Positions 1 to 64,000 of a stretch of DNA of 64,000 nucleotides are shown piece by piece; positions within the stretch are counted from its first letter, which is position 1, and each line of letters opens with the position of its first letter. Origin of the DNA: a virus. The stretch spans positions 52,942 through 116,941 of the IMG/VR virus record IMGVR_UViG_3300025151_000017; one strand, written 5' to 3'. The notes below the pieces were generated by a model. The model was not told the DNA's origin, ran no database searches, and saw only the letters and a list, made by a program, of their open reading frames with translations. The translations under genes and the position numbers were made by a program.

Positions 1-1151
1 TGTTCCCTAGTATTATGGAGGACTTCTATAACCAGAGGAAAGTTGCCAAGAAAGAAATGCTTCAGGCACAACAGTTGTATGAAAATGAAAACGATCCTCG
101 CCAACTAAAAGTAATATCAAGCAAGAACAATTATCAGATGGGTATGAAGATTGCTCTTAACTCTGCTTATGGTGCACTTGGTAATCAATACTTTAGATAC
201 TTTGATTTAAAAATGGCTGAAGCTATTACCACCTCTGGTCAACTATCTATCCGATGGATACATGATAGAATGAATGATTATCTAAACAAAATAATTGGTA
301 CAGATAATGAAGACTATATTATTGCTGTTGATACAGATTCTATTTATGTCACATTTGAGAAACTTGTTGATAAGGTTATGGGAGAAAAACAATCTGACAT
401 AAATAAAACTATTAAGTTCCTAGACACCATTTGTAATGAAAAGTTTATGCCATATATAAATCAACAGTATGAAGAACTTGCTAAAAGGCAGAATGCTTTT
501 GCTAACAAGATGGTAATGGAAAGAGAAGTTCTAGCTGATAAAGGTTTATGGACAGCTAAGAAAAGATATGTTCTTTCAGTATATAATTCAGAAGGTGTAT
601 CTTATAAAAAACCTAAGATGAAGATTATGGGTTTAGAGATGATTAAATCATCTACTCCCCATTCTGTTCGTGAGTTGTTGAAAGAAGCTATACCAACGAT
701 TCTTCATGGTGGTCAAAATGATTTGTATAAATTTATTGAGGATGCTAGAACACAATTTAACTCTCTTCCTGTTGAAGAGATTGCTTTTCCTAGATCGGTA
801 AATGGTTTGAAAAACTATCGTGACAGCATGAGCATATATCGCAAAGCAACTCCTATTCATGTAAGAGGTGCCTTGCTCTACAATCATTACTTGAAGGAAA
901 AGAACATTACTCTCAGATATAATGATATTAAAGAGGGTGAAAAAATCAAGTTTGTATATCTTAAAAAACCTAATGTCATCAGGGAGAATGTTATATCCTT
1001 CCTAGATGTCGTGCCTAAAGAGTTCGGTATTCATGAATATGTGGACTATGACCTGATGTTTGAGAAGGTGTTTTTAGATCCCATTGAGATTATGGTACAG
1101 AGTCTAGGCTGGAAAGTAAGTCAAACAGCGAGTCTTGAGGACTTCTTCTAG
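1..1151 (+). CDS. 43: DNA polymerase, family B (T4 gp43-like), C-terminal part
   Basis: Replicative DNA polymerase; the 5' part lies outside the window and the frame is open to base 1. Palm motif B (K-x3-NSAYG, about residues 50-60 counting from the first in-window ATG at 15) is followed by motif C DTDS (Asp106/Asp108), the metal-binding aspartates of family B polymerases, and then the thumb. The protein ends in SLEDFF, which resembles the C-terminal sliding-clamp-binding peptide of T4-type polymerases; the dioxygenase at 5085-6386 ends almost identically (SLESFF). UvsX and helicase genes follow, as is usual in T4-like replication modules. Confidence 0.93.
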   Translation, partial: FPSIMEDFYNQRKVAKKEMLQAQQLYENENDPRQLKVISSKNNYQMGMKIALNSAYGALGNQYFRYFDLKMAEAITTSGQLSIRWIHDRMNDYLNKIIGTDNEDYIIAVDTDSIYVTFEKLVDKVMGEKQSDINKTIKFLDTICNEKFMPYINQQYEELAKRQNAFANKMVMEREVLADKGLWTAKKRYVLSVYNSEGVSYKKPKMKIMGLEMIKSSTPHSVRELLKEAIPTILHGGQNDLYKFIEDARTQFNSLPVEEIAFPRSVNGLKNYRDSMSIYRKATPIHVRGALLYNHYLKEKNITLRYNDIKEGEKIKFVYLKKPNVIRENVISFLDVVPKEFGIHEYVDYDLMFEKVFLDPIEIMVQSLGWKVSQTASLEDFF

Positions 1152-1154
1152 ACC

Positions 1155-1183
1155 TTTACTTTTAAGTTTTTTTAGGGTAGAAT
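1155..1183 (+). promoter_or_regulatory. sigma70-like promoter, leaderless geometry
   Basis: -35 TTTACT (1155-1160), 17-nt spacer with the shared TTTAAG-T7 core, -10 TAGAAT (1178-1183). The next ATG (1191) is 7 nt after the -10 box, with no ribosome binding site. The 29 bases are identical to the promoter at 45996-46024. Confidence 0.75.
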
Positions 1184-1190
1184 GATAATA

Positions 1191-1484
1191 ATGAAAAAAT
1201 TAATTGCTATATCGATGATGCTCGGAGTGACTATGTGTGCTCCACCAGCTTATTCTGCACCGATGACTAAGGTATATGGTCCAAACTGTACGACTGAGAC
1301 TACTTCTATTGTACAGAATGGTATTATTGTATCGGAGATCGTCACAACTAAATGTAAAGAAGAAACTCAACAGGGTCGTCAAAAGTTTGACCCAGAGAAT
1401 AATCCTTCTGACGCATTACTAAATGAAGCAGCAAAGCTGGGTATGTACACCATCTTTATTAAATTAATTACTGAAATGAACTAG
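1191..1484 (+). CDS. small exported protein, unknown function
   Basis: 97-aa protein with a Sec-type signal peptide (MKKL start, hydrophobic core, likely cleavage near PAYSA). Two Cys remain in the mature part and could form a disulphide. An ATG nine bases upstream (1182) overlaps the promoter -10 box, so 1191 is the better start; it lies where transcription is predicted to begin. It is followed by a small membrane protein and a lipoprotein, forming an envelope-directed trio. No family recognised. Confidence 0.6.
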   Translation: MKKLIAISMMLGVTMCAPPAYSAPMTKVYGPNCTTETTSIVQNGIIVSEIVTTKCKEETQQGRQKFDPENNPSDALLNEAAKLGMYTIFIKLITEMN

Positions 1485-1494
1485 AGGATATATT

Positions 1495-1614
1495 ATGAAA
1501 ATAATTATTGGGATTGCTATTGGGATTGGTATTACTTACTTCTATCCTGAAATGGCAAATAATATAATTGAAATCGTGAAGGAGGTTAGTGATGTCATCA
1601 TTTCAAAAGTATAA
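1495..1614 (+). CDS. small membrane protein, 39 aa
   Basis: Short ORF beginning MKIIIGIAIGIGITYFYP with one predicted membrane helix. An AGAGGA ribosome binding site precedes it, and it overlaps the start of the next lipoprotein gene by 23 nt, suggesting translational coupling. Function unknown. Confidence 0.5.
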   Translation: MKIIIGIAIGIGITYFYPEMANNIIEIVKEVSDVIISKV

Positions 1615-2146
1615 AATCATACCAGTTCTTGGTATGTTAGTATTTCTTGCAGCATGCTCGACTACTAAAATTGCAACTGAAGCGAATCGTGATGGGGTAC
1701 TTAATAAAGTTCCTACATGGTATCTTGAAGCTGAAGTTGAAAAAGGACTAATTAGAAACAGGGATGCCGAAGACTTTATTTATGGTGTCGGTTCTTCAGT
1801 TTCTTATGACTTACAGTTCGCTCTTGATAAAGCTACTACTATTGCGAAGTCTGATTTGGCTGACCAAGTAAATGGTAGAATCACTCAAAATGAAAGTATA
1901 TATAAAGAGGAAGGATCTGGAGAAGGTGAAGACTTAATGGTTGAAAGATCTACAAGTCAAACAAATAATATCATTACTCCTACTTCACTTCCTGGATATG
2001 AAGAGTGGAACAAAGATGTATTCATTACTGCCGATGGTTTGTATCGAGTATATGTTGGTCTAAAGTGGTCTGAGAAAAACAATCGTTTAGCACCGAAAGT
2101 TGAATTGAAAACTATCAACCCAACTGAAGCTGTTCCATCTATTTAA
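1592..2146 (+). CDS. LPP20-like lipoprotein
   Basis: Lipoprotein of 184 aa with a clear lipobox (LAAC, lipidated Cys22). The body (W/Y-rich start, alternating helix-strand, GVG-S segment near residues 67-70) resembles LPP20-type outer-membrane lipoproteins, a family often found with CsgG/LpoB-like proteins in bacteria. GGAGG lies 7 nt before ATG 1592; a GTG at 1589 is also possible. A role in modifying the host envelope is inferred only. CsgG itself is encoded at 39774. Confidence 0.6.
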   Translation: MSSFQKYKIIPVLGMLVFLAACSTTKIATEANRDGVLNKVPTWYLEAEVEKGLIRNRDAEDFIYGVGSSVSYDLQFALDKATTIAKSDLADQVNGRITQNESIYKEEGSGEGEDLMVERSTSQTNNIITPTSLPGYEEWNKDVFITADGLYRVYVGLKWSEKNNRLAPKVELKTINPTEAVPSI

Positions 2147-2164
2147 ACTAAAGGAGATTAATTT

Positions 2165-3205
2165 ATGGTCGGATATTTAAATGACCTTATAGATAATCTC
2201 GGCAACGAGTACGCAGGTGTTGCGGAAAATGCACTAGACTCTGATGTTAATTTTGTAGACACAGGGTCTTATGCATTTAATGCGTTGTTGAGTGGATCTA
2301 TTTATGGAGGACTGCCAGGGAACAAGGTCACTGCCCTTGCTGGAGAAAGTTCTACAGGTAAAACTTTTTTCGCTCTAGGAGTTGCTAAAAACTTCCTGGA
2401 TATGGATAAAGAAGCAGGTGTAATATATTTTGAAACAGAGGGTGCACTTACTAAGCAGATCCTTGAAGACAGAGATATTGACACAAACAGATTTGTTATT
2501 GTACCAGTGACAACTATTCAAGAGTTTCGTACTCAAGCTGTGCGTATTCTTGAAAATCATAAATCAGTCCCTGAACCAGCTAGGAAACCAATCCTATTTT
2601 GTTTAGACTCTTTGGGTATGCTATCAACTGAAAAAGAAGTAGCAGATGTAGCAGAGGGTAAGGATACTCGTGATATGACGAGAGCACAATTAGTAAGAGG
2701 TGCTTTCAGAGTATTGAGTCTAAAACTCGCACAGCTTGATGTACCAATGATTGTGACCAATCATACTTACGATGTAATCGGATCTTATGTGCCTATGAAA
2801 GACATGGGTGGTGGAGGTGGCTTAAAGTATGCTGCATCTACAATCGTGTTCTTGGGTAAAAGTAAAGATCGTGATGGTACAGAAGTTGTAGGTAATATCA
2901 TAAAAGCTACTACACAAAAATCTAGGTTTACTAAAGAGCAAATGAAAGTTGAATGTAAACTTAATTTTGAAACAGGTTTATCTAGATACCATGGACTAAT
3001 TGACCTCGCAGTCGAAGCAGGTATCTGGGAAAGTGCTGGTGGTCGTATTACTGTAGATGGTAAAAAAGTATTTGGTAAAGCTATTATGAAAGAGCCAGAA
3101 AAGTTTTTTACTGAAGATGTATTGAAACAGATTGACGAACACTGTAAATCTAAATTTATGTATGGATCTGATGAGCAAGAAACCGATAACGATACAGGGG
3201 AATAA
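2165..3205 (+). CDS. uvsX: UvsX, RecA-like recombinase
   Basis: Strand-exchange protein of T4-type recombination-dependent replication and repair. Walker A GESSTGKT is at residues 60-67; a Walker B-like FCLDSLG segment and a glycine-rich DNA-binding loop (MGGGGGLKYA) follow. Its 346 aa fit the UvsX family. An AAAGGAG site precedes the ATG. Downstream genes are a small acidic protein and the replicative helicase. Confidence 0.92.
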   Translation: MVGYLNDLIDNLGNEYAGVAENALDSDVNFVDTGSYAFNALLSGSIYGGLPGNKVTALAGESSTGKTFFALGVAKNFLDMDKEAGVIYFETEGALTKQILEDRDIDTNRFVIVPVTTIQEFRTQAVRILENHKSVPEPARKPILFCLDSLGMLSTEKEVADVAEGKDTRDMTRAQLVRGAFRVLSLKLAQLDVPMIVTNHTYDVIGSYVPMKDMGGGGGLKYAASTIVFLGKSKDRDGTEVVGNIIKATTQKSRFTKEQMKVECKLNFETGLSRYHGLIDLAVEAGIWESAGGRITVDGKKVFGKAIMKEPEKFFTEDVLKQIDEHCKSKFMYGSDEQETDNDTGE

Positions 3206-3668
3206 TCCCGAACAGTACGAACCAATCCACACAGCTGAAGATTATGTGTCTGAGGAGGATTACCTTACAGCGAAAGAAGAGTGGGAAAAAGAAAATTACC
3301 ACACTGATAAATTAAGGGATACCTCTCAGGCACAGCTACCACACGAAATCCTAGAAGAAACCAACGAACAAGGATTTATGAAACTTAGGATACTACAAGG
3401 TGTCCTAGAGGGTAAGGTTGTGTCTTTTGGTAAAGTATCATTTCAACCTACAGAAGATGAAACTATCAAACTTGATTACAGTTATGAGATAGAAGGTCCA
3501 GATAAATTTAGACCTGTACCAAAGGTTGAAGTGGAGAAAATACTTGGCGACTTTTTAATGGCTATGATTAAGGAGCAAATGGAACAAAAGAATATTCTCT
3601 TCAAAGGTGGAGAGGATGAAATGAAAAAGGCAGTAGAGCCAGAAACCTTTGAATATAAGGAAACTTGA
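3171..3668 (+). CDS. conserved phage hypothetical, follows uvsX
   Basis: Charged 165-aa protein, Glu-rich at the N-terminus, starting at ATG 3171 inside the end of uvsX (35-nt overlap). The middle (about residues 65-120) could be a small beta domain. No motif recognised. Its place between uvsX and the helicase gene suggests a replication or recombination accessory role, which is inference from position only. Confidence 0.55.
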   Translation: MSKKPITIQGNNPEQYEPIHTAEDYVSEEDYLTAKEEWEKENYHTDKLRDTSQAQLPHEILEETNEQGFMKLRILQGVLEGKVVSFGKVSFQPTEDETIKLDYSYEIEGPDKFRPVPKVEVEKILGDFLMAMIKEQMEQKNILFKGGEDEMKKAVEPETFEYKET

Positions 3669-3693
3669 TTTTTAACTTTATTTTAAGTAGAAT
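3665..3693 (+). promoter_or_regulatory. sigma70-like promoter of helicase gene, leaderless geometry
   Basis: -35 TTGATT (3665-3670), 17-nt spacer, -10 TAGAAT (3688-3693), then exactly 6 nt to ATG 3700. There is no ribosome binding site between. Confidence 0.7.
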
Positions 3694-3699
3694 GTAATT

Positions 3700-5088
3700 A
3701 TGCGTATTGAAGAAACTATACTTTCCAATCTATTTCAAAATGATGAGTTTACTCGTAAAGCAATCCCCTTTATTAAAGGTGAGTATTTTTCTGAGCGAGG
3801 TGAACGAATTATATTTGAAGAGTTTGAAAAACTTTTCATGCAATATAATAATGTTCCTAGTCCTGAGATGATTGCTAATGAAGTCTTTGCTCGTAAAGAT
3901 TTATTTGAAGACGAACATAAAAACATGCAAGAGATGCTTGAGGATATAAAAGATATCCAGGCAGTAAATGAAAACTGGTTGTATGATAAAGCTGAAGAGT
4001 GGTGTAAAGAACGAGCAGTACATAATACTATTATGGACTCTATCAAGATTATTGATGGTAGAGATAAAAATCGTGACAAGGGTGCGATTCCTAAAATGAT
4101 GCAGGATGCTCTTGGTGTATGTTTTGATAATAGTGTTGGTCATGATTATCTTGAAGATTCTGATGACAGGTATGAATACTATCACAAGGTTGAAGAAAAG
4201 ATTAAGTTTGATATTGATTTATTGAATACCATTACTCGTGGTGGCTTGAGTAAAAAAACTCTTAACATAGCTATGGCTGGTACAGGTGTTGGTAAATCTT
4301 TGTTTATGTGTCATCATGCTTCATCAGTTTTGGCTGAAGGTATGAATGTTCTTTATATTACTATGGAGATGGCTGAAGAAAAAATCTCTGAAAGGATTGA
4401 TGCTAACTTATTGAACTTGGGTATGGACGAAATTAAAGTTGTCGACCATGATATCTTTAGTAAAAGAATTAACAAAATTAAAGACCATAATAATGGTAAG
4501 CTAATTGTAAAAGAGTATCCGACAGGTGGTGCCCATGCTGGGCACTTCCGTGCTTTACTTGAAGAACTAAAAGTAAAAAAAGGATTTACACCTGATATTA
4601 TTTTTATTGATTATCTAAACATCTGTGCTTCTCAAAGATTGAGGATGGGTGCAAATGTGAATACATATTCATATATTAAATCTATTGCTGAAGAACTAAG
4701 AGGATTGGCAGTTGAATATAACTGTCCTATCGTATCAGCAACTCAAACTACCAGAGGTGGATATAATAATACTGATGTCGGACTTGAAGATACTTCTGAA
4801 AGTTTTGGTTTACCAGCAACTGCTGATTTAATGTTTGCGATTATTGCTAGTGAAGAACTAGATAACATGGGACAGTGGATGATTAAGCAGTTGAAAAACA
4901 GATACTCCGATCCAAACTATTACAAAAGGTTTGTAGTTGGTGTTGATAAAAACAAGATGAGACTGTATAATGTAGAAGCATCTGCTCAGACTAATATCAT
5001 GGACTCTGGTCAGGATAATGATATCGGAGCAGTGTTTGATAAAAGTGAAGCAGGTGAACGATTAAATATGGAAGGGTTTAAGGTATGA
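3700..5088 (+). CDS. 41: replicative DNA helicase, DnaB/T4 gp41-like
   Basis: Hexameric 5'-3' replication fork helicase. Walker A GTGVGKS lies near residue 195, a FIDYLN Walker B segment near 303, and a SATQTTRGG segment (H3/H4-like) near 346. Length 462 aa is close to T4 gp41. Its partner primase is at 26931, and both are predicted to be transcribed as leaderless mRNAs from the same promoter type. The stop overlaps the start of the dioxygenase gene. Confidence 0.92.
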   Translation: MRIEETILSNLFQNDEFTRKAIPFIKGEYFSERGERIIFEEFEKLFMQYNNVPSPEMIANEVFARKDLFEDEHKNMQEMLEDIKDIQAVNENWLYDKAEEWCKERAVHNTIMDSIKIIDGRDKNRDKGAIPKMMQDALGVCFDNSVGHDYLEDSDDRYEYYHKVEEKIKFDIDLLNTITRGGLSKKTLNIAMAGTGVGKSLFMCHHASSVLAEGMNVLYITMEMAEEKISERIDANLLNLGMDEIKVVDHDIFSKRINKIKDHNNGKLIVKEYPTGGAHAGHFRALLEELKVKKGFTPDIIFIDYLNICASQRLRMGANVNTYSYIKSIAEELRGLAVEYNCPIVSATQTTRGGYNNTDVGLEDTSESFGLPATADLMFAIIASEELDNMGQWMIKQLKNRYSDPNYYKRFVVGVDKNKMRLYNVEASAQTNIMDSGQDNDIGAVFDKSEAGERLNMEGFKV

Positions 5089-6386
5089 CAAAAATAATAA
5101 CTGCACCTAAAAAATTCGACTGTGAAGATAAACTTGGTTTTTTTGGTGATGAAAAAGATTACGAATTACTAGTTGATTGGGATTGTGATTTTTATGCTCC
5201 TACACCTATGGGTGAAGAAAACAGTGAAGCTAACATTATCTTCAAGTTTCGTAAAAATTGGTTTACTCAAGAACAACAAGACGAAGCATATGCAGGTTTG
5301 CGTGAAGCAGCAGGTGCCACAGAGAATCGTGGTCTGGCAGCAGGTACTGAAAAAACAGTTGCTCTAGGAAGTAGAGATTGGGTCACTAATTATCATAATG
5401 CTTTACTACAATACTTTATGTCTCCATCAGCTACACTTGATGGCTCGGATCCTGTAGAAGCTATACGACAAGAATATAAAGGCAGGGAAAAGATTGCTGA
5501 TGACAGTCGTGGTAAAGTATGGTTGGCACAAAAAGTTGCTGAAGAAGATTTCGTATTTGAAAACTGGGTTGAAGAAGTAAGAGTATTGCCACGAGATGAA
5601 ATGATTGCTGAAGCAACAAGAGTAAATGATAAACTAACATCTACAACTTCTTATGCTAACTCAGTGTTCTCTGGTATCGCAGGATACTTTGATAGATATC
5701 CTCGTATTCCTTTTGGTCGTCCTACCACTTATACTAGGGATAATTATGATAAGTTTGAGAGAGCATTCCCTTTCCTACAAAGATTATCAAATGGTTTTGA
5801 AGAACTGTTGCCTGTAAGACATGGTAAACAGATGGATGCTTGTAATAAACTAGATCCTAAATTTGTTATTCCTGGCACTGTTTTTACTACTGCTACTGTG
5901 AATAAAACTTTTAGAACAGCTTATCACAGAGATGCTGGTGATTTAAATGAAGGATTCTCTAATCTTACAGTCGTATCTAATAATGGTAAATACTCAGGTG
6001 GGTATCTAATACTTCCTGAATATAAAGTGGCTGTGAATATCCGTCCTGGAGATTTGCTATTGATTAACAATCACGATGGTATTCATGGTAATACACCAAT
6101 GGTACTAGAAGATGAAGAAGCTGAAAGAATATCTTTTGTATGTTATTTCAGAGAAAAAATGTTAGAACTTGGCTCTTGGGATTACGAACAAACTAGAGAA
6201 GAATATGTCACTGCTCGTAGAACTAATAAAGAACACCCTTTACAAAGACCACTATGGAATGGTATTAGTCCTGGCATGTGGGATGAAAAAGAGTGGTATG
6301 ATTTTCTTGAAAACAAATTAGGAACTGATGTATTGGTACAGTATCATCCTGACAGTCAAGCCAGTTCCCTGGAGAGTTTCTTTTAA
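5085..6386 (+). CDS. TET/JBP-like 2OG-Fe(II) dioxygenase, putative DNA base hydroxylase
   Basis: 433-aa protein whose C-terminal half has a complete double-stranded beta-helix oxygenase signature: HRD (His281, Asp283), GGYLILPEY, PGDLLLINNHDGIHG (His334) and ERIS (Arg348). The order HxD, GG-x-L, PGD, H, R-x-S resembles the TET/JBP group, which oxidises 5-methyl-pyrimidines in DNA (phage members are known). The last residues SLESFF match the polymerase C-terminus, suggesting sliding-clamp binding and replication-coupled action. Downstream methyltransferase, inositol synthase, phosphatase and kinase genes fit a base-hypermodification cluster. A small-molecule or protein hydroxylase is the alternative. 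Confidence 0.6.
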   Translation: MTKIITAPKKFDCEDKLGFFGDEKDYELLVDWDCDFYAPTPMGEENSEANIIFKFRKNWFTQEQQDEAYAGLREAAGATENRGLAAGTEKTVALGSRDWVTNYHNALLQYFMSPSATLDGSDPVEAIRQEYKGREKIADDSRGKVWLAQKVAEEDFVFENWVEEVRVLPRDEMIAEATRVNDKLTSTTSYANSVFSGIAGYFDRYPRIPFGRPTTYTRDNYDKFERAFPFLQRLSNGFEELLPVRHGKQMDACNKLDPKFVIPGTVFTTATVNKTFRTAYHRDAGDLNEGFSNLTVVSNNGKYSGGYLILPEYKVAVNIRPGDLLLINNHDGIHGNTPMVLEDEEAERISFVCYFREKMLELGSWDYEQTREEYVTARRTNKEHPLQRPLWNGISPGMWDEKEWYDFLENKLGTDVLVQYHPDSQASSLESFF

Positions 6387-7117
6387 TGGATTATAGATTA
6401 TTTAAAAATACTTATGTTCGTGAGATAGATGGTAAAGCATTACAAGTCGATAAAGATATGGTAAATGACTGTCTAGCTCATTACTCACAGTTTGACGATC
6501 TTGAGGATGCCATAGTTATGGACTGGGGTGCCAACATTGGTGGCTTCGGAAGAATGTTAATGGACAAACCAATAAAAAGATATATTGGTGTAGAGTGTCA
6601 TCCTGAAAACTTTGAGGTGATGGAAAAGAATCTAGGGGACGACCTGAGATTTGCTTTAATAGAAGCAGCAGTGACTAATCAAGATGCTGGTAATATAGAT
6701 TTATATATGACAGGCAGTAAACAAGAGTTCTGTTCAGGCACAACTAATCCTAAAAGTAATGCTGCGAAAAATATGAGAAAAAAGAAAGTTTCTGTGGCAA
6801 CTGTAAATGGGTATAGATTACTTGAAAAATATAAACCTACACATTTAAAATGCGATATCGAAGGAGAAGAATATCGTATGTTCGACCCAGACTGGCTCAT
6901 ACCTGATTCTGTAAAACAATTATCATTAGAGTTTCATTGGGCAGATAGAATACTGTCAGACTATGAAAGTACAGTTAGAGAGTCTCTCATCAGGCAAGGA
7001 TTTACACCTGTACAAGAAAAACTTAATTATGTCAAAGGGGATAAAAGAGTTATGTTCTTAGGTGAAGATATTTCTTACCGAAATGTATGGGGATTGGATA
7101 CACTGTACAAACGATGA
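6386..7117 (+). CDS. FkbM-family SAM-dependent methyltransferase
   Basis: Class I methyltransferase of 243 aa. The SAM loop VMDWGANIGGFG lies near residues 44-55, followed by an acidic residue after strand 2 (GVECHPEN) and the FkbM-like LKCDIEGEEYRMF segment near residue 154. FkbM proteins usually O-methylate sugars or natural products. It starts at the last base of the dioxygenase gene, so it is translationally coupled; it might methylate a sugar or polyol on modified DNA or a glycan. Substrate unknown. Confidence 0.8.
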   Translation: MDYRLFKNTYVREIDGKALQVDKDMVNDCLAHYSQFDDLEDAIVMDWGANIGGFGRMLMDKPIKRYIGVECHPENFEVMEKNLGDDLRFALIEAAVTNQDAGNIDLYMTGSKQEFCSGTTNPKSNAAKNMRKKKVSVATVNGYRLLEKYKPTHLKCDIEGEEYRMFDPDWLIPDSVKQLSLEFHWADRILSDYESTVRESLIRQGFTPVQEKLNYVKGDKRVMFLGEDISYRNVWGLDTLYKR

Positions 7118-8259
7118 AATATCTACACCCAGATAATATAGATAAACCTTACAAAGATTGGAGACTCCCTGAGAACAGGGTACAGATGTGTCTTCGGTCA
7201 TATGCTTGGCGAATGAAACATCGTGATGTTGACCATTACACTTATAATGAAGCATACATGACACGAGGTGCTATGACTGATGAGCAGAGGATTTATTTTT
7301 CCATGCTGTTTGGTATCACATACCAATCATCAATGGCTTGGGTTATCTGGTCACACTTTCCTGATATAGAAAAAATAAACTGGGAATATCTAGAAGAATG
7401 GAATAATGAAAATTATGCCAGACAACATTTTGCTAAAGACACAAAATATAACAAGGGAAAGTTTATCCCTATCCTAAAAGATATTCACGAAAAAGTCTTA
7501 CAACAATATGGCTCTCTTAGAGCATGGTTAGATACCTTTCAAGATTTCGACCATGCCTTAGAAGAGGTTATGTCAATTTATAGAATAGGTCGTATGTCTG
7601 GTTGGTTGACAACTCAAGCATTTTATGAGTTATGTGATGGGATGCGTCATATAAAACCAGAGAGTATGTTAGCGACAGATCCTTCTAATTGGTCAGTAAG
7701 ATCTGGACTGGTTTACATTTATAATAAACCAGAACTGATGGACTTAGATAGCAAAACCAAGTACAGCAGTGATGATATAAAATGGATTGAAAGAAAAGAA
7801 CAAGAATTTATAGAGAGTTGTAATGAGCATGTGAGTGATTATTTTAATAGTCCATTTACAATGGAAACCCACCTATGTCAATATAAGAAAATGATTAAGA
7901 CTGGTGGCGATGCTCCTGGGACTCCAACTCAAGATGCTTACACTCGTTGGTACAAATTAAAACAGGCATGGTCAGAGTTAGATTGGGATTTTTTTGAAGA
8001 TGTATCAAAGCATGCTGCACCTTGTGTACAGAAAACATTTCAGAATAAGATCCTAATGAAAACAGGTGCCATGACAGGTCAAATGATTAACATGCATGAC
8101 GATAATGATGACTTGCCTAATATGTACAAAGAGTTTGGTATAGAACAATCATGGCTTACTGACTTTGATGATTATACCAGACTAGAAATAAAGAATAATT
8201 TTAATAATTACTTGACAAAGATGTCAGGAGAAAAAGTCGGTCTAGAGGTTTACTTTTAA
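7114..8259 (+). CDS. possible alpha-glutamyl/putrescinyl thymine pyrophosphorylase-like protein
   Basis: About 381-aa, Trp/Tyr-rich, mostly helical protein; ATG 7114 (MKYLHPDN) overlaps the previous stop and is preferred over a GTG-like start at 7087. A glycosylase-like helical segment with IGRMSGWLTTQ (about residues 165-175) recalls the predicted thymine pyrophosphorylase (AGPT-Pplase) group found beside TET/JBP and kinase genes in phages. The assignment rests on general resemblance and neighbours, so it is tentative. Its stop codon lies within the TTTACTTTTAAG promoter motif of the next gene. Confidence 0.4.
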   Translation: MKYLHPDNIDKPYKDWRLPENRVQMCLRSYAWRMKHRDVDHYTYNEAYMTRGAMTDEQRIYFSMLFGITYQSSMAWVIWSHFPDIEKINWEYLEEWNNENYARQHFAKDTKYNKGKFIPILKDIHEKVLQQYGSLRAWLDTFQDFDHALEEVMSIYRIGRMSGWLTTQAFYELCDGMRHIKPESMLATDPSNWSVRSGLVYIYNKPELMDLDSKTKYSSDDIKWIERKEQEFIESCNEHVSDYFNSPFTMETHLCQYKKMIKTGGDAPGTPTQDAYTRWYKLKQAWSELDWDFFEDVSKHAAPCVQKTFQNKILMKTGAMTGQMINMHDDNDDLPNMYKEFGIEQSWLTDFDDYTRLEIKNNFNNYLTKMSGEKVGLEVYF

Positions 8260-8277
8260 GAAATTCTAATATAGAAT
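8249..8277 (+). promoter_or_regulatory. sigma70-like promoter of inositol phosphate synthase gene
   Basis: -35 TTTACT (8249-8254), 17-nt spacer starting TTTAAG, -10 TAGAAT (8272-8277). It overlaps the end of the preceding gene. Predicted start near 8284 gives a leader of about 75 nt with an AAGGAG site before ATG 8358. AGTGTG/CACACT in the leader could pair. Confidence 0.75.
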
Positions 8278-8357
8278 TCTTATATATATGTTGATAGTGT
8301 GCTACTCTGATCCAGTCAAATATCACACTCTAATAAACTGATATAAAGGAGAAATAT

Positions 8358-9641
8358 ATGTCAAAAATAAATGTCGCCATTATTGGTGTCGGTAATTGTG
8401 CCAAGTCTTTAGTAGAGGGTGTACAATACTATATTCAAAATCCCGAAGATAAAGTTGGTTTAATGTATCCAGATATTGGAGGATACACTGTAAATGATAT
8501 CGAGTTCGTTTGTGGCTTCGATATTGACCCACGAAAAGTCGGAACTCACTTAATTAATGCATTACGATCCAGACCTAACTGTGCTATGGACCATGTCGAC
8601 TCGCTAGATTTTACTTGTGTAAATTCTCTAGCAGAAGTTTATTCAGGTCCAGTACTAGATGGTGTTGCTGACCACATGCTTGATTATCCAGAAGAAATAT
8701 CATTTAGAACAGGTGCAGATACTGCCCTATCTAAAAAACAAGTTGCTGAAAAACTTAACTTTCATAAAGTAGATGTGGTAATTAATTATTTACCAGTTGG
8801 TTCTGAGAAAGCTACAGAGTTCTATATGGCAGCATGTCTAGAAGCTGGTTGTCATTTCGTAAACTGTATTCCTACATTAATCGAAACTAACAAATCTAAA
8901 TTAGTAGAGCAATCATTTATTGATAAAGGACTTACTATTGTTGGTTCTGATATGAGATCTGCTTGGGGTGCTTCTAGATTATCTGAGGTATTACAAGGAG
9001 CAATGATAGACTCTGGTTTACAAGTGACGCAACATATTCAAATGAATATGGCAGCAGGGTCTACACAAGGTCAAGAAAATATTCGTACAGGTAGAACAGC
9101 AAATACTGACTTCTTAAATATGGCTTACAAAGAAAGATTACATAGTAAGCATGTATCTAAGGAGAATGTTTTGAAAGGTCAAAATGTTGTTAGGGAAGAA
9201 CCAACAGCTGGTATGACTTTATATGCTGGACCAAGTCTTACAGTATTTCAAAAACCAGGAGGGGATTATGTTGGCTCCGATAATAAAATTGCCAACCTAG
9301 ATATTGTTGCTTATGGTTTTGGTGGGGCAAGGTATGAAATGTCAGCTAGACTTTCAGTACAAGATTCGCCAAACTCAGGAGGAGTGGTGGTATCGGCTAT
9401 TCGTTTCTGTAAGGTTGCTTCTGAGATGGGTATAGTTGGTTTCCTAAGAGGTCCAAGTGCTTGGACACAAAAGACACCTCCTGTACAATTAAAAACTGAG
9501 GATGCTAAGTTTGAATGTGACGCACTTGCTCGCAGAGAACTTACTAAAATGACAGAGCCACAGTTAAAGAAAAATAATCCTAAAGCATTAGACTTGCCTT
9601 ATACATATCAAGCTGGTCATACTGATTATGAAAACAATTAA
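8358..9641 (+). CDS. ino1: myo-inositol-1(3)-phosphate synthase
   Basis: Converts glucose 6-phosphate to inositol 3-phosphate with NAD. The N-terminal Rossmann motif is GVGNCAKSLVEGV (residues 11-23), followed by FVCGFDIDP, the VINYLP segment and the GSTQGQENIRTG region expected of the family. Its 427 aa are full length for the bacterial type. It has its own promoter and precedes a HAD phosphatase and a P-loop kinase. Inositol may feed a DNA decoration or a phospholipid; the cluster favours the former but does not prove it. Confidence 0.88.
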   Translation: MSKINVAIIGVGNCAKSLVEGVQYYIQNPEDKVGLMYPDIGGYTVNDIEFVCGFDIDPRKVGTHLINALRSRPNCAMDHVDSLDFTCVNSLAEVYSGPVLDGVADHMLDYPEEISFRTGADTALSKKQVAEKLNFHKVDVVINYLPVGSEKATEFYMAACLEAGCHFVNCIPTLIETNKSKLVEQSFIDKGLTIVGSDMRSAWGASRLSEVLQGAMIDSGLQVTQHIQMNMAAGSTQGQENIRTGRTANTDFLNMAYKERLHSKHVSKENVLKGQNVVREEPTAGMTLYAGPSLTVFQKPGGDYVGSDNKIANLDIVAYGFGGARYEMSARLSVQDSPNSGGVVVSAIRFCKVASEMGIVGFLRGPSAWTQKTPPVQLKTEDAKFECDALARRELTKMTEPQLKKNNPKALDLPYTYQAGHTDYENN

Positions 9642-10017
9642 CACATTTGATATCGATGGTGTCATCTTTATGGGTGATTACAATGGAGTGTATCCGAGTA
9701 AGGATGACATCATCATCACAGGTAGATCTATTGAAGAGTGGGATGAAACTTCTGCTATGCTAAAATCAAAAGGTATAGACAACGAAGTGTTTATGAACCC
9801 AACAAACTTTGCTCAAAAAACTAGGGAAGGATCTGGGGTACATAAAGCAACCATAATTAAATGGCTTGAACAAGATAGAGGAGTAAAAGTTGGAATACAT
9901 TTTGAAGACGATCCTATACAAATCAGAGAAATATCTAAAAGATGTCCTGAGGTAAAAATTGTTCATCTTGTACATACATTGGTAGAAAAAGAAAATAAAA
10001 GGAGACCATTCAAATGA
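9628..10017 (+). CDS. HAD-superfamily hydrolase, putative phosphatase
   Basis: Compact 129-aa HAD fold: motif I DIDGV (nucleophile Asp8, acid/base Asp10), motif II-like ITGRS, motif III Lys in HKATIIKW, and motif IV FEDDPIQI. It lacks a large cap domain. It overlaps the inositol synthase gene by 14 nt, so a simple inference is that it dephosphorylates inositol 3-phosphate. A nucleotidase or polynucleotide phosphatase role is equally possible. Confidence 0.72.
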   Translation: MKTINTFDIDGVIFMGDYNGVYPSKDDIIITGRSIEEWDETSAMLKSKGIDNEVFMNPTNFAQKTREGSGVHKATIIKWLEQDRGVKVGIHFEDDPIQIREISKRCPEVKIVHLVHTLVEKENKRRPFK

Positions 10018-10586
10018 TTATTGCGATAGGTGGAGAACCAGCTACTGGTAAATCTACATTAATGAAACAGTGGATGAAACCATATAAGTGGGAAGATGTA
10101 AAACTTACTGACTTGCTATATGGTATGTGGTGTAAAGACCTGAATACGATTGTTCTCGGAAAAGATTATTTCGATGAGAGCCAGATGTTTTCAGGTACTG
10201 ATAGACTATCAATGGCAGTACAACCCAAAGCAATAGAGTGGATGAGGGACTCATACAAGCCATCTGGAGTGAATATAGTGTTTGAGGGAGATAGGTTATT
10301 TACTGCTTCTTTCCTATCTGAGATCGTCGCTATGGGGCACGATTTAGAGTGTATTTACATAAAAGCAGACCAAAGTATCCTAGATGAAAGACATGTCTCT
10401 AGGAAGGATAATCAGGACGACAAGTTCCTAAATTCAAGGAAAACGAAGCTATCTAACATATTATCTAACTTTGAACTCATGCCTTTTATTACCGAGTTCC
10501 CTAATAATAATGAAGATGACCAGCTGTTATTGGTCAACCATCTTCTAGGAAAGTTAGATATTGGCACGATAGTTTTCGAAAACTAA
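10014..10586 (+). CDS. P-loop kinase, candidate 5-hydroxymethyl-pyrimidine DNA kinase type
   Basis: 190-aa P-loop kinase. Walker A GEPATGKS is at residues 7-14; a GTDRLSMAVQP segment and a FEGDRL Walker B-like segment follow. These resemble the phage kinases predicted or shown to phosphorylate 5-hydroxymethyluracil in DNA, an activating step for thymine hypermodification. The stop of the HAD gene overlaps its ATG. With the TET/JBP-like enzyme upstream this is the strongest second element of a base-modification route. A kinase acting on a free metabolite such as inositol is the alternative. Confidence 0.6.
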   Translation: MIIAIGGEPATGKSTLMKQWMKPYKWEDVKLTDLLYGMWCKDLNTIVLGKDYFDESQMFSGTDRLSMAVQPKAIEWMRDSYKPSGVNIVFEGDRLFTASFLSEIVAMGHDLECIYIKADQSILDERHVSRKDNQDDKFLNSRKTKLSNILSNFELMPFITEFPNNNEDDQLLLVNHLLGKLDIGTIVFEN

Positions 10587-10595
10587 ATATCGTTG

Positions 10596-11141
10596 ATGGC
10601 AAAGTGGTATCGAGATAAGGCAATTATCAATGTGCGTGGTGGAGACGCAGAGACAAGGAAACTTGTCCGATCCATTGCCCACTGGGTATCACGAAAAACC
10701 ATGGATGTTCGACTCCGAACATCTGTCACTGTAAATATAGTAATACAAAAAAACTTATATCTTAAGGAAAAAGTCCAAGGATTATCTTGGATTGATGATG
10801 AGGAATATAAACCTCGTAAATTTAAGATACAGGTTGAAGAACAATCTAGATTACGACCCATGCTAGAAACTATCGCTCACGAAATGATACATATCAAGCA
10901 GTGGGCATCTGGTGAAATGTACGAATATTCAGATGGGTTTCGTACACGATATCAGAAGAAAGCATTTAACACCAAGAAGATGGATTACTGGGATGCTCCT
11001 TGGGAGATAGAAGCACATGGTAAAGAAGTCGGTATGTTTGTTAGATGGGCAGAAGAGGAAGGATATAACAAACTTCCTTGGGCAAGGGTTGACTTCCTGA
11101 AACCTGATTATGCTAAGAAAATCAAGCACTTAATAAAATAA
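10596..11141 (+). CDS. SprT-like zinc metallopeptidase
   Basis: 181-aa protein with the gluzincin-type motif HEMIH (His95, Glu96, His99) and a downstream APWEIEAHGKE helix giving a third metal ligand, as in SprT/Wss1-like peptidases. Such proteins cleave DNA-protein crosslinks in cells; the phage target is unknown. ATG 10596 is used; a TTG at 10593 is possible. No ribosome binding site is visible, and CTAAATA (10583-10589) sits 6 nt before the ATG. Confidence 0.72.
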   Translation: MAKWYRDKAIINVRGGDAETRKLVRSIAHWVSRKTMDVRLRTSVTVNIVIQKNLYLKEKVQGLSWIDDEEYKPRKFKIQVEEQSRLRPMLETIAHEMIHIKQWASGEMYEYSDGFRTRYQKKAFNTKKMDYWDAPWEIEAHGKEVGMFVRWAEEEGYNKLPWARVDFLKPDYAKKIKHLIK

Positions 11142-11144
11142 TTA

Positions 11145-11212
11145 ATTTTATATAACAAAATAATATAAAAAATACTTTACTTTTGGTTCAAAATCAGGTA
11201 GAATACCTGTAT
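11145..11212. repeat. 68-bp promoter-bearing repeat, copy 1
   Basis: Matches 55429-55496 at 67 of 68 positions (one T/G difference). It contains an AT-rich upstream block, the -35 and -10 boxes, and the palindrome CAGGTA-GAA-TACCTG (11195-11209) covering the -10 box. Confidence 0.9.
11176..11204 (+). promoter_or_regulatory. sigma70-like promoter with palindromic operator-like -10
   Basis: -35 TTTACT (11176-11181), 17-nt spacer, -10 TAGAAT (11199-11204). The -10 box is the centre of a 15-nt palindrome, a plausible repressor or activator site. The leader carries GAGAGG before ATG 11235. Confidence 0.75.
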
Positions 11213-11234
11213 TAAATCAATTGAGAGGTAAATT

Positions 11235-11408
11235 ATGTATAAAACTAAACTTGAAAATCCTGAGTATATGATACTCGTTGATGAGTTTAAAGCTATTAAA
11301 AGTGTGAAAAATAAAATCGCTTGGCTTGAAACTAATCGTGAAATGCTTGAAAAAAATTGGGGTACTAAAGTTGATGCCCTAATAAAAGGCTGGTCTAAAA
11401 AGCTATAA
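11235..11408 (+). CDS. small protein, 57 aa, unknown
   Basis: Lys-rich helical protein beginning MYKTKLENPEY, directly behind a strong promoter and a good ribosome binding site (GAGAGG). Its leader resembles that of the gene at 12914 (GAGAGGTAAAT before the ATG). It may be an early host-takeover protein, judging only from size and promoter. Confidence 0.6.
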   Translation: MYKTKLENPEYMILVDEFKAIKSVKNKIAWLETNREMLEKNWGTKVDALIKGWSKKL

Positions 11409-11434
11409 AAATTTTATAGCTTTAAAGCTATAAA
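11401..11434 (+). other. alternating inverted repeats (possible attenuator/terminator)
   Basis: AGCTATAAAA, TTTTATAGCT and AAGCTATAAA follow one another, so the middle copy can pair with either neighbour (11401-11421 or 11413-11434). It begins at the end of the 57-aa gene. All stems are AT-rich and there is no long U tract. Confidence 0.35.
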
Positions 11435-11456
11435 AAGTTGACTAATAAATAGTGTT

Positions 11457-12797
11457 ATGGCTACGATTGTAAATAATAAACAAAATTATGGAGAAGGACA
11501 CTCAGTGGTCTTTACTTCAGCAATCAAAACACAAAAAACAATACAAGAAATTCTTGCTCTAAAAATCAAGCTGGAACAAGATGTCTTTCAAATAACTCTC
11601 AAAAATTATAAACCTGATATGGAACTAGACCTAGGAAATGGTAGAGATTCCATTCAGTTGTTAGATAAAAAGAAAAAGGTTCTACTCGTAAAAGGTAAAG
11701 CCGACACAATTAATAAGTTGTTTAAACATTACTCAGCTAATGCTAAAGGAACTAAAGCAAATACAAATTTACTTACAGAAATAAAAGAACTTTACTCTAT
11801 GGAAGTATTTCGTGCCTTTACTAATTCTAGACAAACACTAAAAGAAGATGAAGTTATTAAATTAGTACAAGCACAACAAAGAGAAACCAAAAATAATTTA
11901 GATGATGTATTTTATACTTCAGCTATAAAACAACTAGAAGTATTTAAAACTCTACAACTAAAAGGTCAGTTTGACTTTGAACGACAAGGTGGTCCAAGAA
12001 CGAAAGAGTTATATAAACATGCTAGAGCATTAACAGGCAAATCTAATGACAACTGGAACCCTGCTGATGTTTGGATTATTAATAGAAAATGTGATATGAG
12101 TTATCTTTTAGATACTAGGAGTCCTACAGAATTAAATACAAAGTTGGCAGAAAAAGTTAAGAAAAAAGAAATTATTCCTGTATCACTAAAACAAGTAGAA
12201 GGTCCAAAAGCAAGATTAGAACTTGTAGATCCAGCATCAGCTTTTAAAGAAAACTTAGATATGAATTTTACTCTTGATAGAATAGATTTATCTGGTAAAG
12301 ATAAAGATGGGCAGTATTTTAAAAACTGCATAATATACACAAGATCTGGCTACGCAACTCGTGTTGCTTTTAAAGCATCATCTACCACATTAAATGTTTC
12401 ATTAGAGGGAAGGTTTGTAGGCGAAAAAGCACAGATTGGTGGTATAGACGCAAAAGAATATAGGTTGAAAGTAAAAAGAGATTTTAATTATGACCTGAGA
12501 GGTTCTTCGGTAAATCCAGGCATGAGGAAAATTGCTGATGCTGAGTTGAAAGAAATGTTTGGTAAATATGGCAGACTTTCTAATACTATCAAAAATTTTG
12601 CTGAAGTAGAAAAGATATTGAACGACAAGAACACCATGCAACTGACTAAAGATAGATATGTAAATATGGTATCCTATATGTATTCGATATTGATAATCCC
12701 CAACTCTCAAAAGAAGTTTGAAGAACACATGAAATTCCAATATTTGACTGCTAAAAAGTTATCCGAAGATTCTTCTTTATATTACTTGATAAAATAG
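11457..12797 (+). CDS. conserved hypothetical, 446 aa
   Basis: Lys-rich soluble protein with no signal peptide. The stretch NPADVWII (about residues 200-207) followed by EIIPVSLKQ (about 240-248) recalls the Asp and x-Lys strands of PD-(D/E)XK nucleases, but the second acidic residue is not clear, so no function is assigned. It has no ribosome binding site; AATAAATA ends 5 nt before the ATG, the geometry of a leaderless late transcript. It stands just ahead of the small-gene and virion-protein region. Confidence 0.6.
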   Translation: MATIVNNKQNYGEGHSVVFTSAIKTQKTIQEILALKIKLEQDVFQITLKNYKPDMELDLGNGRDSIQLLDKKKKVLLVKGKADTINKLFKHYSANAKGTKANTNLLTEIKELYSMEVFRAFTNSRQTLKEDEVIKLVQAQQRETKNNLDDVFYTSAIKQLEVFKTLQLKGQFDFERQGGPRTKELYKHARALTGKSNDNWNPADVWIINRKCDMSYLLDTRSPTELNTKLAEKVKKKEIIPVSLKQVEGPKARLELVDPASAFKENLDMNFTLDRIDLSGKDKDGQYFKNCIIYTRSGYATRVAFKASSTTLNVSLEGRFVGEKAQIGGIDAKEYRLKVKRDFNYDLRGSSVNPGMRKIADAELKEMFGKYGRLSNTIKNFAEVEKILNDKNTMQLTKDRYVNMVSYMYSILIIPNSQKKFEEHMKFQYLTAKKLSEDSSLYYLIK

Positions 12798-12852
12798 GTT
12801 ATAAGTACCTGATTTTTAATAGCAAAATAGTTTAAAAAAAGTAAAAAAAACC

Positions 12853-12881
12853 TTTACTTTTGGGTCAAAATTTAGTAGAAT
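12853..12881 (+). promoter_or_regulatory. sigma70-like promoter
   Basis: -35 TTTACT (12853-12858), 17-nt spacer containing TTGGGTCAAAA as in the 68-bp repeats, -10 TAGAAT (12876-12881). The palindrome of the repeats is degenerate here. The leader has GAGAGG before ATG 12914. Confidence 0.75.
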
Positions 12882-12913
12882 ATGTATATAAATTGATAAA
12901 AAGAGAGGTAAAT

Positions 12914-13300
12914 ATGACTACAATTTTACAAATAGCTGAATCGCAAGGTACTTTTTCTAAAGTAATGCATTCATTAGAGAACCAATTAGTTGGTATTAAC
13001 GAAATCAGAATCGCTGGTAGAGAGTATAAAAGACAATCTGACTGGTTTGATAACCAGTGGTCAACTACTCAAAACTCTGTAGAGTTTGCTAAGAATGGTG
13101 GTGGTTTCTATATTGACCAAGATGATATCGTTAGATGGCATTCAAATGGAAGAGCACCATTCGGTGATATGCTTCTTGACTTACATGAAGCTGGTCTTAT
13201 TACTTTGAACCAAGTTGAACAAACTTGTACTTACACAGAAATCAGAACTGAAGAGTTCTGGGATGAACAATTTAAAAACATAAATATGGAGGATAAATAA
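12914..13300 (+). CDS. small hypothetical protein, 128 aa
   Basis: Starts at ATG 12914 behind GAGAGG. An upstream ATG at 12860 lies inside the promoter and is rejected. The protein is acidic, with a C-terminal segment rich in Glu and Thr and no recognisable family. The stop overlaps the next start (TAATG), so it heads a coupled group of three small genes. Confidence 0.6.
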   Translation: MTTILQIAESQGTFSKVMHSLENQLVGINEIRIAGREYKRQSDWFDNQWSTTQNSVEFAKNGGGFYIDQDDIVRWHSNGRAPFGDMLLDLHEAGLITLNQVEQTCTYTEIRTEEFWDEQFKNINMEDK

Positions 13301-13482
13301 TGTCACACCCTGTAAATGATATGATAATGGACCAAATTATCGATAAAGTCGCAGAAATGTCTGGTCATGAGAAACACATGTATCTCTTCAAAAATAAGCT
13401 ACAAGCTGCATATCGAGAAGATTGGAATGATGTAATCGCAGATGACATGTTCCAGAAAAAAATGGAAGAGAGTCCTTACTAA
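13300..13482 (+). CDS. small hypothetical protein, 60 aa
   Basis: Met-rich helical 60-aa protein (MSHPVNDMIMDQ start), preceded by GGAGG and overlapping both neighbours by a single base. Function unknown. Confidence 0.55.
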   Translation: MSHPVNDMIMDQIIDKVAEMSGHEKHMYLFKNKLQAAYREDWNDVIADDMFQKKMEESPY

Positions 13483-13823
13483 TGGCTCAAGTCCACGAAA
13501 TGCTGTTTATGAAGATGTCTAATGGCGAATACATTTATGGTTCTAATTTAGACATCGGCAGATATTCAGTAAAATTTGAACCAGCACTTGAATGTGTTCA
13601 TGAGTTTGACCATGTGCCACCTATGAAGCTAGAAGGTCAAGGTGGCTACTCGGAAGGATCTAGAGCATTCAAGTATGTTGGTGAAGACCACGATCCTATG
13701 ACAGTTTCTCATCCACCTAGTCAAGAAATGATGAGAGTGACTGCTCGAGGTGAAAAAGAATTCTATCAAACTAATGGCTGGGATTATAAAACAGGGGAGT
13801 ATATATACAACGAAAAATGGTAA
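13482..13823 (+). CDS. small hypothetical protein, 113 aa
   Basis: 113-aa protein with several Tyr/Gly-rich stretches and no recognised motif. It starts at the last base of the preceding stop and ends inside the start of the ligase-like gene. Function unknown. Confidence 0.55.
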   Translation: MAQVHEMLFMKMSNGEYIYGSNLDIGRYSVKFEPALECVHEFDHVPPMKLEGQGGYSEGSRAFKYVGEDHDPMTVSHPPSQEMMRVTARGEKEFYQTNGWDYKTGEYIYNEKW

Positions 13824-15052
13824 AATCACTCAAGACATTAATTACTGAGCAAAAGAATGTTCACATGGAGCACATCGAAGATCTTCTTTTTGATGAAGGT
13901 GTCGCTGGTGCTCGTCGTTCTATAAACTTCATGCAGAATATGCGTGATATGTTAGCTGGTAAATCTACTAGCAAAATAAATGCTACAGTAAAATGGGATG
14001 GTGCACCTGCGATCTTTGCTGGTACAGATCCTAGAAATGGCAAAAAGTTTATTGCTAAAAAAGGTATCTTCAACAAGAATCCTAAAGTTTATTATACACC
14101 TGCCGATATTAAGAAAGACACATCTGGCGACCTACAGAAAAAACTATTAATCTGTATGACATATTTACCTAAAGTGTTGCCAGATCGTGGTATCTTCCAA
14201 GGAGACTTAATGTGGGCAGGTCGTACCGATCTAAAAGTTAAAACCATAGATGGTGGTAAGTATGTGACATTCCAACCTAACACTATCGTGTATGCTGTTC
14301 CTGCAGTGTCAGCTTTATCTAATCAGATTAGTCGTGCTCATATGGGTATCGTATGGCATACTTCTTATACAGGTAATACCTTTGAGACTCTTAGAGCATC
14401 TTTTGGTAAAGGTATCAATAAGAAGATGAAAGTAAATGCTGATGTATGGTCAGACGATGCTACTTATAAAGATCTGTCTGGTCAGGGTGCAATGACTGCT
14501 AAAGAGACTGCCGAGTTTACTAAGCAACTATCTGCTATTGGTTCTCAGTTTAGAAAAGTAAATGCTAATGTATTGAACAGCATTAAGGATAATAAAGATT
14601 TACTGCTACAAGTAAAAACATTTAACAATACTAAGATACGAGCAGGGAAAAGAATTACTAATCCTAGTCAACATGTCACTCAGATGTTTCATTATATTGC
14701 CGATAAGTATAAGAAAGAAATAGATAGTAAGAAAACAGAGAAGGGTAAAGCTACATGGAAAGCTAAGAAGAACGAGGTAATGAAGTTCTTTATAAATGAT
14801 AAACAAAAAATCGTTGAGATATTTAAGTTGATGAATTTAATGGTGGATGCCAAGCAGACACTTATTACTAAGATGAACCAAATAGGATCTATGAAGACTT
14901 TTGTCAGGACTCGCAATGGGTTTAAAGTGACTGGAGTAGAAGGTTTCGTGGCTATTGACAGAATGTCAGGTAGTGCTGTGAAGCTGGTAGATAGATTAGA
15001 GTTCTCTAGACTCAATTTTTCTCCCGAAATTTTGAAAGGCTGGGATAAGTAA
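13817..15052 (+). CDS. RNA/DNA-ligase-like covalent nucleotidyltransferase fold protein, possibly packaged
   Basis: 411 aa. Motif I K-W-D-G (Lys59-Gly62 in ATVKWDGAPAIF), a motif III-like GIFQGDLMW, a motif IV-like EGFVAI (near residue 375) and a motif V-like VKLVD follow the order of RNA ligase/capping-type nucleotidyltransferases. It resembles a conserved family of T4-like marine phages (DUF6267 type, from memory). The N-terminus MVKSLKTLITEQ looks like the capsid-targeting peptides of T4 internal proteins, so it may be a virion-packaged enzyme; this is inference. It precedes a nucleotidyltransferase fusion with a similar N-terminus. Confidence 0.6.
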   Translation: MVKSLKTLITEQKNVHMEHIEDLLFDEGVAGARRSINFMQNMRDMLAGKSTSKINATVKWDGAPAIFAGTDPRNGKKFIAKKGIFNKNPKVYYTPADIKKDTSGDLQKKLLICMTYLPKVLPDRGIFQGDLMWAGRTDLKVKTIDGGKYVTFQPNTIVYAVPAVSALSNQISRAHMGIVWHTSYTGNTFETLRASFGKGINKKMKVNADVWSDDATYKDLSGQGAMTAKETAEFTKQLSAIGSQFRKVNANVLNSIKDNKDLLLQVKTFNNTKIRAGKRITNPSQHVTQMFHYIADKYKKEIDSKKTEKGKATWKAKKNEVMKFFINDKQKIVEIFKLMNLMVDAKQTLITKMNQIGSMKTFVRTRNGFKVTGVEGFVAIDRMSGSAVKLVDRLEFSRLNFSPEILKGWDK

Positions 15053-15067
15053 GATACTAAATATAGG

Positions 15068-15081
15068 TATTGCGAGCAATA
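15068..15081 (+). other. short hairpin in leader of 15113 gene
   Basis: TATTGC-GA-GCAATA inverted repeat in the 60-nt gap, just after a CTAAATA box (15056-15062) that resembles a T4-type late promoter element. Confidence 0.35.
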
Positions 15082-15112
15082 TGCTCTTTGTTAATCGATG
15101 GGAAAACTATAA

Positions 15113-18100
15113 ATGAAAGATTTTAAAACACTTCTTAACGAAGTACCAAGCAAAAAGATGGTCATAGGATTCGGAAGATTTAATCCTCCGACGACTGGTC
15201 ACGAGTTGCTTATTAACAAAGTCACGCAATATGCTCGTTCAAAAGGCAGTCCTGCCAAAATATATGTCACAGCTACTGAAGACAAGAAAAAGAATCCACT
15301 AAAACAAGAACGCAAGATCTATTATATGAAAAGGATGTTCGGTCAGAACACACCTCTCGTACCAACGAAGTCGCCAAATCAAAGAACAATTATAGAAGTT
15401 GCGAAGTATCTAAACGAAAAAGAAAAGATTACTGAACTAACATTGATTGCTGGTAGTGATAGGATTAATGAATATAAAAGATTACTCAACCAATATAATG
15501 GTAAAGATTACAACTTCGACAAGATAACTGTATTATCTTCTGGTCGCAGAGACCCTGACTCAGATATGGCTGAGGGTATGTCTGCTACTAAAATGAGAAC
15601 TGCTGCATCTTCAGGTAAATTTAATGACTTCAAACGAGGTATCCCTCGTAGAATGACTGTAGCTGACAGTAAAAGATTATTCAACGAAGTACGCAAAGGC
15701 ATGGGTCTGCCACCAATTAGAGAAGAAGTAATTCTACCAACATCTCAACTAAGAGAAGATTATGTAGCCAAGAAGATATTTAATATCGGAGCAGTAGTTG
15801 AAGATGATAAAGGTGTCTACGAAGTAATGGATCGTGGAGCAAATTATATTTCCGTGTCTGACGAAGATGGCAATGTATCTAAAAAATGGCTACACGAAGT
15901 TCGTCAGATATCGGAAAAGAATACTGTAAATGATTATCACTACAATGATGAGATTGTATATAAAGGATATACCACAGAACACTTTAGAAACTATTATGAA
16001 ATAAAAGATAAGTTTTTAGATTTGTTTGAAAGTGATAAAGATCCTGTTGCTATTCTTACTTGCTTAAAATTAGTTGACCAAACACTAAAGATTTTATCTG
16101 AAGCAGAGTCTAGAGGATACGCATTAATAGAAGAAGCTGGTGCCGATTCTATTATAAAAATGAAACTTGCAGATAGTCTAAATAGTATTGGCGAACTCGG
16201 AAATCATGATTACTTAGATAAAATTAATGCCGACTTGGCTGACTTATTAGCAAGAGAACCAAACATGAAAAAAGACTTAGAAGAACAAAAGAACTTAAAA
16301 ATTGACCCACAGAATAAATTTAGATTTACTTCTGCGGATAGAATTAAAGTGGCTAGAATTATTGCTGGTTCATTAGGTATAGACAATCCTGAGAAGATGT
16401 CTAACCCAACACAACTTATTAACTTCGGTCTTAGGAAACTAAGAACTAAAAGAGTCACTCCTGAGTTTGCTGAAATCGTAAAGAAAATGCTACAAACTGC
16501 AAACACAGCAGGCATTGATTACGATCGTCAGTATCTACCAGCCATTATGAGAACAGGTAAATTTAAAGTAGAACAAAAATCATTTAAAGACTTCGTGAAC
16601 GAAGTATCTGGCTCAGGTGTAGATCCTATTGTTGTACAGCTTAGAAAGAACATTAATCTAAAAGGTAATTATACATTCGAGTTTACTGATGGCTCTAAAG
16701 GTAAGATGTCTCCTGGAGCATCAGAAGGTATCCTGAAAAAATACGAAGGACTTCGTACTCCGAAACAAAAATTAAATGTATCAAGAGGTATGGGTAAATC
16801 CATGAAGTCTCTAAAAGATACATTATCAAACTTTGATGCGATAGCTAATAAAGAAGATCCTAGAGATAAAAAGTCAGGTAGAGAAGAGCCAACTCGTGGG
16901 TTGGTAAATCCTATGGATAAAAAGCCAATCAAAAAAGAAGAAGTACAGGAAGCTAAGAAAGAAAAGAAAAAAGATCCTGAAAAAGATTACAAGCCACACA
17001 TGATGTACGATCCTAAAACAGGCAAAGGTGTTATGGCTAAGAAATATGCTGACCACGAAAAGCTGAAGAAGTTAGGATATGACCACGACGATCCTTCCAC
17101 TAAACAGATAGAAGAAGATCCTCTTACACTAACTAAAGATAGAATTAAAAAAGAAAAAGAAGCTGATAAAATTAAGCATGATAAAATGATGGATCGTGCT
17201 AGAACTCAAAGTGCTTTGAAAAAGAATCGTGAAACTAAACCGATGAAGAAAGAAGAGTCGGAAGGTAAGAAAGGCATTATGGGTGTTGGCTCAGATGTCA
17301 CTCGTAAAGTAAGACAAGGTCTAAGAGCCGAACTTATGATGCGTATGGCTATGACCAAGAAAAAAATGGCAAAAACTAAAAAGGGAACTAAAGAGTTTGA
17401 CGAACTTTATGCTGAGTATAAAAAGTGTAAAGATAAAATGAGAAACCTGCCAGGCAAAGAGGGTGTAAACGAAGAGAAAAAGAAAGGCACTCATAAGTAT
17501 TATAAAGGTGTTTCTAATAAAGATAAGAAGGCAAGAAGGGATGAGTTTGAAAGGGATGCTAAAAAAGATGATAGCGATCCTACCAAATACGATCCTGCTG
17601 CTGGAGATCTAGATAAAAAAGGCGACTTCAAGAAAACTAAAAAATCTAAACACACACTTAAATACCACAAGAAGTATGGCGACCCAGCAAAAGAAAAAAC
17701 TAATGAAGAGAAAAAGCCAAGTGTTGACGAAGTAGATCCTTCAACTAATTTTAATATCGCTAAGTCTATTATGTCTTACAAAGATTATAAGAAGATGCTA
17801 AAACTAGCAGGTGGTATAGTAAAAAGAAATGAAAAGGGTGAAGTAGAATCTAAAGCAACTCGTGATGAAAAAATCATGAAGCAAGTTGTCGACGAACAAA
17901 AGAAAAACTGTGGGTGTGGTAAAGACCCATGCGAAACTTATGGTAATCTCCCTGAAGATAAAGAGATGACCGATGCCCAAATGAAAAAACGAGAAGACAT
18001 CGTTAAGGGTATGAAAGATAAAACTGCTGATTTTAAAAAGCGATATGGCAAAGATTATAAAAATGTAATGTATGCTACAGCCACTAAGATGGCTATGAAA

Positions 18101-18982
18101 GAAGATGTAGAACAATCTCCAGGAGATCCGATGGTAAAGATAAACATCGAGAAACCTGTAGAAACTGAAGATAAACCCAAAGCTGATAAAATTAAAAAAA
18201 AATCTGGGACACCAAAGTCTGACGACCCATATGATTTAGAAGTATTCGTAGCAGATCCAAAATATGATGCGATGCTGGACGACCTAAGTGCTGATGAAAT
18301 CGATAGTGTCGTCAATATGTTTGACCCAGAACAAGATCCGATAAATGGTAAGCTAGACATCTTTGACTTATATGATGATGACGAACTAGCAATAGAAGTT
18401 GAAGATGAAGATGGCGAAGTTTCTATGGAAGCATTCGAGTATCTTGAGGATGATGTAGAACAACAGCTGAACGAAGTATTATCTAGAACTGAAAGAATTA
18501 AAAACCGAGTAAGAGTTAGAAGGACAAAAGCAAGGAGAGCAAGAAGTTTACGAATCGCTCTTAGACGACACTCTTCTCAGAAGATAATAAATAGTAGAGC
18601 AAGAAGATTAGCAGTAAAACTGCTGAAAAGAAGATTCTTTAAAAAGCCACCAACTCAATTATCTGTGGGTGAGCGAGAAAGAGCTGAAGCAAGAATTGCT
18701 AAGATGCGTCATGTGGTAAAAAGGATTGCTCTAAAACTAGCACCTCGTGTTAGACAGATGGAGAAGAAAAGACTACATAGTAGGAAAAGCACTAAGTCTG
18801 GAGCACTAGGTAGAAAACTTAAAGGTCATTTTAGATCGGCACTGGCTGGTGGTAGAATTAGAACTGCTAGAAAACAAACAGGTCGTAAATATAAAGGCAA
18901 CACTGTTGGACAAAGGTCTAGACCAGGAAAAGGATATGGTGGTGCCACAGGTAAAAGATATGGGGGAGTAAAAAGACGATGA
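15113..18982 (+). CDS. large virion-type protein: N-terminal cytidylyltransferase-like domain, long charged linker, basic C-terminus
   Basis: 1289 aa. Residues 15-190 form a nucleotidyltransferase domain with TTGH (residues 27-30, the HxGH-type motif) and MSATKMR near 158 (ISSTxxR-type motif), as in NadM-like enzymes. The long middle is Lys/Glu/Asp-rich with several small blocks, including a Cys cluster CGCGKDPC. Residues about 1118-1289 are extremely Arg/Lys-rich and probably bind nucleic acid. N-terminal MKDFKTLLNEV and internal SFKDFVNEV (residues 490-498) look like T4 capsid-targeting/prohead-protease sites, so it may be packaged and cleaved. It overlaps the next gene by 4 nt. Confidence 0.65.
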   Translation: MKDFKTLLNEVPSKKMVIGFGRFNPPTTGHELLINKVTQYARSKGSPAKIYVTATEDKKKNPLKQERKIYYMKRMFGQNTPLVPTKSPNQRTIIEVAKYLNEKEKITELTLIAGSDRINEYKRLLNQYNGKDYNFDKITVLSSGRRDPDSDMAEGMSATKMRTAASSGKFNDFKRGIPRRMTVADSKRLFNEVRKGMGLPPIREEVILPTSQLREDYVAKKIFNIGAVVEDDKGVYEVMDRGANYISVSDEDGNVSKKWLHEVRQISEKNTVNDYHYNDEIVYKGYTTEHFRNYYEIKDKFLDLFESDKDPVAILTCLKLVDQTLKILSEAESRGYALIEEAGADSIIKMKLADSLNSIGELGNHDYLDKINADLADLLAREPNMKKDLEEQKNLKIDPQNKFRFTSADRIKVARIIAGSLGIDNPEKMSNPTQLINFGLRKLRTKRVTPEFAEIVKKMLQTANTAGIDYDRQYLPAIMRTGKFKVEQKSFKDFVNEVSGSGVDPIVVQLRKNINLKGNYTFEFTDGSKGKMSPGASEGILKKYEGLRTPKQKLNVSRGMGKSMKSLKDTLSNFDAIANKEDPRDKKSGREEPTRGLVNPMDKKPIKKEEVQEAKKEKKKDPEKDYKPHMMYDPKTGKGVMAKKYADHEKLKKLGYDHDDPSTKQIEEDPLTLTKDRIKKEKEADKIKHDKMMDRARTQSALKKNRETKPMKKEESEGKKGIMGVGSDVTRKVRQGLRAELMMRMAMTKKKMAKTKKGTKEFDELYAEYKKCKDKMRNLPGKEGVNEEKKKGTHKYYKGVSNKDKKARRDEFERDAKKDDSDPTKYDPAAGDLDKKGDFKKTKKSKHTLKYHKKYGDPAKEKTNEEKKPSVDEVDPSTNFNIAKSIMSYKDYKKMLKLAGGIVKRNEKGEVESKATRDEKIMKQVVDEQKKNCGCGKDPCETYGNLPEDKEMTDAQMKKREDIVKGMKDKTADFKKRYGKDYKNVMYATATKMAMKEDVEQSPGDPMVKINIEKPVETEDKPKADKIKKKSGTPKSDDPYDLEVFVADPKYDAMLDDLSADEIDSVVNMFDPEQDPINGKLDIFDLYDDDELAIEVEDEDGEVSMEAFEYLEDDVEQQLNEVLSRTERIKNRVRVRRTKARRARSLRIALRRHSSQKIINSRARRLAVKLLKRRFFKKPPTQLSVGERERAEARIAKMRHVVKRIALKLAPRVRQMEKKRLHSRKSTKSGALGRKLKGHFRSALAGGRIRTARKQTGRKYKGNTVGQRSRPGKGYGGATGKRYGGVKRR

Positions 18983-19326
18983 AATCATTTAGAGAACATA
19001 GGGAAGATGCGATAGATTGTGCTTGTGATAAACTAGAACTTCCTACACTTGAGGAAGCTAAGTATCAAGGCAAGACTGTCACACTTAACGACCCTATTCG
19101 TACTTCTGAAAATCCTAACAAAAAATTTAAAGTATATGTAAAAGGTCCAAAAGGTAATGTCGTTGTGGTTCGCTTTGGAGATCCGAACCTAAGTATTAAA
19201 AGAGACGACCCTAAAAGGAGAAAAAGTTTCAGAGCAAGACATGGGTGCGATAATCCAGGTCCGAAATGGAAAGCGAAATATTGGTCATGCTATCAATGGA
19301 GAGCAGGCTCAAAAGTAGACAACTAA
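18979..19326 (+). CDS. conserved virion-associated small basic protein
   Basis: 115 aa; begins MKSFREHRED (a possible packaging tag) and ends in a conserved-looking basic block RRKSFRARHGCDNPGP followed by KWKAKYWSC, rich in Trp, Cys and Arg. I recognise this block from structural-region proteins of marine T4-like phages, with no known function. Cys/His placement could bind a metal. Confidence 0.6.
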   Translation: MKSFREHREDAIDCACDKLELPTLEEAKYQGKTVTLNDPIRTSENPNKKFKVYVKGPKGNVVVVRFGDPNLSIKRDDPKRRKSFRARHGCDNPGPKWKAKYWSCYQWRAGSKVDN

Positions 19327-19350
19327 AATCATTAATTAAGTGGAGATAAT

Positions 19351-20331
19351 ATGAGTAGTGGTAATAATGGTCCAGTGGACATTCCCCAAACTGATGAAGA
19401 ATGGGATAAATTAATCGCTGAAGGACAGCGAAATGCAGAAGAGTTAGAACAGCAAATGGGTCAAGACCCATATGTTTCTGGCTTGACAAAACCTACAGAA
19501 CCAAATCCTAGTGTAAACCCATACAGCTCAGATCCTAATGCACCTTTACCAGAAGGTGTAAAGAAAAAAGTTATGGGTATGATGATTCCTACAAGGGAGA
19601 AACAGCTTGAGGATTATGAGAAGTATAAGGAAGCAACTGCTAAAACTACTGACCAAGAAAAAGTAAGTTGGGCGATTGAACAAATCAATGCAAGTAGTTT
19701 TGAAAGCGACCTAGATGGTGCTCAAGAATGGCTAAAAGAAAACAAGCAGGAAATGGATGAGACAAAAAGACTTACCATTACTGAAGGACAAGCTGTTCAG
19801 GTACACTTTGTTAAACAAATATCTGAAGAAGAGTTTGAGAAAAAAATTATTGAAGGACTTGCTGAGATTAAACAGCTAGAAGTATCTGAGATTATGGAAG
19901 CTGGTGGTATGGATGCCCACCTCGTAAGAGATCTAGATATTGACTCACTTGATGCAATCGAACTGATTATGGATGCTGAGGATATGCTTGGTGCCCAGAT
20001 CGAAAATACTGAGATTATGTGGGTCAAAACTCTTAGAGATATCTTCGAAGTAATTAAGTATAAAATCGAGAATGATAATATGCCTTATCCTATCCCTGAT
20101 TTTGACGAAGAAGATATTATCTTTAGACCACAAACTAATAATGTTGATGGTGTAGAGGTACATCAAGGCAACTCTGCTTATAAACAATTTATGGCAGGTG
20201 CTGGGGAAAGGAAAGAAATCGAAGGAGATATCGATGCTTTCCTTGAAGAAGAGGAAGAAAGGGAACGCAAAATGCGTGAACTTTTAGATGAAGACGACGA
20301 TGACCTATCTGTAGGGCATAATAAGTCTTAA
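19351..20331 (+). CDS. acyl carrier protein domain in a larger acidic protein
   Basis: 326 aa. Residues about 161-240 form a standard ACP: LVRDLDIDSLDAIELIMDAE, with Ser199 in DSL as the phosphopantetheine site, then the helix III/IV pattern ending TLRDIFEVI. The flanks are unrelated: an N-terminal Pro/Glu-rich region and a very acidic C-terminus. A matching AcpS (50012), ketoacyl synthase (53547), FabI (48616) and MaoC dehydratase (27938) occur in the same window. Its position among virion genes is odd; the flanks might tether the carrier to a particle or scaffold. GGAGA precedes the ATG. Confidence 0.85.
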   Translation: MSSGNNGPVDIPQTDEEWDKLIAEGQRNAEELEQQMGQDPYVSGLTKPTEPNPSVNPYSSDPNAPLPEGVKKKVMGMMIPTREKQLEDYEKYKEATAKTTDQEKVSWAIEQINASSFESDLDGAQEWLKENKQEMDETKRLTITEGQAVQVHFVKQISEEEFEKKIIEGLAEIKQLEVSEIMEAGGMDAHLVRDLDIDSLDAIELIMDAEDMLGAQIENTEIMWVKTLRDIFEVIKYKIENDNMPYPIPDFDEEDIIFRPQTNNVDGVEVHQGNSAYKQFMAGAGERKEIEGDIDAFLEEEEERERKMRELLDEDDDDLSVGHNKS

Positions 20332-20386
20332 ATAGAAGTTAAAAACTAACTAAATAATAGTAAATTAATCAATGAAGGAGATTAAA

Positions 20387-20647
20387 ATGACTAATGAAAA
20401 TGAAGAAGTGGCTGTAGAGAATGAAACTCCAGAAGCTACTCAGGAAACTGAAGCACCTGTAGAACAAGAAGCTCAAGCTGAAGTACCAGCTGAAGCACCT
20501 GCCGAAGCACCTGCTGAAGAAGCACCAGAAGCAGAAGCAAAAGCTGAGGAAACTCCTGCAGAGGAGACTCCAGCAGAAGAGCCGAAAAGTTATACAGATA
20601 GACTAAGAGATGCTGCAGTAAATGAGTTAGACCAACTTATTAAGTAA
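20387..20647 (+). CDS. acidic Ala/Pro/Glu-repeat protein, possible prohead core (gp67-like)
   Basis: 86 aa of low-complexity (E-A-P-A-E) repeats followed by a short C-terminal helix. AAGGAG (20375-20380) places the start at ATG 20387, not at the ATG in the ribosome binding region (20372). Small very acidic proteins beside virion genes in T4-like phages include the prohead core protein gp67; composition and location fit, but sequence alone cannot prove it. Confidence 0.5.
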   Translation: MTNENEEVAVENETPEATQETEAPVEQEAQAEVPAEAPAEAPAEEAPEAEAKAEETPAEETPAEEPKSYTDRLRDAAVNELDQLIK

Positions 20648-20658
20648 AGGGTACTACC

Positions 20659-22617
20659 ATGTCAGAAGTTTTAGGTTATCAAGAATTTATGGAAGCTATG
20701 GATGCAGTAAATCCAAAAGCTGTGAAGAAAAAATTCAAAGATAGAAAAGATAAAGATATCGACAACGATGGCGATGTCGATGCTTCTGACAAGTATCTTC
20801 ATAAAAGACGCAAAGCTGTTTCTAAAGCTGTGAAGTCTGATGAGTCTTATGGCTCAACAGGTAATTTTAGCAGACCTATGTCCTCTGCTGAAAGAGCAAA
20901 AGAAATGCAAAAAAAAGCTGACCAAATAAAAAAGAAAGCACAATCTGCAGTTAAAAAAGCCAAAGGTCTCACAATGGGTGAAGACATGGAAGAGGGTGCA
21001 TTTTATGGTCGTGACGACCTAGTTAAAAAGTTTAAAACTAAAAACCCAAAAGACTTTATAAGATTAAGTAAAACAGTCATGACTAAAGATGGCAAACCTG
21101 GAGGAACAGAAACTGTCAGCATGAAAAGGAAAGGCAACGAGGATAAGATTGCCAAGTACAAAAAGGATGGATATAAAGAAGTACCTATGGAATCGTACGA
21201 AGTAGAGTTCCATTCTATGCTAGACGAAAACACAGGTGTAGCAAACAAAGCTAAGAAGTCTGGTATTCCTAAAGGTATATTAATGCAGGTTTATAGAAGA
21301 GGAATGGCTGCATATGGTACAGGGCATCGTCCTGGTGCGTCACAAGCACAATGGGCAATGGCTCGTGTAAATTCTTTTATTGGTAAAGGTAAAGGAACTT
21401 GGGGTGGTGCTGATAAAGATCTCGCAGCAAAAGCAAGAGAATCTATGAAGAAAGAATCGCTTGATGAAGAAATGCCAGCATCATTTAAAGCCATGCTTAT
21501 CCAAAGAGATAAAATGAAAAAATTAGGTCAGAATATTGATGCTATTAATGCTAAAATTAAAAAAGCCAGAGCAGATGCTATGAGAATGACCTTCAATAAA
21601 GAAGAAGTAGTGATATTTGAAGATGCAAAAGATGTATTAAAAAGAATGCGTCAAACAAGAGACAACTTGAAAAGACAAGGAAACTCTGCTGGACTTGCTG
21701 CAATCGAGTTAAGAATTAAAAAGTTTAAAGACTCTATGAGTAAAGAATCAATTGATGAGAAGGGTCCTGGACTGTATGCAAATATAAATGCTAAAAGAAA
21801 ACGAGGAGAAAAAATGCGTAAAAAAGGAGAGAAGGGTGCACCTTCAGCACAAGATTTCGAAAATGCCAAAAAGACTGCTCGTGAAGAAAGAGAACTATGT
21901 CACTCTAAAGACCACGACTGTGCTACTGTCGTAGAACACATCGTATGGGGATTCGGAAAGCCAGTATATGAAAGTCACGCAATACCAACTGACGATGGCT
22001 ATGTATCATGGTATGATGTAGAATTCGAACATGGTATTGAAAGAGAAGTACCAACAGAAGATTTAAAAATTTATACTACTGAAGCACATGATATGAAAAC
22101 TTTAAACAAAGGTAAAAAGAAACCTAAGTCTAAAGATAAAGCTGAGCCAGTAAAAGAAGAAGATAAAGAACCAGCATATGTAAGAAATAAAAATCATTAC
22201 AAAGATAGTGCAAGAGTTAAATCTAATCTTGCTAAAGCTAAAGATAAAATGGCTCAATTTGGACGAGGAAGTAAGTATTCAGACTCTGAAATATCAAGAG
22301 CAGTAGATATTGCTAAGAAAATGGCAGGTGGTAATTACACAGGTGCTTACAAAAAAATCGAAGGAATTAAAAAAGGATTAGCACAACAAGGTAAAGTAAA
22401 ATATGCCTTGAAGAAAGCTGCAGAAAGTTTTGAGACCTGGAAAGGTCTATCTATATCAGAAGTAAATGATGTCCTAGTTGACATGGTTTCTTCTGCCCAA
22501 GACTACATTAAGCTGGTGGAAGATGGAGACTTAAAGTCCGTCGACGAGCCAGAAGTTGAGATAGCCAAAGGGATGCCCTTATCATTTAAACAATTTCAAT
22601 CTAAAATAGGAGACTAA
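20659..22617 (+). CDS. virion-region protein with EF-hand-like loop and DUF5824-like domain
   Basis: 652 aa. N-terminal YQEFMEAMD resembles the T4 internal-protein targeting peptide. Near residue 35 the DIDNDGDVDASDKYL loop matches a dockerin/EF-hand calcium loop. About residues 200-260 (SGIPKGILMQVYRRGMAAY, then GHRPGASQAQWAMARVNSF) match the DUF5824-type domain of marine phages, from memory. The remainder is Lys-rich with a second helical domain (about 510-590). The C-terminus SFKQFQSKIGD again carries the SFKxF pattern. Probably a packaged or head-associated protein. Confidence 0.6.
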   Translation: MSEVLGYQEFMEAMDAVNPKAVKKKFKDRKDKDIDNDGDVDASDKYLHKRRKAVSKAVKSDESYGSTGNFSRPMSSAERAKEMQKKADQIKKKAQSAVKKAKGLTMGEDMEEGAFYGRDDLVKKFKTKNPKDFIRLSKTVMTKDGKPGGTETVSMKRKGNEDKIAKYKKDGYKEVPMESYEVEFHSMLDENTGVANKAKKSGIPKGILMQVYRRGMAAYGTGHRPGASQAQWAMARVNSFIGKGKGTWGGADKDLAAKARESMKKESLDEEMPASFKAMLIQRDKMKKLGQNIDAINAKIKKARADAMRMTFNKEEVVIFEDAKDVLKRMRQTRDNLKRQGNSAGLAAIELRIKKFKDSMSKESIDEKGPGLYANINAKRKRGEKMRKKGEKGAPSAQDFENAKKTAREERELCHSKDHDCATVVEHIVWGFGKPVYESHAIPTDDGYVSWYDVEFEHGIEREVPTEDLKIYTTEAHDMKTLNKGKKKPKSKDKAEPVKEEDKEPAYVRNKNHYKDSARVKSNLAKAKDKMAQFGRGSKYSDSEISRAVDIAKKMAGGNYTGAYKKIEGIKKGLAQQGKVKYALKKAAESFETWKGLSISEVNDVLVDMVSSAQDYIKLVEDGDLKSVDEPEVEIAKGMPLSFKQFQSKIGD

Positions 22618-22618
22618 T

Positions 22619-23734
22619 ATGGCAATGTGGGGAGACTCTGATTCACATGTGAATCGACCAAACTGGCTAGAAGTTGGGCAAATCAAAAAAGTTAATATAA
22701 CTACTTTAGGAAGTGGATATGGTTCCGCTCCTTCAGTCACGATTGCTGCTCCAGCATCTGGTACTCAAGCTACAGGAACTGGTGTATTATCTGGTTCAAC
22801 TTTAGCTTCCGTGACTATTACCGATCCTGGTGATGGATATGTAGCAGGAGATGCTGCTGGTGTGACTATTGCTGCACCAACATCTAATACTGTTGCTACT
22901 TCTGCTGTCACAGTAGGAACTGACACAGTCACAACTGGAACGCACAACTTAAATACTGGCGATCCAGTAATCTATGCTAATGGTGGTGGTACTGATATCA
23001 CTGGATTAACTGGTGGTACTACTTATTATGCAATTAAAGTAGATGCTACAAACATCAAATTAGCAACTAACATTACTAATGCCGAAGCTGGTACTGCAAT
23101 CGATCTTACTGGCACAGGTAATAACTCACAAACCTTCTCTGGTGTACAAGCTGTAGGAAGTGTTGTAAAAGCTGCAAACAAATATGCTGCTGCGGACATT
23201 ATGTTCGTTGACACTGACGAAGCACAACTTGCTCAAAACAAAGCAAGAGGTATCACTGGTGCTGGTTGGTGGACTCTGAAATCTGGTAGACAGGATTCAG
23301 ATGGGAATACAAGATACGAAGCTGAATGTATCGTAGCTATGGCTCGTACTGCTGCTCAAGCTGGTGACGATGCTGCCGATGACGCAATGGTGTCTGATGC
23401 TGCAAACTCATTTGCTATTACAGTACAACCTGCTGCTGCAACTACATCAAGTGGAAACGCAACATTTACTTTAACAACTGGTTCAGTAGTTGGAACTATC
23501 GGAGCACTTAACTATAAGTGGCAAAGACAAACTGCTAACGGAACTCGTTGGACTGACATCAGTGGTTCTACCGATGGTGGTATCTACTCAGACTTCGCTA
23601 CTGCGACTCTAGCAGTTGCTGGTGTGACTGACACTACTCATGATGGTAAGAAGTACCGAGTCAAAGTAAACAGTGCTAATGGTGCACCAGAGCAAGTCTC
23701 TGATGGTGTAGCTACACTTACTTTCGGATCTTAA
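22619..23734 (+). CDS. virion decoration/fibre protein with Ig-like C-terminus
   Basis: 371 aa, Gly/Ala/Thr/Ser-rich. The N-terminal part has two copies of the GYGSAPSVTIAAPASGTQAT-type repeat seen in marine phage structural proteins; the C-terminal about 110 residues (ITVQPAAATTSSGNATFTL onward, with W and YRVKV) form an Ig-like fold. GGAGA precedes the ATG. Probably exposed on the particle. Confidence 0.65.
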   Translation: MAMWGDSDSHVNRPNWLEVGQIKKVNITTLGSGYGSAPSVTIAAPASGTQATGTGVLSGSTLASVTITDPGDGYVAGDAAGVTIAAPTSNTVATSAVTVGTDTVTTGTHNLNTGDPVIYANGGGTDITGLTGGTTYYAIKVDATNIKLATNITNAEAGTAIDLTGTGNNSQTFSGVQAVGSVVKAANKYAAADIMFVDTDEAQLAQNKARGITGAGWWTLKSGRQDSDGNTRYEAECIVAMARTAAQAGDDAADDAMVSDAANSFAITVQPAAATTSSGNATFTLTTGSVVGTIGALNYKWQRQTANGTRWTDISGSTDGGIYSDFATATLAVAGVTDTTHDGKKYRVKVNSANGAPEQVSDGVATLTFGS

Positions 23735-23762
23735 TAACCGAATAACATAAACCTAGAACTGT

Positions 23763-23786
23763 GGGAGGGTTGTAACAAACCCTCCC
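23763..23786 (+). terminator. GC-rich hairpin between structural genes
   Basis: GGGAGGGTT-GTAACA-AACCCTCCC: perfect 9-bp stem, 6-nt loop, followed by TATTCT, not a U tract. It stands in the 83-nt gap; it could be a terminator, partial attenuator or mRNA-end stabiliser. Confidence 0.6.
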
Positions 23787-23817
23787 TATTCTGCAAATAT
23801 AAAATAGGAGTAAAATT

Positions 23818-24414
23818 ATGGCAGACCAAAAAATATCAGAACTAGTCGCAGCAACCTCTGCTGCAGGTGCCGACCTTTTAAACATCGTACAAGGTGGCTC
23901 CAACAAAAAACTTACAGTCGCAAATCTATTCGCAAACTTAGACACTCCAGTTATTATTAACGAATCTGGTGGTGACCAAGATACTCGTATCGAAGGATTA
24001 AACGACAACAATCTATTATATGTAGACGCATCTACCGACAGAGTTGGTGTAGGTGTTGCTACTCCTTCCCAAAAGCTAGATGTAAATGGTGATGTAGCTA
24101 TTAGTGGTGGTTCTTTATACCTATCACAAACTGCTCAGTCATCAACTGGTACATCTACTGCTGACTTAACCAAAGCTGTGACAGAACTTACTTTATCATC
24201 TGGTTCAGATGCTGCGTCACTTGCTAATGGTACAGTGGGACAAATTAAAATTTTTGTAGTAGTTGGTGGTTCAGGATCTTGTGTCCTTACACCTACAACA
24301 CTAAATGGTGGAACTACTATTACATTTAATGCAGTTGGTGACGCAGTCACTTTACTGTATGTTGCAACTGTAGGATGGACTGTTATAGGTTCAAACTCTG
24401 TAGTTGTAGCTTAA
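23818..24414 (+). CDS. tail-fibre/baseplate-type structural protein
   Basis: 198 aa. DQKISELVAATSAAGADLL and the RVGVGVATPSQKLDVNGDV segment are typical of short phage fibre and host-adhesion modules; the latter often precedes fibre tips. No chaperone or peptidase domain follows. AGGAG precedes the ATG. Confidence 0.65.
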   Translation: MADQKISELVAATSAAGADLLNIVQGGSNKKLTVANLFANLDTPVIINESGGDQDTRIEGLNDNNLLYVDASTDRVGVGVATPSQKLDVNGDVAISGGSLYLSQTAQSSTGTSTADLTKAVTELTLSSGSDAASLANGTVGQIKIFVVVGGSGSCVLTPTTLNGGTTITFNAVGDAVTLLYVATVGWTVIGSNSVVVA

Positions 24415-24436
24415 TATATTATTTTAGGAGATAATT

Positions 24437-24646
24437 ATGGCAGATTATGATGTTAATGCGAAACTTGATGCGTATAGACAATCTATGAAAAAGAAAGAAG
24501 AGATTCTATCGCAATTACAACAAGGTGTAGTTAATACACAGGCTGAGATACATATGCTTACTGGAGCAATACAAGCACTAGAAGATATTGTAAATACACC
24601 TGTAGAAACTAAGAAGAGTAATGATAAAAAAGCTGACAGAAAATAA
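24437..24646 (+). CDS. small coiled-coil protein
   Basis: 69 aa, heptad-like central segment (residues 15-50) and a Lys-rich tail. AGGAGA precedes the ATG. Lies between fibre-type and conserved hypothetical genes; probably a structural accessory, unknown. Confidence 0.55.
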   Translation: MADYDVNAKLDAYRQSMKKKEEILSQLQQGVVNTQAEIHMLTGAIQALEDIVNTPVETKKSNDKKADRK

Positions 24647-24998
24647 TTTTCTTCAGTTCGCTCTTAATAATTATGATAACCCTTCTTGTGCTACACTAGA
24701 AGAGTTTGAGGATGATTTAAAAAAGTTTTTATATCTTAACAAATTATTGCAAAGATATACTAAAAACAAAGATCTTAGAGAAAGGTTAATTTTAAATCAT
24801 ATAATTGTAATTTATAATTTATGGGGAGATGCTGCAACTGAAATGCTCTTCCATAAGGTGGACGAAGAACACTGGAGTGCACTTATTGTATTCCTGACTT
24901 ATCTAGGAAGACTACCAGTCTACATTCCTGGGACAACGACTCGTTCCACAAGTTTAGAACATGATGAAAAGATCGTGGAGATACTAAGAGAAATATGA
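24621..24998 (+). CDS. conserved T4-like phage hypothetical, 125 aa
   Basis: Helical protein with FALNNYDNPSCATLEEFEDDLKKF, RLILNHIIVIYNLWG and HWSALIVFLTYLGRLP segments that I recognise as a conserved small protein of marine T4-like phages, usually near virion genes. Overlaps both neighbours. No function known. Confidence 0.6.
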   Translation: MIKKLTENNFLQFALNNYDNPSCATLEEFEDDLKKFLYLNKLLQRYTKNKDLRERLILNHIIVIYNLWGDAATEMLFHKVDEEHWSALIVFLTYLGRLPVYIPGTTTRSTSLEHDEKIVEILREI

Positions 24999-25870
24999 GT
25001 AGAACAGTAGATAACATTATTGCTTATAGAATTATTTCTATGTTAGTAAAACCTTTTAAAGATACTGATGCTTTTAAGGAAGGTATCATTGATGAGAAAG
25101 GTAAAATTTTAAAGAAGGCAACTAAGCTGACTACAACTAAAGAGAAGAATGCTTATACCTTTTTACATAGATTAGTTTTTAAATTAAAGCAATTCGTAGA
25201 AAAGGTGCCAGGAGGTAAATCTCGACTTGGCTCACTTGCTGCTGCATATTATCTTATCAGGGAAGCATATGAAGGACAAGAGTCTGTACATATACTAGAA
25301 GAAAAGTATAACGATCTCATGGCTAAAGATATCTCCTTACTCGAAGAAGAATTACTAGTAGAAGAAGTCATAGAACATCTCTACTGGAATATGTTTAATA
25401 TAGAAGCAAAGTCGCCTGCACAACAGGCAGCAATCGCTATATCTATGAAGAAAGCTGGTAAGAAACCTAAAAACCAGAAGGATGAAGCAGTTGCTGCAAA
25501 CTCAGTTGCAGGTGGGGGAGTGGATTTATCCCCAACAGTTAGAATGAAAAAGGGCAGAAAGTTTGCTACATTTAATGTTAGCGATGATGTTCTTAAGAAG
25601 TTTAAATCAGGGAAAAAGAAATATTCTAAATGGAAAGAGTATTTGAATATGGAAGATGACGCAGAACAAGCCATATACAACTATGCTCGTAAAAATCCTA
25701 GAGGTGTTATCATCTTACAAAACAAAGCTGGTGACACTAAAGCAATTAGATTCAACAGAAATGGTGGAGGAAGTTGGAGACATATCAAGAGACCAGTAAG
25801 CAGGTCGGTTGGTAAAAGTACCATGCCTGGAATGGCTCAAGATATTGTAGTCTCAACTACAACAATATAA
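24995..25870 (+). CDS. conserved phage hypothetical, 291 aa
   Basis: Begins with a helical domain (about 1-120, containing KQFVEKVPGGKSRLGSLAAAY). A Lys-rich linker and a C-terminal basic domain (RKFATFNVSDDVLKKF to IKRPVSRS) follow. Conserved beside the preceding gene in related phages, from memory. Possibly structural; no enzymatic motif seen. Confidence 0.55.
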   Translation: MSRTVDNIIAYRIISMLVKPFKDTDAFKEGIIDEKGKILKKATKLTTTKEKNAYTFLHRLVFKLKQFVEKVPGGKSRLGSLAAAYYLIREAYEGQESVHILEEKYNDLMAKDISLLEEELLVEEVIEHLYWNMFNIEAKSPAQQAAIAISMKKAGKKPKNQKDEAVAANSVAGGGVDLSPTVRMKKGRKFATFNVSDDVLKKFKSGKKKYSKWKEYLNMEDDAEQAIYNYARKNPRGVIILQNKAGDTKAIRFNRNGGGSWRHIKRPVSRSVGKSTMPGMAQDIVVSTTTI

Positions 25871-26487
25871 TGTTTTCATTAATTACTATACTTGGGTGGA
25901 TACCCACTTCAATTTATTTTGGTATAACAGCAGTTGGTTTGATAGGACTCGTTGTAGTTTCTATTTTACCACTAGTTCCTAAAAGCTGGGGATTAGTATT
26001 TGGTTTGTTATTTGGACTAGGATCGTTCCTATTAGGTGCTGTCTGGACAAGTGGTCCAATCATCGAAGAACTAAATAATATGAAAGAAGAAATGAAACTT
26101 ATTGAAGCTGAAGCCGAGAAAGTTTCTAATGAAATAGCGACTGAGTTTGAATCAGATAGCAACAGAATAACCAGTAATGGAAATAAAATTAGTGAGAAGG
26201 TCAATGAATTACTTAATGAAAATGATGATGCTCAGTGTAGCCTGCCTGACAGTGTTAGCTTGCTCCACGACAGTGCCATTAAAAATGAAGTTCCCGACAC
26301 CACCAGAAGTGTTGATGGAGGAGGGAGCCAAGATGGAGACGATAGAGGAGAGGAAAAACTCAGACTCTCAGAATTAACAACTATAACTGTAGATAACTAC
26401 ACCTCTTGTAATGAAGTAAGAAGACAATTACAACAATTACAAAGATGGGTCGGAGAAATGCAAAGAGTACACAACTATGGCGAGTGA
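25870..26487 (+). CDS. i-spanin-like inner-membrane lysis protein
   Basis: 205 aa: two N-terminal hydrophobic segments (about 5-30 and 37-60), a coiled coil (about 65-110), and a C-terminal periplasmic helix YTSCNEVRRQLQQLQRWV like Rz-type spanins. A lipoprotein gene is embedded in the +1 frame (26204-26377), the classic nested Rz/Rz1 arrangement. Acts in the last lysis step by joining inner and outer membranes. Two membrane spans rather than one is slightly unusual. Confidence 0.6.
   Translation: MFSLITILGWIPTSIYFGITAVGLIGLVVVSILPLVPKSWGLVFGLLFGLGSFLLGAVWTSGPIIEELNNMKEEMKLIEAEAEKVSNEIATEFESDSNRITSNGNKISEKVNELLNENDDAQCSLPDSVSLLHDSAIKNEVPDTTRSVDGGGSQDGDDRGEEKLRLSELTTITVDNYTSCNEVRRQLQQLQRWVGEMQRVHNYGE
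26204..26377 (+). CDS. o-spanin (Rz1-like lipoprotein) nested in i-spanin gene
   Basis: 57 aa encoded wholly within 25870-26487 in another frame. Signal peptide with lipobox (TVLAC, Cys20; VAC at 14 also possible) and a short Pro/Met-rich mature part. GAGAAGG lies 3 nt before ATG 26204; ATG 26177 and 26216 are alternatives. Confidence 0.62.
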   Translation: MNYLMKMMMLSVACLTVLACSTTVPLKMKFPTPPEVLMEEGAKMETIEERKNSDSQN

Positions 26488-26893
26488 AGTCGAAATAGCT
26501 AAGAACCAAGTAGAGATATCTAATCTGAAGAGCGATATTCAGAAGATTGATACCTCTATAGAAAAGATAGGGGAAGCAACTTCTCAGATATCTAAGTTGT
26601 TAGCTGTACACGATAATCGTCTAGATGCTGGTGAACAGGCTGACGAAGAAATAAAGAAAGATATTAAAGTCCTACACCAGAGAATTACCGAAGGAGCCAA
26701 AGAAGTAGTTAGTGCTATTCATGCTACTGAGAAATCTATTAATGAAACAGCTTCTATACAGCATGCCCAGATGAACGAAGAGATGGGTAAGATAGGCGAT
26801 AGGGTAGCTGGTTTAGAGAAATATAAGTGGTATGTGATGGGCATAATTGCTACAATAGCAGGAGTTGCAGGAGTTCTTGGCTATTTCATGTAG
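26477..26893 (+). CDS. coiled-coil protein with C-terminal membrane anchor (holin/XhlA-like)
   Basis: 138 aa: a long charged coiled coil (1-115) and one C-terminal transmembrane helix (KWYVMGIIATIAGVAG). The layout recalls XhlA/hemolysin-type holin accessory proteins, and the gene follows the spanin pair, so a role in lysis is plausible. No second membrane helix, so whether it makes holes itself is uncertain. Confidence 0.5.
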   Translation: MASEVEIAKNQVEISNLKSDIQKIDTSIEKIGEATSQISKLLAVHDNRLDAGEQADEEIKKDIKVLHQRITEGAKEVVSAIHATEKSINETASIQHAQMNEEMGKIGDRVAGLEKYKWYVMGIIATIAGVAGVLGYFM

Positions 26894-26895
26894 AC

Positions 26896-26924
26896 TTTAC
26901 TTTTAAGTTTTTTTTATATAGAAT
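26896..26924 (+). promoter_or_regulatory. sigma70-like promoter of primase gene, leaderless geometry
   Basis: -35 TTTACT (26896-26901), 17-nt spacer, -10 TAGAAT (26919-26924), 6 nt to ATG 26931; no ribosome binding site. Confidence 0.75.
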
Positions 26925-26930
26925 TATATT

Positions 26931-27938
26931 ATGATTTATGTGGATGCTAAATTTGCTAGTATGCTCGCACCTCGTGTGAGAAACTTTAAACAACAGAAAG
27001 ATTATCTGTGGAATTTCAGTTGCCCACTCTGTGGCGACTCCAAAAAGAATCAATCAAAAGCCAGAGGATATATTTATCGTAAAGAGAGTTCTCTCTTCTA
27101 CAAGTGCCACAACTGTCAAGCTGGTACAAGTCTCGGCAATCTACTAAAACAAGTTGACCAACGCATGTATAATGAGTACTCGCTAGAAAAGTTTGGCAGT
27201 ACTAATAATAAGCATGTGAATGACAAACCAGATCTAGAAATCTTCAAGACTGATACTATACCTGTGAAAAAATTAAATGCAAACCCAGTATCAGAACTTG
27301 CAGATAACCACCCAATAAAGCAGTTCTTGTTGCTTCGCCACATAAATCAAGAGCTTCATGAACATTTTTATTGGGTGGCACAGTTTAAACATTGGGTGAA
27401 TGAAAATATTGCAATGAACTTTCATAATATCAAAAAGGATGAGCCAAGACTTGTCATACCTTTTTATAATGAAGAGAAAGAATTAATTGCTATACAAGGT
27501 AGAGCATTCGGAAATGAAACACCTAAGTATTATACACTGAAAACAAATGAGAAGAACCATAAAGTATATGGTCTTGACCGAGTTGATGGTAGAAAATGGG
27601 TTTATGTGACAGAAGGTCCAATAGATTCTTTGTTCTTAGATAATGCTATCGCAGTTGCTGGTGCTGAGTTTCATTTACCACAAGTCAGACAGTTTAAAGA
27701 TAACTGTACTATCGTGTTTGATAACGAGCCAAGAAACCCTGCTCTCGTAAAACAGGTTGAGAAAATGATTAAACATGGTTTTCATGTTTGTTTATGGAAT
27801 GATAGTATAAAAGAAAAAGATATTAATGATATGATAATCGCTGGTAAAACTCCCCTGACAATACAAACATTAATAAGTCATAACACTGTACAGGGTGTAG
27901 ATGCCGAACTTAAATTTAATACATGGAGAAAATGCTAA
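26931..27938 (+). CDS. 61: DNA primase, T4 gp61-like
   Basis: Makes RNA primers at the fork with the gp41-like helicase. The N-terminal zinc finger uses Cys31, Cys34, Cys59, Cys62 (CPLCGDS and CHNC). A TOPRIM-like core has VTEGPIDSLF and IVFDNEPRNP. 335 aa is close to T4 gp61. The gene is predicted to be leaderless and ends on the ATG of the dehydratase gene. Confidence 0.9.
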   Translation: MIYVDAKFASMLAPRVRNFKQQKDYLWNFSCPLCGDSKKNQSKARGYIYRKESSLFYKCHNCQAGTSLGNLLKQVDQRMYNEYSLEKFGSTNNKHVNDKPDLEIFKTDTIPVKKLNANPVSELADNHPIKQFLLLRHINQELHEHFYWVAQFKHWVNENIAMNFHNIKKDEPRLVIPFYNEEKELIAIQGRAFGNETPKYYTLKTNEKNHKVYGLDRVDGRKWVYVTEGPIDSLFLDNAIAVAGAEFHLPQVRQFKDNCTIVFDNEPRNPALVKQVEKMIKHGFHVCLWNDSIKEKDINDMIIAGKTPLTIQTLISHNTVQGVDAELKFNTWRKC

Positions 27939-28462
27939 TGAGTGATGTACCAAAACTAGATCTTAGTGATGTGCCTTTTGATAGAGCCGACTTACTAAAA
28001 GACTATGTACATAATGTAGAGATTACTGAAGAACTAGTTAGAAACTTCTGTAAAATTATTCAAGACGATAACCCATTACACTTCGGAGATGAAGAAGGTA
28101 ATGTAATGCCAGGAGCATTGATGATATCATTGCTCTATTCTAATCCTGTTCCTGGATTTTTTATTAGAAATTTTAAAATTAATTTCTTAGCACCAATACA
28201 CTTTCCTACAACAGTAAGAGTATATCGTAAAGTATGGAAAGCTACTGACCGAAAAGCAGGTGAACTCGGAGATGGTATCTTCGCTATCAAAGATCTAAGC
28301 GATGGTATTATAAAAGCCAAAGGCAGTGGGCAAGTATTTAGACCGACCAAAAGATTAATGGAAACATTTGAACAAGGTGTTGACAGAAACTTTTTTAAAC
28401 AAAGCGACCCAAACTTTGAAAGGAAGCACTGGGTCAATCCCGAAGGGAAGGAGATAAAATGA
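27938..28462 (+). CDS. MaoC-like (R)-3-hydroxyacyl dehydratase (hotdog fold)
   Basis: 174 aa with the MaoC active-site pattern DDNPLHF (Asp44, His48), GALMISLL, and FKINFLAPIHFPTTVRVYRK. Catalyses reversible hydration/dehydration of 3-hydroxyacyl and trans-2-enoyl thioesters. ATG 27938 has GGAGAA 9 nt upstream and overlaps the primase stop. It would supply the dehydration step between the ketoacyl synthase (53547) and FabI (48616) of the phage acyl-elongation set, although it sits 20 kb away. Confidence 0.78.
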   Translation: MSDVPKLDLSDVPFDRADLLKDYVHNVEITEELVRNFCKIIQDDNPLHFGDEEGNVMPGALMISLLYSNPVPGFFIRNFKINFLAPIHFPTTVRVYRKVWKATDRKAGELGDGIFAIKDLSDGIIKAKGSGQVFRPTKRLMETFEQGVDRNFFKQSDPNFERKHWVNPEGKEIK

Positions 28463-28908
28463 GTGATGATATAAAAGAAGGCATGGAAAATGATGAAGAG
28501 CCAAAGATCGTAGATCTGAATGAGTATGCTGCCAAGAAATGGGATGAAGCAAGAGAAGAAGATCTGCGTAAGATGCAAGAGTATGAACAGAATTATATTC
28601 TTACTCCTTTATGGGAAGCACTAACAAACATTAAATCATCTCGTCAGGCAATCAATGCTGCGATGGGTATGCTAATTACTGCGAAAGATATTCTTGTACT
28701 CGAACTAGGTAAAGAAGATGCAAGGCGAACAGTCGGCTCAATGAACTATGATGTTATTGACTTAGTAAGTATTGAAAAGAGGGATGGTAATGCTCAAGGC
28801 ACTGGATATGATTTACAGCCAGTCGATGAGTCCTATCCAGCACCAGATAATGATAATGTGACACCACTAAAGTCAGTAGAGGATGATGATGAAAAAGACA
28901 AGGATTGA
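28459..28908 (+). CDS. hypothetical protein, 149 aa
   Basis: Acidic protein; residues 30-110 are helical, with IKSSRQAINAAMGMLITAKDIL, and the tail is very acidic. Overlaps both neighbours. No recognised family. Confidence 0.55.
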   Translation: MSDDIKEGMENDEEPKIVDLNEYAAKKWDEAREEDLRKMQEYEQNYILTPLWEALTNIKSSRQAINAAMGMLITAKDILVLELGKEDARRTVGSMNYDVIDLVSIEKRDGNAQGTGYDLQPVDESYPAPDNDNVTPLKSVEDDDEKDKD

Positions 28909-29245
28909 GGAAATATGGGACGAACAGGAGTCCTTTGAACCGAAGAAGCCACATAGGTGTATCACTAACTTTATAAATGGTGAGTGGATAGATCGTGTAT
29001 ATGGAGATCTCGGTAAGAAGAGACTCTTACAGGGTGAGTTCGGGAAAGAATATAAAGGTAAACTTGAGGAAAAGAAATATCGCAGATACAAAACAGACTT
29101 TTTAGGAAAAGCTGTAAGTGTTTATTACCAAAGATATACCCATACTGCTGATGGTAGATGGTTTGATAATAGTGGTATGCCTTGTGCAAAACCACATCAC
29201 GACCCAAAACCAAAGAATGCTGATGACTTGGAGGATGATGAGTAG
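28889..29245 (+). CDS. hypothetical protein, 118 aa
   Basis: Charged protein (MKKTRIEEIWDEQ start) with Tyr/Lys-rich middle and Cys-x-K-x-H-H tail. Overlaps the previous gene by 20 nt and touches the next oxygenase gene. Function unknown. Confidence 0.5.
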   Translation: MKKTRIEEIWDEQESFEPKKPHRCITNFINGEWIDRVYGDLGKKRLLQGEFGKEYKGKLEEKKYRRYKTDFLGKAVSVYYQRYTHTADGRWFDNSGMPCAKPHHDPKPKNADDLEDDE

Positions 29246-29799
29246 TGGTAGAAGAACGACTCAGAAAAATAGATGGTAAATCTTTATGGTATTTTGACGA
29301 TATCTTTAGTTTCGAAGAACGAGAAAGACTATATAGTTATTGCTTAAACAAAAAGTATTCGCTCTCTGGCTCAGATGTACAAAGACTAGAGACTAAAGGC
29401 GATTATAATTTGTATTGTAATCTCTCTCCCACTGATGTGGATGATATGGGGATAGAGAAATTAGAAAACTATTCCCACATCAAACATCACCTAGATGACT
29501 ATACTATAACTCAGGCAAGAATTAATCTGAGCACAATCCAGGATAAAAATCGTTTTCATTGCGATACTGGAGCCGAGCATAATTTAACAATGCTATATTA
29601 TCCCAACATGGAATGGGAAAAGTCTTGGGGTGGTCAAACACTTTTTACAAACTTAACCAACGATACTCTCGAATGGGTGTCGTTCTACATTCCAGGGAGG
29701 ATAATTTTATTCGATGGCTCAATACCCCACTCAATCAACCCACCAACAATCCACAGCCCAACGCACAGATTTTCAGTCGTCATTCAATATGGAAAGTAA
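29245..29799 (+). CDS. 2OG-Fe(II) oxygenase (P4H-like)
   Basis: 184 aa with an oxygenase core: FHCDTG (His-x-Asp), WGGQTLF, PGRIILFDGSIPHSI (second His) and HRFSVVIQY (Arg that binds 2-oxoglutarate). Small prolyl-hydroxylase-like members are common in marine T4-like phages, with unknown targets. Start codon GTG. Overlaps the ribonucleotide reductase start by 11 nt. Confidence 0.78.
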   Translation: MVEERLRKIDGKSLWYFDDIFSFEERERLYSYCLNKKYSLSGSDVQRLETKGDYNLYCNLSPTDVDDMGIEKLENYSHIKHHLDDYTITQARINLSTIQDKNRFHCDTGAEHNLTMLYYPNMEWEKSWGGQTLFTNLTNDTLEWVSFYIPGRIILFDGSIPHSINPPTIHSPTHRFSVVIQYGK

Positions 29800-31606
29800 A
29801 GTGGAAGATAAACTAATTTCAGAGATACATGGTATCACGATAGACTATACTAGAGATTCGCTACTTGACGATGCTGGTAAAATACGATTAAAAGAATCGT
29901 ATATGAAAGATGATGAAACTTCTCCGCAAGAGAGGTTTGCTTTTGTATCTAAAACTTTTTCATCAAATCCTGAGCATGCTCAAAGATTGTATGATTACTC
30001 ATCACAACATTGGCTGAGTTATGCTACACCTATTTTATCTTTCGGTAGAAGCCGAAGAGGGTTGCCTATTAGTTGCTTCTTAAATTATATAGAAGATACT
30101 TCTGAAGGATTAGTACAAAACCTATCAGAAACTAATTGGTTATCTATGTCAGGTGGAGGAGTTGGTATTGGGTTTGGTATTCGTAGTGCCGATGATAAAT
30201 CTACAGGTGTTATGCCACATATGAAAATGTATGACGCATCTTCATTAGCATATCGTCAAGGTCGTACAAGACGAGGTAGTTATGCTGCATACTTAAATAT
30301 AGACCATCCTGATATTAAAGAATTTATTGAAATGAGAAAGCCGACAGGCGATCCTAACATGAGAGCATTAAACATGCATCATGGTATTAATATCCCACAC
30401 AGCTTTATGCAGATTATTGAAAACTGTATGAAGAATGAAAACTGTGATGACAAGTGGGCACTCAAGGATCCACATAATGGAAAAGTAAAAGAGTATGTAT
30501 CGGCAAGAGAACTTTGGCAAAGTATTTTAGAAACTCGTATGATGACAGGTGAGCCATATCTTCACTTTATTGATACAAGTAATGAACAGTTGCCAGAGTT
30601 TTTAAAAGAAAAGGGACTACAAATTAATCAAAGTAATTTATGTTCAGAGATTATACTTCCTACAAATGAAGAACGAACTGCTGTATGTTGTTTATCATCT
30701 TTGAACCTAGAACATTTTGACGAGTGGTCAAAGAATAAAACATTCCTGAGAGATGTTGCTGAAATGCTAGATAATGTTCTACAGTATTTTATTGATAATG
30801 CTAGACCAGAGTTGGCAAGAGCAGTGTATTCTGCCAAGCAAGAAAGATCTATTGGGATCGGTGCTTTAGGTTTTCATGCTTATTTACAAAAGCATGGTAT
30901 TCCTTTTGAAAGTGCCATAGCTGGAAATAGAAATGAAAAGATATTTAAACACATTAGAACTGGACTCGATAAAGCAAACAATGAGTTGGGCACTGAGCGA
31001 GGGGAAGCACCTGATGCTGTTGGTACTAATAGGAGGTTCAGCCATATGCTTGCTATTGCTCCTAATGCTTCTAGTAGCATTATCATGGGTAATACTTCTC
31101 CTTCTGTGGAGCCTTTTCGAGCTAACGCATATCGTCAAGACACACTTAGTGGATCCCATACTAATAAAAATAAGTTCCTTCAAAAACTTCTTGAGAAGAA
31201 AGCTAAAGAACACAAACTAAATTTAGATGAGGAATGGTCAAGTATTATTGCAAATGATGGTTCAGTACAACACCTAAAATACTTGAGCGACTTAGAAAAA
31301 GATGTATATAAAACATCTATGGAGATTAACCAACAATGGATTATCAATCATGCTTCTGAACGACAAAAGTATATTGACCAAGCACAGTCAATTAATTTAT
31401 TCTTTAGACCTGACGCAGATATTAAGTATCTTCATGCTGTTCACTTCTTGGCATGGAAAACTGGTCTAAAAACATTATATTACTGTAGAAGTGAAAAGAT
31501 CGGTAAAGCCGATAAAATTAGTAAACGAATACAAAGGGAGATTATTAAAGAGTTAGACATATCAGCGATAGCTGATGGTGATGTCTGTCTCGCTTGTGAA
31601 GGATAA
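29789..31606 (+). CDS. nrdA: ribonucleoside-diphosphate reductase alpha subunit, class I
   Basis: Reduces ribonucleotides to deoxyribonucleotides. Motifs: PISCFLNY (Cys96), NLCSEIILP (catalytic N-x-C-x-E region), AVCCLSSLNLE (second redox Cys), LYYCRS (radical-transfer Tyr pair), and C-terminal CLACEG (CxxC). 605 aa; it begins directly in the barrel and lacks the usual N-terminal ATP-cone, so dATP feedback inhibition is likely missing. The beta subunit (34448) and a glutaredoxin (33141) follow within 5 kb. Confidence 0.92.
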   Translation: MESKVEDKLISEIHGITIDYTRDSLLDDAGKIRLKESYMKDDETSPQERFAFVSKTFSSNPEHAQRLYDYSSQHWLSYATPILSFGRSRRGLPISCFLNYIEDTSEGLVQNLSETNWLSMSGGGVGIGFGIRSADDKSTGVMPHMKMYDASSLAYRQGRTRRGSYAAYLNIDHPDIKEFIEMRKPTGDPNMRALNMHHGINIPHSFMQIIENCMKNENCDDKWALKDPHNGKVKEYVSARELWQSILETRMMTGEPYLHFIDTSNEQLPEFLKEKGLQINQSNLCSEIILPTNEERTAVCCLSSLNLEHFDEWSKNKTFLRDVAEMLDNVLQYFIDNARPELARAVYSAKQERSIGIGALGFHAYLQKHGIPFESAIAGNRNEKIFKHIRTGLDKANNELGTERGEAPDAVGTNRRFSHMLAIAPNASSSIIMGNTSPSVEPFRANAYRQDTLSGSHTNKNKFLQKLLEKKAKEHKLNLDEEWSSIIANDGSVQHLKYLSDLEKDVYKTSMEINQQWIINHASERQKYIDQAQSINLFFRPDADIKYLHAVHFLAWKTGLKTLYYCRSEKIGKADKISKRIQREIIKELDISAIADGDVCLACEG

Positions 31607-31610
31607 AAAA

Positions 31611-32528
31611 ATGCCAGAATTGAAATTACCAGAACATCTGAGTTATGATAAAGAAACTATAAAGAAGTTAAAAACTCAAAAGATATTTCGTTATGGGGAT
31701 GTAGAAAGGTTTGACAGAGAGTTGGACTTTCTTATGTCGTTTAAAGATGACTTGATAAAAGATTTTCTAACAGAGTATAAAGATATTGAAGACTGTTTAG
31801 AAACAGGTACGACCTCTGCAATGGAAGCAATATATAGTCGTCTTAACAGAGCTGTGGTTGGTGGTGTCACCAAGATGGTTAGAGGAAAAGCAGGTGTCAG
31901 CGATGACTCTTTTTTAAAAGGACAGTCGACTAAAGGTAAATATAATAATGATGCTTGGCGAGTGTTAGTTATGAAATATCATAACCCAAATCTTGCTGGT
32001 GTTGCTGCTTCACATGAAATACAAAAAAGAGCACTAAGTATTAAACAAAAAAAAGATGGGTATAATCCTGAAGCATTCCCAACTATGCAAAAGATTGCTG
32101 CACATTATGGGGATTTATGTCCGATACTTGAATATAGTATCTTACCTGCTCAAAGTATTATTGAAAGACACATAGGTATAGAAAATAAAGTAGGGGAAAA
32201 CATTAGAATACACATTCCTCTTATAGTACCTGAAGGAGATTTATTTTTAGAAGCACAAGGTGAGGAAGTTGATTGGCAAAACCCATGGGGATTTAATAAT
32301 CAGTATATGCACAGTGCCCATAATAATACTGATGAGCATAGATTAATTATGCTGATTGATTTAAAAAGAACTTATGTTGGTATTCCACCAGCAAAGCACT
32401 TTAAGGATATGACTCTCGAAGAGATTGGAGATGTTCATTTTAGATATGGTAGAGATAATAAAAGAGAGCAACCTAAAATCTCGTCATCTCTATCTAACAA
32501 ATTTAGGAAACCAGAGGATTATATATAA
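31611..32528 (+). CDS. aspartyl/asparaginyl beta-hydroxylase-like 2OG oxygenase
   Basis: 305 aa. The C-terminal half has IERHIGIENK, RIHIPLIVP, GEEVDW and HSAHNNTDEHRLIMLIDL, the pattern of the Asp/Asn beta-hydroxylase family (His ligands plus Arg for 2-oxoglutarate). The N-terminal 140 residues are helical and unrecognised. GAAGGA precedes ATG 31611. Substrate unknown. Confidence 0.75.
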   Translation: MPELKLPEHLSYDKETIKKLKTQKIFRYGDVERFDRELDFLMSFKDDLIKDFLTEYKDIEDCLETGTTSAMEAIYSRLNRAVVGGVTKMVRGKAGVSDDSFLKGQSTKGKYNNDAWRVLVMKYHNPNLAGVAASHEIQKRALSIKQKKDGYNPEAFPTMQKIAAHYGDLCPILEYSILPAQSIIERHIGIENKVGENIRIHIPLIVPEGDLFLEAQGEEVDWQNPWGFNNQYMHSAHNNTDEHRLIMLIDLKRTYVGIPPAKHFKDMTLEEIGDVHFRYGRDNKREQPKISSSLSNKFRKPEDYI

Positions 32529-32743
32529 TGCCTGTAAAATATAAAGCAGACGAAATTCAAATTAAAAGAGGTCGTGATGGTACTCAAACTAAAACGATTA
32601 AAAGATTTTACATGAAGAATGTATCTACTGAGTTTTTGATTGAACTTCTTAATGATGAAAAAACTAAACCAAAACTTAAAAGTAAAATTAGAAACTTTCT
32701 TTACCTTGCTAGAGGTGTTAAACTAGAGAAGAAGGTATCATGA
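32528..32743 (+). CDS. small basic protein, 71 aa
   Basis: Lys-rich protein, single-base overlap with the upstream gene and ATGA overlap with the lipoprotein downstream. FYMKNVSTEFLIELL helix in the middle. Conserved-looking small phage protein, function unknown. Confidence 0.5.
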   Translation: MPVKYKADEIQIKRGRDGTQTKTIKRFYMKNVSTEFLIELLNDEKTKPKLKSKIRNFLYLARGVKLEKKVS

Positions 32744-33144
32744 CTTGGCTTCGCAATACTGCCTATGTTCTGATAGCAGTTGTTGCTTTATCAGGATGTG
32801 CTAGTTTAAAAGGGTTAATCCCATCTGGCTGGGACAGTAATGAAATGTTATGGATTGCAGAGATGCAATATGACATTCGTAATATCGAATGCGAAGGCGA
32901 TAATAAACTCGCTAGTGTAGAAAAGGTATGGCGAACCAAAGAGATTTTATGGTGGTATGCTCAAGCAAACCGACATGCTGATGTTGTTGAGTTAATACGA
33001 CCATTTAGTGAAAGTATGGAAGGTATATATAGATCTGCAAAGGCAGATAGATTGCGCAAACCATACTGTGTAAATAAGGTTATCATATTGACCATACAGG
33101 TTGATGAGATAGCAGAAGCATTAGCATCTAGGAGGAAAAGATGA
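32740..33144 (+). CDS. lipoprotein, unknown function
   Basis: 134 aa with a lipobox (LSGC, Cys20) after a hydrophobic signal. The mature part is helical, with two further Cys. Lies between small genes of the nucleotide-metabolism block. No family recognised. Confidence 0.6.
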   Translation: MTWLRNTAYVLIAVVALSGCASLKGLIPSGWDSNEMLWIAEMQYDIRNIECEGDNKLASVEKVWRTKEILWWYAQANRHADVVELIRPFSESMEGIYRSAKADRLRKPYCVNKVIILTIQVDEIAEALASRRKR

Positions 33145-33395
33145 TATTAACAATTATGGGTAAAAATAATTGCCCTTACTGCGATTTGGCGAAGAGACAT
33201 CTAGATGAACATAACATTCCATATGAGTATATCAAAGTTGATGAAGATATGGAAGCATATGAAAAATTTAGAGAGCTCGGTGTTCGCTCAGTCCCACAAA
33301 TTATGCAAGAAGGTAAGATCGTTATAGAAGGTGGTTGGGAAGGACTAAAGAAGACACCAATCAATCACTTACAACAAATGGTCGGAGGAGAATAA
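33141..33395 (+). CDS. grx: glutaredoxin
   Basis: 84 aa thioredoxin fold: active site CPYC (Cys11, Cys14), the cis-Pro in SVPQI, and IEGGWEGLKK. It probably re-reduces the NrdA C-terminal CxxC, as glutaredoxins encoded near phage ribonucleotide reductases do. Confidence 0.9.
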   Translation: MILTIMGKNNCPYCDLAKRHLDEHNIPYEYIKVDEDMEAYEKFRELGVRSVPQIMQEGKIVIEGGWEGLKKTPINHLQQMVGGE

Positions 33396-33622
33396 TGACA
33401 GATGCATTTAAAGATCTTCGTAATGAAGAATGGGCAAACAAAAAGATTGAACTTGCCGATAAATTTAATAAACAGTTAGAATCTGGTGAACTCAACGAGT
33501 GGGAATATAAAGACTTGATGCAAGATCTTACTCGTACTGATGAAATAATGGACAAAGCAAACGCAATGAAAATGAAAGCAGCAGTAGAGAAAGCAATTTC
33601 ATTGGCATTGAAGTTTGTATAA
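33395..33622 (+). CDS. small helical protein, 75 aa
   Basis: Begins MTDAFKDLRNEEW at an ATG overlapping the glutaredoxin stop (TAATG) with GGAGG upstream. Highly charged helices, no family. Confidence 0.5.
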   Translation: MTDAFKDLRNEEWANKKIELADKFNKQLESGELNEWEYKDLMQDLTRTDEIMDKANAMKMKAAVEKAISLALKFV

Positions 33623-34301
33623 GTTTCTATTTAAAGACTCAGCAGAGGTATTTAACCCAATCGCTCGTCAGAAGATAGCTGAAAAAATCTATTTTCATCA
33701 GAAGCATTGGAAACCTCTGACTGAATACTTTGGCAATACTCTATTCGCACAGCCAGGGATGGAACATATGTATCTATTCGGCGATGGATTATATGTATTG
33801 CAAGATAGAAATGATATAAACCAAGAAGTACAGGAGATATTAGATACTGAATTTTCAGAACTTATATATACTCCTGTCCTTGAAACTATCAAGGAAATGT
33901 TTGGTATTGGTGTAAACGAAGTAAGCTATTATGAAGACTTACCTCTGCCTGGATTTCATATCTATAGAGGATCTCTAAGAGGTAATGATATAGGACTTAC
34001 TACAACTAGACCATATCATACAGATGACAATCTAAGATTTTATAAACCTGAAGCAGACAGAAATAATATATATTCGTTTGCTATACCAATCATCTTGCCA
34101 GAATGTGGGGCATGTTTAGATTGGTTAGGGGATGCTCCTGATTACTTTAGTCATAACTATGAACTCGGTGTAATGTCTATGTGGCATGGGATGGTAAAGC
34201 ATCGTCTCGGTGCAAAACCTCCAGCTGAAGGAGATAGGATTACCTTACAAGGTCATGTATATGTAAATGCTAATGATGGAATTTTAAAAGTATATTTCTA
34301 G
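33615..34301 (+). CDS. 2OG-Fe(II) oxygenase
   Basis: 228 aa; TTG start overlapping the previous stop. Core motifs: YHTDDN (His-x-Asp), HGMVKHRLG (second His) and GDRITLQGHVY (Arg). N-terminal 90 residues are a helical lid. Target unknown; one of at least six such enzymes in the window. Confidence 0.72.
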   Translation: MYKFLFKDSAEVFNPIARQKIAEKIYFHQKHWKPLTEYFGNTLFAQPGMEHMYLFGDGLYVLQDRNDINQEVQEILDTEFSELIYTPVLETIKEMFGIGVNEVSYYEDLPLPGFHIYRGSLRGNDIGLTTTRPYHTDDNLRFYKPEADRNNIYSFAIPIILPECGACLDWLGDAPDYFSHNYELGVMSMWHGMVKHRLGAKPPAEGDRITLQGHVYVNANDGILKVYF

Positions 34302-34312
34302 GAGGAAATAAA

Positions 34313-34438
34313 ATGGATCTAAGTTTTTTAAACGCAGAACTACTTAATAATGTAAGCTGGGAAGATGGTTTAATTTATATTGGACTCGGACTGGCTGTTT
34401 ACGCAATAATCAGATTAATTAACAAATACACACGATAG
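34313..34438 (+). CDS. small membrane protein, 41 aa
   Basis: GGAGG precedes ATG 34313. One membrane helix (YIGLGLAVYAIIRL). Sits between an oxygenase and nrdB. Function unknown. Confidence 0.5.
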   Translation: MDLSFLNAELLNNVSWEDGLIYIGLGLAVYAIIRLINKYTR

Positions 34439-34447
34439 GAAATAACG

Positions 34448-35440
34448 ATGGCAAAGAAGCAACTTAAACTAACTGACGAAAGAACTTTCTTCAAACCTTT
34501 TAACTACCCATGGGCATATGAAGCATGGTTGAAACATGAACAATCACATTGGCTTCATACTGAAGTGCCTATGATTGAAGATGTTAAAGATTGGAAAACA
34601 AAGATTACTGCTGAGCAGAAATACTTTTTAACTAATATCTTTAGATTCTTTACTCAGGGAGACATCGATGTTGCTGGTGGTTATGTAAATAACTACTTGC
34701 CATATTTTCCACAACCTGAAATTAGAATGATGTTAAGTGGGTTTGCAGCAAGGGAAGCATTACACATTGCTGCATACTCACACTTGATTGAAACTTTGGG
34801 CATGCCTGAAAATACATATCAAGAGTTTGCTGAATATCAAGAGATGTCAGACAAACACGAATACTTTATAAAGCTATCAGAATCTAATGGAAACAAAAGA
34901 TCGGTAGCTACAAACATTGCTGCATTCTCAGCTTTCACTGAGGGTATGCAGTTGTTCTCATCTTTCATCATGCTCTTGAACTTCCCAAGACATGGTCTTA
35001 TGAAAGGTATGGGTCAAATCGTGACTTGGTCAATCGTTGATGAAACTCAACATGCTGAGAATATGATTAAACTTTTTAGAACTTATGTTGAAGAAAACCA
35101 GTCTATCTGGAATGATAAAACCAAATCTGAGATTTATACTATCGCTACTAAGATGACTGAACTAGAAGATAAATTTATTGACTTATCATTCGCTATGGGT
35201 GAGATGCCTGACCTTACAGCTGAAGATGTTAAAAAATATATTAGATATATCTGCGATCGTAGATTGATTAGTCTAGGATTGAAAGGTATCTGGAAAGTAA
35301 AAACTAATCCACTCCCATGGGTTGAAGAGATGATTAATGCTCCGACTCACGGAAACTTCTTTGAAAATAGAGTCACTGATTATGCTAAAGGTGCAATCAC
35401 TGGTGACTGGCAAGAAGTATGGGGTGTTGGTGCTGCCTAA
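34448..35440 (+). CDS. nrdB: ribonucleoside-diphosphate reductase beta subunit, class I
   Basis: Diiron subunit that generates the radical. Ligand motifs: REALHIAAYSH (Glu, His and Tyr at the +7 position matching the radical Tyr), TEGMQLF (Glu) and VDETQHAENM (Glu, His). 330 aa, normal for phage R2. The C-terminus (WQEVWGVGAA) differs from the usual acidic R2 tail that docks to R1. Confidence 0.92.
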   Translation: MAKKQLKLTDERTFFKPFNYPWAYEAWLKHEQSHWLHTEVPMIEDVKDWKTKITAEQKYFLTNIFRFFTQGDIDVAGGYVNNYLPYFPQPEIRMMLSGFAAREALHIAAYSHLIETLGMPENTYQEFAEYQEMSDKHEYFIKLSESNGNKRSVATNIAAFSAFTEGMQLFSSFIMLLNFPRHGLMKGMGQIVTWSIVDETQHAENMIKLFRTYVEENQSIWNDKTKSEIYTIATKMTELEDKFIDLSFAMGEMPDLTAEDVKKYIRYICDRRLISLGLKGIWKVKTNPLPWVEEMINAPTHGNFFENRVTDYAKGAITGDWQEVWGVGAA

Positions 35441-35442
35441 AT

Positions 35443-35613
35443 ATGAATAAGAAATTTAATTTTGAATGTGCTTCTTGTGGTGCTGAATACACCATCTCCT
35501 TTGAGGAAGATGAAGATAATTTCATGGGGCAAGATATAATCTGTTGCCCATTCTGTGGAGATGATTGTGAAAGACCTGAACAAGAGGAGGATTTAGATAA
35601 GGATCCAATATAA
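35443..35613 (+). CDS. small zinc-ribbon protein, 56 aa
   Basis: Two Cys pairs, CASCG and CCPFCG, flank an acidic strand, a zinc-ribbon pattern; acidic C-terminus. ATG directly after the nrdB stop. Possibly a nucleic-acid or polymerase-binding factor; unknown. Confidence 0.55.
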   Translation: MNKKFNFECASCGAEYTISFEEDEDNFMGQDIICCPFCGDDCERPEQEEDLDKDPI

Positions 35614-36404
35614 TGAAAAAAATCGTTGTTCAAATAATATCTCTTGACATAGCTCCTGACGAAGTTAGAGAGTACTGTGATGAGAGTTTAGAAGAGTTTG
35701 ATGTTGATACTTACCATGTTATCAAAAAGTTTGGTCCTGCACTGGCTCAGATGGGTGTCCAACAAAACCATGAAAAGAAACTATTCTTAACCCAAACTGA
35801 GAATGATTTTTGTATTCCCCACCCTGTACATTCTACACCTCTTAGAGATTTCCATACACTTGTAGATGCAGTAAATAAAGAAGATATAGATTTGGTTCTT
35901 TTAGCTGGTAAAGAATCCACATATGTAGATGATACTATGTATGAAACCAACGAAGGTTTGGCAAGGGCAGTCTTGGAAGAATACTGTGTAAACCACCCTG
36001 AGTCTGCAAGAATGTATAAGTATCCTGTTGAGTATATTCAAAATATCATGTTATCTTCTGCACCATACATAGCACAATATGTACCTTATGTTAATGAACA
36101 AGGTGCATTTAATAACATCATAGGATACTCTAGAAAGTTTGCCGAACTATTTGACTTTAGAGAAGATATAAATCCTAACGAAATTATAAACTGTCATGAC
36201 GCACTTATGTGTGCTCATCGTAATAACTTAACTGTAAGATATCTAAAATCTCAAAACTTTAGAGAGAAGTATTACTCTATGTCAGACATGATTTATCCTA
36301 GTTTGTGGGAACAACAAAACGATGCATGGAGAGATAGCATGCGTAAAGCCATTCCTAAATTTTCAAAAAATATCCTAAAACGCAAAATCACATTCCTAGA
36401 ATAA
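35613..36404 (+). CDS. hypothetical protein, 263 aa
   Basis: Soluble alpha/beta protein; a HPVHSTPLRDF segment near residue 70 and a helical C-terminal half. No catalytic motif that I can name. Shares one base with the zinc-ribbon stop. Confidence 0.5.
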   Translation: MKKIVVQIISLDIAPDEVREYCDESLEEFDVDTYHVIKKFGPALAQMGVQQNHEKKLFLTQTENDFCIPHPVHSTPLRDFHTLVDAVNKEDIDLVLLAGKESTYVDDTMYETNEGLARAVLEEYCVNHPESARMYKYPVEYIQNIMLSSAPYIAQYVPYVNEQGAFNNIIGYSRKFAELFDFREDINPNEIINCHDALMCAHRNNLTVRYLKSQNFREKYYSMSDMIYPSLWEQQNDAWRDSMRKAIPKFSKNILKRKITFLE

Positions 36405-36419
36405 CCTAAATATAATACA

Positions 36420-36839
36420 ATGACTTGGTTATACGAAGGGAAACCCTTCCATTCATGTGAAGGTTATTATGGTTTCATTTATGAGATCACCTGTAAAAAG
36501 ACAGGTCGGTCTTACATTGGTCGCAAGTATTTTACAAAAGCGAAAACTCTACAGCCACTAAAAGGCAGAGTCAATAAACGACGAAGTAGAGTTGAGAGTG
36601 ATTGGCAAAATTATTGGGGATCATCAACAATCCTAACTGAAGATGTACTACGACAAGGCGAGCAGAACTTTCGCAGAGAGATTCTTCGTCTTTGTAAAAC
36701 TCGTGGGGAAGTAAATTACTGGGAAGTTAAAATAATGTTTGAAAAAGATGTGTTGAGTGCTAAACTTCCTAATGGTGATTACAGATATTATAACGAGAAT
36801 ATTATGATGAAATTTACTAGATCTAATATAGGAGGATAA
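36420..36839 (+). CDS. GIY-YIG nuclease-like protein
   Basis: 139 aa. GFIYEITCKKTGRSYIGRKYF matches the GIY-YIG core (Tyr pair and Arg); a GEQNFRREIL segment and EVNYWE (likely metal Glu) follow. T4-like phages carry such free-standing nucleases, as homing or repair/packaging-related enzymes. No ribosome binding site; CTAAATA ends 7 nt before the ATG. Confidence 0.72.
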   Translation: MTWLYEGKPFHSCEGYYGFIYEITCKKTGRSYIGRKYFTKAKTLQPLKGRVNKRRSRVESDWQNYWGSSTILTEDVLRQGEQNFRREILRLCKTRGEVNYWEVKIMFEKDVLSAKLPNGDYRYYNENIMMKFTRSNIGG

Positions 36840-36842
36840 TAT

Positions 36843-36983
36843 ATGTGGAATCTAACAGATATTAAAGAATGGATAGTCGATACTAAGGACACGATTGTGT
36901 TCGGTTATAAAAATATGGACTATAAGAAAAAAATTATGGCAGTTGTATTGATTGCAATTGGCATAGGGATTATATTATTATAA
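36843..36983 (+). CDS. small membrane protein, 46 aa
   Basis: AGGAGG precedes ATG 36843. Cytoplasmic N-terminus and one C-terminal helix (MAVVLIAIGIGIILL). First of a run of small membrane proteins ahead of the curli genes. Confidence 0.5.
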   Translation: MWNLTDIKEWIVDTKDTIVFGYKNMDYKKKIMAVVLIAIGIGIILL

Positions 36984-36988
36984 TTCAA

Positions 36989-37010
36989 AGTGGGGACTTC
37001 GGTCCCCACT
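36989..37010 (+). terminator. UUCG-tetraloop hairpin
   Basis: AGTGGGGAC-TTCG-GTCCCCACT: 9-bp stem with a stable UUCG loop. No U tract follows and AAAGGAGG for the next gene begins 5 nt later, so it may protect or separate mRNAs rather than terminate. Confidence 0.6.
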
Positions 37011-37026
37011 ACAAAGGAGGACAATT

Positions 37027-38271
37027 ATGTTCATGAAGATATTAATGTTGGGGACAGCATTAACTATTTCAGCTATCGCTGCATACTACTCAATTATTGG
37101 GTTGGCAACTATATTTGCTGCAGCAGTGATACCAGTAATAGTAATGGGGTCTGCCATGGAAGTAGGAAAGCTGGTCACAGTAGTCTATCTACATAGATAC
37201 TGGGATGAATGTAAGATCCTGCTCAAATCATATTTAATGTTCGCAGTGTTTTTCCTTATGTTTATTACAAGTATGGGGATCTTTGGTTTTTTATCAAAGG
37301 CACATATTGAGCAAACTGCTTTATCAGAAGAGCAGATAGCACTCGCCGAAAGTATAGACGATAAACTTGTTCGTTCACAAGTTAAAATCGACAGGTGGGA
37401 TAGCGAAATAGATAGGTTGCTAAAACCTAATAATGAACGAGTTGATGTACAAATAGGAAACGAACAAGAAACACTTAATGGTATATACGATCGTATAGCT
37501 GATGAAAAGAAAGCAGTAAACGATGCGTATAATCAAAAACTAAAAACAATTAATGAAACTATTACTGGCTTCGGATCTAATGCTAGAAAGCAAGAAGAAG
37601 TAGATAAAGCCAATACTCAACTACAAAAAGAACTTACTGATATTGATAACAAGTATGCTAGTCAGATAAAAGACTTGACTGATGTTATTAAATCATATCG
37701 TGTACAGTCAGAACAAAAGACTGATGATATTGATGGTAAGATTGCTATACTTGAAGCAAATGTAGAAAAAGAACAAGTAATAGTTGATGGACTAATAGAA
37801 GAAAAAATGGTTTATGAAAAAGAGTTTCGTAAACTTGAAGCTGAAGTTGGTCCAGTTAAATATATTGCAGAGTTAGTTTATGGGGAAGCTGATAAATCGG
37901 TACTCGAAGATGCTGTAAGATGGGTAATCATTATTCTATGTATTGTATTTGACCCACTTGCTGTGGCTTTACTTATCGCTTGGAATGGTATGATTGACCA
38001 ACCAAGACGAAAAAAGATACCTGAGAATATACTCAATGTCAGTGATGATGCGAAATACTATTGGAAAAAAATACAACAGGATAGAGAGAAAGATCTAGAG
38101 ACTCTAAGTAAACAGTTTGATACACCATCTGTGGTTAAGAAACCTGTGGCACCTGTTGAAAAGCCAAAAGAAGTAGATCCAGACAACGAACCATACAACC
38201 CTGACGCATATGAATTAAGATCTGATATTAAGGAAATTATAGCTAAGAAAGATAGCGAAAAACCTAAATAG
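37027..38271 (+). CDS. membrane protein with long central coiled coil
   Basis: 414 aa. Two or three N-terminal membrane helices (about 3-40, 65-90), a long coiled coil (about 95-280), another membrane helix (about 297-320), then a Pro-rich cytoplasmic tail. The SAMEVGKLVTVVYLHRYW segment is typical of an uncharacterised phage/bacterial membrane-coil family. Strong AAAGGAGG site. Begins the block that leads into the curli genes; a link to envelope remodelling is only positional. Confidence 0.6.
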   Translation: MFMKILMLGTALTISAIAAYYSIIGLATIFAAAVIPVIVMGSAMEVGKLVTVVYLHRYWDECKILLKSYLMFAVFFLMFITSMGIFGFLSKAHIEQTALSEEQIALAESIDDKLVRSQVKIDRWDSEIDRLLKPNNERVDVQIGNEQETLNGIYDRIADEKKAVNDAYNQKLKTINETITGFGSNARKQEEVDKANTQLQKELTDIDNKYASQIKDLTDVIKSYRVQSEQKTDDIDGKIAILEANVEKEQVIVDGLIEEKMVYEKEFRKLEAEVGPVKYIAELVYGEADKSVLEDAVRWVIIILCIVFDPLAVALLIAWNGMIDQPRRKKIPENILNVSDDAKYYWKKIQQDREKDLETLSKQFDTPSVVKKPVAPVEKPKEVDPDNEPYNPDAYELRSDIKEIIAKKDSEKPK

Positions 38272-38330
38272 TCATCGTAGGGTGAACTTTTCGTAATGAT
38301 GTGTTTAACATATTACAGGTGCACTAAAAG

Positions 38331-38624
38331 ATGGCAAAAAAAGATTTTGATTTAGATGGCGATGGAGTCACTTCGAAAGAAGAGATTGAAGCTGCAAAAT
38401 TACTCAAAGAAGCAGAAGCTGCTGAAGAAAAAGCAGATACGCAGAAAGCTATGGCATGGGTAGCAATGATATCCATGCTTGGCTTCACATTCTTTTTATT
38501 CCTTCCCTTTATGTCCAACGAACGAGTAGAAGCACTCGGCGATTTGCTTGGTCTATTTTACATAGCACAAGCTGGTGTAGTTGGAGCATACATGGGAATG
38601 TCTGCTTACATGAGTAGAAAATAA
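38331..38624 (+). CDS. EF-hand plus two-helix membrane protein
   Basis: 97 aa. An N-terminal calcium loop DLDGDGVTSKEE (residues 7-18) is followed by a short coil and two membrane helices. Similar small EF-hand membrane proteins occur in marine T4-like phages. Function unknown; possibly holin-like or calcium-responsive. Confidence 0.6.
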   Translation: MAKKDFDLDGDGVTSKEEIEAAKLLKEAEAAEEKADTQKAMAWVAMISMLGFTFFLFLPFMSNERVEALGDLLGLFYIAQAGVVGAYMGMSAYMSRK

Positions 38625-38631
38625 AATAATT

Positions 38632-38913
38632 ATGGATGATATATTTTTATTAGTCGGCGAGTTGGGTCTTCCCATCGCAGGATGTATCCTGCTTGGTGGG
38701 TTTATCTACATCATTTTAAAATACATTCTTGCAGGAGTGACTGACCAAGTTTCTACCATGCACGGAATAATTACAATGCTCGATAATCGTATCAAAAACA
38801 TGAACAATGATATGATTAAACTTGACTTATTAATCTCACATTCATTAGATTTAAAACCTGACGAGGAAAGAATATCTCGTGCAGATGGTAAGGAGGATGC
38901 TCGTCGTGATTGA
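38632..38913 (+). CDS. small membrane protein, paralogue of 39034
   Basis: 93 aa, one N-terminal helix (PIAGCILLGGFIYIIL) then an amphipathic coil MHGIITMLDNRIKNMNNDMIKLD. The layout and the coil match the gene at 39034, so the two probably arose by duplication. Confidence 0.55.
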   Translation: MDDIFLLVGELGLPIAGCILLGGFIYIILKYILAGVTDQVSTMHGIITMLDNRIKNMNNDMIKLDLLISHSLDLKPDEERISRADGKEDARRD

Positions 38914-39037
38914 GCCAAAGAATAAAGGGATACCACTAAGCAAGTATAAAACAAAATACACATATACTGGTGCTGATGTGGTTATCGCATCTTGTATATC
39001 ATTCTTTATAGCATTCCTTCTAGGAGCAATGCTGTGA
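38906..39037 (+). CDS. small membrane protein, 43 aa
   Basis: GTG start with AAGGAGG 9 nt upstream. Basic N-terminus, one C-terminal helix (VVIASCISFFIAFLLG). Lies between the paralogous pair and overlaps the next GTG start. Confidence 0.5.
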   Translation: MIEPKNKGIPLSKYKTKYTYTGADVVIASCISFFIAFLLGAML

Positions 39038-39297
39038 TAGAAATTATACAGGAGTATGGCTTTCCTGTGGTAGCTGTTATAGGAATGGGATGGTTTATCT
39101 GGTTTATCTATAACTACATCACAGAAGAAATAGATGGTAAACTAGCAGAAGCAAATACAGTATTGATTGCTCTGATAGATAGGATTCGTATGTTAGATAA
39201 CGATATCATACGATTGAAAAGTAAAGTCAACACAGTCATAGAATTAAAAGAGAATGCTGAAAAAAAAGACTCAAAAGAGGAAGAAAATGCTAAATAA
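39034..39297 (+). CDS. small membrane protein, paralogue of 38632
   Basis: 87 aa from GTG 39034 (GTGA overlap). One helix (VVAVIGMGWFIWFIYNYI), then a coil LIDRIRMLDNDIIRLKSK like 38632, and a Lys/Glu tail. Overlaps csgF by 11 nt, coupling it to the curli genes. Confidence 0.52.
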   Translation: MIEIIQEYGFPVVAVIGMGWFIWFIYNYITEEIDGKLAEANTVLIALIDRIRMLDNDIIRLKSKVNTVIELKENAEKKDSKEEENAK

Positions 39298-39760
39298 TTA
39301 TATGAGATTTCTAGTTCTTTTGCTGTTGCCAACCATGGCAATGGCTGACCAATTATCATTTGAGTTTGGTAATCCTGCCTTTTCTAAGCAAGGTTATAGC
39401 TCTCATGTCTTGAGTGTTGAACAATTATCATACTCAAGGAAACAAGATGTGATAGAAGACGCAAAGAGTGAAGCTGCAAGAGCAGAAAGAGATGCAGAAA
39501 ACACTACAGTTGCGAAGTTTATTAAGAATGTAGAATCTAGAATTTATGCTAACTTGTCGAAGCAGTTAGTTGATAACATGTTCGGTGAAAGTTGTGATAG
39601 TACAACTACGAACTGTCCGACGAGTGGTACTTCAGAAGTTGAGGGTGCTACTATTTACTGGGTTAAAGATACAACCACGGAGATAATCACTCTCACTATT
39701 ACAGACGAGAATGGTTCTGTGACAAGCATGAGTGTACCTATCGGCGATTTTGTATTTTAA
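39287..39760 (+). CDS. csgF: CsgF-like curli assembly factor
   Basis: 157 aa with a signal peptide (LLLLPTMAMA). Mature start QLSFEFGNPAFSKQGYSS matches the N-terminal FxFxNPxF segment by which CsgF plugs the CsgG pore; SRIYANLSKQLVDNMFG and IITLTITDENG match the C-terminal family pattern. CsgF anchors the curlin nucleator outside the outer membrane. It directly precedes csgG, as in bacteria. ATG 39287 chosen because it begins the signal peptide. Confidence 0.85.
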   Translation: MLNNYMRFLVLLLLPTMAMADQLSFEFGNPAFSKQGYSSHVLSVEQLSYSRKQDVIEDAKSEAARAERDAENTTVAKFIKNVESRIYANLSKQLVDNMFGESCDSTTTNCPTSGTSEVEGATIYWVKDTTTEIITLTITDENGSVTSMSVPIGDFVF

Positions 39761-39773
39761 AAGGAGTTGCCCA

Positions 39774-40601
39774 GTGCAAAAATTATGTAGGAGTATAGTA
39801 TTATTGTCTCTGCTTTTTGTAGTAGGATGTGCGACACCTCTGAAGTATAATGAATACAAAGAGATGGGTCCATTCCATCATGGTACTCCGACGAGTAAAT
39901 TATTAAAAGATTTACCACCATTAGATAATGATATAATGACCATAGCAGTTTATAACTTTATGGATAAAACTGGTCAGAGAAAACCAAGTGCCAAGTTTTC
40001 TCAACTATCAACTGCTGTGACGCAAGGACCAGAGGTGTGGGTAATACAAGCACTAAAAGAAGCTGGTAATGGCACATGGTTTAAAGTTGTAGAACGAGGT
40101 GGTTTAGAAAACCTCGTCAAAGAAAGGCAACTGATACGATCTACTAGAGAATCGTATGAGGGTGCTGAAGCAAATAAGAATTCTTTGAAACCTTTATTAT
40201 TTGCTGGATTGATATTAGAGGGTGGGATTGTATCCTATGACACTAATATTGATACAGGTGGTTTCGGAGTAAGGTACTTTGGTATCGGTGCATCGGAAGA
40301 GTACCGAGTTGACCAAGTCACTGTCTCAATGAGAGTTGTAGCAGTACAAACAGGAGAAGTAATCCTAGCTGTAAATGGTACAAAAACTATCGCATCTCAT
40401 AAGACAGGAGTTGATGCTTTTAGGTTTATAGATATGGGAACAAGAGCGATAGAGGTTGAAAGTGGGGTGAGTGCGAACGAACCTGTTAATTATGCTATAA
40501 GATCTGCAGTTGAATACTGTATTATAGAAATAATAAAACAGGGCGAGCAAAAGTCACTCTGGAAATTTAAGGAGAAAGAAACAGATGAAGGAATACATTA
40601 A
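39774..40601 (+). CDS. csgG: CsgG-like outer-membrane curlin secretion channel
   Basis: 275-aa lipoprotein: GTG start with AAGGAG upstream, lipobox VVGC (Cys19). The body matches CsgG: AVYNFMDKTGQRKPS, STAVTQGPE, WFKVVERGGLENLVKERQLIRSTRE, YFGIGASEEYRVDQVTVSMRVV. CsgG forms the nonameric pore that exports curlin subunits. The next gene encodes a curlin-repeat protein. CsgE and CsgC are not seen, so the host may supply them or they may not be needed. Confidence 0.92.
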   Translation: MQKLCRSIVLLSLLFVVGCATPLKYNEYKEMGPFHHGTPTSKLLKDLPPLDNDIMTIAVYNFMDKTGQRKPSAKFSQLSTAVTQGPEVWVIQALKEAGNGTWFKVVERGGLENLVKERQLIRSTRESYEGAEANKNSLKPLLFAGLILEGGIVSYDTNIDTGGFGVRYFGIGASEEYRVDQVTVSMRVVAVQTGEVILAVNGTKTIASHKTGVDAFRFIDMGTRAIEVESGVSANEPVNYAIRSAVEYCIIEIIKQGEQKSLWKFKEKETDEGIH

Positions 40602-41283
40602 AAAAACTTTGTTATGTATTGTCCCTTTACTATTTGCTGGTAATTTTCTTCTGGCTAACGATGTCTATGTCACACAAAGTGGTGATTCACTTGACTTAGA
40701 TATTACTCAAGATGGTCAGAATAACACTATCGGTAATTCTACTACTGCTTCCAGTTCGACAGGTGCCACCACTACTTTGGATATTGACCAAGTCGGTAAT
40801 AGTAATGTGATTACTTATCAGATTAATGGTGCTACTTATACTGGCACAATTAATTTGGCTGGTAATTCAAACAATGTTGATTTGAACTGTGATAGCACAG
40901 GTAATAATAGTTCTTGTGGAACTGTTAATGCTGTAGTTAATTTTACAGGTAATTCAAACGACATCGACTTAGATATTGGTCAAACTGCAGCAGCAGGTAA
41001 TGCTGATGTGGATATAGTAGGTCAAAGTGGGTCCGACAGTAATGTCGTGGCTGCCACTATCGATGGTACAAGTGCCATCTTGACTATTACTGTGAATGGT
41101 GACACTAACAACTGGTTGATAGATGTAGATGGTAATGGTGATGTCAATGGACATACTTTGATACATACGCATACTGGTGGTATCGCTGATGTAGATATAA
41201 CTCAGTCTGGTATTAATGACCAAATGATAACCCTGACAACTTCGGGAGATAATCATGACATCGATATCAGTCAAACTGACTAA
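40585..41283 (+). CDS. curlin-repeat protein (CsgA/CsgB-like) 1
   Basis: 232 aa, signal peptide (LFAGNFLLA), then degenerate curlin repeats of the Q-x-G-x2-N type: ITQDGQNNTIG, IDQVGNSNVITYQING, GNSNDIDLDIGQ, ITQSGINDQMITL and terminal DISQTD. Rich in Asn, Asp, Gly, Ser and Thr, almost no Lys/Arg. Likely a self-assembling extracellular beta-fibre exported by the CsgG above, with which it overlaps by 17 nt. A 53-nt gap follows. Confidence 0.82.
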   Translation: MKEYIKKTLLCIVPLLFAGNFLLANDVYVTQSGDSLDLDITQDGQNNTIGNSTTASSSTGATTTLDIDQVGNSNVITYQINGATYTGTINLAGNSNNVDLNCDSTGNNSSCGTVNAVVNFTGNSNDIDLDIGQTAAAGNADVDIVGQSGSDSNVVAATIDGTSAILTITVNGDTNNWLIDVDGNGDVNGHTLIHTHTGGIADVDITQSGINDQMITLTTSGDNHDIDISQTD

Positions 41284-41336
41284 TTTATTTACAGAAGATC
41301 CAAGCATTATGCTGTTTTTGATGATAACTTTTTAAT

Positions 41337-42440
41337 ATGTCTAGGTTTGTAATTATATTTCTGGTGCTGGCTATGACACAATTAAGTCATGCCAGCATCG
41401 GCAATGTAGAAATTCATGAAGGAAATGGTGTCATTGAGCGAAAAGCCAATGGCGAAGAAGTAAGTACCAAAGAAGATTTAGATGTCTTCAGTTATGATAC
41501 TGTGAAAACAGGTAAAGGTAAAACTTCTATTGACTTCGTAGATGATACAAGAGTAGATGTTACAGAACATTCTAAACTAATCATCGATGAGTTTGTTTAC
41601 GATCCTAATACTAAAAAAGGGAAGTTGTCCTTAAAAGCAAGTTTAGGAACCATAAGGTATGCTAGTGGACAGATTGCCAAGAATAGCAGGCAAGATGTAA
41701 ACATTACAACTCCTACAGCAACTATCGCTGTAAGGGGAACGGACTTTAGTATGACAGTAGATGAGATAGGATCCTCTACTATCATATTATTACCAAGTTG
41801 CGATGCTACTGGTGCTTGCTTTGTAGGTGAGATATCAGTAGAGTCAGATGTAGGTCAAGTAATACTTAACCAAGCATTTCAAGCAACAGTGGTCGGTACT
41901 GTGTCTTCACAACCCATGAAGCCAGTCCTCTTAGATTTAGAGGAAGATATGATAGGAAACTTACTTATTATATCAAAGCCACGAGAGATAGAAGAAGAGC
42001 AAGAGCGAAGTGAATATAATAAAGTAGCAAATGCTCTTGACATAGATTTTTTAGAGTTTGAGGATCTAGAGGTAGATTACTTAGAGGAAGAAGAAGACCA
42101 GTGGGTGACTGGATTAGATATAGATTTTTTAGAACAAAACTTTTTGGTCGATATCTTAAAACAAATTAATGAACAACTTGCTTTACAGATGAGAAGTGAG
42201 TTTGATAAAAAGAGAACTACAGGTGATGTAAAGTTAGGGAAAGATCCTGAGACTGGAGTAATAATTTTAGATGAAGATCCGAACTGGGTATATTCTAGAG
42301 AGGGAGCAGGAAACTTTTTTGAACTTAGATTAGATAAAGAATATGGTTATGTAATTTCATTCACACAGAATGATTTTTCAGTATTCGATTACGAACTAGG
42401 AGGAAACAATAATGTCATCAATATTCTACAGAATCAGTAG
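41337..42440 (+). CDS. exported FecR-domain protein
   Basis: 367 aa, signal peptide (cleavage near SHA). Residues 20-165 form a FecR domain: DTVKTGKGKTSIDFVDDTRVDVTEHSKL and ATIAVRGTDFSMTV. The C-terminal half is acidic with repeated DIDFLE motifs. No membrane anchor or sigma-regulator part, so it is not a normal FecR anti-sigma. It stands between two curlin genes and overlaps the second by 29 nt. Confidence 0.8.
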   Translation: MSRFVIIFLVLAMTQLSHASIGNVEIHEGNGVIERKANGEEVSTKEDLDVFSYDTVKTGKGKTSIDFVDDTRVDVTEHSKLIIDEFVYDPNTKKGKLSLKASLGTIRYASGQIAKNSRQDVNITTPTATIAVRGTDFSMTVDEIGSSTIILLPSCDATGACFVGEISVESDVGQVILNQAFQATVVGTVSSQPMKPVLLDLEEDMIGNLLIISKPREIEEEQERSEYNKVANALDIDFLEFEDLEVDYLEEEEDQWVTGLDIDFLEQNFLVDILKQINEQLALQMRSEFDKKRTTGDVKLGKDPETGVIILDEDPNWVYSREGAGNFFELRLDKEYGYVISFTQNDFSVFDYELGGNNNVINILQNQ

Positions 42441-43146
42441 CATCATAGTTATTGCCTGGATGTTCTTGTTTGCTTCTGAAGCATTCGGTAGTGAAATTTA
42501 TATCAACCAATCAGGAAATAATTTTACACTAGATGTAATTCAAGATGGTACTGGTAATAATATAATCAGAGGATATCATAATCAAACTGCTAGTATCTCT
42601 GGTAATAATAACTCCCTAAAGATTACACAAAAACAAACTGTTTCAACTTCTACCTTTTCAACAGCACATGTAGATATAGATGGTGATAGTAATGATATAT
42701 TCATGGGATTCGGAGTAGGCACATACTCAAACGATTACACAAATTATACAGCATATGATGGTCAAGAAGCTGGCAATCATAATCAAAAGTTATATCTACA
42801 AGGAGATAATAACGACATCTATATGAGTCAAAGAAATGGCTCACCCAATCAAGCATACAGTGCTCACTCAATAGATTTAAAAATATATAGTGACTATAAT
42901 GATGTTGGTATATTCCAAGGTCACGATGGGTCAAAAACTTTAGACCTAACTATTAATAATGACTATAACGATGTAGATATTAGACAACAAGGATATAATT
43001 CTGGACACAGTGCAACTATAACACTAGATGGTAATTATCCAACTACTTTGTTTCTCAACCAGAATAATGGATATAGCAATAGTTCTTATTCATTAAATCA
43101 ATTTTGTAATACTTCTGGTGGGTGTAGTTTAACAGTAAACGACTAA
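42412..43146 (+). CDS. curlin-repeat protein 2
   Basis: 244 aa, signal peptide (FASEAFG), then QSGNNFTLDVIQDGTGNNI, GNNNSLKITQ, GDNNDIYMSQ, DYNDVGIFQG, DYNDVDIRQQG and further repeats, spaced more irregularly than in E. coli CsgA. Terminal disulphide-like C-x5-C. AGGAGG precedes the ATG. May be the nucleator or partner subunit to the protein at 40585. Confidence 0.8.
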   Translation: MSSIFYRISSIIVIAWMFLFASEAFGSEIYINQSGNNFTLDVIQDGTGNNIIRGYHNQTASISGNNNSLKITQKQTVSTSTFSTAHVDIDGDSNDIFMGFGVGTYSNDYTNYTAYDGQEAGNHNQKLYLQGDNNDIYMSQRNGSPNQAYSAHSIDLKIYSDYNDVGIFQGHDGSKTLDLTINNDYNDVDIRQQGYNSGHSATITLDGNYPTTLFLNQNNGYSNSSYSLNQFCNTSGGCSLTVND

Positions 43147-43268
43147 TGAATGAATTAGAAAAATTAATAGAAAGCATAAAAGACTTCAAAGAGATTGAAG
43201 ACTTAATAAAAGCTAAAGTCTATACAGATAAACTAATTAACGAACTACAAGCAAAAGTAAACGACTAA
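43146..43268 (+). CDS. small coiled-coil protein, 40 aa
   Basis: ATG overlaps the curlin 2 stop (TAATG). Entirely heptad-like (MNELEKLIESIKDF...). Function unknown. Confidence 0.42.
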   Translation: MNELEKLIESIKDFKEIEDLIKAKVYTDKLINELQAKVND

Positions 43269-43276
43269 ATAATACT

Positions 43277-43708
43277 GTGGCTTATTCTAAAGAAGTCGTA
43301 GAAAGATTTGAAAGTGTTCTACGCAACCCAGCAAAACATTCGGTTGGTAAATTCAATCCGAAGGATGCTGATATAGCCACAGGTATGGTAGGAGCTCCAT
43401 CATGTGGTGATGTAATGAAACTCCAACTAAAACTTGACCAAGCTAACGATCCTGATAAAGCCAAGATATTAGATGTTAAGTTTAAAACTTATGGGTGTGG
43501 CTCTGCTATCGCATCCTCTACTATGTTCGTTGAAATGCTTACAGGTAAAACTATAGAAGAAGCAAAAAATATAACCAACGATGAAATAGCTGAAGCATTG
43601 GATTTACCACCAATTAAAATACACTGTTCAGTACTAGCAGAAGAAGGAATTAAAAAGGCGATACAAGATTGGTATGATAAAAAAAGTTCTAACACACTGG
43701 ACGAGTAG
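43277..43708 (+). CDS. iscU: IscU-type Fe-S cluster scaffold
   Basis: 143 aa, full length. Three cluster-binding Cys: GAPSCGD (Cys43 and Asp45), YGCGSA (Cys74) and KIHCSVLAEE (Cys117); FKTYGCGSAIASST is diagnostic. GTG start without ribosome binding site; CTAAATA ends 5 nt upstream. No IscS, IscA or chaperone genes are nearby, so it would depend on the host sulphur donor. Possible clients among phage proteins are not obvious. Confidence 0.9.
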   Translation: MAYSKEVVERFESVLRNPAKHSVGKFNPKDADIATGMVGAPSCGDVMKLQLKLDQANDPDKAKILDVKFKTYGCGSAIASSTMFVEMLTGKTIEEAKNITNDEIAEALDLPPIKIHCSVLAEEGIKKAIQDWYDKKSSNTLDE

Positions 43709-45503
43709 TTTATTCACACTTGCCATTCTGGCAATCATAGGATTCTCAAATCCTAACTTCAAAGAAATAATTAAATTAAAGTCTTTTGACTTTTTACTTG
43801 CATCTGAAGAGCAAAGTTTTTCAGAAGAGATAGTAATAGTTGAGATAGACGAAGCCACCATAGATAAGTATGGGCAGTATCCTTTCAGTCGTACTCAGTA
43901 TGCTTTTCTTATAGAAAAGTTAAGAGAAGCTGGAGCAGGTGTAATAGTATTCCCTATATTATTCTCAGAAGAAGATAGAGAGGATGGCGACTGGGTATTT
44001 AAAGAAGCATTAAAAGCAGGAACTGTTATAGCACAGTTAGGAACTAATGATATTAATAAGAATGGTGTGCCTAGAGGTGTTGCTAAAATAGGAGACCCAT
44101 TACCATACTTGTTTGAGTGGGGTGGGATGCTTGGTCCAATACCAGAGCTTGGTCAGTCAGCGAATGGTGTAGGTGTAGTTAATACTGCTCCCGAAATAGA
44201 TGGTGTGGTTCGTAGAGTTCCTTTACTTATGAGGATAGGTGAAGATGTATATCCTAGCATAGCCATAGAAGTTATTAGAGTTGCAGTAGGCGATCCATCT
44301 TATCAGGTAAAAGCAGGTGAGGGTGGCATACAAGCTATGAGAGTCCCAGGATTTGCTACTATACAAACTGATGCGAATGCTAGAATATGGTTGCGTCATG
44401 ATAAAATATATCCGACCATATCTATGGTAGATGAAATAGATGACTTCGTATTCGGTAAAACTGTAATCGTATCGCCAACTGCTGCTGGTATATCAAATAT
44501 CATAGCAACTCCTAGAGGAGAACAATACTCACATTATATTACTGCTTCAACCTTACAAACAGTTTTATCAGATGGACAAATAACTCGAGTTGATTATCTA
44601 CCATTACTTGAAATGGTTTCAGTAATATTGTTTGCACTTATAACTATTATCGCTGTTAGATTTTTACCATATGCTTGGCTCGCATTATACTTGGGTGTGG
44701 TAATATCTGCTGCAATCGCAAAAGCATACTTCGCATTTACTTGGTATGGTTGGTTAATAGATGTATCTTGGTTTATTATAACAATTATTATAATAGGATT
44801 CCACGCAACCTTTACTAGATTTATCCTAGAGTTTAATTTAAAACAACAAATAAGAAAACAGTTTGAGAGATATCTAGATCCTAGACAAGTTGCTATCCTA
44901 CAAAAAGATCCTAGTAAATTAAAACTAGGTGGCGAGAAAAGAGAGATGAGTTTCTTGTTTATGGACATAGTTGGCTTTACACCTATATCTGAGTATTTTA
45001 AAAACAAAGACGACCCAGAAGGATTAGTAGAATTAATTAATGATTACTTAAATAGAATGACTAAGATCGTCTTGGCTAATGGTGGTTGTGTAGATAAATA
45101 CATGGGCGATTGTATTATGGCTTTCTGGAATGCTCCACTTGATTGCGATAATCACGCAGAGTTAGCAGTCAAGACAAGTATTGAATGTGCTAAAGAAACT
45201 GAAAAGCTGAAGAAAGAATATAAAGAAGCAGGATTACCTGAGATTAATATTGGCTCAGGTGTAAACACTGGTACATGTATCGTGGGTAATATGGGAAGTG
45301 AAATGAGGTTTGACTATTCTGTTATCGGAGATGCTGTAAACCTTGCTGCCAGACTAGAAGCACAAACCAGAAACTATCCAAACTGTCATACACTTTACTC
45401 TCAATATACCAAAGATTGCCTAAATAGTATTGAGTCCATTGAATTAGATAAAATCAAAGTCAAGGGCAAAGAAGAATTAATAACAATATATGAACCCAAA
45501 TGA
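43674..45503 (+). CDS. CHASE2-domain adenylate cyclase (class III)
   Basis: 609 aa: N-terminal membrane helix (about 8-28), periplasmic CHASE2 sensor (about 30-295), three membrane helices (about 310-385), class III cyclase (about 415-605). Metal Asp in FMDIVGF (Asp431) and GDCIMAFW (Asp479); adenine-selecting Lys475 and Asp547; transition-state Asn556 and Arg560, so it should make cAMP and be active. Overlaps iscU by 35 nt. In bacteria CHASE2 cyclases often neighbour FecR-domain genes, and one is present here at 41337. Confidence 0.9.
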   Translation: MIKKVLTHWTSSLFTLAILAIIGFSNPNFKEIIKLKSFDFLLASEEQSFSEEIVIVEIDEATIDKYGQYPFSRTQYAFLIEKLREAGAGVIVFPILFSEEDREDGDWVFKEALKAGTVIAQLGTNDINKNGVPRGVAKIGDPLPYLFEWGGMLGPIPELGQSANGVGVVNTAPEIDGVVRRVPLLMRIGEDVYPSIAIEVIRVAVGDPSYQVKAGEGGIQAMRVPGFATIQTDANARIWLRHDKIYPTISMVDEIDDFVFGKTVIVSPTAAGISNIIATPRGEQYSHYITASTLQTVLSDGQITRVDYLPLLEMVSVILFALITIIAVRFLPYAWLALYLGVVISAAIAKAYFAFTWYGWLIDVSWFIITIIIIGFHATFTRFILEFNLKQQIRKQFERYLDPRQVAILQKDPSKLKLGGEKREMSFLFMDIVGFTPISEYFKNKDDPEGLVELINDYLNRMTKIVLANGGCVDKYMGDCIMAFWNAPLDCDNHAELAVKTSIECAKETEKLKKEYKEAGLPEINIGSGVNTGTCIVGNMGSEMRFDYSVIGDAVNLAARLEAQTRNYPNCHTLYSQYTKDCLNSIESIELDKIKVKGKEELITIYEPK

Positions 45504-45802
45504 TGCCTGATATTTTCATAAACACTGTATGGTACATTGTACTCACTGCATTTACTGCCAGTGGTGAAACTTTACATTCCAACTGGAGCATACCATTCGA
45601 GAATCCAAACATCTGTGGTTATTATCTAAAGAACATGGATACTGATGCAGAGTCCTTACCATTCAAAAAAGATGAGATGGGCAACTATGTTATCTATCAT
45701 GGAGAGAAGGTTTATGAGGTAGAGTTCTGGTCACACTCCTGTGTACAGTTTTACTATGATGAAAAGGCAGAAAAGTTCCTACAAGTCCCAAATAGTATCT
45801 AA
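45500..45802 (+). CDS. small hypothetical protein, 100 aa
   Basis: Hydrophobic N-terminus (possible signal peptide to about residue 20), then a Tyr/Trp-rich body with two Cys. ATGA-type overlap with the cyclase stop. Ends the curli/cAMP block. Unknown. Confidence 0.52.
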   Translation: MMPDIFINTVWYIVLTAFTASGETLHSNWSIPFENPNICGYYLKNMDTDAESLPFKKDEMGNYVIYHGEKVYEVEFWSHSCVQFYYDEKAEKFLQVPNSI

Positions 45803-45803
45803 A

Positions 45804-45961
45804 ACCCTTAAAAACAGGGTAAAATCAAGCCATATCAAATAACAGCCTATTTTAAGGACCACTGAGAGTATCGGATATCAGGGGGATATAATACCATTAC
45901 CCCATGCCTTTTTGCGTCTCAGTGAGGATATATGGAGTCCGTTTTTCACAAACTATGGCTT
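45804..45961 (+). ncRNA. structured non-coding RNA candidate
   Basis: The longest gene-free stretch of the window (45803-46079). Nested inverted repeats: AAGCCATA (45827-45834) with TATGGCTT (45954-45961); GGAC (45856-45859) with GTCC (45937-45940); CACTGAGA (45860-45867) with TCTCAGTG (45917-45924); GGGG (45881-45884) with CCCC (45900-45903). U runs follow at 45942-45946 and 45960-45966. A small hairpin ACCCT/AGGGT (45804-45820) precedes and may end the upstream operon. No known RNA family recognised. Confidence 0.5.
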
Positions 45962-45995
45962 TTTTTCCTTATTTTAGACTATTTTACGATTTTTC

Positions 45996-46024
45996 TTTAC
46001 TTTTAAGTTTTTTTAGGGTAGAAT
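45996..46024 (+). promoter_or_regulatory. sigma70-like promoter with 5' hairpin leader
   Basis: -35 TTTACT (45996-46001), 17-nt spacer, -10 TAGAAT (46019-46024); identical to 1155-1183. The transcript would begin near 46031, immediately before a CTGTGA-AAG-TCACAG hairpin (46032-46046); AAGGAGG precedes ATG 46080. Confidence 0.78.
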
Positions 46025-46079
46025 GATAATACTGTGAAAGTCACAGGTAATTAACCATAGAAATATCTAAGGAGGATAT

Positions 46080-46340
46080 ATGGCTAATCGTAAAATGACG
46101 CAGGAAGCGAAGTTGCTTCGTGCTTTACAAAATGGCAGTGAGTTTACTGCTAATCAAATCGTGTCTAGATTCGGTATTAAGAATCCATATGCGGTTGTGC
46201 AAAACCTTAAATTGAAAGGTTATGCAATCTATCTGAACAAAAGAACTAATTCTGTTGGTCAGACCTATATGAAGTATCGTCTTGGTACTCCAACTAGGGC
46301 AGTTGTTGCTGCTGGATACAGAGCACTCATTGGTGCGTAA
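46080..46340 (+). CDS. small winged-helix-like DNA-binding protein
   Basis: 86 aa. NGSEFTANQIVSRFGIKNPYAVVQNLKLKGYAI resembles a helix-turn-helix/winged helix unit, with a beta hairpin after it. Strong AAGGAGG site, own promoter and own terminator, so it is a monocistronic and probably highly expressed gene. Possibly a phage transcription regulator. Confidence 0.65.
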   Translation: MANRKMTQEAKLLRALQNGSEFTANQIVSRFGIKNPYAVVQNLKLKGYAIYLNKRTNSVGQTYMKYRLGTPTRAVVAAGYRALIGA

Positions 46341-46363
46341 TCATTTCGTCCTGATATGATTAT

Positions 46364-46397
46364 AAAGGGGAGTCGGTCATCAGCACCACTCCCCTTT
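46364..46397 (+). terminator. terminator overlapping the next promoter
   Basis: AAAGGGGAGT (46364-46373) pairs with ACTCCCCTTT (46388-46397), 14-nt loop, followed by ACTTTTAAGTTTTTTT. The 3' arm includes the first three bases of the downstream -35 box. Confidence 0.75.
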
Positions 46398-46423
46398 ACT
46401 TTTAAGTTTTTTTGTAATAGAAT
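46395..46423 (+). promoter_or_regulatory. sigma70-like promoter, leaderless geometry
   Basis: -35 TTTACT (46395-46400), 17-nt spacer, -10 TAGAAT (46418-46423), 6 nt to ATG 46430; no ribosome binding site. Confidence 0.75.
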
Positions 46424-46429
46424 ATAAAT

Positions 46430-46612
46430 ATGGCGATATTTTTGACCCAGTATGATGTAAAGCTGAGTGATGGCACTAGAAAGAGTTTCGCAGGTCCTGA
46501 CATTGATTGTTTGGACTTAGATGAAGCTAAAGACATTGCCAAGGACATGAGTCCTACACTATATGTTTGCGGAGAGTGGGTAGAAAATGTTATGCCTTAC
46601 CGAAACCAATAA
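46430..46612 (+). CDS. small protein, 60 aa, unknown
   Basis: MAIFLTQYDVKLSDG start; two Cys; alternating strand-helix pattern. Predicted leaderless. Precedes a small acidic protein and RNase H, so it may belong to replication/early functions. No family. Confidence 0.55.
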   Translation: MAIFLTQYDVKLSDGTRKSFAGPDIDCLDLDEAKDIAKDMSPTLYVCGEWVENVMPYRNQ

Positions 46613-46622
46613 TGAGGACGAT

Positions 46623-46949
46623 ATGACTGATGATTATGATGACAGAAAGTTTGATGATGCATTGATTACTCAGTGGAGAAACCAGTTGAGTGATGCTATA
46701 TGTACTGTCAAATTTACTAAAGCTGACGACTCCGAAAGGGAAATGAAATGTACTACTAATATAAGGTACATCCCTGAAGAGAAAATGCCTAAGAGTAGTG
46801 ATGAAGGAAATAATGACCGAAAGTTGTTTATTGTTTTTGATACTGAAAAGGGTGAGTGGAGATCTTTCAGGTTTGAAAGAGTTTTAACTTTTATGTATCC
46901 AGGCAACGCACCTTCTAACTATCCACCATCAACTAGAGTGTTCCCATGA
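46623..46949 (+). CDS. hypothetical protein, 108 aa
   Basis: GAGGA precedes ATG 46623 (MTDDYDDRKFDDAL). The body has a TKADDSEREMKC strand and FVFD-type beta pattern; C-terminus Pro-rich. Overlaps the RNase H start (ATGA). Unknown. Confidence 0.55.
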   Translation: MTDDYDDRKFDDALITQWRNQLSDAICTVKFTKADDSEREMKCTTNIRYIPEEKMPKSSDEGNNDRKLFIVFDTEKGEWRSFRFERVLTFMYPGNAPSNYPPSTRVFP

Positions 46950-47836
46950 TTTTAATTGATTATAGTCAAGTCGCAATCTCTAATATCATGTCTTTCAAAC
47001 AAGACCTGATACAAGCTGAGATGTCTGGCGACAGTAAAGGTGCTGAAGATATTATTCGCCACTGTATTTTATCAAGTCTTAAGATGTATAAGAAAAGATT
47101 CGGTAAAGAGTATGGCGACCTTGTCGTATGTTGTGACAGCTATAATTACTGGAGAAAAGATTATCATCCCTTCTATAAATCCAAACGAGCAGGGTCTCGT
47201 GAAGAAGATGATATGCCTTGGGATGTTCTATTTACCATAATGAGTAATGTAAGAGATGAGATTGCTGAGCACTCTCCTTACAAAGTTATGCGTGTCGAAA
47301 GATGTGAAGCTGATGATGTTATAGGTGTATTATGTGAACACACCAATGAGTTTGGTAATCACGAACCTGTAATGATTGTTTCAAGTGATAAAGATTTTAA
47401 ACAGCTTCAAAAATTTGACAATGTAAAACAGTTCTCTCCTATGCAGAAGAAGTTTGTCACTTTTGCTAAAGGAGAAACTGTTAAAGAGTTTACTACTATG
47501 CACATCGTAAAAGGTGATACTGGCGATGGTGTACCAAATATATTTTCCCCTGATGATATATTTCATCAGGATGGTGTAAGGCAGAAACCTGTCACCAAGA
47601 AAATACTCGAGGAGTTTTATACCTATGGCAGAGATGCTTGTAAAACTGACCAAGAAAGAGAACGATGGGATCGTAATGAAACTTGTATATCCTTATCGCA
47701 TATACCAGAAGAATATAAAAAAGCGATCTCAGATGAATACCTAAATAATAAAGCGAATGGCGATAAGATGTCACTGTATAATTACTTGATGGAGAATCGC
47801 TGTAATTTATTATTAGAAGAAATAGAGGATTTTTAA
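46946..47836 (+). CDS. rnh: T4 RNase H-like 5'-3' exonuclease
   Basis: FEN-1 family nuclease that removes RNA primers. Acidic metal residues: LIDYSQ (N-terminal Asp), CCDSYNYWR, EADDVIG, SSDKDF and KGDTGDGVPNI, in the order of T4 RNase H. 296 aa, close to the T4 protein. Downstream of a leaderless-type promoter. Confidence 0.9.
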   Translation: MILIDYSQVAISNIMSFKQDLIQAEMSGDSKGAEDIIRHCILSSLKMYKKRFGKEYGDLVVCCDSYNYWRKDYHPFYKSKRAGSREEDDMPWDVLFTIMSNVRDEIAEHSPYKVMRVERCEADDVIGVLCEHTNEFGNHEPVMIVSSDKDFKQLQKFDNVKQFSPMQKKFVTFAKGETVKEFTTMHIVKGDTGDGVPNIFSPDDIFHQDGVRQKPVTKKILEEFYTYGRDACKTDQERERWDRNETCISLSHIPEEYKKAISDEYLNNKANGDKMSLYNYLMENRCNLLLEEIEDF

Positions 47837-47837
47837 T

Positions 47838-48353
47838 ATGGCTGTGAAGTATATCGATAAGATTCTTCAGGATATAAATGACACTGGAGATGTTGAAAAA
47901 TATAAAGATGATGCACTAGTAAAAATTATTTTTGAAAACGCATTTAATCCTGCTAACAAGTGGATATTGCCAGAGGGCAACCCTCCTTATAAGCCAAGCG
48001 AGGAAGACGATATGGCACCCACTAATATGTATCTTGAAGCAAGACGAATAGGATATATTTTCAAGCGAGAAGATCTTACTCCTGTAAAAAGAGAAGGTTT
48101 ATTTATTGAGATGCTTGAAAGTGTATCACATGCAGAAGCAAAGATTCTTTTAGCTATCAAAGACCAAAGGCTGGATAAGATCTATCCCAAGATTACTCCA
48201 GAACTTGCCAGCAAGGTAGCTGATATTGATACAAAAGAAGCTGATAAGATGATTGCTGAAGCAAAGATTGCTGAAGAGAAAGCTAAAAAACCACACCAGA
48301 GTAAAACGCAAAAGCGAGATTCGTCTGGTAAATTTACTAAGAAGGCAAAGTAA
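47838..48353 (+). CDS. conserved marine-phage protein (DUF6433-like)
   Basis: 171 aa. WILPEGNPPYKP, LYLEARRIGYIF-like, and FIEMLESVSHAEAKILLAIKDQRL segments match a family widespread in T4-like marine phages (DUF6433 from memory). Lys-rich C-terminus. Adjacent to rnh, so perhaps replication-linked; function unknown. Confidence 0.65.
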   Translation: MAVKYIDKILQDINDTGDVEKYKDDALVKIIFENAFNPANKWILPEGNPPYKPSEEDDMAPTNMYLEARRIGYIFKREDLTPVKREGLFIEMLESVSHAEAKILLAIKDQRLDKIYPKITPELASKVADIDTKEADKMIAEAKIAEEKAKKPHQSKTQKRDSSGKFTKKAK

Positions 48354-48619
48354 TGACAAAACCACTAGAAGAAAGATTGGTGACTCTAAAAGATCTAGAG
48401 AATAATATTGAGTATGCTGGTGAAGTTCGTGTATGTACTGAAGATAGATTAGTTGTAGCATATAGAGATGCAACTACTGCTGAAAAGAAAGAGGTACAGT
48501 TTGATGTATATGATGTTCTAAATGACAAATGGTCTAGAGAAGATTGGGAGTGTACTTACCCAAACATAAATAAACTAAACGCAACTGATGTCACTGTTCG
48601 AGTAAATAATCATAGATGA
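48353..48619 (+). CDS. small hypothetical protein, 88 aa
   Basis: Beta-rich small protein (VRVCTEDRLVVAYRDA) whose start overlaps the previous stop and whose stop overlaps the FabI start. Unknown. Confidence 0.55.
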   Translation: MTKPLEERLVTLKDLENNIEYAGEVRVCTEDRLVVAYRDATTAEKKEVQFDVYDVLNDKWSREDWECTYPNINKLNATDVTVRVNNHR

Positions 48620-49377
48620 AAATAGCTGTCGTTATGGGAGTGGCGAATAATCGCTCCATCGCATGGGGTATCGCCAACAAGTTGATAGATGAAGGATACA
48701 CTTGTGTCTTTACCTATCCAAACGATTCCATAAAAAAGAAAATTACTAGACTATCACCTATGGCTCATGTCATCAAGTGTGATGTATCCGATCCTATGGA
48801 AGTTAGAAATGCTTTCATACAAATTAAACAACATTATCCTAAGATAGATTATGTTGTACATGCTATGAGTATGACAGACTTTCGTGAGTTAGATGGTAAG
48901 ATGAAGGATATAAGTAGAGAAAACTTTTTAGAAAGTTTAAATGTTGGTTGCTACTCACTGATTGATATAGTAAGAAACAGTTTACCTATGATGAATAAAG
49001 GTGGTGCATATTTGACACTTAGTTATGATGGCTCTCGTAGAGTTTACGACAACTATAATGTAATGGGTCTAGTAAAAGCTAGTTTAGAAAGTGCTACTAG
49101 ATACTTGGCTAGAGACTGTGCCGAAGTTGGTGTACGAATAAATTGTATATCGGCAGGAGTAATTAAAACATCAAGTGCTATGGCAGTAAAAGGTAGCAAG
49201 GGTATGTTAAAATGGGCAGAGGGAGTGAACCCAATGAAAAGAAATATCACTCTAGAAGATATAGCAGGGAGTGCTTATTACTTCCTATCTGATTTATCAT
49301 CAGGTGTGACAGGTGAAACACACTATGTAGATTGCGGATATAATATAATTGGAGCACCGAGTATAGATGACATCTAA
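48616..49377 (+). CDS. fabI: enoyl-[acyl carrier protein] reductase, FabI type
   Basis: NAD(P)H-dependent last step of acyl elongation. GVANNRSIAWGIA (residues 8-20) is the FabI cofactor motif; LTLSYDGSRRVYDNYNVMGLVKASLE contains Tyr137, Tyr147 and Lys154, matching the FabI Tyr-Tyr-Lys set; INCISAGVIKT and the GVTGETHYVDCGYNI end also fit. 253 aa, near full length. First gene of the lipid-synthesis stretch (FabI, AcpS, desaturase, KAS). Confidence 0.92.
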   Translation: MKIAVVMGVANNRSIAWGIANKLIDEGYTCVFTYPNDSIKKKITRLSPMAHVIKCDVSDPMEVRNAFIQIKQHYPKIDYVVHAMSMTDFRELDGKMKDISRENFLESLNVGCYSLIDIVRNSLPMMNKGGAYLTLSYDGSRRVYDNYNVMGLVKASLESATRYLARDCAEVGVRINCISAGVIKTSSAMAVKGSKGMLKWAEGVNPMKRNITLEDIAGSAYYFLSDLSSGVTGETHYVDCGYNIIGAPSIDDI

Positions 49378-49795
49378 AGTAATTAATCGCAAGTTTGCGA
49401 CAATGGACAATAAGAAAATTAAAATGCAACTCAATGGGTTTGTATTGAATACTCATATCGACCATGTTGATGAACTATTTGACGAAGGGATTGTAAGATA
49501 CTTTGTTAATCATGTACTATATCAACTTGATGTACAAAGACAGATACACTTCGAAGAACAACTAAAAAATCCTGATAACCGACCTATCCCAGATGGGCAT
49601 GCTAACCAAGCAAGTATTGAAGAGCATAAAGTATATTGTGAAGTGGTATTGCAAGATCCTTCTAAACCTGATTGGTGGGAAGCTGATACTCGAGGAATCG
49701 CTTGGACTGTACATGAAGCTGGTCAAATGAACTTAAAAGACATAGACAACATCAGGTATGATATATATAGTATAGAGGACAAAAAAAATGATTAA
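49367..49795 (+). CDS. hypothetical protein, 142 aa
   Basis: Soluble acidic protein with two Trp-rich segments (DWWEADTRGIAW); no recognised family. Starts inside the end of fabI and overlaps the next gene, so it is co-expressed with the lipid genes. Confidence 0.52.
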   Translation: MTSKVINRKFATMDNKKIKMQLNGFVLNTHIDHVDELFDEGIVRYFVNHVLYQLDVQRQIHFEEQLKNPDNRPIPDGHANQASIEEHKVYCEVVLQDPSKPDWWEADTRGIAWTVHEAGQMNLKDIDNIRYDIYSIEDKKND

Positions 49796-50015
49796 AAGAT
49801 ACAATAGGACTGAAAGATCTGAACTAATTGTAGAATCTGTAATTAAAAAATATGATGGTGAGATTGCTGAAGCAAATGCAAACTTACAGATTTATATTTC
49901 TAATTCAGTAGGTATCGGTGAACACGCAGAAGTGATAGCTGAAATCGATAAACTATTAGAGAAGATTGCATCTGCCGAAGAAAAAAAAGCAATGATAAAG
50001 AAATATACAGCATGA
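49788..50015 (+). CDS. small helical protein, 75 aa
   Basis: Two predicted helices rich in Glu/Lys/Ile. ATGA overlap with acpS. Unknown. Confidence 0.5.
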   Translation: MIKRYNRTERSELIVESVIKKYDGEIAEANANLQIYISNSVGIGEHAEVIAEIDKLLEKIASAEEKKAMIKKYTA

Positions 50016-50380
50016 CACCAAGAGCATCGATTATAGGACATGGTATTGATATGGTTCTCGAGTCTCGTTTTGAGAGACGAAGAGAGAAGTGGTCAGAAAC
50101 TATCCTGTCCCCAAAAGAGAAAGAGATTTATAATGGACTGCTAGATAGGCAGAAGTGTAATTATCTAGCAAAGGTATGGGTGTTAAAAGAAGCATTTGTG
50201 AAAGCAAGGCAACACCCAATCGTTGGTATGAAAGAAGCTAGAATGTTTTCTTATATCTCACCGAACTTAGTACCGAGTAAAGAGATAGCAGAAAAATTAA
50301 AAGGAGTAAACATACATTGTTCGCTGTCGGATTTCAAGGGTTGCGTAATTGGCTCAGTAATTTTAGAGAAAGCCATCTAA
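50012..50380 (+). CDS. acpS: holo-ACP synthase (4'-phosphopantetheinyl transferase), AcpS type
   Basis: 122 aa. GHGIDMVLESRFE (Asp13), ILSPKEKEIY and LAKVWVLKEAFVKA (Glu60) match AcpS, whose Asp and Glu bind the metal-CoA. It would attach phosphopantetheine to the Ser199 of the phage ACP at 19351 or to host ACP. ATGA overlap upstream; the desaturase start lies within its 3' end. Confidence 0.88.
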   Translation: MTPRASIIGHGIDMVLESRFERRREKWSETILSPKEKEIYNGLLDRQKCNYLAKVWVLKEAFVKARQHPIVGMKEARMFSYISPNLVPSKEIAEKLKGVNIHCSLSDFKGCVIGSVILEKAI

Positions 50381-51261
50381 CAACCTATAAAATTAATTTT
50401 CGTATCAGGTATTGGTGGTGGACCCAGCTTTGCCTGTTAGGAATAATTGTATTTGGTCGCTGGGACTTGATACCCTATGTTCTCGCATGGTGGTTTTTTG
50501 GAGCGATGGCTATAACAATATATGCTCATAGAGGATTATCACATAATAGTATAACAGTAAAATGGAAATGGCTCGAACACTTATTCTGCTCTCTTTGTAT
50601 AGTAAGCAACATCGGAAGTCCACTCGCTTGGGCAGTAATACACCGAATGCATCACGCATATCTAGACGAGGAGAGAGATCCACACAGTCCACATCAAATT
50701 GGTTTCTTAAGATCCTTAACCCATAGATGGGATGTACCTTTTGAAAATGTGCCACTAAGATTTACAAGAGGATTACTTAGAAACGAAACTGCTAGATGGT
50801 ATCACGATAATAGTTTTAAATCTATGTGTATTACTATCTTTGGTGCATACTTACTAATGTTATTATGGGGTATTATTGTAGAGACTTATACTAATGGAAT
50901 ATTCGTAATGCTTCCAGAACTATGGTATTATCTGACTAACTTCTATTGGTACGATGGTCCATATCTTTATATTCAAGAGTGGGGACTTAACTTTGCATGG
51001 GCAGCATTTGCTGGAGCAGGTCTTGGGCAATGGTCTATGGGTATTACTAACGCATGGCAACATAGTGATAAACGAGGTAAACAATACATTCGTAATGTTC
51101 CATGGTATCTAAGTTTTATAAACTGGGGAGAAGGCAGTCATGATTATCATCATACAAACCCTAGAGATTACAGTTTCGGAAAAGGATTAAACGATCCTAC
51201 ACAATATTTTATACTTTTTTTGGAAAAGATTGGAGCAGTGAGTATAAATAGAAATATATAA
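50317..51261 (+). CDS. membrane fatty-acid desaturase (delta-9 type)
   Basis: 314 aa with the three His boxes of acyl-CoA/acyl-lipid desaturases: HRGLSH (71-76), HRMHH (109-113) and HDYHH (275-279). Membrane helices lie at about 35-68, 90-108, 170-190 and 225-245. TTG 50317 has AAGGAG 10 nt upstream and overlaps acpS by 64 nt; a later TTG is possible. It introduces a double bond into acyl chains, complementing the elongation enzymes around it. Confidence 0.9.
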   Translation: MFAVGFQGLRNWLSNFRESHLTTYKINFRIRYWWWTQLCLLGIIVFGRWDLIPYVLAWWFFGAMAITIYAHRGLSHNSITVKWKWLEHLFCSLCIVSNIGSPLAWAVIHRMHHAYLDEERDPHSPHQIGFLRSLTHRWDVPFENVPLRFTRGLLRNETARWYHDNSFKSMCITIFGAYLLMLLWGIIVETYTNGIFVMLPELWYYLTNFYWYDGPYLYIQEWGLNFAWAAFAGAGLGQWSMGITNAWQHSDKRGKQYIRNVPWYLSFINWGEGSHDYHHTNPRDYSFGKGLNDPTQYFILFLEKIGAVSINRNI

Positions 51262-51419
51262 TGTTCCAGTTTACGAAGTGGATGATGGTACACAGAAGAG
51301 AGAGCAAGCAAGTACCCCAATCATCTGAGTTGGTATCTTTCGGTACTAAACTCCCCAATCCGATGGGTCACTTCGATGCAGTTTTGGTAGTTTCTGCTCA
51401 ACAAAAAACTACCACTTGA
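51261..51419 (+). CDS. possible small ORF, 52 aa, or structured leader
   Basis: ATG overlaps the desaturase end (TAATG) and encodes MFQFTKWMMVHRRES..., but the same DNA has several inverted repeats: TGGTAGTTT/AAACTACCA (51385-51414) and GAGTT/AACTC (51327-51353). It may be a structured RNA rather than a gene. TATAAATA occurs just before (51243-51250). The gap to the next gene is otherwise 185 nt. Confidence 0.3.
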   Translation: MFQFTKWMMVHRRESKQVPQSSELVSFGTKLPNPMGHFDAVLVVSAQQKTTT

Positions 51420-51446
51420 TTGTAAACTTCCAACTTGAAAGGAAAT

Positions 51447-51725
51447 ATGATGGAAGATATGGTTTTGGAAATGAATACTGATTTGGTTGATTATATTATT
51501 ACCCTTACATTCTCATTTCTATTTTTTGTAGTAGGTTGGGCAATGCCACGAGGTAATGCCCTGAAAAAAATTCAAGGTAAAATCTTTAAAAGGATTTACA
51601 ACTGGACAGGTGTGTTTATGGTGAAGCTACATAACTTCTTTGCGGATAGTGAGTTTCATCTAGAGCATGTCTGGCAGGATACTAAGGACTATGTCAGAAA
51701 GAAATATGGCTATAAGAAAAAATAA
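51447..51725 (+). CDS. small membrane protein, 92 aa
   Basis: AAAGGAAAT precedes ATG 51447 (MMEDMVLEM). One membrane helix (IITLTFSFLFFVVGWAM) and a basic, aromatic cytoplasmic tail. In a lipid-enzyme neighbourhood; unknown. Confidence 0.55.
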   Translation: MMEDMVLEMNTDLVDYIITLTFSFLFFVVGWAMPRGNALKKIQGKIFKRIYNWTGVFMVKLHNFFADSEFHLEHVWQDTKDYVRKKYGYKKK

Positions 51726-52516
51726 TGTTTAGACCACCTTATCATGTAGAGTTAAAAGATGTACCATTTCCTTTATCTAAGAAGGAACTGGAGAAACAGA
51801 TTGCACGATACGATAAGGAGCATGGTGATTGGGCAAAGCGAAAAGAAGAAACTATACCTGAGATATGGCATACTGATAAAACATCAGCAGCATATGGTGC
51901 GTATGGTTTTGTAGCAAATCTTTGGATAAATCATGAAAGATTTACACCTGAGTTTCAGCTATGGTTAGATAAACATTTAATAAAGCCAGCACTGGTCGGA
52001 ACTATATTCGTTTCCCCACCTGGATATTCACTGCGTCCACACATAGACCATACTGATTATAGTCATAGATATTATTGGCGACTTAACTTTCCTGTTGGTT
52101 TAGAAGACAACGAAGATAAGTGTATGACTTTCTGGGATCCTCGTGATTGTGTAATGGAAAGACGAAATAAAATTAACCACCCAAAGATGCCACATACAAA
52201 CTCAATGAGTTTGATTGAGTTTGATGATGCTACACGACCAAAGGTTAAAAAACATTTTGATACACAACTAGGTGCATGTTCAATTGTATGTGTAGGTGGA
52301 CCTGACTGTGCTCATAGTATGATATATGATGGCGAAAAAGAATCCTACACTATTTCTATAGCAATTGTAGATAAATTAACTAATCATAATTTTGAAAAAT
52401 GGGAAGCTATAGAAAAAAGATTAGGGCAATATTTTGTAAAAGAAGATAAACCATCTCCCATAAAAGCATGGGTGAAAGAGGATGGAGAATTTGGATGGAG
52501 TAGAGATGTTACATGA
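51725..52516 (+). CDS. 2OG-Fe(II) oxygenase-like protein, copy 1
   Basis: 263 aa. PHIDHTDYSHRYYWRLNFPV (His-x-Asp), and GPDCAHSMIYDGEKESYTISIAIV (second His, then a Ser/Thr where Arg is often found) indicate an oxygenase core like that of the adjacent 52506 gene. The two are diverged paralogues (shared order: PH-x-D, MTFWD/MTYWD, HS). They lie between the desaturase and the ketoacyl synthase, so an acyl or lipid substrate is possible but unproven. Confidence 0.62.
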   Translation: MFRPPYHVELKDVPFPLSKKELEKQIARYDKEHGDWAKRKEETIPEIWHTDKTSAAYGAYGFVANLWINHERFTPEFQLWLDKHLIKPALVGTIFVSPPGYSLRPHIDHTDYSHRYYWRLNFPVGLEDNEDKCMTFWDPRDCVMERRNKINHPKMPHTNSMSLIEFDDATRPKVKKHFDTQLGACSIVCVGGPDCAHSMIYDGEKESYTISIAIVDKLTNHNFEKWEAIEKRLGQYFVKEDKPSPIKAWVKEDGEFGWSRDVT

Positions 52517-53534
52517 ACCATATTACATGTCTTTGAAAGACACACTCGAACGACCTATTACTAATGAAGACTTACATGAGATATTAACACCACTAAGAGA
52601 GAATCTTAATCGTGGCAATATATGTGTTAGGAATAGTTATTTTCGTATTGAAATGATGAAGCAGTGGAGGGACATGATGCTTATGCCTTATGGTTGTAGT
52701 ATCTTTCGTGCCTTACCACATTATAGAATGTCACCACATGTTGATAGTCCGAGTCGTCCTAACTGGGGCAGAGTGACTTGGGCATATGAAGAAGTAAGTC
52801 CTGGCATATATGAACCATGGCAACCAGATGAAAACGAGTCATCTATTATGACTTACTGGGATGCTAGTGAAGCAGAGGAATGGACTTCTGATATGTGTAA
52901 TGTATCAGGCGATCCTGATAGAGATCTAACTTATGTAATCCCTAGAGAAAAAAGATTGCCAGGATGGGGAACTGGGTTGAAAGAAGAACTAAGTTTTCAA
53001 ATGTCATATCCTGGATTAATTAATGTAGGACAACCACATTCAGTATGGCATACTTCTGACAAACCTCGTATCGCTATATCTATTGAGTTTATGAATAGGA
53101 AAGGTGAGTTTGAAGGATTTGACAAACTGGCTAAAACCTTACAAAGATTTGGTTATGCTGATTTAGAAAGGGATGACCGAACTAAAAAATATGGCAGTAG
53201 AATGACGAATAGATTTACTTGCCTATATAATAAAGAGACAAATGAAGATGTTCCTGAAACTGTTTTTGATGAGAAAGCACTCAAAGAAAAAATAGAAAAA
53301 CATCTAGGTAGTAATGCTGCTGGTATGTCTTGGGAAGAAGCTGAAGAAGTTTATCTCAAGGAGAGATTACTCGAGAAGGGTGCACCTCCTGGGAAAATGT
53401 TAGAAGCACAAGGTCTAGATTATGACCAGTTCTTAGAAAAGAAAGGTGTCGGATTTAGATATGTTATAGGCAATGTTATGCAGAGCCTAGTGAACATCGA
53501 GGATGAATATAGGGCAAAATACCCTAACAAATAA
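52506..53534 (+). CDS. 2OG-Fe(II) oxygenase-like protein, copy 2
   Basis: 342 aa; ATG 52506 has GGAG 5 nt upstream and overlaps the previous stop by 11 nt. SPHVDSPSRPNWGRV (His-x-Asp), IMTYWDASEAE, and GQPHSVWHTSDKPRIAISIEF (His and Arg) give a complete oxygenase set, better kept than in copy 1. Extra C-terminal helical domain of about 110 residues. Confidence 0.65.
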   Translation: MLHEPYYMSLKDTLERPITNEDLHEILTPLRENLNRGNICVRNSYFRIEMMKQWRDMMLMPYGCSIFRALPHYRMSPHVDSPSRPNWGRVTWAYEEVSPGIYEPWQPDENESSIMTYWDASEAEEWTSDMCNVSGDPDRDLTYVIPREKRLPGWGTGLKEELSFQMSYPGLINVGQPHSVWHTSDKPRIAISIEFMNRKGEFEGFDKLAKTLQRFGYADLERDDRTKKYGSRMTNRFTCLYNKETNEDVPETVFDEKALKEKIEKHLGSNAAGMSWEEAEEVYLKERLLEKGAPPGKMLEAQGLDYDQFLEKKGVGFRYVIGNVMQSLVNIEDEYRAKYPNK

Positions 53535-53546
53535 ATGGAGTAGATT

Positions 53547-54770
53547 ATGAAACCTGTACATGTAGTTGGCTATGGTATGTCCGATGCTCTCGGCATAAAC
53601 CCCACCGAATGTTATCAAAAGATGCTAGATCCTAACGATTACTCTCGTGAGATCCCTGGCATGAAAAAACAATGCGAAGAGATATTTCACTTAATCATAC
53701 ATCGTGGTGCGATGCATGACGAAGATCGTATTATCATGCCTGATGGTTTTGATAAAAAGATGTGGCGAAGTATGACTAATGCTCAGAAGATGATGAGTAA
53801 TACCACAGAACAAGCTATGCAAATGGCAGGTATAGAACGCAGTCCTAATGTAGCAGTTCTTGCTAGTACAGTTTCAAATGATACTGAAGGAATCGATGTG
53901 TACTTTGAATATATTAAGTACATGAAAAGAGGTAATGCTCGTAGAGCAGTAAATAGGATTCCTGATATGGGATGTATGCATATTACATCTTACTATGGTT
54001 TCAAAGGTTTATCTACAGCTACTTTTGCATCTTGTGCTACAGGTATGGTCAATATTGATTATGCTATGCGACTTGTAGATGAATACGATTATGTTATTTG
54101 TACTGCTGGTGATTGTGCTAACTTCCCAATGGGCATTAAATACTTTGCTTGTTTAGGAGCATTAGCAAATTACTCTTTACCATTTGACGATAGGAGACAA
54201 GGTTTTCTTATGGGTGATGGTGGTGCTTGTATGATTTTACAATCAGAAGAAAAGATGAAAGAGTTTGGTAGTAAATCTTATGCTAAGTTGTATCAATGTG
54301 GTATGGCAAGTGACGCAGTAGATATGGTAAACCCAGAGGGAACTGGTACTCGTACTGCTATGCTTGATGCACTTGACCATTATGGTACTGGTGCTGTAGA
54401 TTATGTTTGTACTCATGGTACAAGTACAATAGCAGGAGATCCTATCGAGTATGAAGCAGTATCGGAAGTATTGCCAGGAACTAAAATGTGGGCACCGAAA
54501 AGTAAAATCGGTCACACACTTGCAGCATCTGGTATCCTAGAAGGTTGCTATGCTATTGAGAGTATGAGAAATGGTGTAGTACCACATATTCAAAACTTAA
54601 AAGAATGTTCACTTGATGTACATGGTACTTTAGTTCGAGAGAATGAAGAGTTTACTATGCATAACAGAAAGCGAAGTATGCTAAATAATTCATTCGGCTT
54701 TGGTGGTAAATGTATGTCACAAGTTATAGAAGTAGAATTGGAGCAACATGAAAGAGCAAACCCAGAATAA
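53547..54770 (+). CDS. beta-ketoacyl-ACP synthase (FabF/KAS-like)
   Basis: 407-aa thiolase-fold condensing enzyme with the full Cys-His-His triad: FASCATG (Cys163), CTHGTST-x2-GDP (His290) and KIGHTLAASG (His323), plus NSFGFGGK. This fits decarboxylating KAS I/II enzymes or polyketide KS. Catalyses chain elongation on ACP. Some N-terminal loops differ from bacterial FabF, so chain specificity is unclear. Overlaps the next small gene by 23 nt. Confidence 0.9.
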   Translation: MKPVHVVGYGMSDALGINPTECYQKMLDPNDYSREIPGMKKQCEEIFHLIIHRGAMHDEDRIIMPDGFDKKMWRSMTNAQKMMSNTTEQAMQMAGIERSPNVAVLASTVSNDTEGIDVYFEYIKYMKRGNARRAVNRIPDMGCMHITSYYGFKGLSTATFASCATGMVNIDYAMRLVDEYDYVICTAGDCANFPMGIKYFACLGALANYSLPFDDRRQGFLMGDGGACMILQSEEKMKEFGSKSYAKLYQCGMASDAVDMVNPEGTGTRTAMLDALDHYGTGAVDYVCTHGTSTIAGDPIEYEAVSEVLPGTKMWAPKSKIGHTLAASGILEGCYAIESMRNGVVPHIQNLKECSLDVHGTLVRENEEFTMHNRKRSMLNNSFGFGGKCMSQVIEVELEQHERANPE

Positions 54771-55044
54771 ACAATTAGAAATGTTTGGGGATCCTAACGC
54801 AGAAAAAAGGATCGCTGAACTTGAAGAAGAACTTAAAAACTTAAAAGCAGCATACGATCGTCTGGCTTTGATGTATCAACAAGAAACTACACCAACTATG
54901 ACAACGCATGCTAAACCAGGAGAAGCTCTTTACACTGACGAAGTATTAGAAAATGGTCAGAGAAGAAGAGTCCCTCGTAGAAAACTAGAAGATTGGGAGG
55001 AAGCAGGTGTCGCAAGAGAACATTTCACAGGCTGGGATAATTAA
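54748..55044 (+). CDS. coiled-coil hypothetical protein, 98 aa
   Basis: Heptad segment IAELEEELKNLKAAYDRLALM then a basic RRRVPRRK stretch. Overlaps KAS and the MazG-like gene. Unknown; possibly DNA-associated. Confidence 0.52.
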   Translation: MKEQTQNKQLEMFGDPNAEKRIAELEEELKNLKAAYDRLALMYQQETTPTMTTHAKPGEALYTDEVLENGQRRRVPRRKLEDWEEAGVAREHFTGWDN

Positions 55045-55429
55045 ATTATTCCAGAATAAAAAACCATTTGACATGGTAAAAGAATGGATGGAACTAGCAG
55101 GACAGCAAGTACCATCTGAAGAATTAGCAGATACAGGATATAACGAACAAGCAAACTTATATGCTGATTTGATTGATGAAGAATTTAACGAATTCATGGC
55201 AGCATTTGGAATGAAAGACGAAGTCGAGCAACTCGACGCAGTCTGTGATATTATTTGGGTATGTGCTGGCTATGCTCATTCAAAAGGGTGGGATCTAAAC
55301 AAAGCATTCGCTGAAGTGGGTCGTTCAAACTACTCTAAATTCCCTACAACAAAGGATCCAAAGACTGGAAAAGTCCTAAAGTCTAAGAATTTTTCTCCAC
55401 CTGATTTAAAAAAACTTATAAGTAATTGA
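55007..55429 (+). CDS. MazG-like nucleotide pyrophosphohydrolase
   Basis: 140 aa all-alpha NTP-PPase: DLIDEEFNEFMAA (E-x2-E) and LDAVCDIIWVCAGYAH (D-x3-D) form the metal-binding set. Might remove non-canonical NTPs/dNTPs or alter nucleotide pools. GTG start inside the previous gene. Confidence 0.75.
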   Translation: MSQENISQAGIIKLFQNKKPFDMVKEWMELAGQQVPSEELADTGYNEQANLYADLIDEEFNEFMAAFGMKDEVEQLDAVCDIIWVCAGYAHSKGWDLNKAFAEVGRSNYSKFPTTKDPKTGKVLKSKNFSPPDLKKLISN

Positions 55430-55496
55430 TTTTATATAACAAAATAATATAAAAAATACTTTACTTTTGGGTCAAAATCAGGTAGAATACCTGTAT
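55429..55496. repeat. 68-bp promoter-bearing repeat, copy 2
   Basis: Matches 11145-11212 at 67/68 positions, including the palindrome CAGGTA-GAA-TACCTG (55479-55493) over the -10 box. Here the repeat ends on the ATG of the following gene. Confidence 0.9.
55460..55488 (+). promoter_or_regulatory. sigma70-like promoter, leaderless geometry, palindromic -10
   Basis: -35 TTTACT (55460-55465), 17-nt spacer, -10 TAGAAT (55483-55488), 6 nt to ATG 55495; no ribosome binding site. Confidence 0.78.
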
Positions 55497-56010
55497 GAAT
55501 AAAAAAATATATCTAGATATGGACGGAGTTTTAGCTAACTTCGACGATTATTATTTTAGGAATGGCAGACATTCTTTTATCTATGAAGAGTTTAGACAAG
55601 AAGTCATGGATAATAAGTTGTTTGAAAATCTACCTAAGATGGTAAACATGGATGAGTTGGTCGACTCAGTAAGAGCGATCGCTGAAAAACATGATTATAA
55701 AATTGAAATCTTGTCAAGTGTTCATACACTATACGATGACCAATACACTGAGTCTTGCAGACAAAAAAGAAAGTGGTTAGTAAAAAATGGTATGGGCGAC
55801 TTACCAACTAACTTCGTAAAAGGTAGAACTGAAAAAGGAACTTATGGTTCTGATGGTGATATCTTAATCGATGACCAACTTACTTGTGTTCATTACTTTA
55901 ATGAAAATGGTGGTGTTGGTATTGGTCATAAAAATGTTATCGATACTCTTACATTACTTCAGAAGGTTATCGCTGACAGAAAATTACAAGAGGTGAGACT
56001 TGCTAGTTAA
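55495..56010 (+). CDS. 5'(3')-deoxyribonucleotidase-like HAD hydrolase
   Basis: 171 aa, NT5C-like HAD: motif I DMDGVLANFDD (Asp8, Asp10), motif II ILSSVH, Lys in FVKGRTEK, motif IV ILIDDQ. Would dephosphorylate deoxynucleoside monophosphates, salvaging or adjusting pools. Directly behind copy 2 of the palindromic promoter. Confidence 0.82.
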   Translation: MNKKIYLDMDGVLANFDDYYFRNGRHSFIYEEFRQEVMDNKLFENLPKMVNMDELVDSVRAIAEKHDYKIEILSSVHTLYDDQYTESCRQKRKWLVKNGMGDLPTNFVKGRTEKGTYGSDGDILIDDQLTCVHYFNENGGVGIGHKNVIDTLTLLQKVIADRKLQEVRLAS

Positions 56011-56545
56011 GAAAGATATGAATATGTTTAAGGGACAGTTCTCTCAGAGAATATCCCTTGCTGGTGCATACGCAAAGAATGCTCATGTCGGACAGAAAAG
56101 AAAGTACACAGGTGAGCCATACATCGTTCATCCTGCTGCTGTAGCAGAATTACTTCGACTAAATTATAAAGACTGCACTGAGGATATGTACATGGCAGCA
56201 CTTCTACATGATACTGTAGAAGATACTGACGCAACACATGAAGAGATAGCACGATTCTTTGGCGACAAAGTCAGCGAACTGGTTAAAGGTTTGACTGATG
56301 TATCAAAGCCAGAAGATGGGAATCGTGCTACTCGAAAAGCAATAGATCGTGACCATCTTGCTCAAGGTAGTAAAGAGGTGCAGACGATAAAGGTTTTTGA
56401 CTTGATACATAACACAGAATCTATTAGGGAACACGATCCTAAATTCTGGGAAGTATATAAGTTAGAAAAGCAAGATCTACTTAATGTGATGACTAAAGTA
56501 GATCCCGAAATTAAACAACTCGCATGGGAGAGTATAAAAGACTAA
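56000..56545 (+). CDS. HD-domain ppGpp hydrolase-like protein (MESH1/SpoT hydrolase type)
   Basis: 181 aa. RISLAGAYAKNAHVGQKRKYTGEPYIVHP, LLHDTVEDTDAT (HD motif with ED) and HDPKFWEVY match the RelA/SpoT hydrolase domain without the synthetase half. Likely degrades (p)ppGpp, countering the host stringent response; other nucleotides are possible. TTG start at 56000 has GAGGTGAG upstream; ATG 56018 is the alternative. Confidence 0.75.
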   Translation: MLVKKDMNMFKGQFSQRISLAGAYAKNAHVGQKRKYTGEPYIVHPAAVAELLRLNYKDCTEDMYMAALLHDTVEDTDATHEEIARFFGDKVSELVKGLTDVSKPEDGNRATRKAIDRDHLAQGSKEVQTIKVFDLIHNTESIREHDPKFWEVYKLEKQDLLNVMTKVDPEIKQLAWESIKD

Positions 56546-56550
56546 AATAA

Positions 56551-56988
56551 ATGAAAACAACTTTAATAGCAATCTTTGGTATTTGCCTTGGTACAACAGC
56601 CATAATTTCTATGGCATATGCTAATGCTGATGTCAAAGGTTATACTGATGTTCATGGTTGTTGGGGTGAATGTTATGAAGAACATGTTAAAAAGTTCGGT
56701 ACATTCAGCGAACAGCTTGAAGCAAAAAGGGTTGCAATGCAACAAGAAACACCAGCCGATAGAGGTGGTAAGTTATATGTAAATTGCAACATGTGTCATG
56801 GTATGAAAGGAGAAGGTGGTATCGGACCGAAACTATCTGGTTCTACCTCTATTGTAGCAATGCTAGAAGCATATAAAGCAGGAGAAACTAGAGGTGCTCA
56901 GTCAGCATTAATGTGGGGACAGGCAGCAAATCTATCTACTCAGGATATGGAAGATATCCAAGCATATATTTCATCGCTTGACATTTAA
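56551..56988 (+). CDS. exported c-type cytochrome (class I)
   Basis: 145 aa: signal peptide (cleavage near AYANA), then CNMCHG haem site (CxxCH), GIGPKLSG, and Met in ALMWGQAANLS as likely axial ligand; LSTQDMEDIQAYI is typical of small class I cytochromes. An extra N-terminal domain has CWGEC. It needs the host cytochrome c maturation system. Together with the oxidase at 58566 it suggests control of host electron transport. Confidence 0.88.
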   Translation: MKTTLIAIFGICLGTTAIISMAYANADVKGYTDVHGCWGECYEEHVKKFGTFSEQLEAKRVAMQQETPADRGGKLYVNCNMCHGMKGEGGIGPKLSGSTSIVAMLEAYKAGETRGAQSALMWGQAANLSTQDMEDIQAYISSLDI

Positions 56989-57006
56989 GTTTTTTTAACT
57001 TAGAAT
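56978..57006 (+). promoter_or_regulatory. sigma70-like promoter, consensus -35, leaderless geometry
   Basis: -35 TTGACA (56978-56983, perfect consensus), 17-nt spacer with the TTTAAG-T7 core, -10 TAGAAT (57001-57006), 6 nt to ATG 57013. Overlaps the end of the cytochrome gene. Confidence 0.8.
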
Positions 57007-57012
57007 TATATT

Positions 57013-57174
57013 ATGTTTATAACTATACTTGATTATTTACTCATCTTCGGATGTATTTTTATCTGCTGTGGAATAGTATGGACAGATGCCAAGTTTCGTA
57101 TTGAAAAACGCAGAGAAAAAGCGAAGCAACTGAGAGAAGAGTTTTTGGAAAGAATGGAGTTAGGTGATGATTGA
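57013..57174 (+). CDS. small membrane protein, 53 aa
   Basis: One N-terminal membrane helix (ILDYLLIFGCIFICCGIVW) then a basic/acidic helix. Predicted leaderless. Overlaps the next membrane protein gene. Confidence 0.6.
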   Translation: MFITILDYLLIFGCIFICCGIVWTDAKFRIEKRREKAKQLREEFLERMELGDD

Positions 57175-57373
57175 GATGAATGAATTCTATCAGGGATATT
57201 TACTCGGAGCATGCATCGTATCCTTCGTTCTTATATTATGTACGATCTTATCACTACAAGATAAAAGGATTAAAACTTATAGATTGGGTGAGATAGTAAA
57301 GGATCGTAAGAAACCAGCGAAATACTTTGACCATCAGGGTATGGTAAAGTACACGGAAGGAGATAATACATGA
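57167..57373 (+). CDS. small membrane protein, 68 aa
   Basis: MIEMNEF start (GTG 57164 possible). One membrane helix (YLLGACIVSFVLILCTIL) and a Lys-rich tail. Overlaps both neighbours; unknown. Confidence 0.55.
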   Translation: MIEMNEFYQGYLLGACIVSFVLILCTILSLQDKRIKTYRLGEIVKDRKKPAKYFDHQGMVKYTEGDNT

Positions 57374-57942
57374 ATGTTTTTGCATTACATCAGCATCCTA
57401 TTGCTGCAGCAAAGATGCATTGTGACAAGCATGTCGTTAAGATGATACTAGAAACTGCTCAACTACTATCTACTGCTCATCGTATGTTAGATGGTAAACT
57501 TGAGAAGAGAGATTCGGTATCAGGTAAAACTAAAACCAAGTATTGGGTACTCGAAGAAAGTAATATGGAACAGGTGTTATATCGTGCTACCATGATGAAC
57601 CATCCTTGTGCTATATGGATTCGTGAAACCGATGCTAATTACATGTGGGCATATAATCTATTCGTAGGACTCTGCGATGAATACACACATCGCTATGGTA
57701 AAGTACACAAGACCGATGCTTTACTGCGTGATGCTTTGATGTTTACCCCACACAATATAAAACGAGCAGGACTTACTAAGTTTCCCCAAGCTATGCCTGA
57801 CGATGTGAAACACGAAGATAGTATCGTGGCTTATCGACAATACTATCTCAAATACAAATCAGACTTTGCTAAATGGACAAAGAGGGAAGTTCCACTATGG
57901 TACGATGAAGTACATGGGACTAATGCTTGTTATGCCAGCTAA
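57370..57942 (+). CDS. conserved phage protein, possible nucleotide/DNA-related
   Basis: 190 aa. MNVFALHQHPIAAAKMHCDKHVVKMILETAQLL, NHPCAIWIRE, and FPQAMPDDVKH segments are conserved in T4-like phages and some bacteria, from memory. His/Cys/Asp-rich N-terminus suggests a metal site. Function not established. Overlaps thyX by 11 nt. Confidence 0.6.
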   Translation: MNVFALHQHPIAAAKMHCDKHVVKMILETAQLLSTAHRMLDGKLEKRDSVSGKTKTKYWVLEESNMEQVLYRATMMNHPCAIWIRETDANYMWAYNLFVGLCDEYTHRYGKVHKTDALLRDALMFTPHNIKRAGLTKFPQAMPDDVKHEDSIVAYRQYYLKYKSDFAKWTKREVPLWYDEVHGTNACYAS

Positions 57943-58582
57943 AATAATTAATCATTCAAAAGGATCGTACTCCGATCTATTAAACGAGATTGCATACTGT
58001 GCTAGAGTATCCAATCCTGGCAACCAACACAACGAAGAAACCAGTGAAAAATTACTTCGATATTTAATTAAACATAAACACTGGTCGCCTTTTGAAATGG
58101 TATCGGTGTGTTTAGAAATTAAAACTACTCGAGATATTGCTCGTCAGATATTAAGGCATAGAAGTTTCAGCTTTCAAGAATTTAGTCAAAGGTATGCCCA
58201 AGCTGATGTATTTATGCATAGAGAAGCAAGGAAGCAAGATTTAAAGAACAGACAAAACTCTACACAGTTTGAAGACCATGATATTATTAATTGGTTTCAT
58301 TATCAACAAGAACAAGTGTTAGGTAAAGTAAAAGATATTTACCAAACAGCACTTGATAAAGGTATCGCAAAAGAACAAGCGAGGGCGATTTTACCAGAGG
58401 GTCTAACTGAAAGTACCCTATATATGAATGGTACTTTAAGATCTTGGATGCATTATATAGATCTAAGAACTGCTAATGGTACACAAAGGGAACATATGGA
58501 AATAGCAGGTGAGTGTGCGAAAGCTATCGAACCAATCTTTCCAATGATTAAGGAATTTAACCATCTTGAGGGAACTGATTAA
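57932..58582 (+). CDS. thyX: flavin-dependent thymidylate synthase
   Basis: 216 aa. Converts dUMP to dTMP with FAD and folate. The ThyX motif RHRSFSFQEFSQR is at residues 75-87, with the LPEGLTESTLYMNGTLRSWMHYI substrate segment following. ATG 57932 is preferred to an upstream ATG at 57866 inside the previous gene. No dUMP/dCMP hydroxymethylase is present in the window, so any base change likely occurs after replication. Confidence 0.93.
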   Translation: MPAKIINHSKGSYSDLLNEIAYCARVSNPGNQHNEETSEKLLRYLIKHKHWSPFEMVSVCLEIKTTRDIARQILRHRSFSFQEFSQRYAQADVFMHREARKQDLKNRQNSTQFEDHDIINWFHYQQEQVLGKVKDIYQTALDKGIAKEQARAILPEGLTESTLYMNGTLRSWMHYIDLRTANGTQREHMEIAGECAKAIEPIFPMIKEFNHLEGTD

Positions 58583-59159
58583 AGATAAATTTGCTAAAAG
58601 CATGACGATGTTTTTTCGGTTTATAGCCGATACATTCTTCGCCAAGCGATATGGTCATAGGGCAGTAGTATTAGAAACTGTCGCAGCAGTGCCAGGAATG
58701 GTAGCTGGTGTATGGCTACATATGAAATCTCTTCGTAAGATGAAGACTGGTCTTGGTCCGAAGATTCGTGAGATGATGGAAGAAGCTGAAAACGAAAGAA
58801 TGCATCTAATGATTTTTATTGACATTGCCCAACCTACATGGCTTGAGCGATGGATAGTTTTATTTGCACAATTTATTTTTATAATTTTTTATTCACTACT
58901 TTACATCTTCTTTCCTAAAACTGCTCATCGTATGACGCATTACTTTGAAGAAGAAGCTGTAAAAAGTTATACGCAATATTTACATATGGTAGAGTCTGGG
59001 CAAGCAGATAATGTAGATGCACCACAGATAGCCATTGATTATTATGGTTTAGACCAAGATGCAAAACTAACTGATGTAATTAAGAAGGTAAGAGCAGATG
59101 AAGAAAAACACTCACTCGTCAATCTCCACTACTCGCACGAAGAGTACGAATTACAATAG
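58566..59159 (+). CDS. aox: alternative oxidase (AOX), diiron ubiquinol oxidase
   Basis: 197 aa. All six diiron ligands are present: LET (Glu37), NERMH (Glu77, His80), FEEEA (Glu129), RADEEKH (Glu179, His182). Two membrane-associated hydrophobic stretches (about 40-52, 95-117). It oxidises quinol with oxygen without proton pumping. TTG 58566 overlaps thyX; ATG 58602 is an alternative. Related plastoquinol oxidases are known in cyanophages; this copy is next to a cytochrome c gene instead of photosynthesis genes. Confidence 0.9.
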   Translation: MRELIKDKFAKSMTMFFRFIADTFFAKRYGHRAVVLETVAAVPGMVAGVWLHMKSLRKMKTGLGPKIREMMEEAENERMHLMIFIDIAQPTWLERWIVLFAQFIFIIFYSLLYIFFPKTAHRMTHYFEEEAVKSYTQYLHMVESGQADNVDAPQIAIDYYGLDQDAKLTDVIKKVRADEEKHSLVNLHYSHEEYELQ

Positions 59160-59271
59160 AAGGAGTAAAAAATGGAAAGACCCTGTTGCTAAAGATTTAA
59201 GGACTCCCAAGTATAAGATGCGTGTAGTGCCGAACAAGAAAAAGCACTTACCACCTATCGAAGAGTTATAA
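59098..59271 (+). CDS. small basic protein overlapping aox 3' end, 57 aa
   Basis: Frame from ATG 59098 overlaps the aox end by 62 nt and continues into KKWKDPVAKDLRTPKYKMRVV, a segment I recognise as a conserved small protein of T4-like marine phages. An AAGGAG at 59160 lies inside the frame, so a shorter protein with a rare start is possible. Function unknown. Confidence 0.5.
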   Translation: MKKNTHSSISTTRTKSTNYNRRSKKWKDPVAKDLRTPKYKMRVVPNKKKHLPPIEEL

Positions 59272-59274
59272 ATA
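59267..59274 (+). promoter_or_regulatory. T4-late-like TATAAATA box
   Basis: Perfect T4 late-promoter octamer ending 5 nt before ATG 59280; transcription would start at the start codon. No ribosome binding site there. A chance match in AT-rich DNA is possible. Confidence 0.45.
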
Positions 59275-59279
59275 TATAA

Positions 59280-60368
59280 ATGAAAATTAGAAAAGTAGAT
59301 AGAACACCATATAATGTGGAACTATTTGATGGAGAGTATCCTAAAGATAGATCTAAACTTGCGGAAGATGTGGTTGAGATATTTGAAACTCCACTAACTG
59401 GTTCATATAACTGGGACTATACAGTACAGGATAATCGCATTCGCAAACTGTATGAACTTGGTAAAAAACTGAACTGGAATGTAGAAGTCGATGTCGACTG
59501 GTCACCTGAGTATAAAGGTATGACCGAAGAAGAGTTTGAAATGGAAGATACTCAGTGGGATAAGCATCCAATATATAAAGGTTGGGATGCTAAAAAACGC
59601 ATGGAGTTTCTACACGATAATAATTCATGGGCACTATCCCAGTTTTTACATGGTGAGCAAGGTGCATTGTTAGTTGCTAGTCAGCTATGTTCCTGTGCTC
59701 CAACATTCAACGCAAAGTTGTATGCAGCAAGTCAGACCTTTGACGAAGCAAGACATGTAGAAGCATTTAACAAATACATACAAACAAGAATTAAAAAGTC
59801 ATGGCCAATCGGTAATGGCTTGAAAGGTTTACTTGATAAAATACTTACCGACCCAAGATGGGATCTTAAGTTTATCGGTATGCAAGTTATCATAGAAGGT
59901 CTTGCTCTGGCAGCATTCCAGGCATCCAAAGAGAGCAGTAGAGACCCAGTCTATAAAGAAATGATAGAATATATCATAAGAGATGAAGCAAGGCATGTGA
60001 CCTTTGGAATTAACTATTTACACGAGTATGTACAAACTTTGTCAGAAGAAGAACAACTAGATCGTGCTAAGTTTGCTCTTGAAGCATGTACTGTATCAAG
60101 ACATAGACTAAGACCTTTTGAAGTGTGGCGAAGATATGATTTAGATCTAGTAAAGACAGAAGAATATACCAAAGAGAATTTATTTCAGACACAGTTTCAA
60201 GATGTATTGTTCAGTAGAATAATGCCAAACTTAAAAAAGATCGGACTACTTCCTGACGAAGTTATTCCTGGATATGAAAAGTTGGGTGTATTAAAATACA
60301 CTGAAGCAGAAAGTGATTACGAATTAAACTGGGAAGAACTCAGTAAACCATTAAAGGAAGCTGTATAA
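59280..60368 (+). CDS. ferritin-like diiron oxidase/oxygenase
   Basis: 362 aa. Ligand pattern: LHGEQGALLVASQ (Glu), TFDEARHVEAF (Glu, His), MQVIIEGLALAAF (Glu), IIRDEARHVTFG (Glu, His), giving a complete carboxylate-bridged diiron site on a four-helix bundle. Resembles R2-like oxidases rather than NrdB proper (separate at 34448); acyl-ACP desaturase and AurF-type N-oxygenases share the layout. In this genome an acyl substrate is an attractive but untested idea. Confidence 0.7.
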   Translation: MKIRKVDRTPYNVELFDGEYPKDRSKLAEDVVEIFETPLTGSYNWDYTVQDNRIRKLYELGKKLNWNVEVDVDWSPEYKGMTEEEFEMEDTQWDKHPIYKGWDAKKRMEFLHDNNSWALSQFLHGEQGALLVASQLCSCAPTFNAKLYAASQTFDEARHVEAFNKYIQTRIKKSWPIGNGLKGLLDKILTDPRWDLKFIGMQVIIEGLALAAFQASKESSRDPVYKEMIEYIIRDEARHVTFGINYLHEYVQTLSEEEQLDRAKFALEACTVSRHRLRPFEVWRRYDLDLVKTEEYTKENLFQTQFQDVLFSRIMPNLKKIGLLPDEVIPGYEKLGVLKYTEAESDYELNWEELSKPLKEAV

Positions 60369-60616
60369 TGCCACTATATAATATAAAACATAAAAAGACT
60401 GGTGAAGTAAAAGAATTATTTTGTAGTTATGATGACAAAGTAAAACACTTGAAAGATAATCCTGATTGGGAGTCTTGTATCTCAGCACCAAACATTGGAC
60501 AAGCTGGTGTGTTAGCTGGTACAAATACTAGAAAACATGCTACAGGTTTTAGAGATGTGCTTGAAAGAGTAAAGACCAAGAATGCAGGAAGTACGATAAA
60601 CACAGAAGTATTTTAA
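60368..60616 (+). CDS. small conserved phage protein, 82 aa
   Basis: MPLYNIKHKKTGEVKELFCSY start and GFRDVLERVKTKN end resemble a small FmdB-like family of T4-like phages that has lost the zinc Cys. Precedes phoH. Unknown. Confidence 0.6.
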   Translation: MPLYNIKHKKTGEVKELFCSYDDKVKHLKDNPDWESCISAPNIGQAGVLAGTNTRKHATGFRDVLERVKTKNAGSTINTEVF

Positions 60617-60619
60617 ATT

Positions 60620-61378
60620 ATGCCAAGAGCGAAAAAAGTAGAGGGGACTCCTTCTACTAAAGCCAAACTGAAGATCGGCGATCTAAGAAAAGTCGATCCT
60701 CTCAACGAAAGTCAGAAGAAGTTTTTTGACTTCTACAATGACTCATCTAAGCAAATCATCATGGCTCATGGTGTAGCTGGTACAGGTAAAACTTATATTG
60801 CTATGTATAAAGCATTAGAGTCTGTACTGAACAAAGAGTTTGAAAAAGTTTTGATTATTCGATCTGCTGTACAAAGTAGAGAGATTGGTCATCTGCCAGG
60901 AGATCTGGAAGAAAAGTTAGAGCAGTATCAGTTGCCATATAAACATATAGCATCTGCTCTGTTCACTAAGAAAGCAGATAACTTGGTATATCCCGACCCA
61001 TACGATAGGTTGATGTCGCAAGGTAATTTAGATTTTGCTTCTACATCTTTCGTAAGGGGATTGACATTTGACAACACTATTGTTATTGTTGATGAATGTC
61101 AAAATTTAAACTGGGAAGAACTTGACACAATTATTACTAGAGTGGGTGACCATTCTCGTATTGTGTTTTGTGGGGACTATCGCCAAACTGATTTAAGAAA
61201 AGGCACAGAAAGAGAAGGTCTTTTCAACTTCATGGAGATAGTCAGACATATGAATAGTTATGCTCGTGTCGAGTTTACTGTAAACGATATCGTCAGAAGT
61301 GACTTAGTAAAAGAATATATCATTGCTAAGATTACTGCTGAAGATACTAAACCTAAACAAAAAAGGAGTAAACGATAA
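60620..61378 (+). CDS. phoH: PhoH-like P-loop ATPase
   Basis: 252 aa. Walker A GVAGTGKT (51-58), LIIRSAVQSREIGHLPGDLEEKL, Walker B-like IVIVDECQNL and FCGDYRQTD. PhoH is very common in marine phages; helicase/RNase-type activity is proposed in bacteria, the phage role is unsettled. Confidence 0.92.
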   Translation: MPRAKKVEGTPSTKAKLKIGDLRKVDPLNESQKKFFDFYNDSSKQIIMAHGVAGTGKTYIAMYKALESVLNKEFEKVLIIRSAVQSREIGHLPGDLEEKLEQYQLPYKHIASALFTKKADNLVYPDPYDRLMSQGNLDFASTSFVRGLTFDNTIVIVDECQNLNWEELDTIITRVGDHSRIVFCGDYRQTDLRKGTEREGLFNFMEIVRHMNSYARVEFTVNDIVRSDLVKEYIIAKITAEDTKPKQKRSKR

Positions 61379-61506
61379 TGTTAGATATTCTATTCTGGTT
61401 GGCAGTCGGTGCTTTTATTGGTTGGAACTTTCCACAGCCTATCTGGGCAAGTTGGATTGAGTCAACTGTAAAAGGTTGGATTGCTAAAATTAATACTAAA
61501 AAATAA
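61378..61506 (+). CDS. small membrane protein, 42 aa
   Basis: Overlaps the phoH stop (TAATG). N-terminal hydrophobic segment (ILFWLAVGAFIGW) and amphipathic tail. Unknown. Confidence 0.5.
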   Translation: MLDILFWLAVGAFIGWNFPQPIWASWIESTVKGWIAKINTKK

Positions 61507-61519
61507 TTAAGGAGATATT

Positions 61520-61750
61520 ATGCAAAAGATTATTGATTGGTTAAAATGTGCTGCAGCGAAAATCTTTCCTGCTCTTGATACAAATAAAGATGGTGTTATT
61601 AATGCCGATGACTTTAAGTATCTTGAAAAGAAAACGAAAGATGAACTTGAAGCACTAGGTCGTAAGATTGGTATTGAACTAGACAAGCGACAAACTAAAG
61701 CCAAGTTGATTGCTGCTTTGAAAAAAGCAAAAAAGAAATTAAAGGTGTAA
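61520..61750 (+). CDS. EF-hand plus SAP-like small protein
   Basis: 76 aa: calcium loop DTNKDGVINADDF (20-32) followed by a helix-turn-helix ELEALGRKIGIELDKRQTKAKLIAAL resembling a SAP/Rho-N nucleic-acid-binding motif. GGAGA precedes the ATG. Perhaps a calcium-responsive DNA-binding protein. Confidence 0.6.
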   Translation: MQKIIDWLKCAAAKIFPALDTNKDGVINADDFKYLEKKTKDELEALGRKIGIELDKRQTKAKLIAALKKAKKKLKV

Positions 61751-61852
61751 GTGGAGCAGTAAATGGTAAACAACCTCTTCGGTTTCGTAGGAGGAATGCG
61801 AAAGTTGTGCCATTCCACCCTTGGCACCTTTATAAATTTAAGGAGTAAATCT
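61751..61852 (+). promoter_or_regulatory. structured leader of lysozyme gene
   Basis: Two mutually exclusive hairpins: GGAATG/CATTCC (61793-61816) and GTGCCA/TGGCAC (61807-61826), ahead of AAGGAG and ATG 61853. T4 lysozyme mRNA is also structure-controlled, but here the ribosome binding site itself is not obviously paired. Confidence 0.35.
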
Positions 61853-62299
61853 ATGTCATTTGACAGAGAAAAACTAAGAGAAGAACTCATTCGTGATGAA
61901 GGAGTTAAATTTGAAATCTACAATGACCATCTAGGTTATCCTACATTTGGTATCGGACACCTTGTCACAGAAGATGACGAGGAGTATGGTAAACCTGTAG
62001 GAACACCTGTATCAGAAGATCGTTGCTGGGAAGTATTCGACGAGGATGTAGAAAAGTTCGTGACGGAAGTCAAGAAAGTATATCCAGATATCGATAGCTA
62101 TCCTGATGTGGTTCAAAGAGTACTCATCAACATGTGTTTCAACATGGGAGCTCCCAGACTTGGGAAGTTTAAGAACATGAAGAAAGCTGTTGAAGAGGGC
62201 AACTGGGCACAGGCAGCAATTGAAGGAAGGGATAGTCGTTGGCATAAACAGGTACCAAATCGTGCTGAAAGACTTATGGTCGCTCTTGAAGAAGTTTAA
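61853..62299 (+). CDS. e: T4-type endolysin (lysozyme, muramidase)
   Basis: 148 aa. Catalytic triad equivalent to T4 lysozyme Glu11/Asp20/Thr26: IRDEG (Glu16), YND (Asp25), GYPTFGIGHLVT (Thr31). Cleaves peptidoglycan after membrane holes form. No signal sequence, so holin release is expected. Upstream ATG 61763 rejected because AAGGAG marks 61853. Confidence 0.92.
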   Translation: MSFDREKLREELIRDEGVKFEIYNDHLGYPTFGIGHLVTEDDEEYGKPVGTPVSEDRCWEVFDEDVEKFVTEVKKVYPDIDSYPDVVQRVLINMCFNMGAPRLGKFKNMKKAVEEGNWAQAAIEGRDSRWHKQVPNRAERLMVALEEV

Positions 62300-62417
62300 G
62301 GACTTTACTTTTAAGAAAATAAAGAGTATCATATACAAGTACCGAAAAAGTACATCCAAGTGGGACGAGCAGTTCCACAAGGATAAAAATGGAAAGCCGA
62401 TTAATATTGAGAAATAG
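62286..62417 (+). CDS. possible small basic protein, 43 aa
   Basis: Lys-rich frame with a possible TTG start overlapping the lysozyme end; ends KWDEQFHKDKNGKPI. No good ribosome binding site and the promoter at 62304 lies inside it. Low certainty. Confidence 0.3.
   Translation: MKKFKDFTFKKIKSIIYKYRKSTSKWDEQFHKDKNGKPINIEK
62304..62332 (+). promoter_or_regulatory. sigma70-like promoter
   Basis: -35 TTTACT (62304-62309) with the TTTAAG core, 17-nt spacer, -10 TATCAT (62327-62332). Would drive the nuclease gene at 62420 with a leader of about 80 nt. Weaker -10 than the others. Confidence 0.5.
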
Positions 62418-62419
62418 TT

Positions 62420-63070
62420 ATGTTTAATCATGTGCCTGTTGAAATAGGCAAACTTGTGCAGGTGAATGCCAGAGGTGGGAGATACTATGAAACTCCCACT
62501 GGGGCAAAATATCCATCAGTCACATCAGTCACTCGACTTCACAACCAAGAATCTATTCAAGCATGGAAAGATAAGGTTGGTGAAGAAGAAGCTAATAAAA
62601 TTTCAAGACGAGCACTCGCTCGTGGTAATACCATACATTCACTCGCAGAAAAATATCTTCTGAACGAGGGTGATAAGTCTGACGATTTTACTCGAAGTGA
62701 CTTCGGACAGATGATACCTTACTTGAACAAGATAAACAACATTCACTGTTTAGAAACTCAATTATATTCTGACCACTTACAAACAGCAGGAACTGTTGAC
62801 TGTATTGGCGAGTATGATGGTAAGCTGACTGTAATTGACTTCAAGACCTCTGCTAAACTAAAGAAGAGGGAATGGGTTAAAGATTATTTCATGCAATGTT
62901 CAGCCTATGCTGTTATGTATGAAGAAAGGACAGGAACACCTATTGAAAGGTTGCTCCTGATAATTAATGTTGAAGATGAAGGAGTCCAACTTATGGATGG
63001 TAAAAGGGATGACTACATCGGAGACTTTCTCGACTTGAGAGAAACATTTAGAAAAATGAAGGAGAAGTAA
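62420..63070 (+). CDS. PD-(D/E)XK exonuclease (RecB/Cas4-like)
   Basis: 216 aa. ARGNTIHSLAEKY helix, GTVDCIGEYDGKLTVIDFKTSAKLK (Asp, then D-F-K motif), and a QCSAYAVMY helix define the RecB-like nuclease fold. Similar enzymes are common beside DNA-repair genes of T4-like phages. Confidence 0.8.
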   Translation: MFNHVPVEIGKLVQVNARGGRYYETPTGAKYPSVTSVTRLHNQESIQAWKDKVGEEEANKISRRALARGNTIHSLAEKYLLNEGDKSDDFTRSDFGQMIPYLNKINNIHCLETQLYSDHLQTAGTVDCIGEYDGKLTVIDFKTSAKLKKREWVKDYFMQCSAYAVMYEERTGTPIERLLLIINVEDEGVQLMDGKRDDYIGDFLDLRETFRKMKEK

Positions 63071-63580
63071 ATGGTAAATCGTTTGACTGACCAAGTCTTC
63101 TACATTCGTGAGAATGACGACTGGGTCTTAAAAAGAACACAGGATCTGTTTAATGATAAGCAGGTAGTTGTGTTTGGATTGCCAGGAGCATTTACACCAA
63201 CTTGCTCGGCATTCCAGTTGCCTAAGTTTGAAGAGTTGTATGACAGCTTCAAAGACTTGGGTGTTGATGAAGTTTACTGTACATCAGTAAACGATTCTTT
63301 TGTTATGAATGCTTGGTTTGAACAACAAGGCATTACAAAAGTAAAAGCATTGCCAGATGGTAATGGTGACTTCGCAAGAAGTGTAAACATGATAAATGAC
63401 TTTACGAATCGTGGCTTCGGTATGCGATCGTGGAGATACTGCATGTTTGTTGAAAATGCTGAAATTAAAGTAAGATACACTGAATGGGGTGAGCCAGAAG
63501 CATGCCCAATCCAAGATCCATTCGAAGTATCTAGTGCTGAAAAAATGCTTGACGCACTTAAACATATGAAGGCAAACTAA
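63071..63580 (+). CDS. peroxiredoxin (Prx5 type)
   Basis: 169 aa thioredoxin fold. Peroxidatic Cys45 in PGAFTPTCS, later Arg in WRYCMF. Reduces peroxides; could use the phage glutaredoxin. Follows the nuclease gene directly. Confidence 0.85.
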   Translation: MVNRLTDQVFYIRENDDWVLKRTQDLFNDKQVVVFGLPGAFTPTCSAFQLPKFEELYDSFKDLGVDEVYCTSVNDSFVMNAWFEQQGITKVKALPDGNGDFARSVNMINDFTNRGFGMRSWRYCMFVENAEIKVRYTEWGEPEACPIQDPFEVSSAEKMLDALKHMKAN

Positions 63581-63750
63581 TGGAGTATGGATATCTACAA
63601 GCAGGTCTAGTCGACTTTGCAATGGTATTATTACTCCTTATCTTTTTGTTTAACACCAGCTGGTTTACTCTCTGGGGTATCTCAGGTGGGTTTAAAAAAT
63701 TCTTTTCTCGTAAGAAAAAGGATAAAGCAATGGATGATGGTGGATGGTAA
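63580..63750 (+). CDS. small membrane protein, 56 aa
   Basis: ATG overlaps the peroxiredoxin stop (TAATG). One membrane helix (FAMVLLLLIFLFNTSWF), basic tail. Unknown. Confidence 0.52.
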   Translation: MEYGYLQAGLVDFAMVLLLLIFLFNTSWFTLWGISGGFKKFFSRKKKDKAMDDGGW

Positions 63751-64000
63751 ACGAATATGAAGATCCCCAAGTTTGGGGACAACCTGAAGAGATTGACGAA
63801 TGGTTTGTCAACTATGCCGAAGGTTGCCCTAACTTTGCACCAGATGTAAAGGCAGATCTATTAGCACTCAAAGATGAAACAAGAGTGTTAAGAGATGCTT
63901 ACTGCCTTGCTGCTGCATTGACAATTAACTCTAGAGAACTGGTACATGATATTACGCAAAGTATGATGTTTTTTCAGAAAGATCTATTCGTTAATTATGA
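63744..64000 (+). CDS. hypothetical protein, N-terminal part (runs off window)
   Basis: Starts at ATG 63744 (MVNEYEDPQVWGQ) overlapping the previous stop and stays open to the window end (85 codons). Helical pattern; no family seen. A TCCCCAA-GT-TTGGGGA inverted repeat lies at 63764-63779 in its coding start. Confidence 0.5.
   Translation, partial: MVNEYEDPQVWGQPEEIDEWFVNYAEGCPNFAPDVKADLLALKDETRVLRDAYCLAAALTINSRELVHDITQSMMFFQKDLFVNY

Follow-up and report, generated by a model that had tools for sequence, protein, structure and literature searches.

The window analysed here, a stretch of 64,000 bp (positions 52,942 to 116,941 of the IMG/VR virus record IMGVR_UViG_3300025151_000017), contained an ORF encoding a 326-aa protein with an embedded acyl carrier protein (ACP) domain. 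The ORF was preceded by GTGGAGATAAT, in which GGAG is a ribosome-binding-like sequence. The features of the locus, all on the plus strand, were as follows.

13817-15052, plus strand: DUF6267 protein (PF19782, 1e-107)
15113-18982, plus strand: cytidyltransferase-type protein, family T4-GC190 (phrog_3041)
18979-19326, plus strand: 115-aa protein directly upstream of the ACP gene (phrog_7595; HTVC008M relative in synteny)
19351-20331, plus strand: acidic ACP-containing protein, 326 aa (ATG start; open in all 12 relatives checked)
19402-19425, plus strand: WDKLIAEG, residues 18-25, possible prohead-protease/capsid-targeting-like site (motif scan)
19825-20079, plus strand: ACP domain, residues 159-243 (PF00550, PDB ACP matches, strong purifying selection)
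19945-19947, plus strand: Ser199 codon in DSL, predicted 4'-phosphopantetheine site (translation; invariant in alignment A1)
20080-20328, plus strand: C-terminal flank with conserved MPYPIPDF and acidic tail (alignment, dN/dS by region)
20372-20647, plus strand: 91-aa acidic protein, E/A/P-rich, directly downstream of the ACP gene (synteny)
22619-23734, plus strand: head protein (phrog_613)

Residues 186-231 of the protein matched PF00550 (E = 4.3e-5) with 24.1 bits, above the curated cut-off of 20.8 bits, and the top PDB sequence match was 1x3o, an acyl carrier protein of 80 aa, over approximately residues 159-239. The protein was acidic along its whole length (pI 4.27, net charge -45). Together with the intact ORF, these values bear out the preliminary description of an ACP with a DSL motif and Ser199 inside a 326-aa acidic protein; its account of the neighbours, the cytidyltransferase-type and 115-aa proteins upstream and the 91-aa protein downstream, was likewise correct. 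The flanks of the domain matched no Pfam family, residues 128 to 238 were covered by one PHROG with no function assigned there, and a Pfam scan found no catalytic domain beside the ACP on the polypeptide, which sets it apart from the FAS/PKS megasynthases. In domain, DSL serine and predicted helix order the protein resembled AcpP of bacterial type II fatty-acid synthesis, whereas AcpP is a stand-alone protein of about 80 aa and the phage domain has long acidic flanks and stayed below the NCBIfam ACP equivalog cut-offs (36.6 versus 65; for TIGR00517, 26.8 versus 70.45). AlphaFold, proposed earlier as a check of the flanks, gave a pLDDT of 41 both for the full protein (7 sequences) and for residues 140-262 (4 sequences); at this low confidence, helices were predicted in the order expected of the four-helix ACP fold.

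Thirteen loci encoding the protein, with 80-100% identity, were found in IMG/VR, and wider searches there returned the same loci, while the full 326-aa protein had no relative in a collection of 50,697 phage records. All of the 12 loci checked (out of 13) were free of stops and kept DSLDAIEL with the serine. Compared with two of three diverged relatives, the ACP segment showed 1-2 nonsynonymous versus 15-31 synonymous differences, and codon alignments with these two (L005 and L007) gave dN/dS values of 0.007 and 0.012 for the domain, whereas residues 1-60 reached 0.39-0.55 and residues 261-326 approximately 0.1; with the third (L004) the contrast between regions was weaker, with a value of 0.18 for the domain. 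Since the ORF is open and in frame in the relatives and the constraint differs by region, the ACP is truly embedded in the larger protein, few parts of which are as constrained as this domain. A chance ORF was ruled out by the intact ORF in relatives and the few nonsynonymous differences, and a decaying domain by the purifying selection and the retention of the ORF. The same kind of architecture, an ACP within a larger protein, was kept in the relatives and was also seen in Prochlorococcus phages, as a search suggested in the preliminary description revealed. Weak ACP-like matches within unannotated or hypothetical proteins, one of them 186 aa, were noticed in Vibrio phage P018-4 (L032:5447-6007) and in ICP1 records.

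The record containing the window (G000; 116,941 bp) is probably a fragment. Its gene content was T4-like, including DNA polymerase, UvsX, a DnaB-like helicase, primase and ribonucleotide reductase, and the gene order near the ACP gene was like that of Pelagibacter phage HTVC008M, phage C48C1 and Methylophilales phage Melnitz (all Kyanoviridae); this synteny with T4-like genes ruled out host contamination. The conserved order of the cluster was DUF6267 protein, cytidyltransferase, 115-aa protein, ACP protein, 91-aa protein, 652-aa protein and head protein. The cytidyltransferase family (T4-GC190) has been detected in virions of cyanophage S-SM1 (PMC3037559); the member encoded here is 1289 aa long with a long, very basic C-terminus, and its relatives align over about half of it. 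CTAAATA, a late-promoter-like site, occurred just 5' of the cytidyltransferase gene (15057) and just 3' of the ACP gene (20350), with a strong strand bias; these sites were rejected as evidence because the window total was below chance (14 found versus 20.4 expected) and the motif holds a TAA stop.

A second group of genes relevant to the ACP was located approximately 29 kb from it.

48616-49377, plus strand: FabI-type enoyl-ACP reductase (PF13561, 2e-71; PDB FabI, 1e-66)
50012-50380, plus strand: holo-ACP synthase, AcpS (PF01648, PDB AcpS, GHGIDMV and KEAFVKA motifs)
50317-51261, plus strand: membrane fatty-acid desaturase with three His boxes, true start uncertain (PF00487, 3e-8)
51725-52516 and 52482-53534 (together 51725-53534), plus strand: two conserved proteins with possible Fe/2OG-oxygenase motifs
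53547-54770, plus strand: beta-ketoacyl-ACP synthase (FabF-like KAS), Cys-His-His intact (PF00109/PF02801; PDB KAS II, 3e-35)

The active-site motifs of FabI, AcpS, desaturase and KAS were all intact, which ruled out dead copies of the partner enzymes. AcpS scored 41.9 bits against PF01648 (cut-off 25), with both the GxD and KEA motifs present, and 40.3 against TIGR00516, below the cut-off of 59.8. FabI, AcpS and KAS were all above the Pfam and below the NCBIfam equivalog cut-offs, as expected for divergent phage copies, and the two proteins between desaturase and KAS matched no Pfam family. The order FabI-AcpS-desaturase-KAS was fixed in three related contigs (L141, L147 and L148), with 81-93% identity for the four genes. 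Many KAS and FabI matches in the phage collection were left out, being on unannotated faecal contigs or on records possibly holding host DNA. The best cellular matches found for FabI were mostly from SAR11 (43-49%), which hints at a SAR11-type host for this phage.

Other genes of the window were also of note. Near the fatty-acid genes, the ORF at 56000-56545 encodes a small HD hydrolase similar to alarmone hydrolases of the MESH1/SpoT type (PDB matches down to 5.5e-16); ppGpp normally restrains lipid synthesis. A cytochrome c-type protein (56551-56988, PF00034) lies in the same region as an alternative oxidase (58566-59159, PF01786, 2.7e-66), and P-HM1 and P-HM2 also carry a terminal quinol oxidase (PMC3037559). 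The product of 59280-60368, with weak matches, was of the diiron AurF or R2-like oxidase type and was conserved in L148. A CHASE2 sensor and a class III nucleotide cyclase were combined in one phage protein (43674-45503; close PHROG phrog_35576; 88-91% conserved in relatives). CsgG and curlin-repeat proteins were encoded at 39732-43146; curli genes are known in pelagimyophages, and the curlin-repeat proteins are of interest because no csgA or csgB was reported there (PMC7029224).

Both ACP and AcpS were present in four of our records (G000, G001, G002 and G005) and in Prochlorococcus phages P-HM2 and MED4-213, and neither was found in HTVC008M, C48C1, Melnitz or a freshwater record of 144,834 bp (G008). 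In every record longer than 70 kb searched for both, the two were jointly present or jointly absent, with the one caveat that a 99,969-bp fragment was scored as lacking both by search only; the records with only one of them (G003, G004, G006, G007 and G013) were pieces of 35-68 kb. ACP and ACPS were also listed by Sullivan et al. among the genes common to P-HM1 and P-HM2 (PMC3037559). ACP and AcpS thus travel as a pair. The link of this pair to KAS is looser and not strict, since KAS and FabI were looked for and not found in P-HM2 and MED4-213, and freshwater relatives had KAS and desaturase, with ACP and AcpS not found.

Based on these data, we lean towards the reading that the domain is activated by the phage and serves as a carrier in type II fatty-acid synthesis augmented by phage enzymes, and the phage probably commandeers part of the fatty-acid synthesis of its host. 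The AcpS that the phage itself encodes would phosphopantetheinylate Ser199, and the resulting holo-ACP, once loaded, would carry acyl chains through a cycle to which the phage gives the condensing enzyme (KAS) and FabI, the reductase completing each cycle, and the host the remaining enzymes; this presumes that the carrier is recognised by these partners. The desaturase would then modify the product and change membrane lipids in infection, the benefit being that membrane lipid synthesis is sustained or altered while infecting. The probable role of the long acidic flanks is to anchor the carrier or to direct it to a site. Evidence for a carrier includes the ACP matches, the near-frozen domain, AcpS in the genome, the intact motifs of the partners, the fixed gene order and the co-occurrence. 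Counted against it were 1) the size of the protein, free ACPs being about 80 aa, 2) the position of the gene in a structural-type cluster, far from the FabI-KAS run, and 3) the phages with ACP and AcpS that lack detectable KAS and FabI, and the freshwater relatives with KAS in which no ACP was found.

The cluster raises the possibility that the ACP protein is a packaged internal or core protein of the head, of which an N-terminal segment would target the prohead and be cut by the protease after Glu24, such that holo- or acyl-ACP would travel in the particle and act on a virion component or enter the next cell. The evidence consists of location and a short protease-like motif. As for location, the conserved cluster also holds a head protein and a cytidyltransferase whose family has been detected in virions, and the ACPs of Prochlorococcus phages also adjoin tail genes. 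As for the motif, W18, D19, I22 and E24 of WDKLIAE/G (the slash marking the putative cut) were invariant in the alignment, and a pattern modelled on T4 prohead-protease sites (hydrophobic-x-x-hydrophobic-[LI]-x-E-[AGSQV]) occurred within the first 40 residues in 5 of 158 ORFs, against an expectation of 0.5 based on the remainder of the proteins. These five ORFs encode a scaffold-like gp22, the DUF6267 protein, the cytidyltransferase, the ACP protein and a neck-region protein. However, this pattern was chosen post hoc, with the sequence already seen, it showed no enrichment in P-HM2, and the ACP of P-HM1 lacks the glutamate, so that the site at the N-terminus is no more than suggestive. The first 10 residues of T4 IPIII suffice for targeting (PMC9026906), whereas the site here is at residue 24. 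The T4 internal proteins with a capsid targeting sequence share with the ACP protein a cluster with packaged-type proteins and an xLIAE/G-like site, but they are basic, while the ACP protein is acidic. We regard packaging as rather unlikely; it is compatible with phage-augmented fatty-acid synthesis, and the two can be true together. A combined scheme, in which the ACP packaged in the head would be delivered in holo or acylated form to the next cell so that synthesis with the phage's AcpS, KAS, FabI and desaturase would start at once, appears improbable. The preliminary description had proposed a tethered carrier with particle-associated acylation: the embedding was real and the cluster was conserved with a virion-detected family, but acylation in the particle gained no direct support. 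The presence of AcpS, FabI, KAS and desaturase in the same genome argues for an ordinary intracellular job of the carrier, and phage-augmented synthesis is better supported than particle-associated acylation.

It is also conceivable, at a low probability, that the ACP acts as a decoy or a regulator and does not carry chains for synthesis; it would bind ACP-sensing or ACP-using proteins of the host (SpoT, for example) and block a starvation response. The phage encodes both the MESH1/SpoT-like HD hydrolase (56000-56545) and a MazG-like protein. An interaction between bacterial ACP and SpoT is documented (PMC3340395), and P-HM2, with ACP and AcpS and no KAS or FabI found, would fit an ACP of this kind; against it, the dedicated AcpS and the run of ACP-pathway genes in the genome argue for a working carrier. 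Service of the carrier to a small specialised product, e.g., hydroxylated acyl or aminoacyl groups made with the two conserved, possibly oxygenase-type proteins encoded between the desaturase and KAS genes, instead of membrane fatty acids is very unlikely, because these proteins have no Pfam match and no adenylation domain, loading ligase or acyltransferase was found among the scanned genes, even though oxygenase-type genes occur in P-HM2 too.

Phage-augmented fatty-acid synthesis, the preferred reading, has several partial precedents. The ACPs of P-HM1, P-HM2 and MED4-213 (T4-GC457, phrog_27464; ACPS, T4-GC500; PMC3037559) likewise belong to T4-like marine phages, lie within longer proteins (155-164 aa), adjoin virion genes and have their own AcpS elsewhere in the genome, but they share only 42-44% identity over 43 residues with the ACP described here and have another gene neighbourhood, and KAS and FabI were not detected in P-HM2 and MED4-213. 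Freshwater pelagimyophages with fabF and a stearoyl-CoA desaturase (PMC7029224) are related T4-like phages with KAS and desaturase (57% and 38%, respectively, between L155-type contigs and the window genes), but ACP and AcpS were not found in them, nor was FabI near KAS. The fabG-acpP-fabF genes of Rhodobacteraceae prophages (PMC8224337) are a case of phage-borne ACP with genes for fatty-acid synthesis; they differ in being on prophages, not lytic-type T4-like phages, in a host-type operon order and with no ACP fusion described. Thus phage ACPs (PMC3037559, PMC8224337), fabF with desaturase (PMC7029224) and single lipid genes were known before, and fatty-acid biosynthesis, summed over many viruses, is a target of ocean viral genes (PMC11360552). 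In the literature searched, which was thin on subscription journals, no phage was found described as carrying ACP, AcpS, FabI, KAS and desaturase together, and the 326-aa ACP fusion was likewise not encountered.

Among the metabolic genes of phages, those for lipids are still poorly understood. Here one genome combines a carrier with the enzyme that likely activates it and with three fatty-acid enzymes, whose genes are in fixed order across diverged marine phages; together they provide a testable case for takeover of acyl-chain building, as opposed to a single added enzyme. The ACP fusion, in turn, offers a clean test of carrier-protein packaging by phages.

What the first reader, a model, noticed from the sequence alone, without database searches (positions are those of the whole stretch)
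48616..54770. Phage-encoded fatty-acid/polyketide elongation set
FabI, AcpS, a desaturase and a ketoacyl-ACP synthase with intact catalytic residues are packed into 6 kb of phage genome; a MaoC dehydratase (27938) and an ACP domain (19351) are elsewhere in the window. Only ketoreductase and malonyl transferase are missing. I know of no phage with this full set. It could redirect host acyl chains into a modified lipid, an acylated product or membrane needed for virion or lysis.
Basis: partly seen in the sequence, partly recalled or inferred. Interest (0 to 1): 0.9.

Follow-up and report, generated by a model that had tools for sequence, protein, structure and literature searches.

The report
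Phage carries own fatty-acid elongation set
A T4-like marine phage and its close relatives carry most of a bacterial fatty-acid-building line, including a private acyl carrier and the enzyme predicted to switch it on, so the virus may make its own acyl chains; only two of these genes had been reported before, in a freshwater sister group.

Summary
FabI, AcpS, a membrane desaturase and a FabF-type condensing enzyme lie in one 6-kb, same-strand block of a T4-like phage, catalytic motifs intact. The two outlying parts also check out: an ACP domain (Pfam hit over cut-off, DSL serine) and a MaoC/(R)-hydratase-like protein (no Pfam hit, but D-x-N-P-x-H motif and hot-dog fold match). The set is not chance or misassembly: it recurs in collinear order in relatives from independent metagenomes, under purifying selection. 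The sister group, which matches published freshwater SAR11 'fonsimyophages', has only the condensing enzyme and desaturase, as already reported (PMC7029224). ACP, AcpS, FabI and MaoC are present together in the first group and absent together in the second. No ketoreductase or malonyl transferase was found. Best reading: a phage-owned carrier (ACP plus its own AcpS) feeding a partial type II elongation cycle, with the missing steps borrowed from the host. The product is unknown; 'polyketide' is unsupported. New variant of a known kind (phage lipid genes).

The parts
48616..49377 (+). FabI-type enoyl-ACP reductase (SDR), Y137/Y147/K154
   Evidence: PF13561 E 2.4e-71; best NCBIfam hits all FabI; solved FabI structures E to 3.7e-68; dN/dS 0.12-0.14
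50012..50380 (+). AcpS-type 4'-phosphopantetheinyl transferase
   Evidence: PF01648 over cut-off; solved AcpS structures; D13, K59, E60; dN/dS 0.04-0.13
50317..51261 (+). membrane fatty-acid desaturase, stearoyl-CoA type, three His boxes; TTG start overlaps acpS by 64 nt
   Evidence: PF00487 over cut-off; acyl-CoA desaturase 4zyo; conserved TTG start and ribosome site
51725..52516 (+). OxyA, conserved protein of the block with H106-x-D108...H197; 2OG/Fe oxygenase-like by motif only
   Evidence: no Pfam/NCBIfam/PHROG hit; motif invariant in four phages
52482..53534 (+). OxyB, conserved protein of the block with H86-x-D88...H186 and R196; 2OG/Fe oxygenase-like by motif only
   Evidence: no family hit; motif invariant in four phages; model too poor to use
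53547..54770 (+). FabF-type beta-ketoacyl-ACP synthase, C163/H290/K318/H323/F383
   Evidence: PF00109 and PF02801; best model FabF; aligns with FabF 6okg; triad invariant in 7 phages
27923..28462 (+). MaoC/(R)-hydratase-like hot-dog protein, D48-x-N-P-x-H53
   Evidence: hot-dog order of elements; Foldseek to PhaJ1, PhaJ and HTD2, E 1.4e-5 to 4e-5; dN/dS 0.05-0.08; no Pfam hit
19351..20331 (+). 326-aa protein with an ACP domain (Ser199 in DIDSLD; conserved core about residues 140-260)
   Evidence: PF00550 over cut-off; ACP structures; core 4-5 changes in 121 residues against 55-56 in 200 in the flanks
48353..48619 (+). small gene of unknown function, overlaps fabI by 4 nt
   Evidence: conserved in relatives
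49367..49795 (+). gene of unknown function between fabI and acpS, also in the sister group
49788..50015 (+). small phage gene (phrog_1811), overlaps acpS by 4 nt
51435..51725 (+). small gene, predicted membrane segment near the N terminus, 173 nt after the desaturase
   Evidence: conserved in relatives; membrane segment by eye

Best explanation
A partial type II fatty-acid elongation and modification module that runs on a phage-owned carrier. Phage AcpS puts a phosphopantetheine arm on Ser199 of the phage ACP domain. Phage KAS extends an acyl chain by two carbons with malonyl units loaded by the host's FabD; host FabG reduces the ketone; the phage MaoC-like hydratase removes water and phage FabI reduces the double bond. 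The chain, or a host lipid, is then desaturated by the phage membrane desaturase, and OxyA/OxyB may oxidise it further. Most likely outcome: altered or extra acyl chains in the membrane of the infected cell. Shown: the genes, motifs, conservation and co-inheritance. Inferred: catalysis, pairing of AcpS with this ACP, use of host FabG and FabD, and the product.
For: Family and structure-level identities. Catalytic residues intact and invariant. ACP, AcpS, FabI and MaoC are all present in the large records of the first group and all absent from the sister group's records up to 145 kb, while KAS and desaturase occur in both. The ACP core is far more conserved than its flanks. dN/dS about 0.04-0.24 for the enzymes. 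Overlapping same-strand genes suggest co-expression. No KR or MAT in the phage, which the host must supply.
Against: ACP and MaoC lie about 29 kb and 20 kb from the block. The ACP is a domain in a 326-aa protein encoded near head-protein genes, unlike a free FAS ACP. AcpS aligns to Pfam only over its first 79 residues and scores below the AcpS equivalog cut-off. The sister group keeps KAS and desaturase without ACP or AcpS, so KAS may work with host ACP. No acyltransferase outlet was found (PF01553 absent); thioesterases were not searched. No biochemical data.
Confidence: 0.5

Rival explanations
1. Host-pathway booster: the phage enzymes act on host acyl-ACP inside the host's own FAS II and relieve bottlenecks (FabI, KAS, dehydratase, ACP charging) while the desaturase raises membrane fluidity. 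The phage ACP merely adds to the pool.
For: KAS and desaturase persist without phage ACP or AcpS in the sister group. Phage desaturases are generally read this way (PMC7300359). Classic auxiliary metabolic gene logic.
Against: Does not by itself explain why four further parts, including a dedicated AcpS and an unusual fused ACP, are present and absent together.
Confidence: 0.25
2. Virion or assembly role: the ACP-domain protein is a head or assembly protein that AcpS decorates with phosphopantetheine, perhaps acylated to hold membrane or protein partners; the enzymes make the acyl group it carries.
For: The ACP gene is three genes upstream of a head protein (phrog_613), beside other large phage proteins. 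The flanks are long and acidic. ACP Ser and core are almost invariant.
Against: Adjacency only; no virion proteomics; the protein has no match in any named phage record, so its place in particles is unknown.
Confidence: 0.12
3. Specialised-metabolite pathway: KAS, FabI, hydratase, desaturase and oxygenase-like proteins build a small acylated or polyketide-like compound, for signalling or excluding competitors.
For: Oxygenase-like genes lie within the block and also between desaturase and KAS in the sister group.
Against: KAS is closest to FabF; FabI implies full reduction; no acyltransferase or other tailoring set identified; oxygenase genes are common in these phages in other contexts.
Confidence: 0.08
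4. Host chromosome DNA wrongly joined to phage, or transient cargo.
For: FabI is related to alphaproteobacterial FabI, up to 47% identity.
Against: Same gene order between phage RNase H and MazG genes in contigs from independent metagenomes; phage FabIs form one clade, support 100/100, on a long stem of 1.9 changes per site; 30 contigs from 25 metagenomes carry at least one part.
Confidence: 0.01

Closest known systems
Freshwater pelagimyophages (fonsimyophages, group PMP-D; Zaragoza-Solas et al. 2020, PMC7029224)
   Same: fabF and stearoyl-CoA desaturase reported there; the sister-group records here have KAS (57%) and desaturase (38-44%) at the same place beside RNase H, carry an AdoMet decarboxylase (speH) and lack CsgG, matching that description; TerL 66% identical.
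   Different: The window's group adds FabI, AcpS, ACP and MaoC, has OxyA/OxyB homologues not detected in the sister group, and has curli genes.
Rhodobacteraceae prophages with fabG-acpP-fabF (PMC8224337)
   Same: Phage-borne ACP and FabF.
   Different: Prophages with the bacterial operon order and a ketoreductase; AcpS and FabI are not among the genes named in the passages read. Here: T4-like phage, no ketoreductase, fused ACP, own AcpS.
Virus-encoded fatty-acid desaturases (PMC7300359; cyanophage desaturases of Roitman et al. 2018, cited there)
   Same: Stearoyl-CoA-type membrane desaturase with His boxes.
   Different: Those reports centre on the desaturase; here it sits with elongation genes. 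Only one named phage record, Pelagibacter phage Mosig, has a related desaturase (27%).
Methylophilales phage Melnitz (PMC9004378) and Pelagibacter phages HTVC008M and Mosig
   Same: T4-like Kyanoviridae backbone; curli operon in Melnitz and HTVC008M.
   Different: No KAS in any of the three; no AcpS, ACP or FabI-like SDR in Melnitz.
Bacterial type II fatty-acid synthase
   Same: Enzyme families and catalytic residues of FabI, FabF, AcpS and ACP.
   Different: Incomplete (no FabG or FabD found), MaoC-like dehydratase candidate, ACP as a domain of a larger protein.

Membership tests
FabI enoyl-ACP reductase | SDR fold with the FabI Tyr-Tyr-Lys active site and FabI-level profile match | tested here: met
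   Y137/Y147/K154 align with the FabI active site; all best models FabI though below equivalog cut-offs
KAS II (FabF) | Cys-His-His triad with Lys, gatekeeper Phe, both ketoacyl synthase domains | tested here: met
   best model FabF, 177 bits, below the equivalog cut-off of 494
AcpS phosphopantetheinyl transferase | PF01648 over cut-off; Mg-binding Asp and Glu and the KEA motif | tested here: met
   motif residues. Below NCBIfam AcpS cut-off (40.3 against 59.8)
Acyl carrier protein domain | DSL phosphopantetheine serine and PF00550 over cut-off | tested here: met
   24.1 bits over 20.8
Acyl carrier protein domain | Carries phosphopantetheine in vivo | not testable with these tools
   needs mass spectrometry
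MaoC / (R)-specific hydratase | Pfam MaoC profile match | tested here: not met
   no PF01575 hit even at E 10
MaoC / (R)-specific hydratase | Hot-dog fold with catalytic Asp/His in D-x-N-P-x-H | tested here: inconclusive
   motif present and invariant; Foldseek E 1.4e-5 to PhaJ1 but pLDDT 52, TM about 0.4-0.65; called MaoC-like, not filed as a Pfam MaoC member
Membrane fatty-acid desaturase | Three His boxes and PF00487 over cut-off | tested here: met
Complete type II FAS | Ketoreductase FabG and malonyl transferase FabD encoded | tested here: not met
   one SDR only, the FabI; no PF00698; records may be incomplete
2OG/Fe(II) oxygenase (OxyA, OxyB) | H-x-D...H metal triad in a double-stranded beta-helix | tested here: inconclusive
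   triad invariant; no profile match; OxyB model pLDDT 36
Polyketide synthase system | KS with PKS-type partners (AT, chain-length factor, cyclase) | tested here: not met
   KAS nearest FabF; no acyltransferase domain; chain-length factor and cyclase not searched

The most novel reading that the evidence does not exclude
A lytic phage lineage runs a private acyl-carrier line: its own ACP, its own activating enzyme and its own elongation enzymes, kept apart from the host's fatty-acid synthesis, to make an acyl product for the virus (membrane, virion or acylated protein).
Probability: 0.3. Interest if true: 0.82.

Novelty: new variant of a known kind. Interest (0 to 1): 0.62.

Why it matters
Phage lipid genes known so far are mostly single desaturases or a piece of the host operon. 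A T4-like lineage related to SAR11 phages that holds a carrier, its activating enzyme and several chain-building or chain-modifying enzymes under strong purifying selection suggests that making or remodelling acyl chains is part of its infection cycle. It gives a concrete, testable set for asking what a lytic marine phage needs lipids for, and whether viruses can bypass host control of fatty-acid synthesis by using a separate carrier.

Tried and rejected
Misassembly or host contamination: rejected. KAS and FabI hits in named 'phage' records: identities 25-41%, many in short unannotated or prophage-derived records with bacterial-looking neighbours (for example MaAM05 fabI sits among mtgA, fliM and ompA; Acinetobacter MD-2021a), so not used as evidence of phage relatives. 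KAS donor search in bacterial genomes: patterns came from phage-conserved stretches and found nothing. MaoC by profile: no Pfam, PHROG or PDB-sequence hit, so fold comparison was used. OxyB structure: too poor to search. Recent acquisition from a present host: not supported, since phage FabIs sit on a long stem, though the nearest bacterial sequences are mainly alphaproteobacterial. Not searched: FabA/FabZ, FabH and thioesterase profiles.
Full report
What is there. The window is bases 52942-116941 of a 116,941-base IMG/VR virus record. It is a T4-like phage: gp41-type helicase 58% identical to Methylophilales phage Melnitz, terminase about 50% identical to Kyanoviridae, ribonucleotide reductase, RNase H and curli genes in the order seen in Melnitz and HTVC008M. 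All protein genes of the block lie on the + strand, most overlapping by 1-64 bases with two gaps of 12 and 173 bases. NCBIfam names FabI and FabF as best models, with scores below the equivalog cut-offs, as expected for divergent phage copies. Alignments to solved structures place the catalytic residues of FabI, FabF and AcpS correctly, and the desaturase aligns with stearoyl-CoA desaturases.

The outlying parts. The ACP domain lies at about residues 140-260 of a 326-residue protein (19351-20331), with PF00550 over cut-off and serine 199 in DIDSLD. Between phages, this core has 4-5 amino-acid changes in 121 positions while the flanks have 55-56 in 200; synonymous changes are frequent in both. 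The MaoC-like protein (27923-28462) has no Pfam, PHROG or PDB-sequence match. It has the hydratase motif D-x-N-P-x-H, and a low-confidence AlphaFold model with the hot-dog order of elements matches (R)-hydratases best (Foldseek E 1.4e-5). I call it MaoC-like.

More than chance, and phage-borne. Related contigs carry the block in the same order between the phage's RNase H and MazG genes. Scans with KAS, AcpS, ACP, MaoC and FabI returned 30 contigs of the close group from 25 metagenomes holding at least one part; two contigs carry all five of these genes and further ones four, the rest being fragments. dN/dS against relatives is 0.04-0.14 for FabI, AcpS, KAS and MaoC and 0.06-0.24 for the desaturase. 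Phage FabIs form one clade (100/100) on a stem of 1.9 changes per site; the closest bacterial sequences, up to 47% identical, are mainly alphaproteobacterial. This points to an old acquisition.

A sister group with a smaller set. Eight further contigs have KAS at 57% and desaturase at 38-44% identity at the same place, with other oxygenase-like genes between them. The two large records tested carry an AdoMet decarboxylase and lack CsgG, the traits given for freshwater SAR11 myophages, in which 'fabF, stearoyl-CoA desaturase' and a 2OGFeDO protein were reported (PMC7029224). Their terminase groups with the window's phage (66% identity, 100/100). In the sister-group records, up to 144.8 kb, I found no ACP, AcpS, FabI-like SDR or MaoC. 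So ACP, AcpS, FabI and MaoC are gained or lost together, against a KAS-desaturase core common to both. The host is not shown; kinship to SAR11 phages makes a SAR11-like alphaproteobacterium the best guess. That the close group is marine is inferred from this kinship and from my reading of the sample numbers, not shown by a tool.

What is missing. The only SDR is FabI; no PF00698 malonyl/acyl transferase and no PF01553 acyltransferase. The records may be incomplete, so absence is provisional.

Mechanism. The most economical reading is a partial elongation cycle on a phage-owned carrier activated by the phage's AcpS, with host FabG and FabD filling the gaps, plus desaturation of chains or lipids. 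The co-inheritance of ACP with AcpS, FabI and MaoC is the main support. It is circumstantial: KAS in the sister group works without a phage ACP, the ACP is fused and encoded among structural-type genes near a head protein, and no outlet enzyme was identified. OxyA and OxyB look like 2OG/Fe oxygenases by their invariant H-x-D...H motif only; no profile or usable model confirms it. A polyketide is not supported.

Novelty. Phage desaturases, a phage fabF-desaturase pair and prophage fabG-acpP-fabF are published (PMC7300359, PMC7029224, PMC8224337). In 50,697 named phage records there is no match to the phage AcpS or ACP protein, and the papers searched describe, as far as titles, abstracts and the passages read show, no phage with a carrier, its activating enzyme and elongation enzymes together. 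The paper library holds open-licence papers only. I therefore rate it a new variant of a known kind.

Noticed in passing
58566-59159: Alternative oxidase (AOX, PF01786, E 2.7e-66), near a cytochrome c gene at 56551-56988 (PF00034): possible redirection of host respiration.
   Followed up: no
59280-60368: AurF-like diiron protein (PF11583 just below cut-off, weak hits to RNR small chain and aldehyde decarbonylase), conserved at 85% in relatives.
   Followed up: no
8358-9641: Myo-inositol-1-phosphate synthase-like gene (PF01658; phrog_33138): another possible link to lipid head groups.
   Followed up: no
39254-45503: Curli-type operon (CsgG, curlin repeats, CHASE2/adenylate cyclase) as in Melnitz and HTVC008M; already published for pelagimyophages.
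   Followed up: partly
5085-6386: TET/JBP-type oxygenase (PF12851, E 9.6e-20), possibly phage DNA base modification.
   Followed up: no
56000-56545: HD_4 domain protein of the kind found in RelA/SpoT homologues, possible alarmone hydrolase.
   Followed up: no
15113-18982: 1289-aa protein with an N-terminal cytidyltransferase domain (phrog_3041), two genes upstream of the ACP gene.
   Followed up: no
L017:11730-20837: In the sister group the region after KAS holds several Asp/Asn-hydroxylase-type genes and a class-III aminotransferase: a dense oxygenase cluster of unknown purpose.
   Followed up: no
L070:7593-8537: A siphophage record (MW202545) has a lone KAS-like gene among structural genes.
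   Followed up: no
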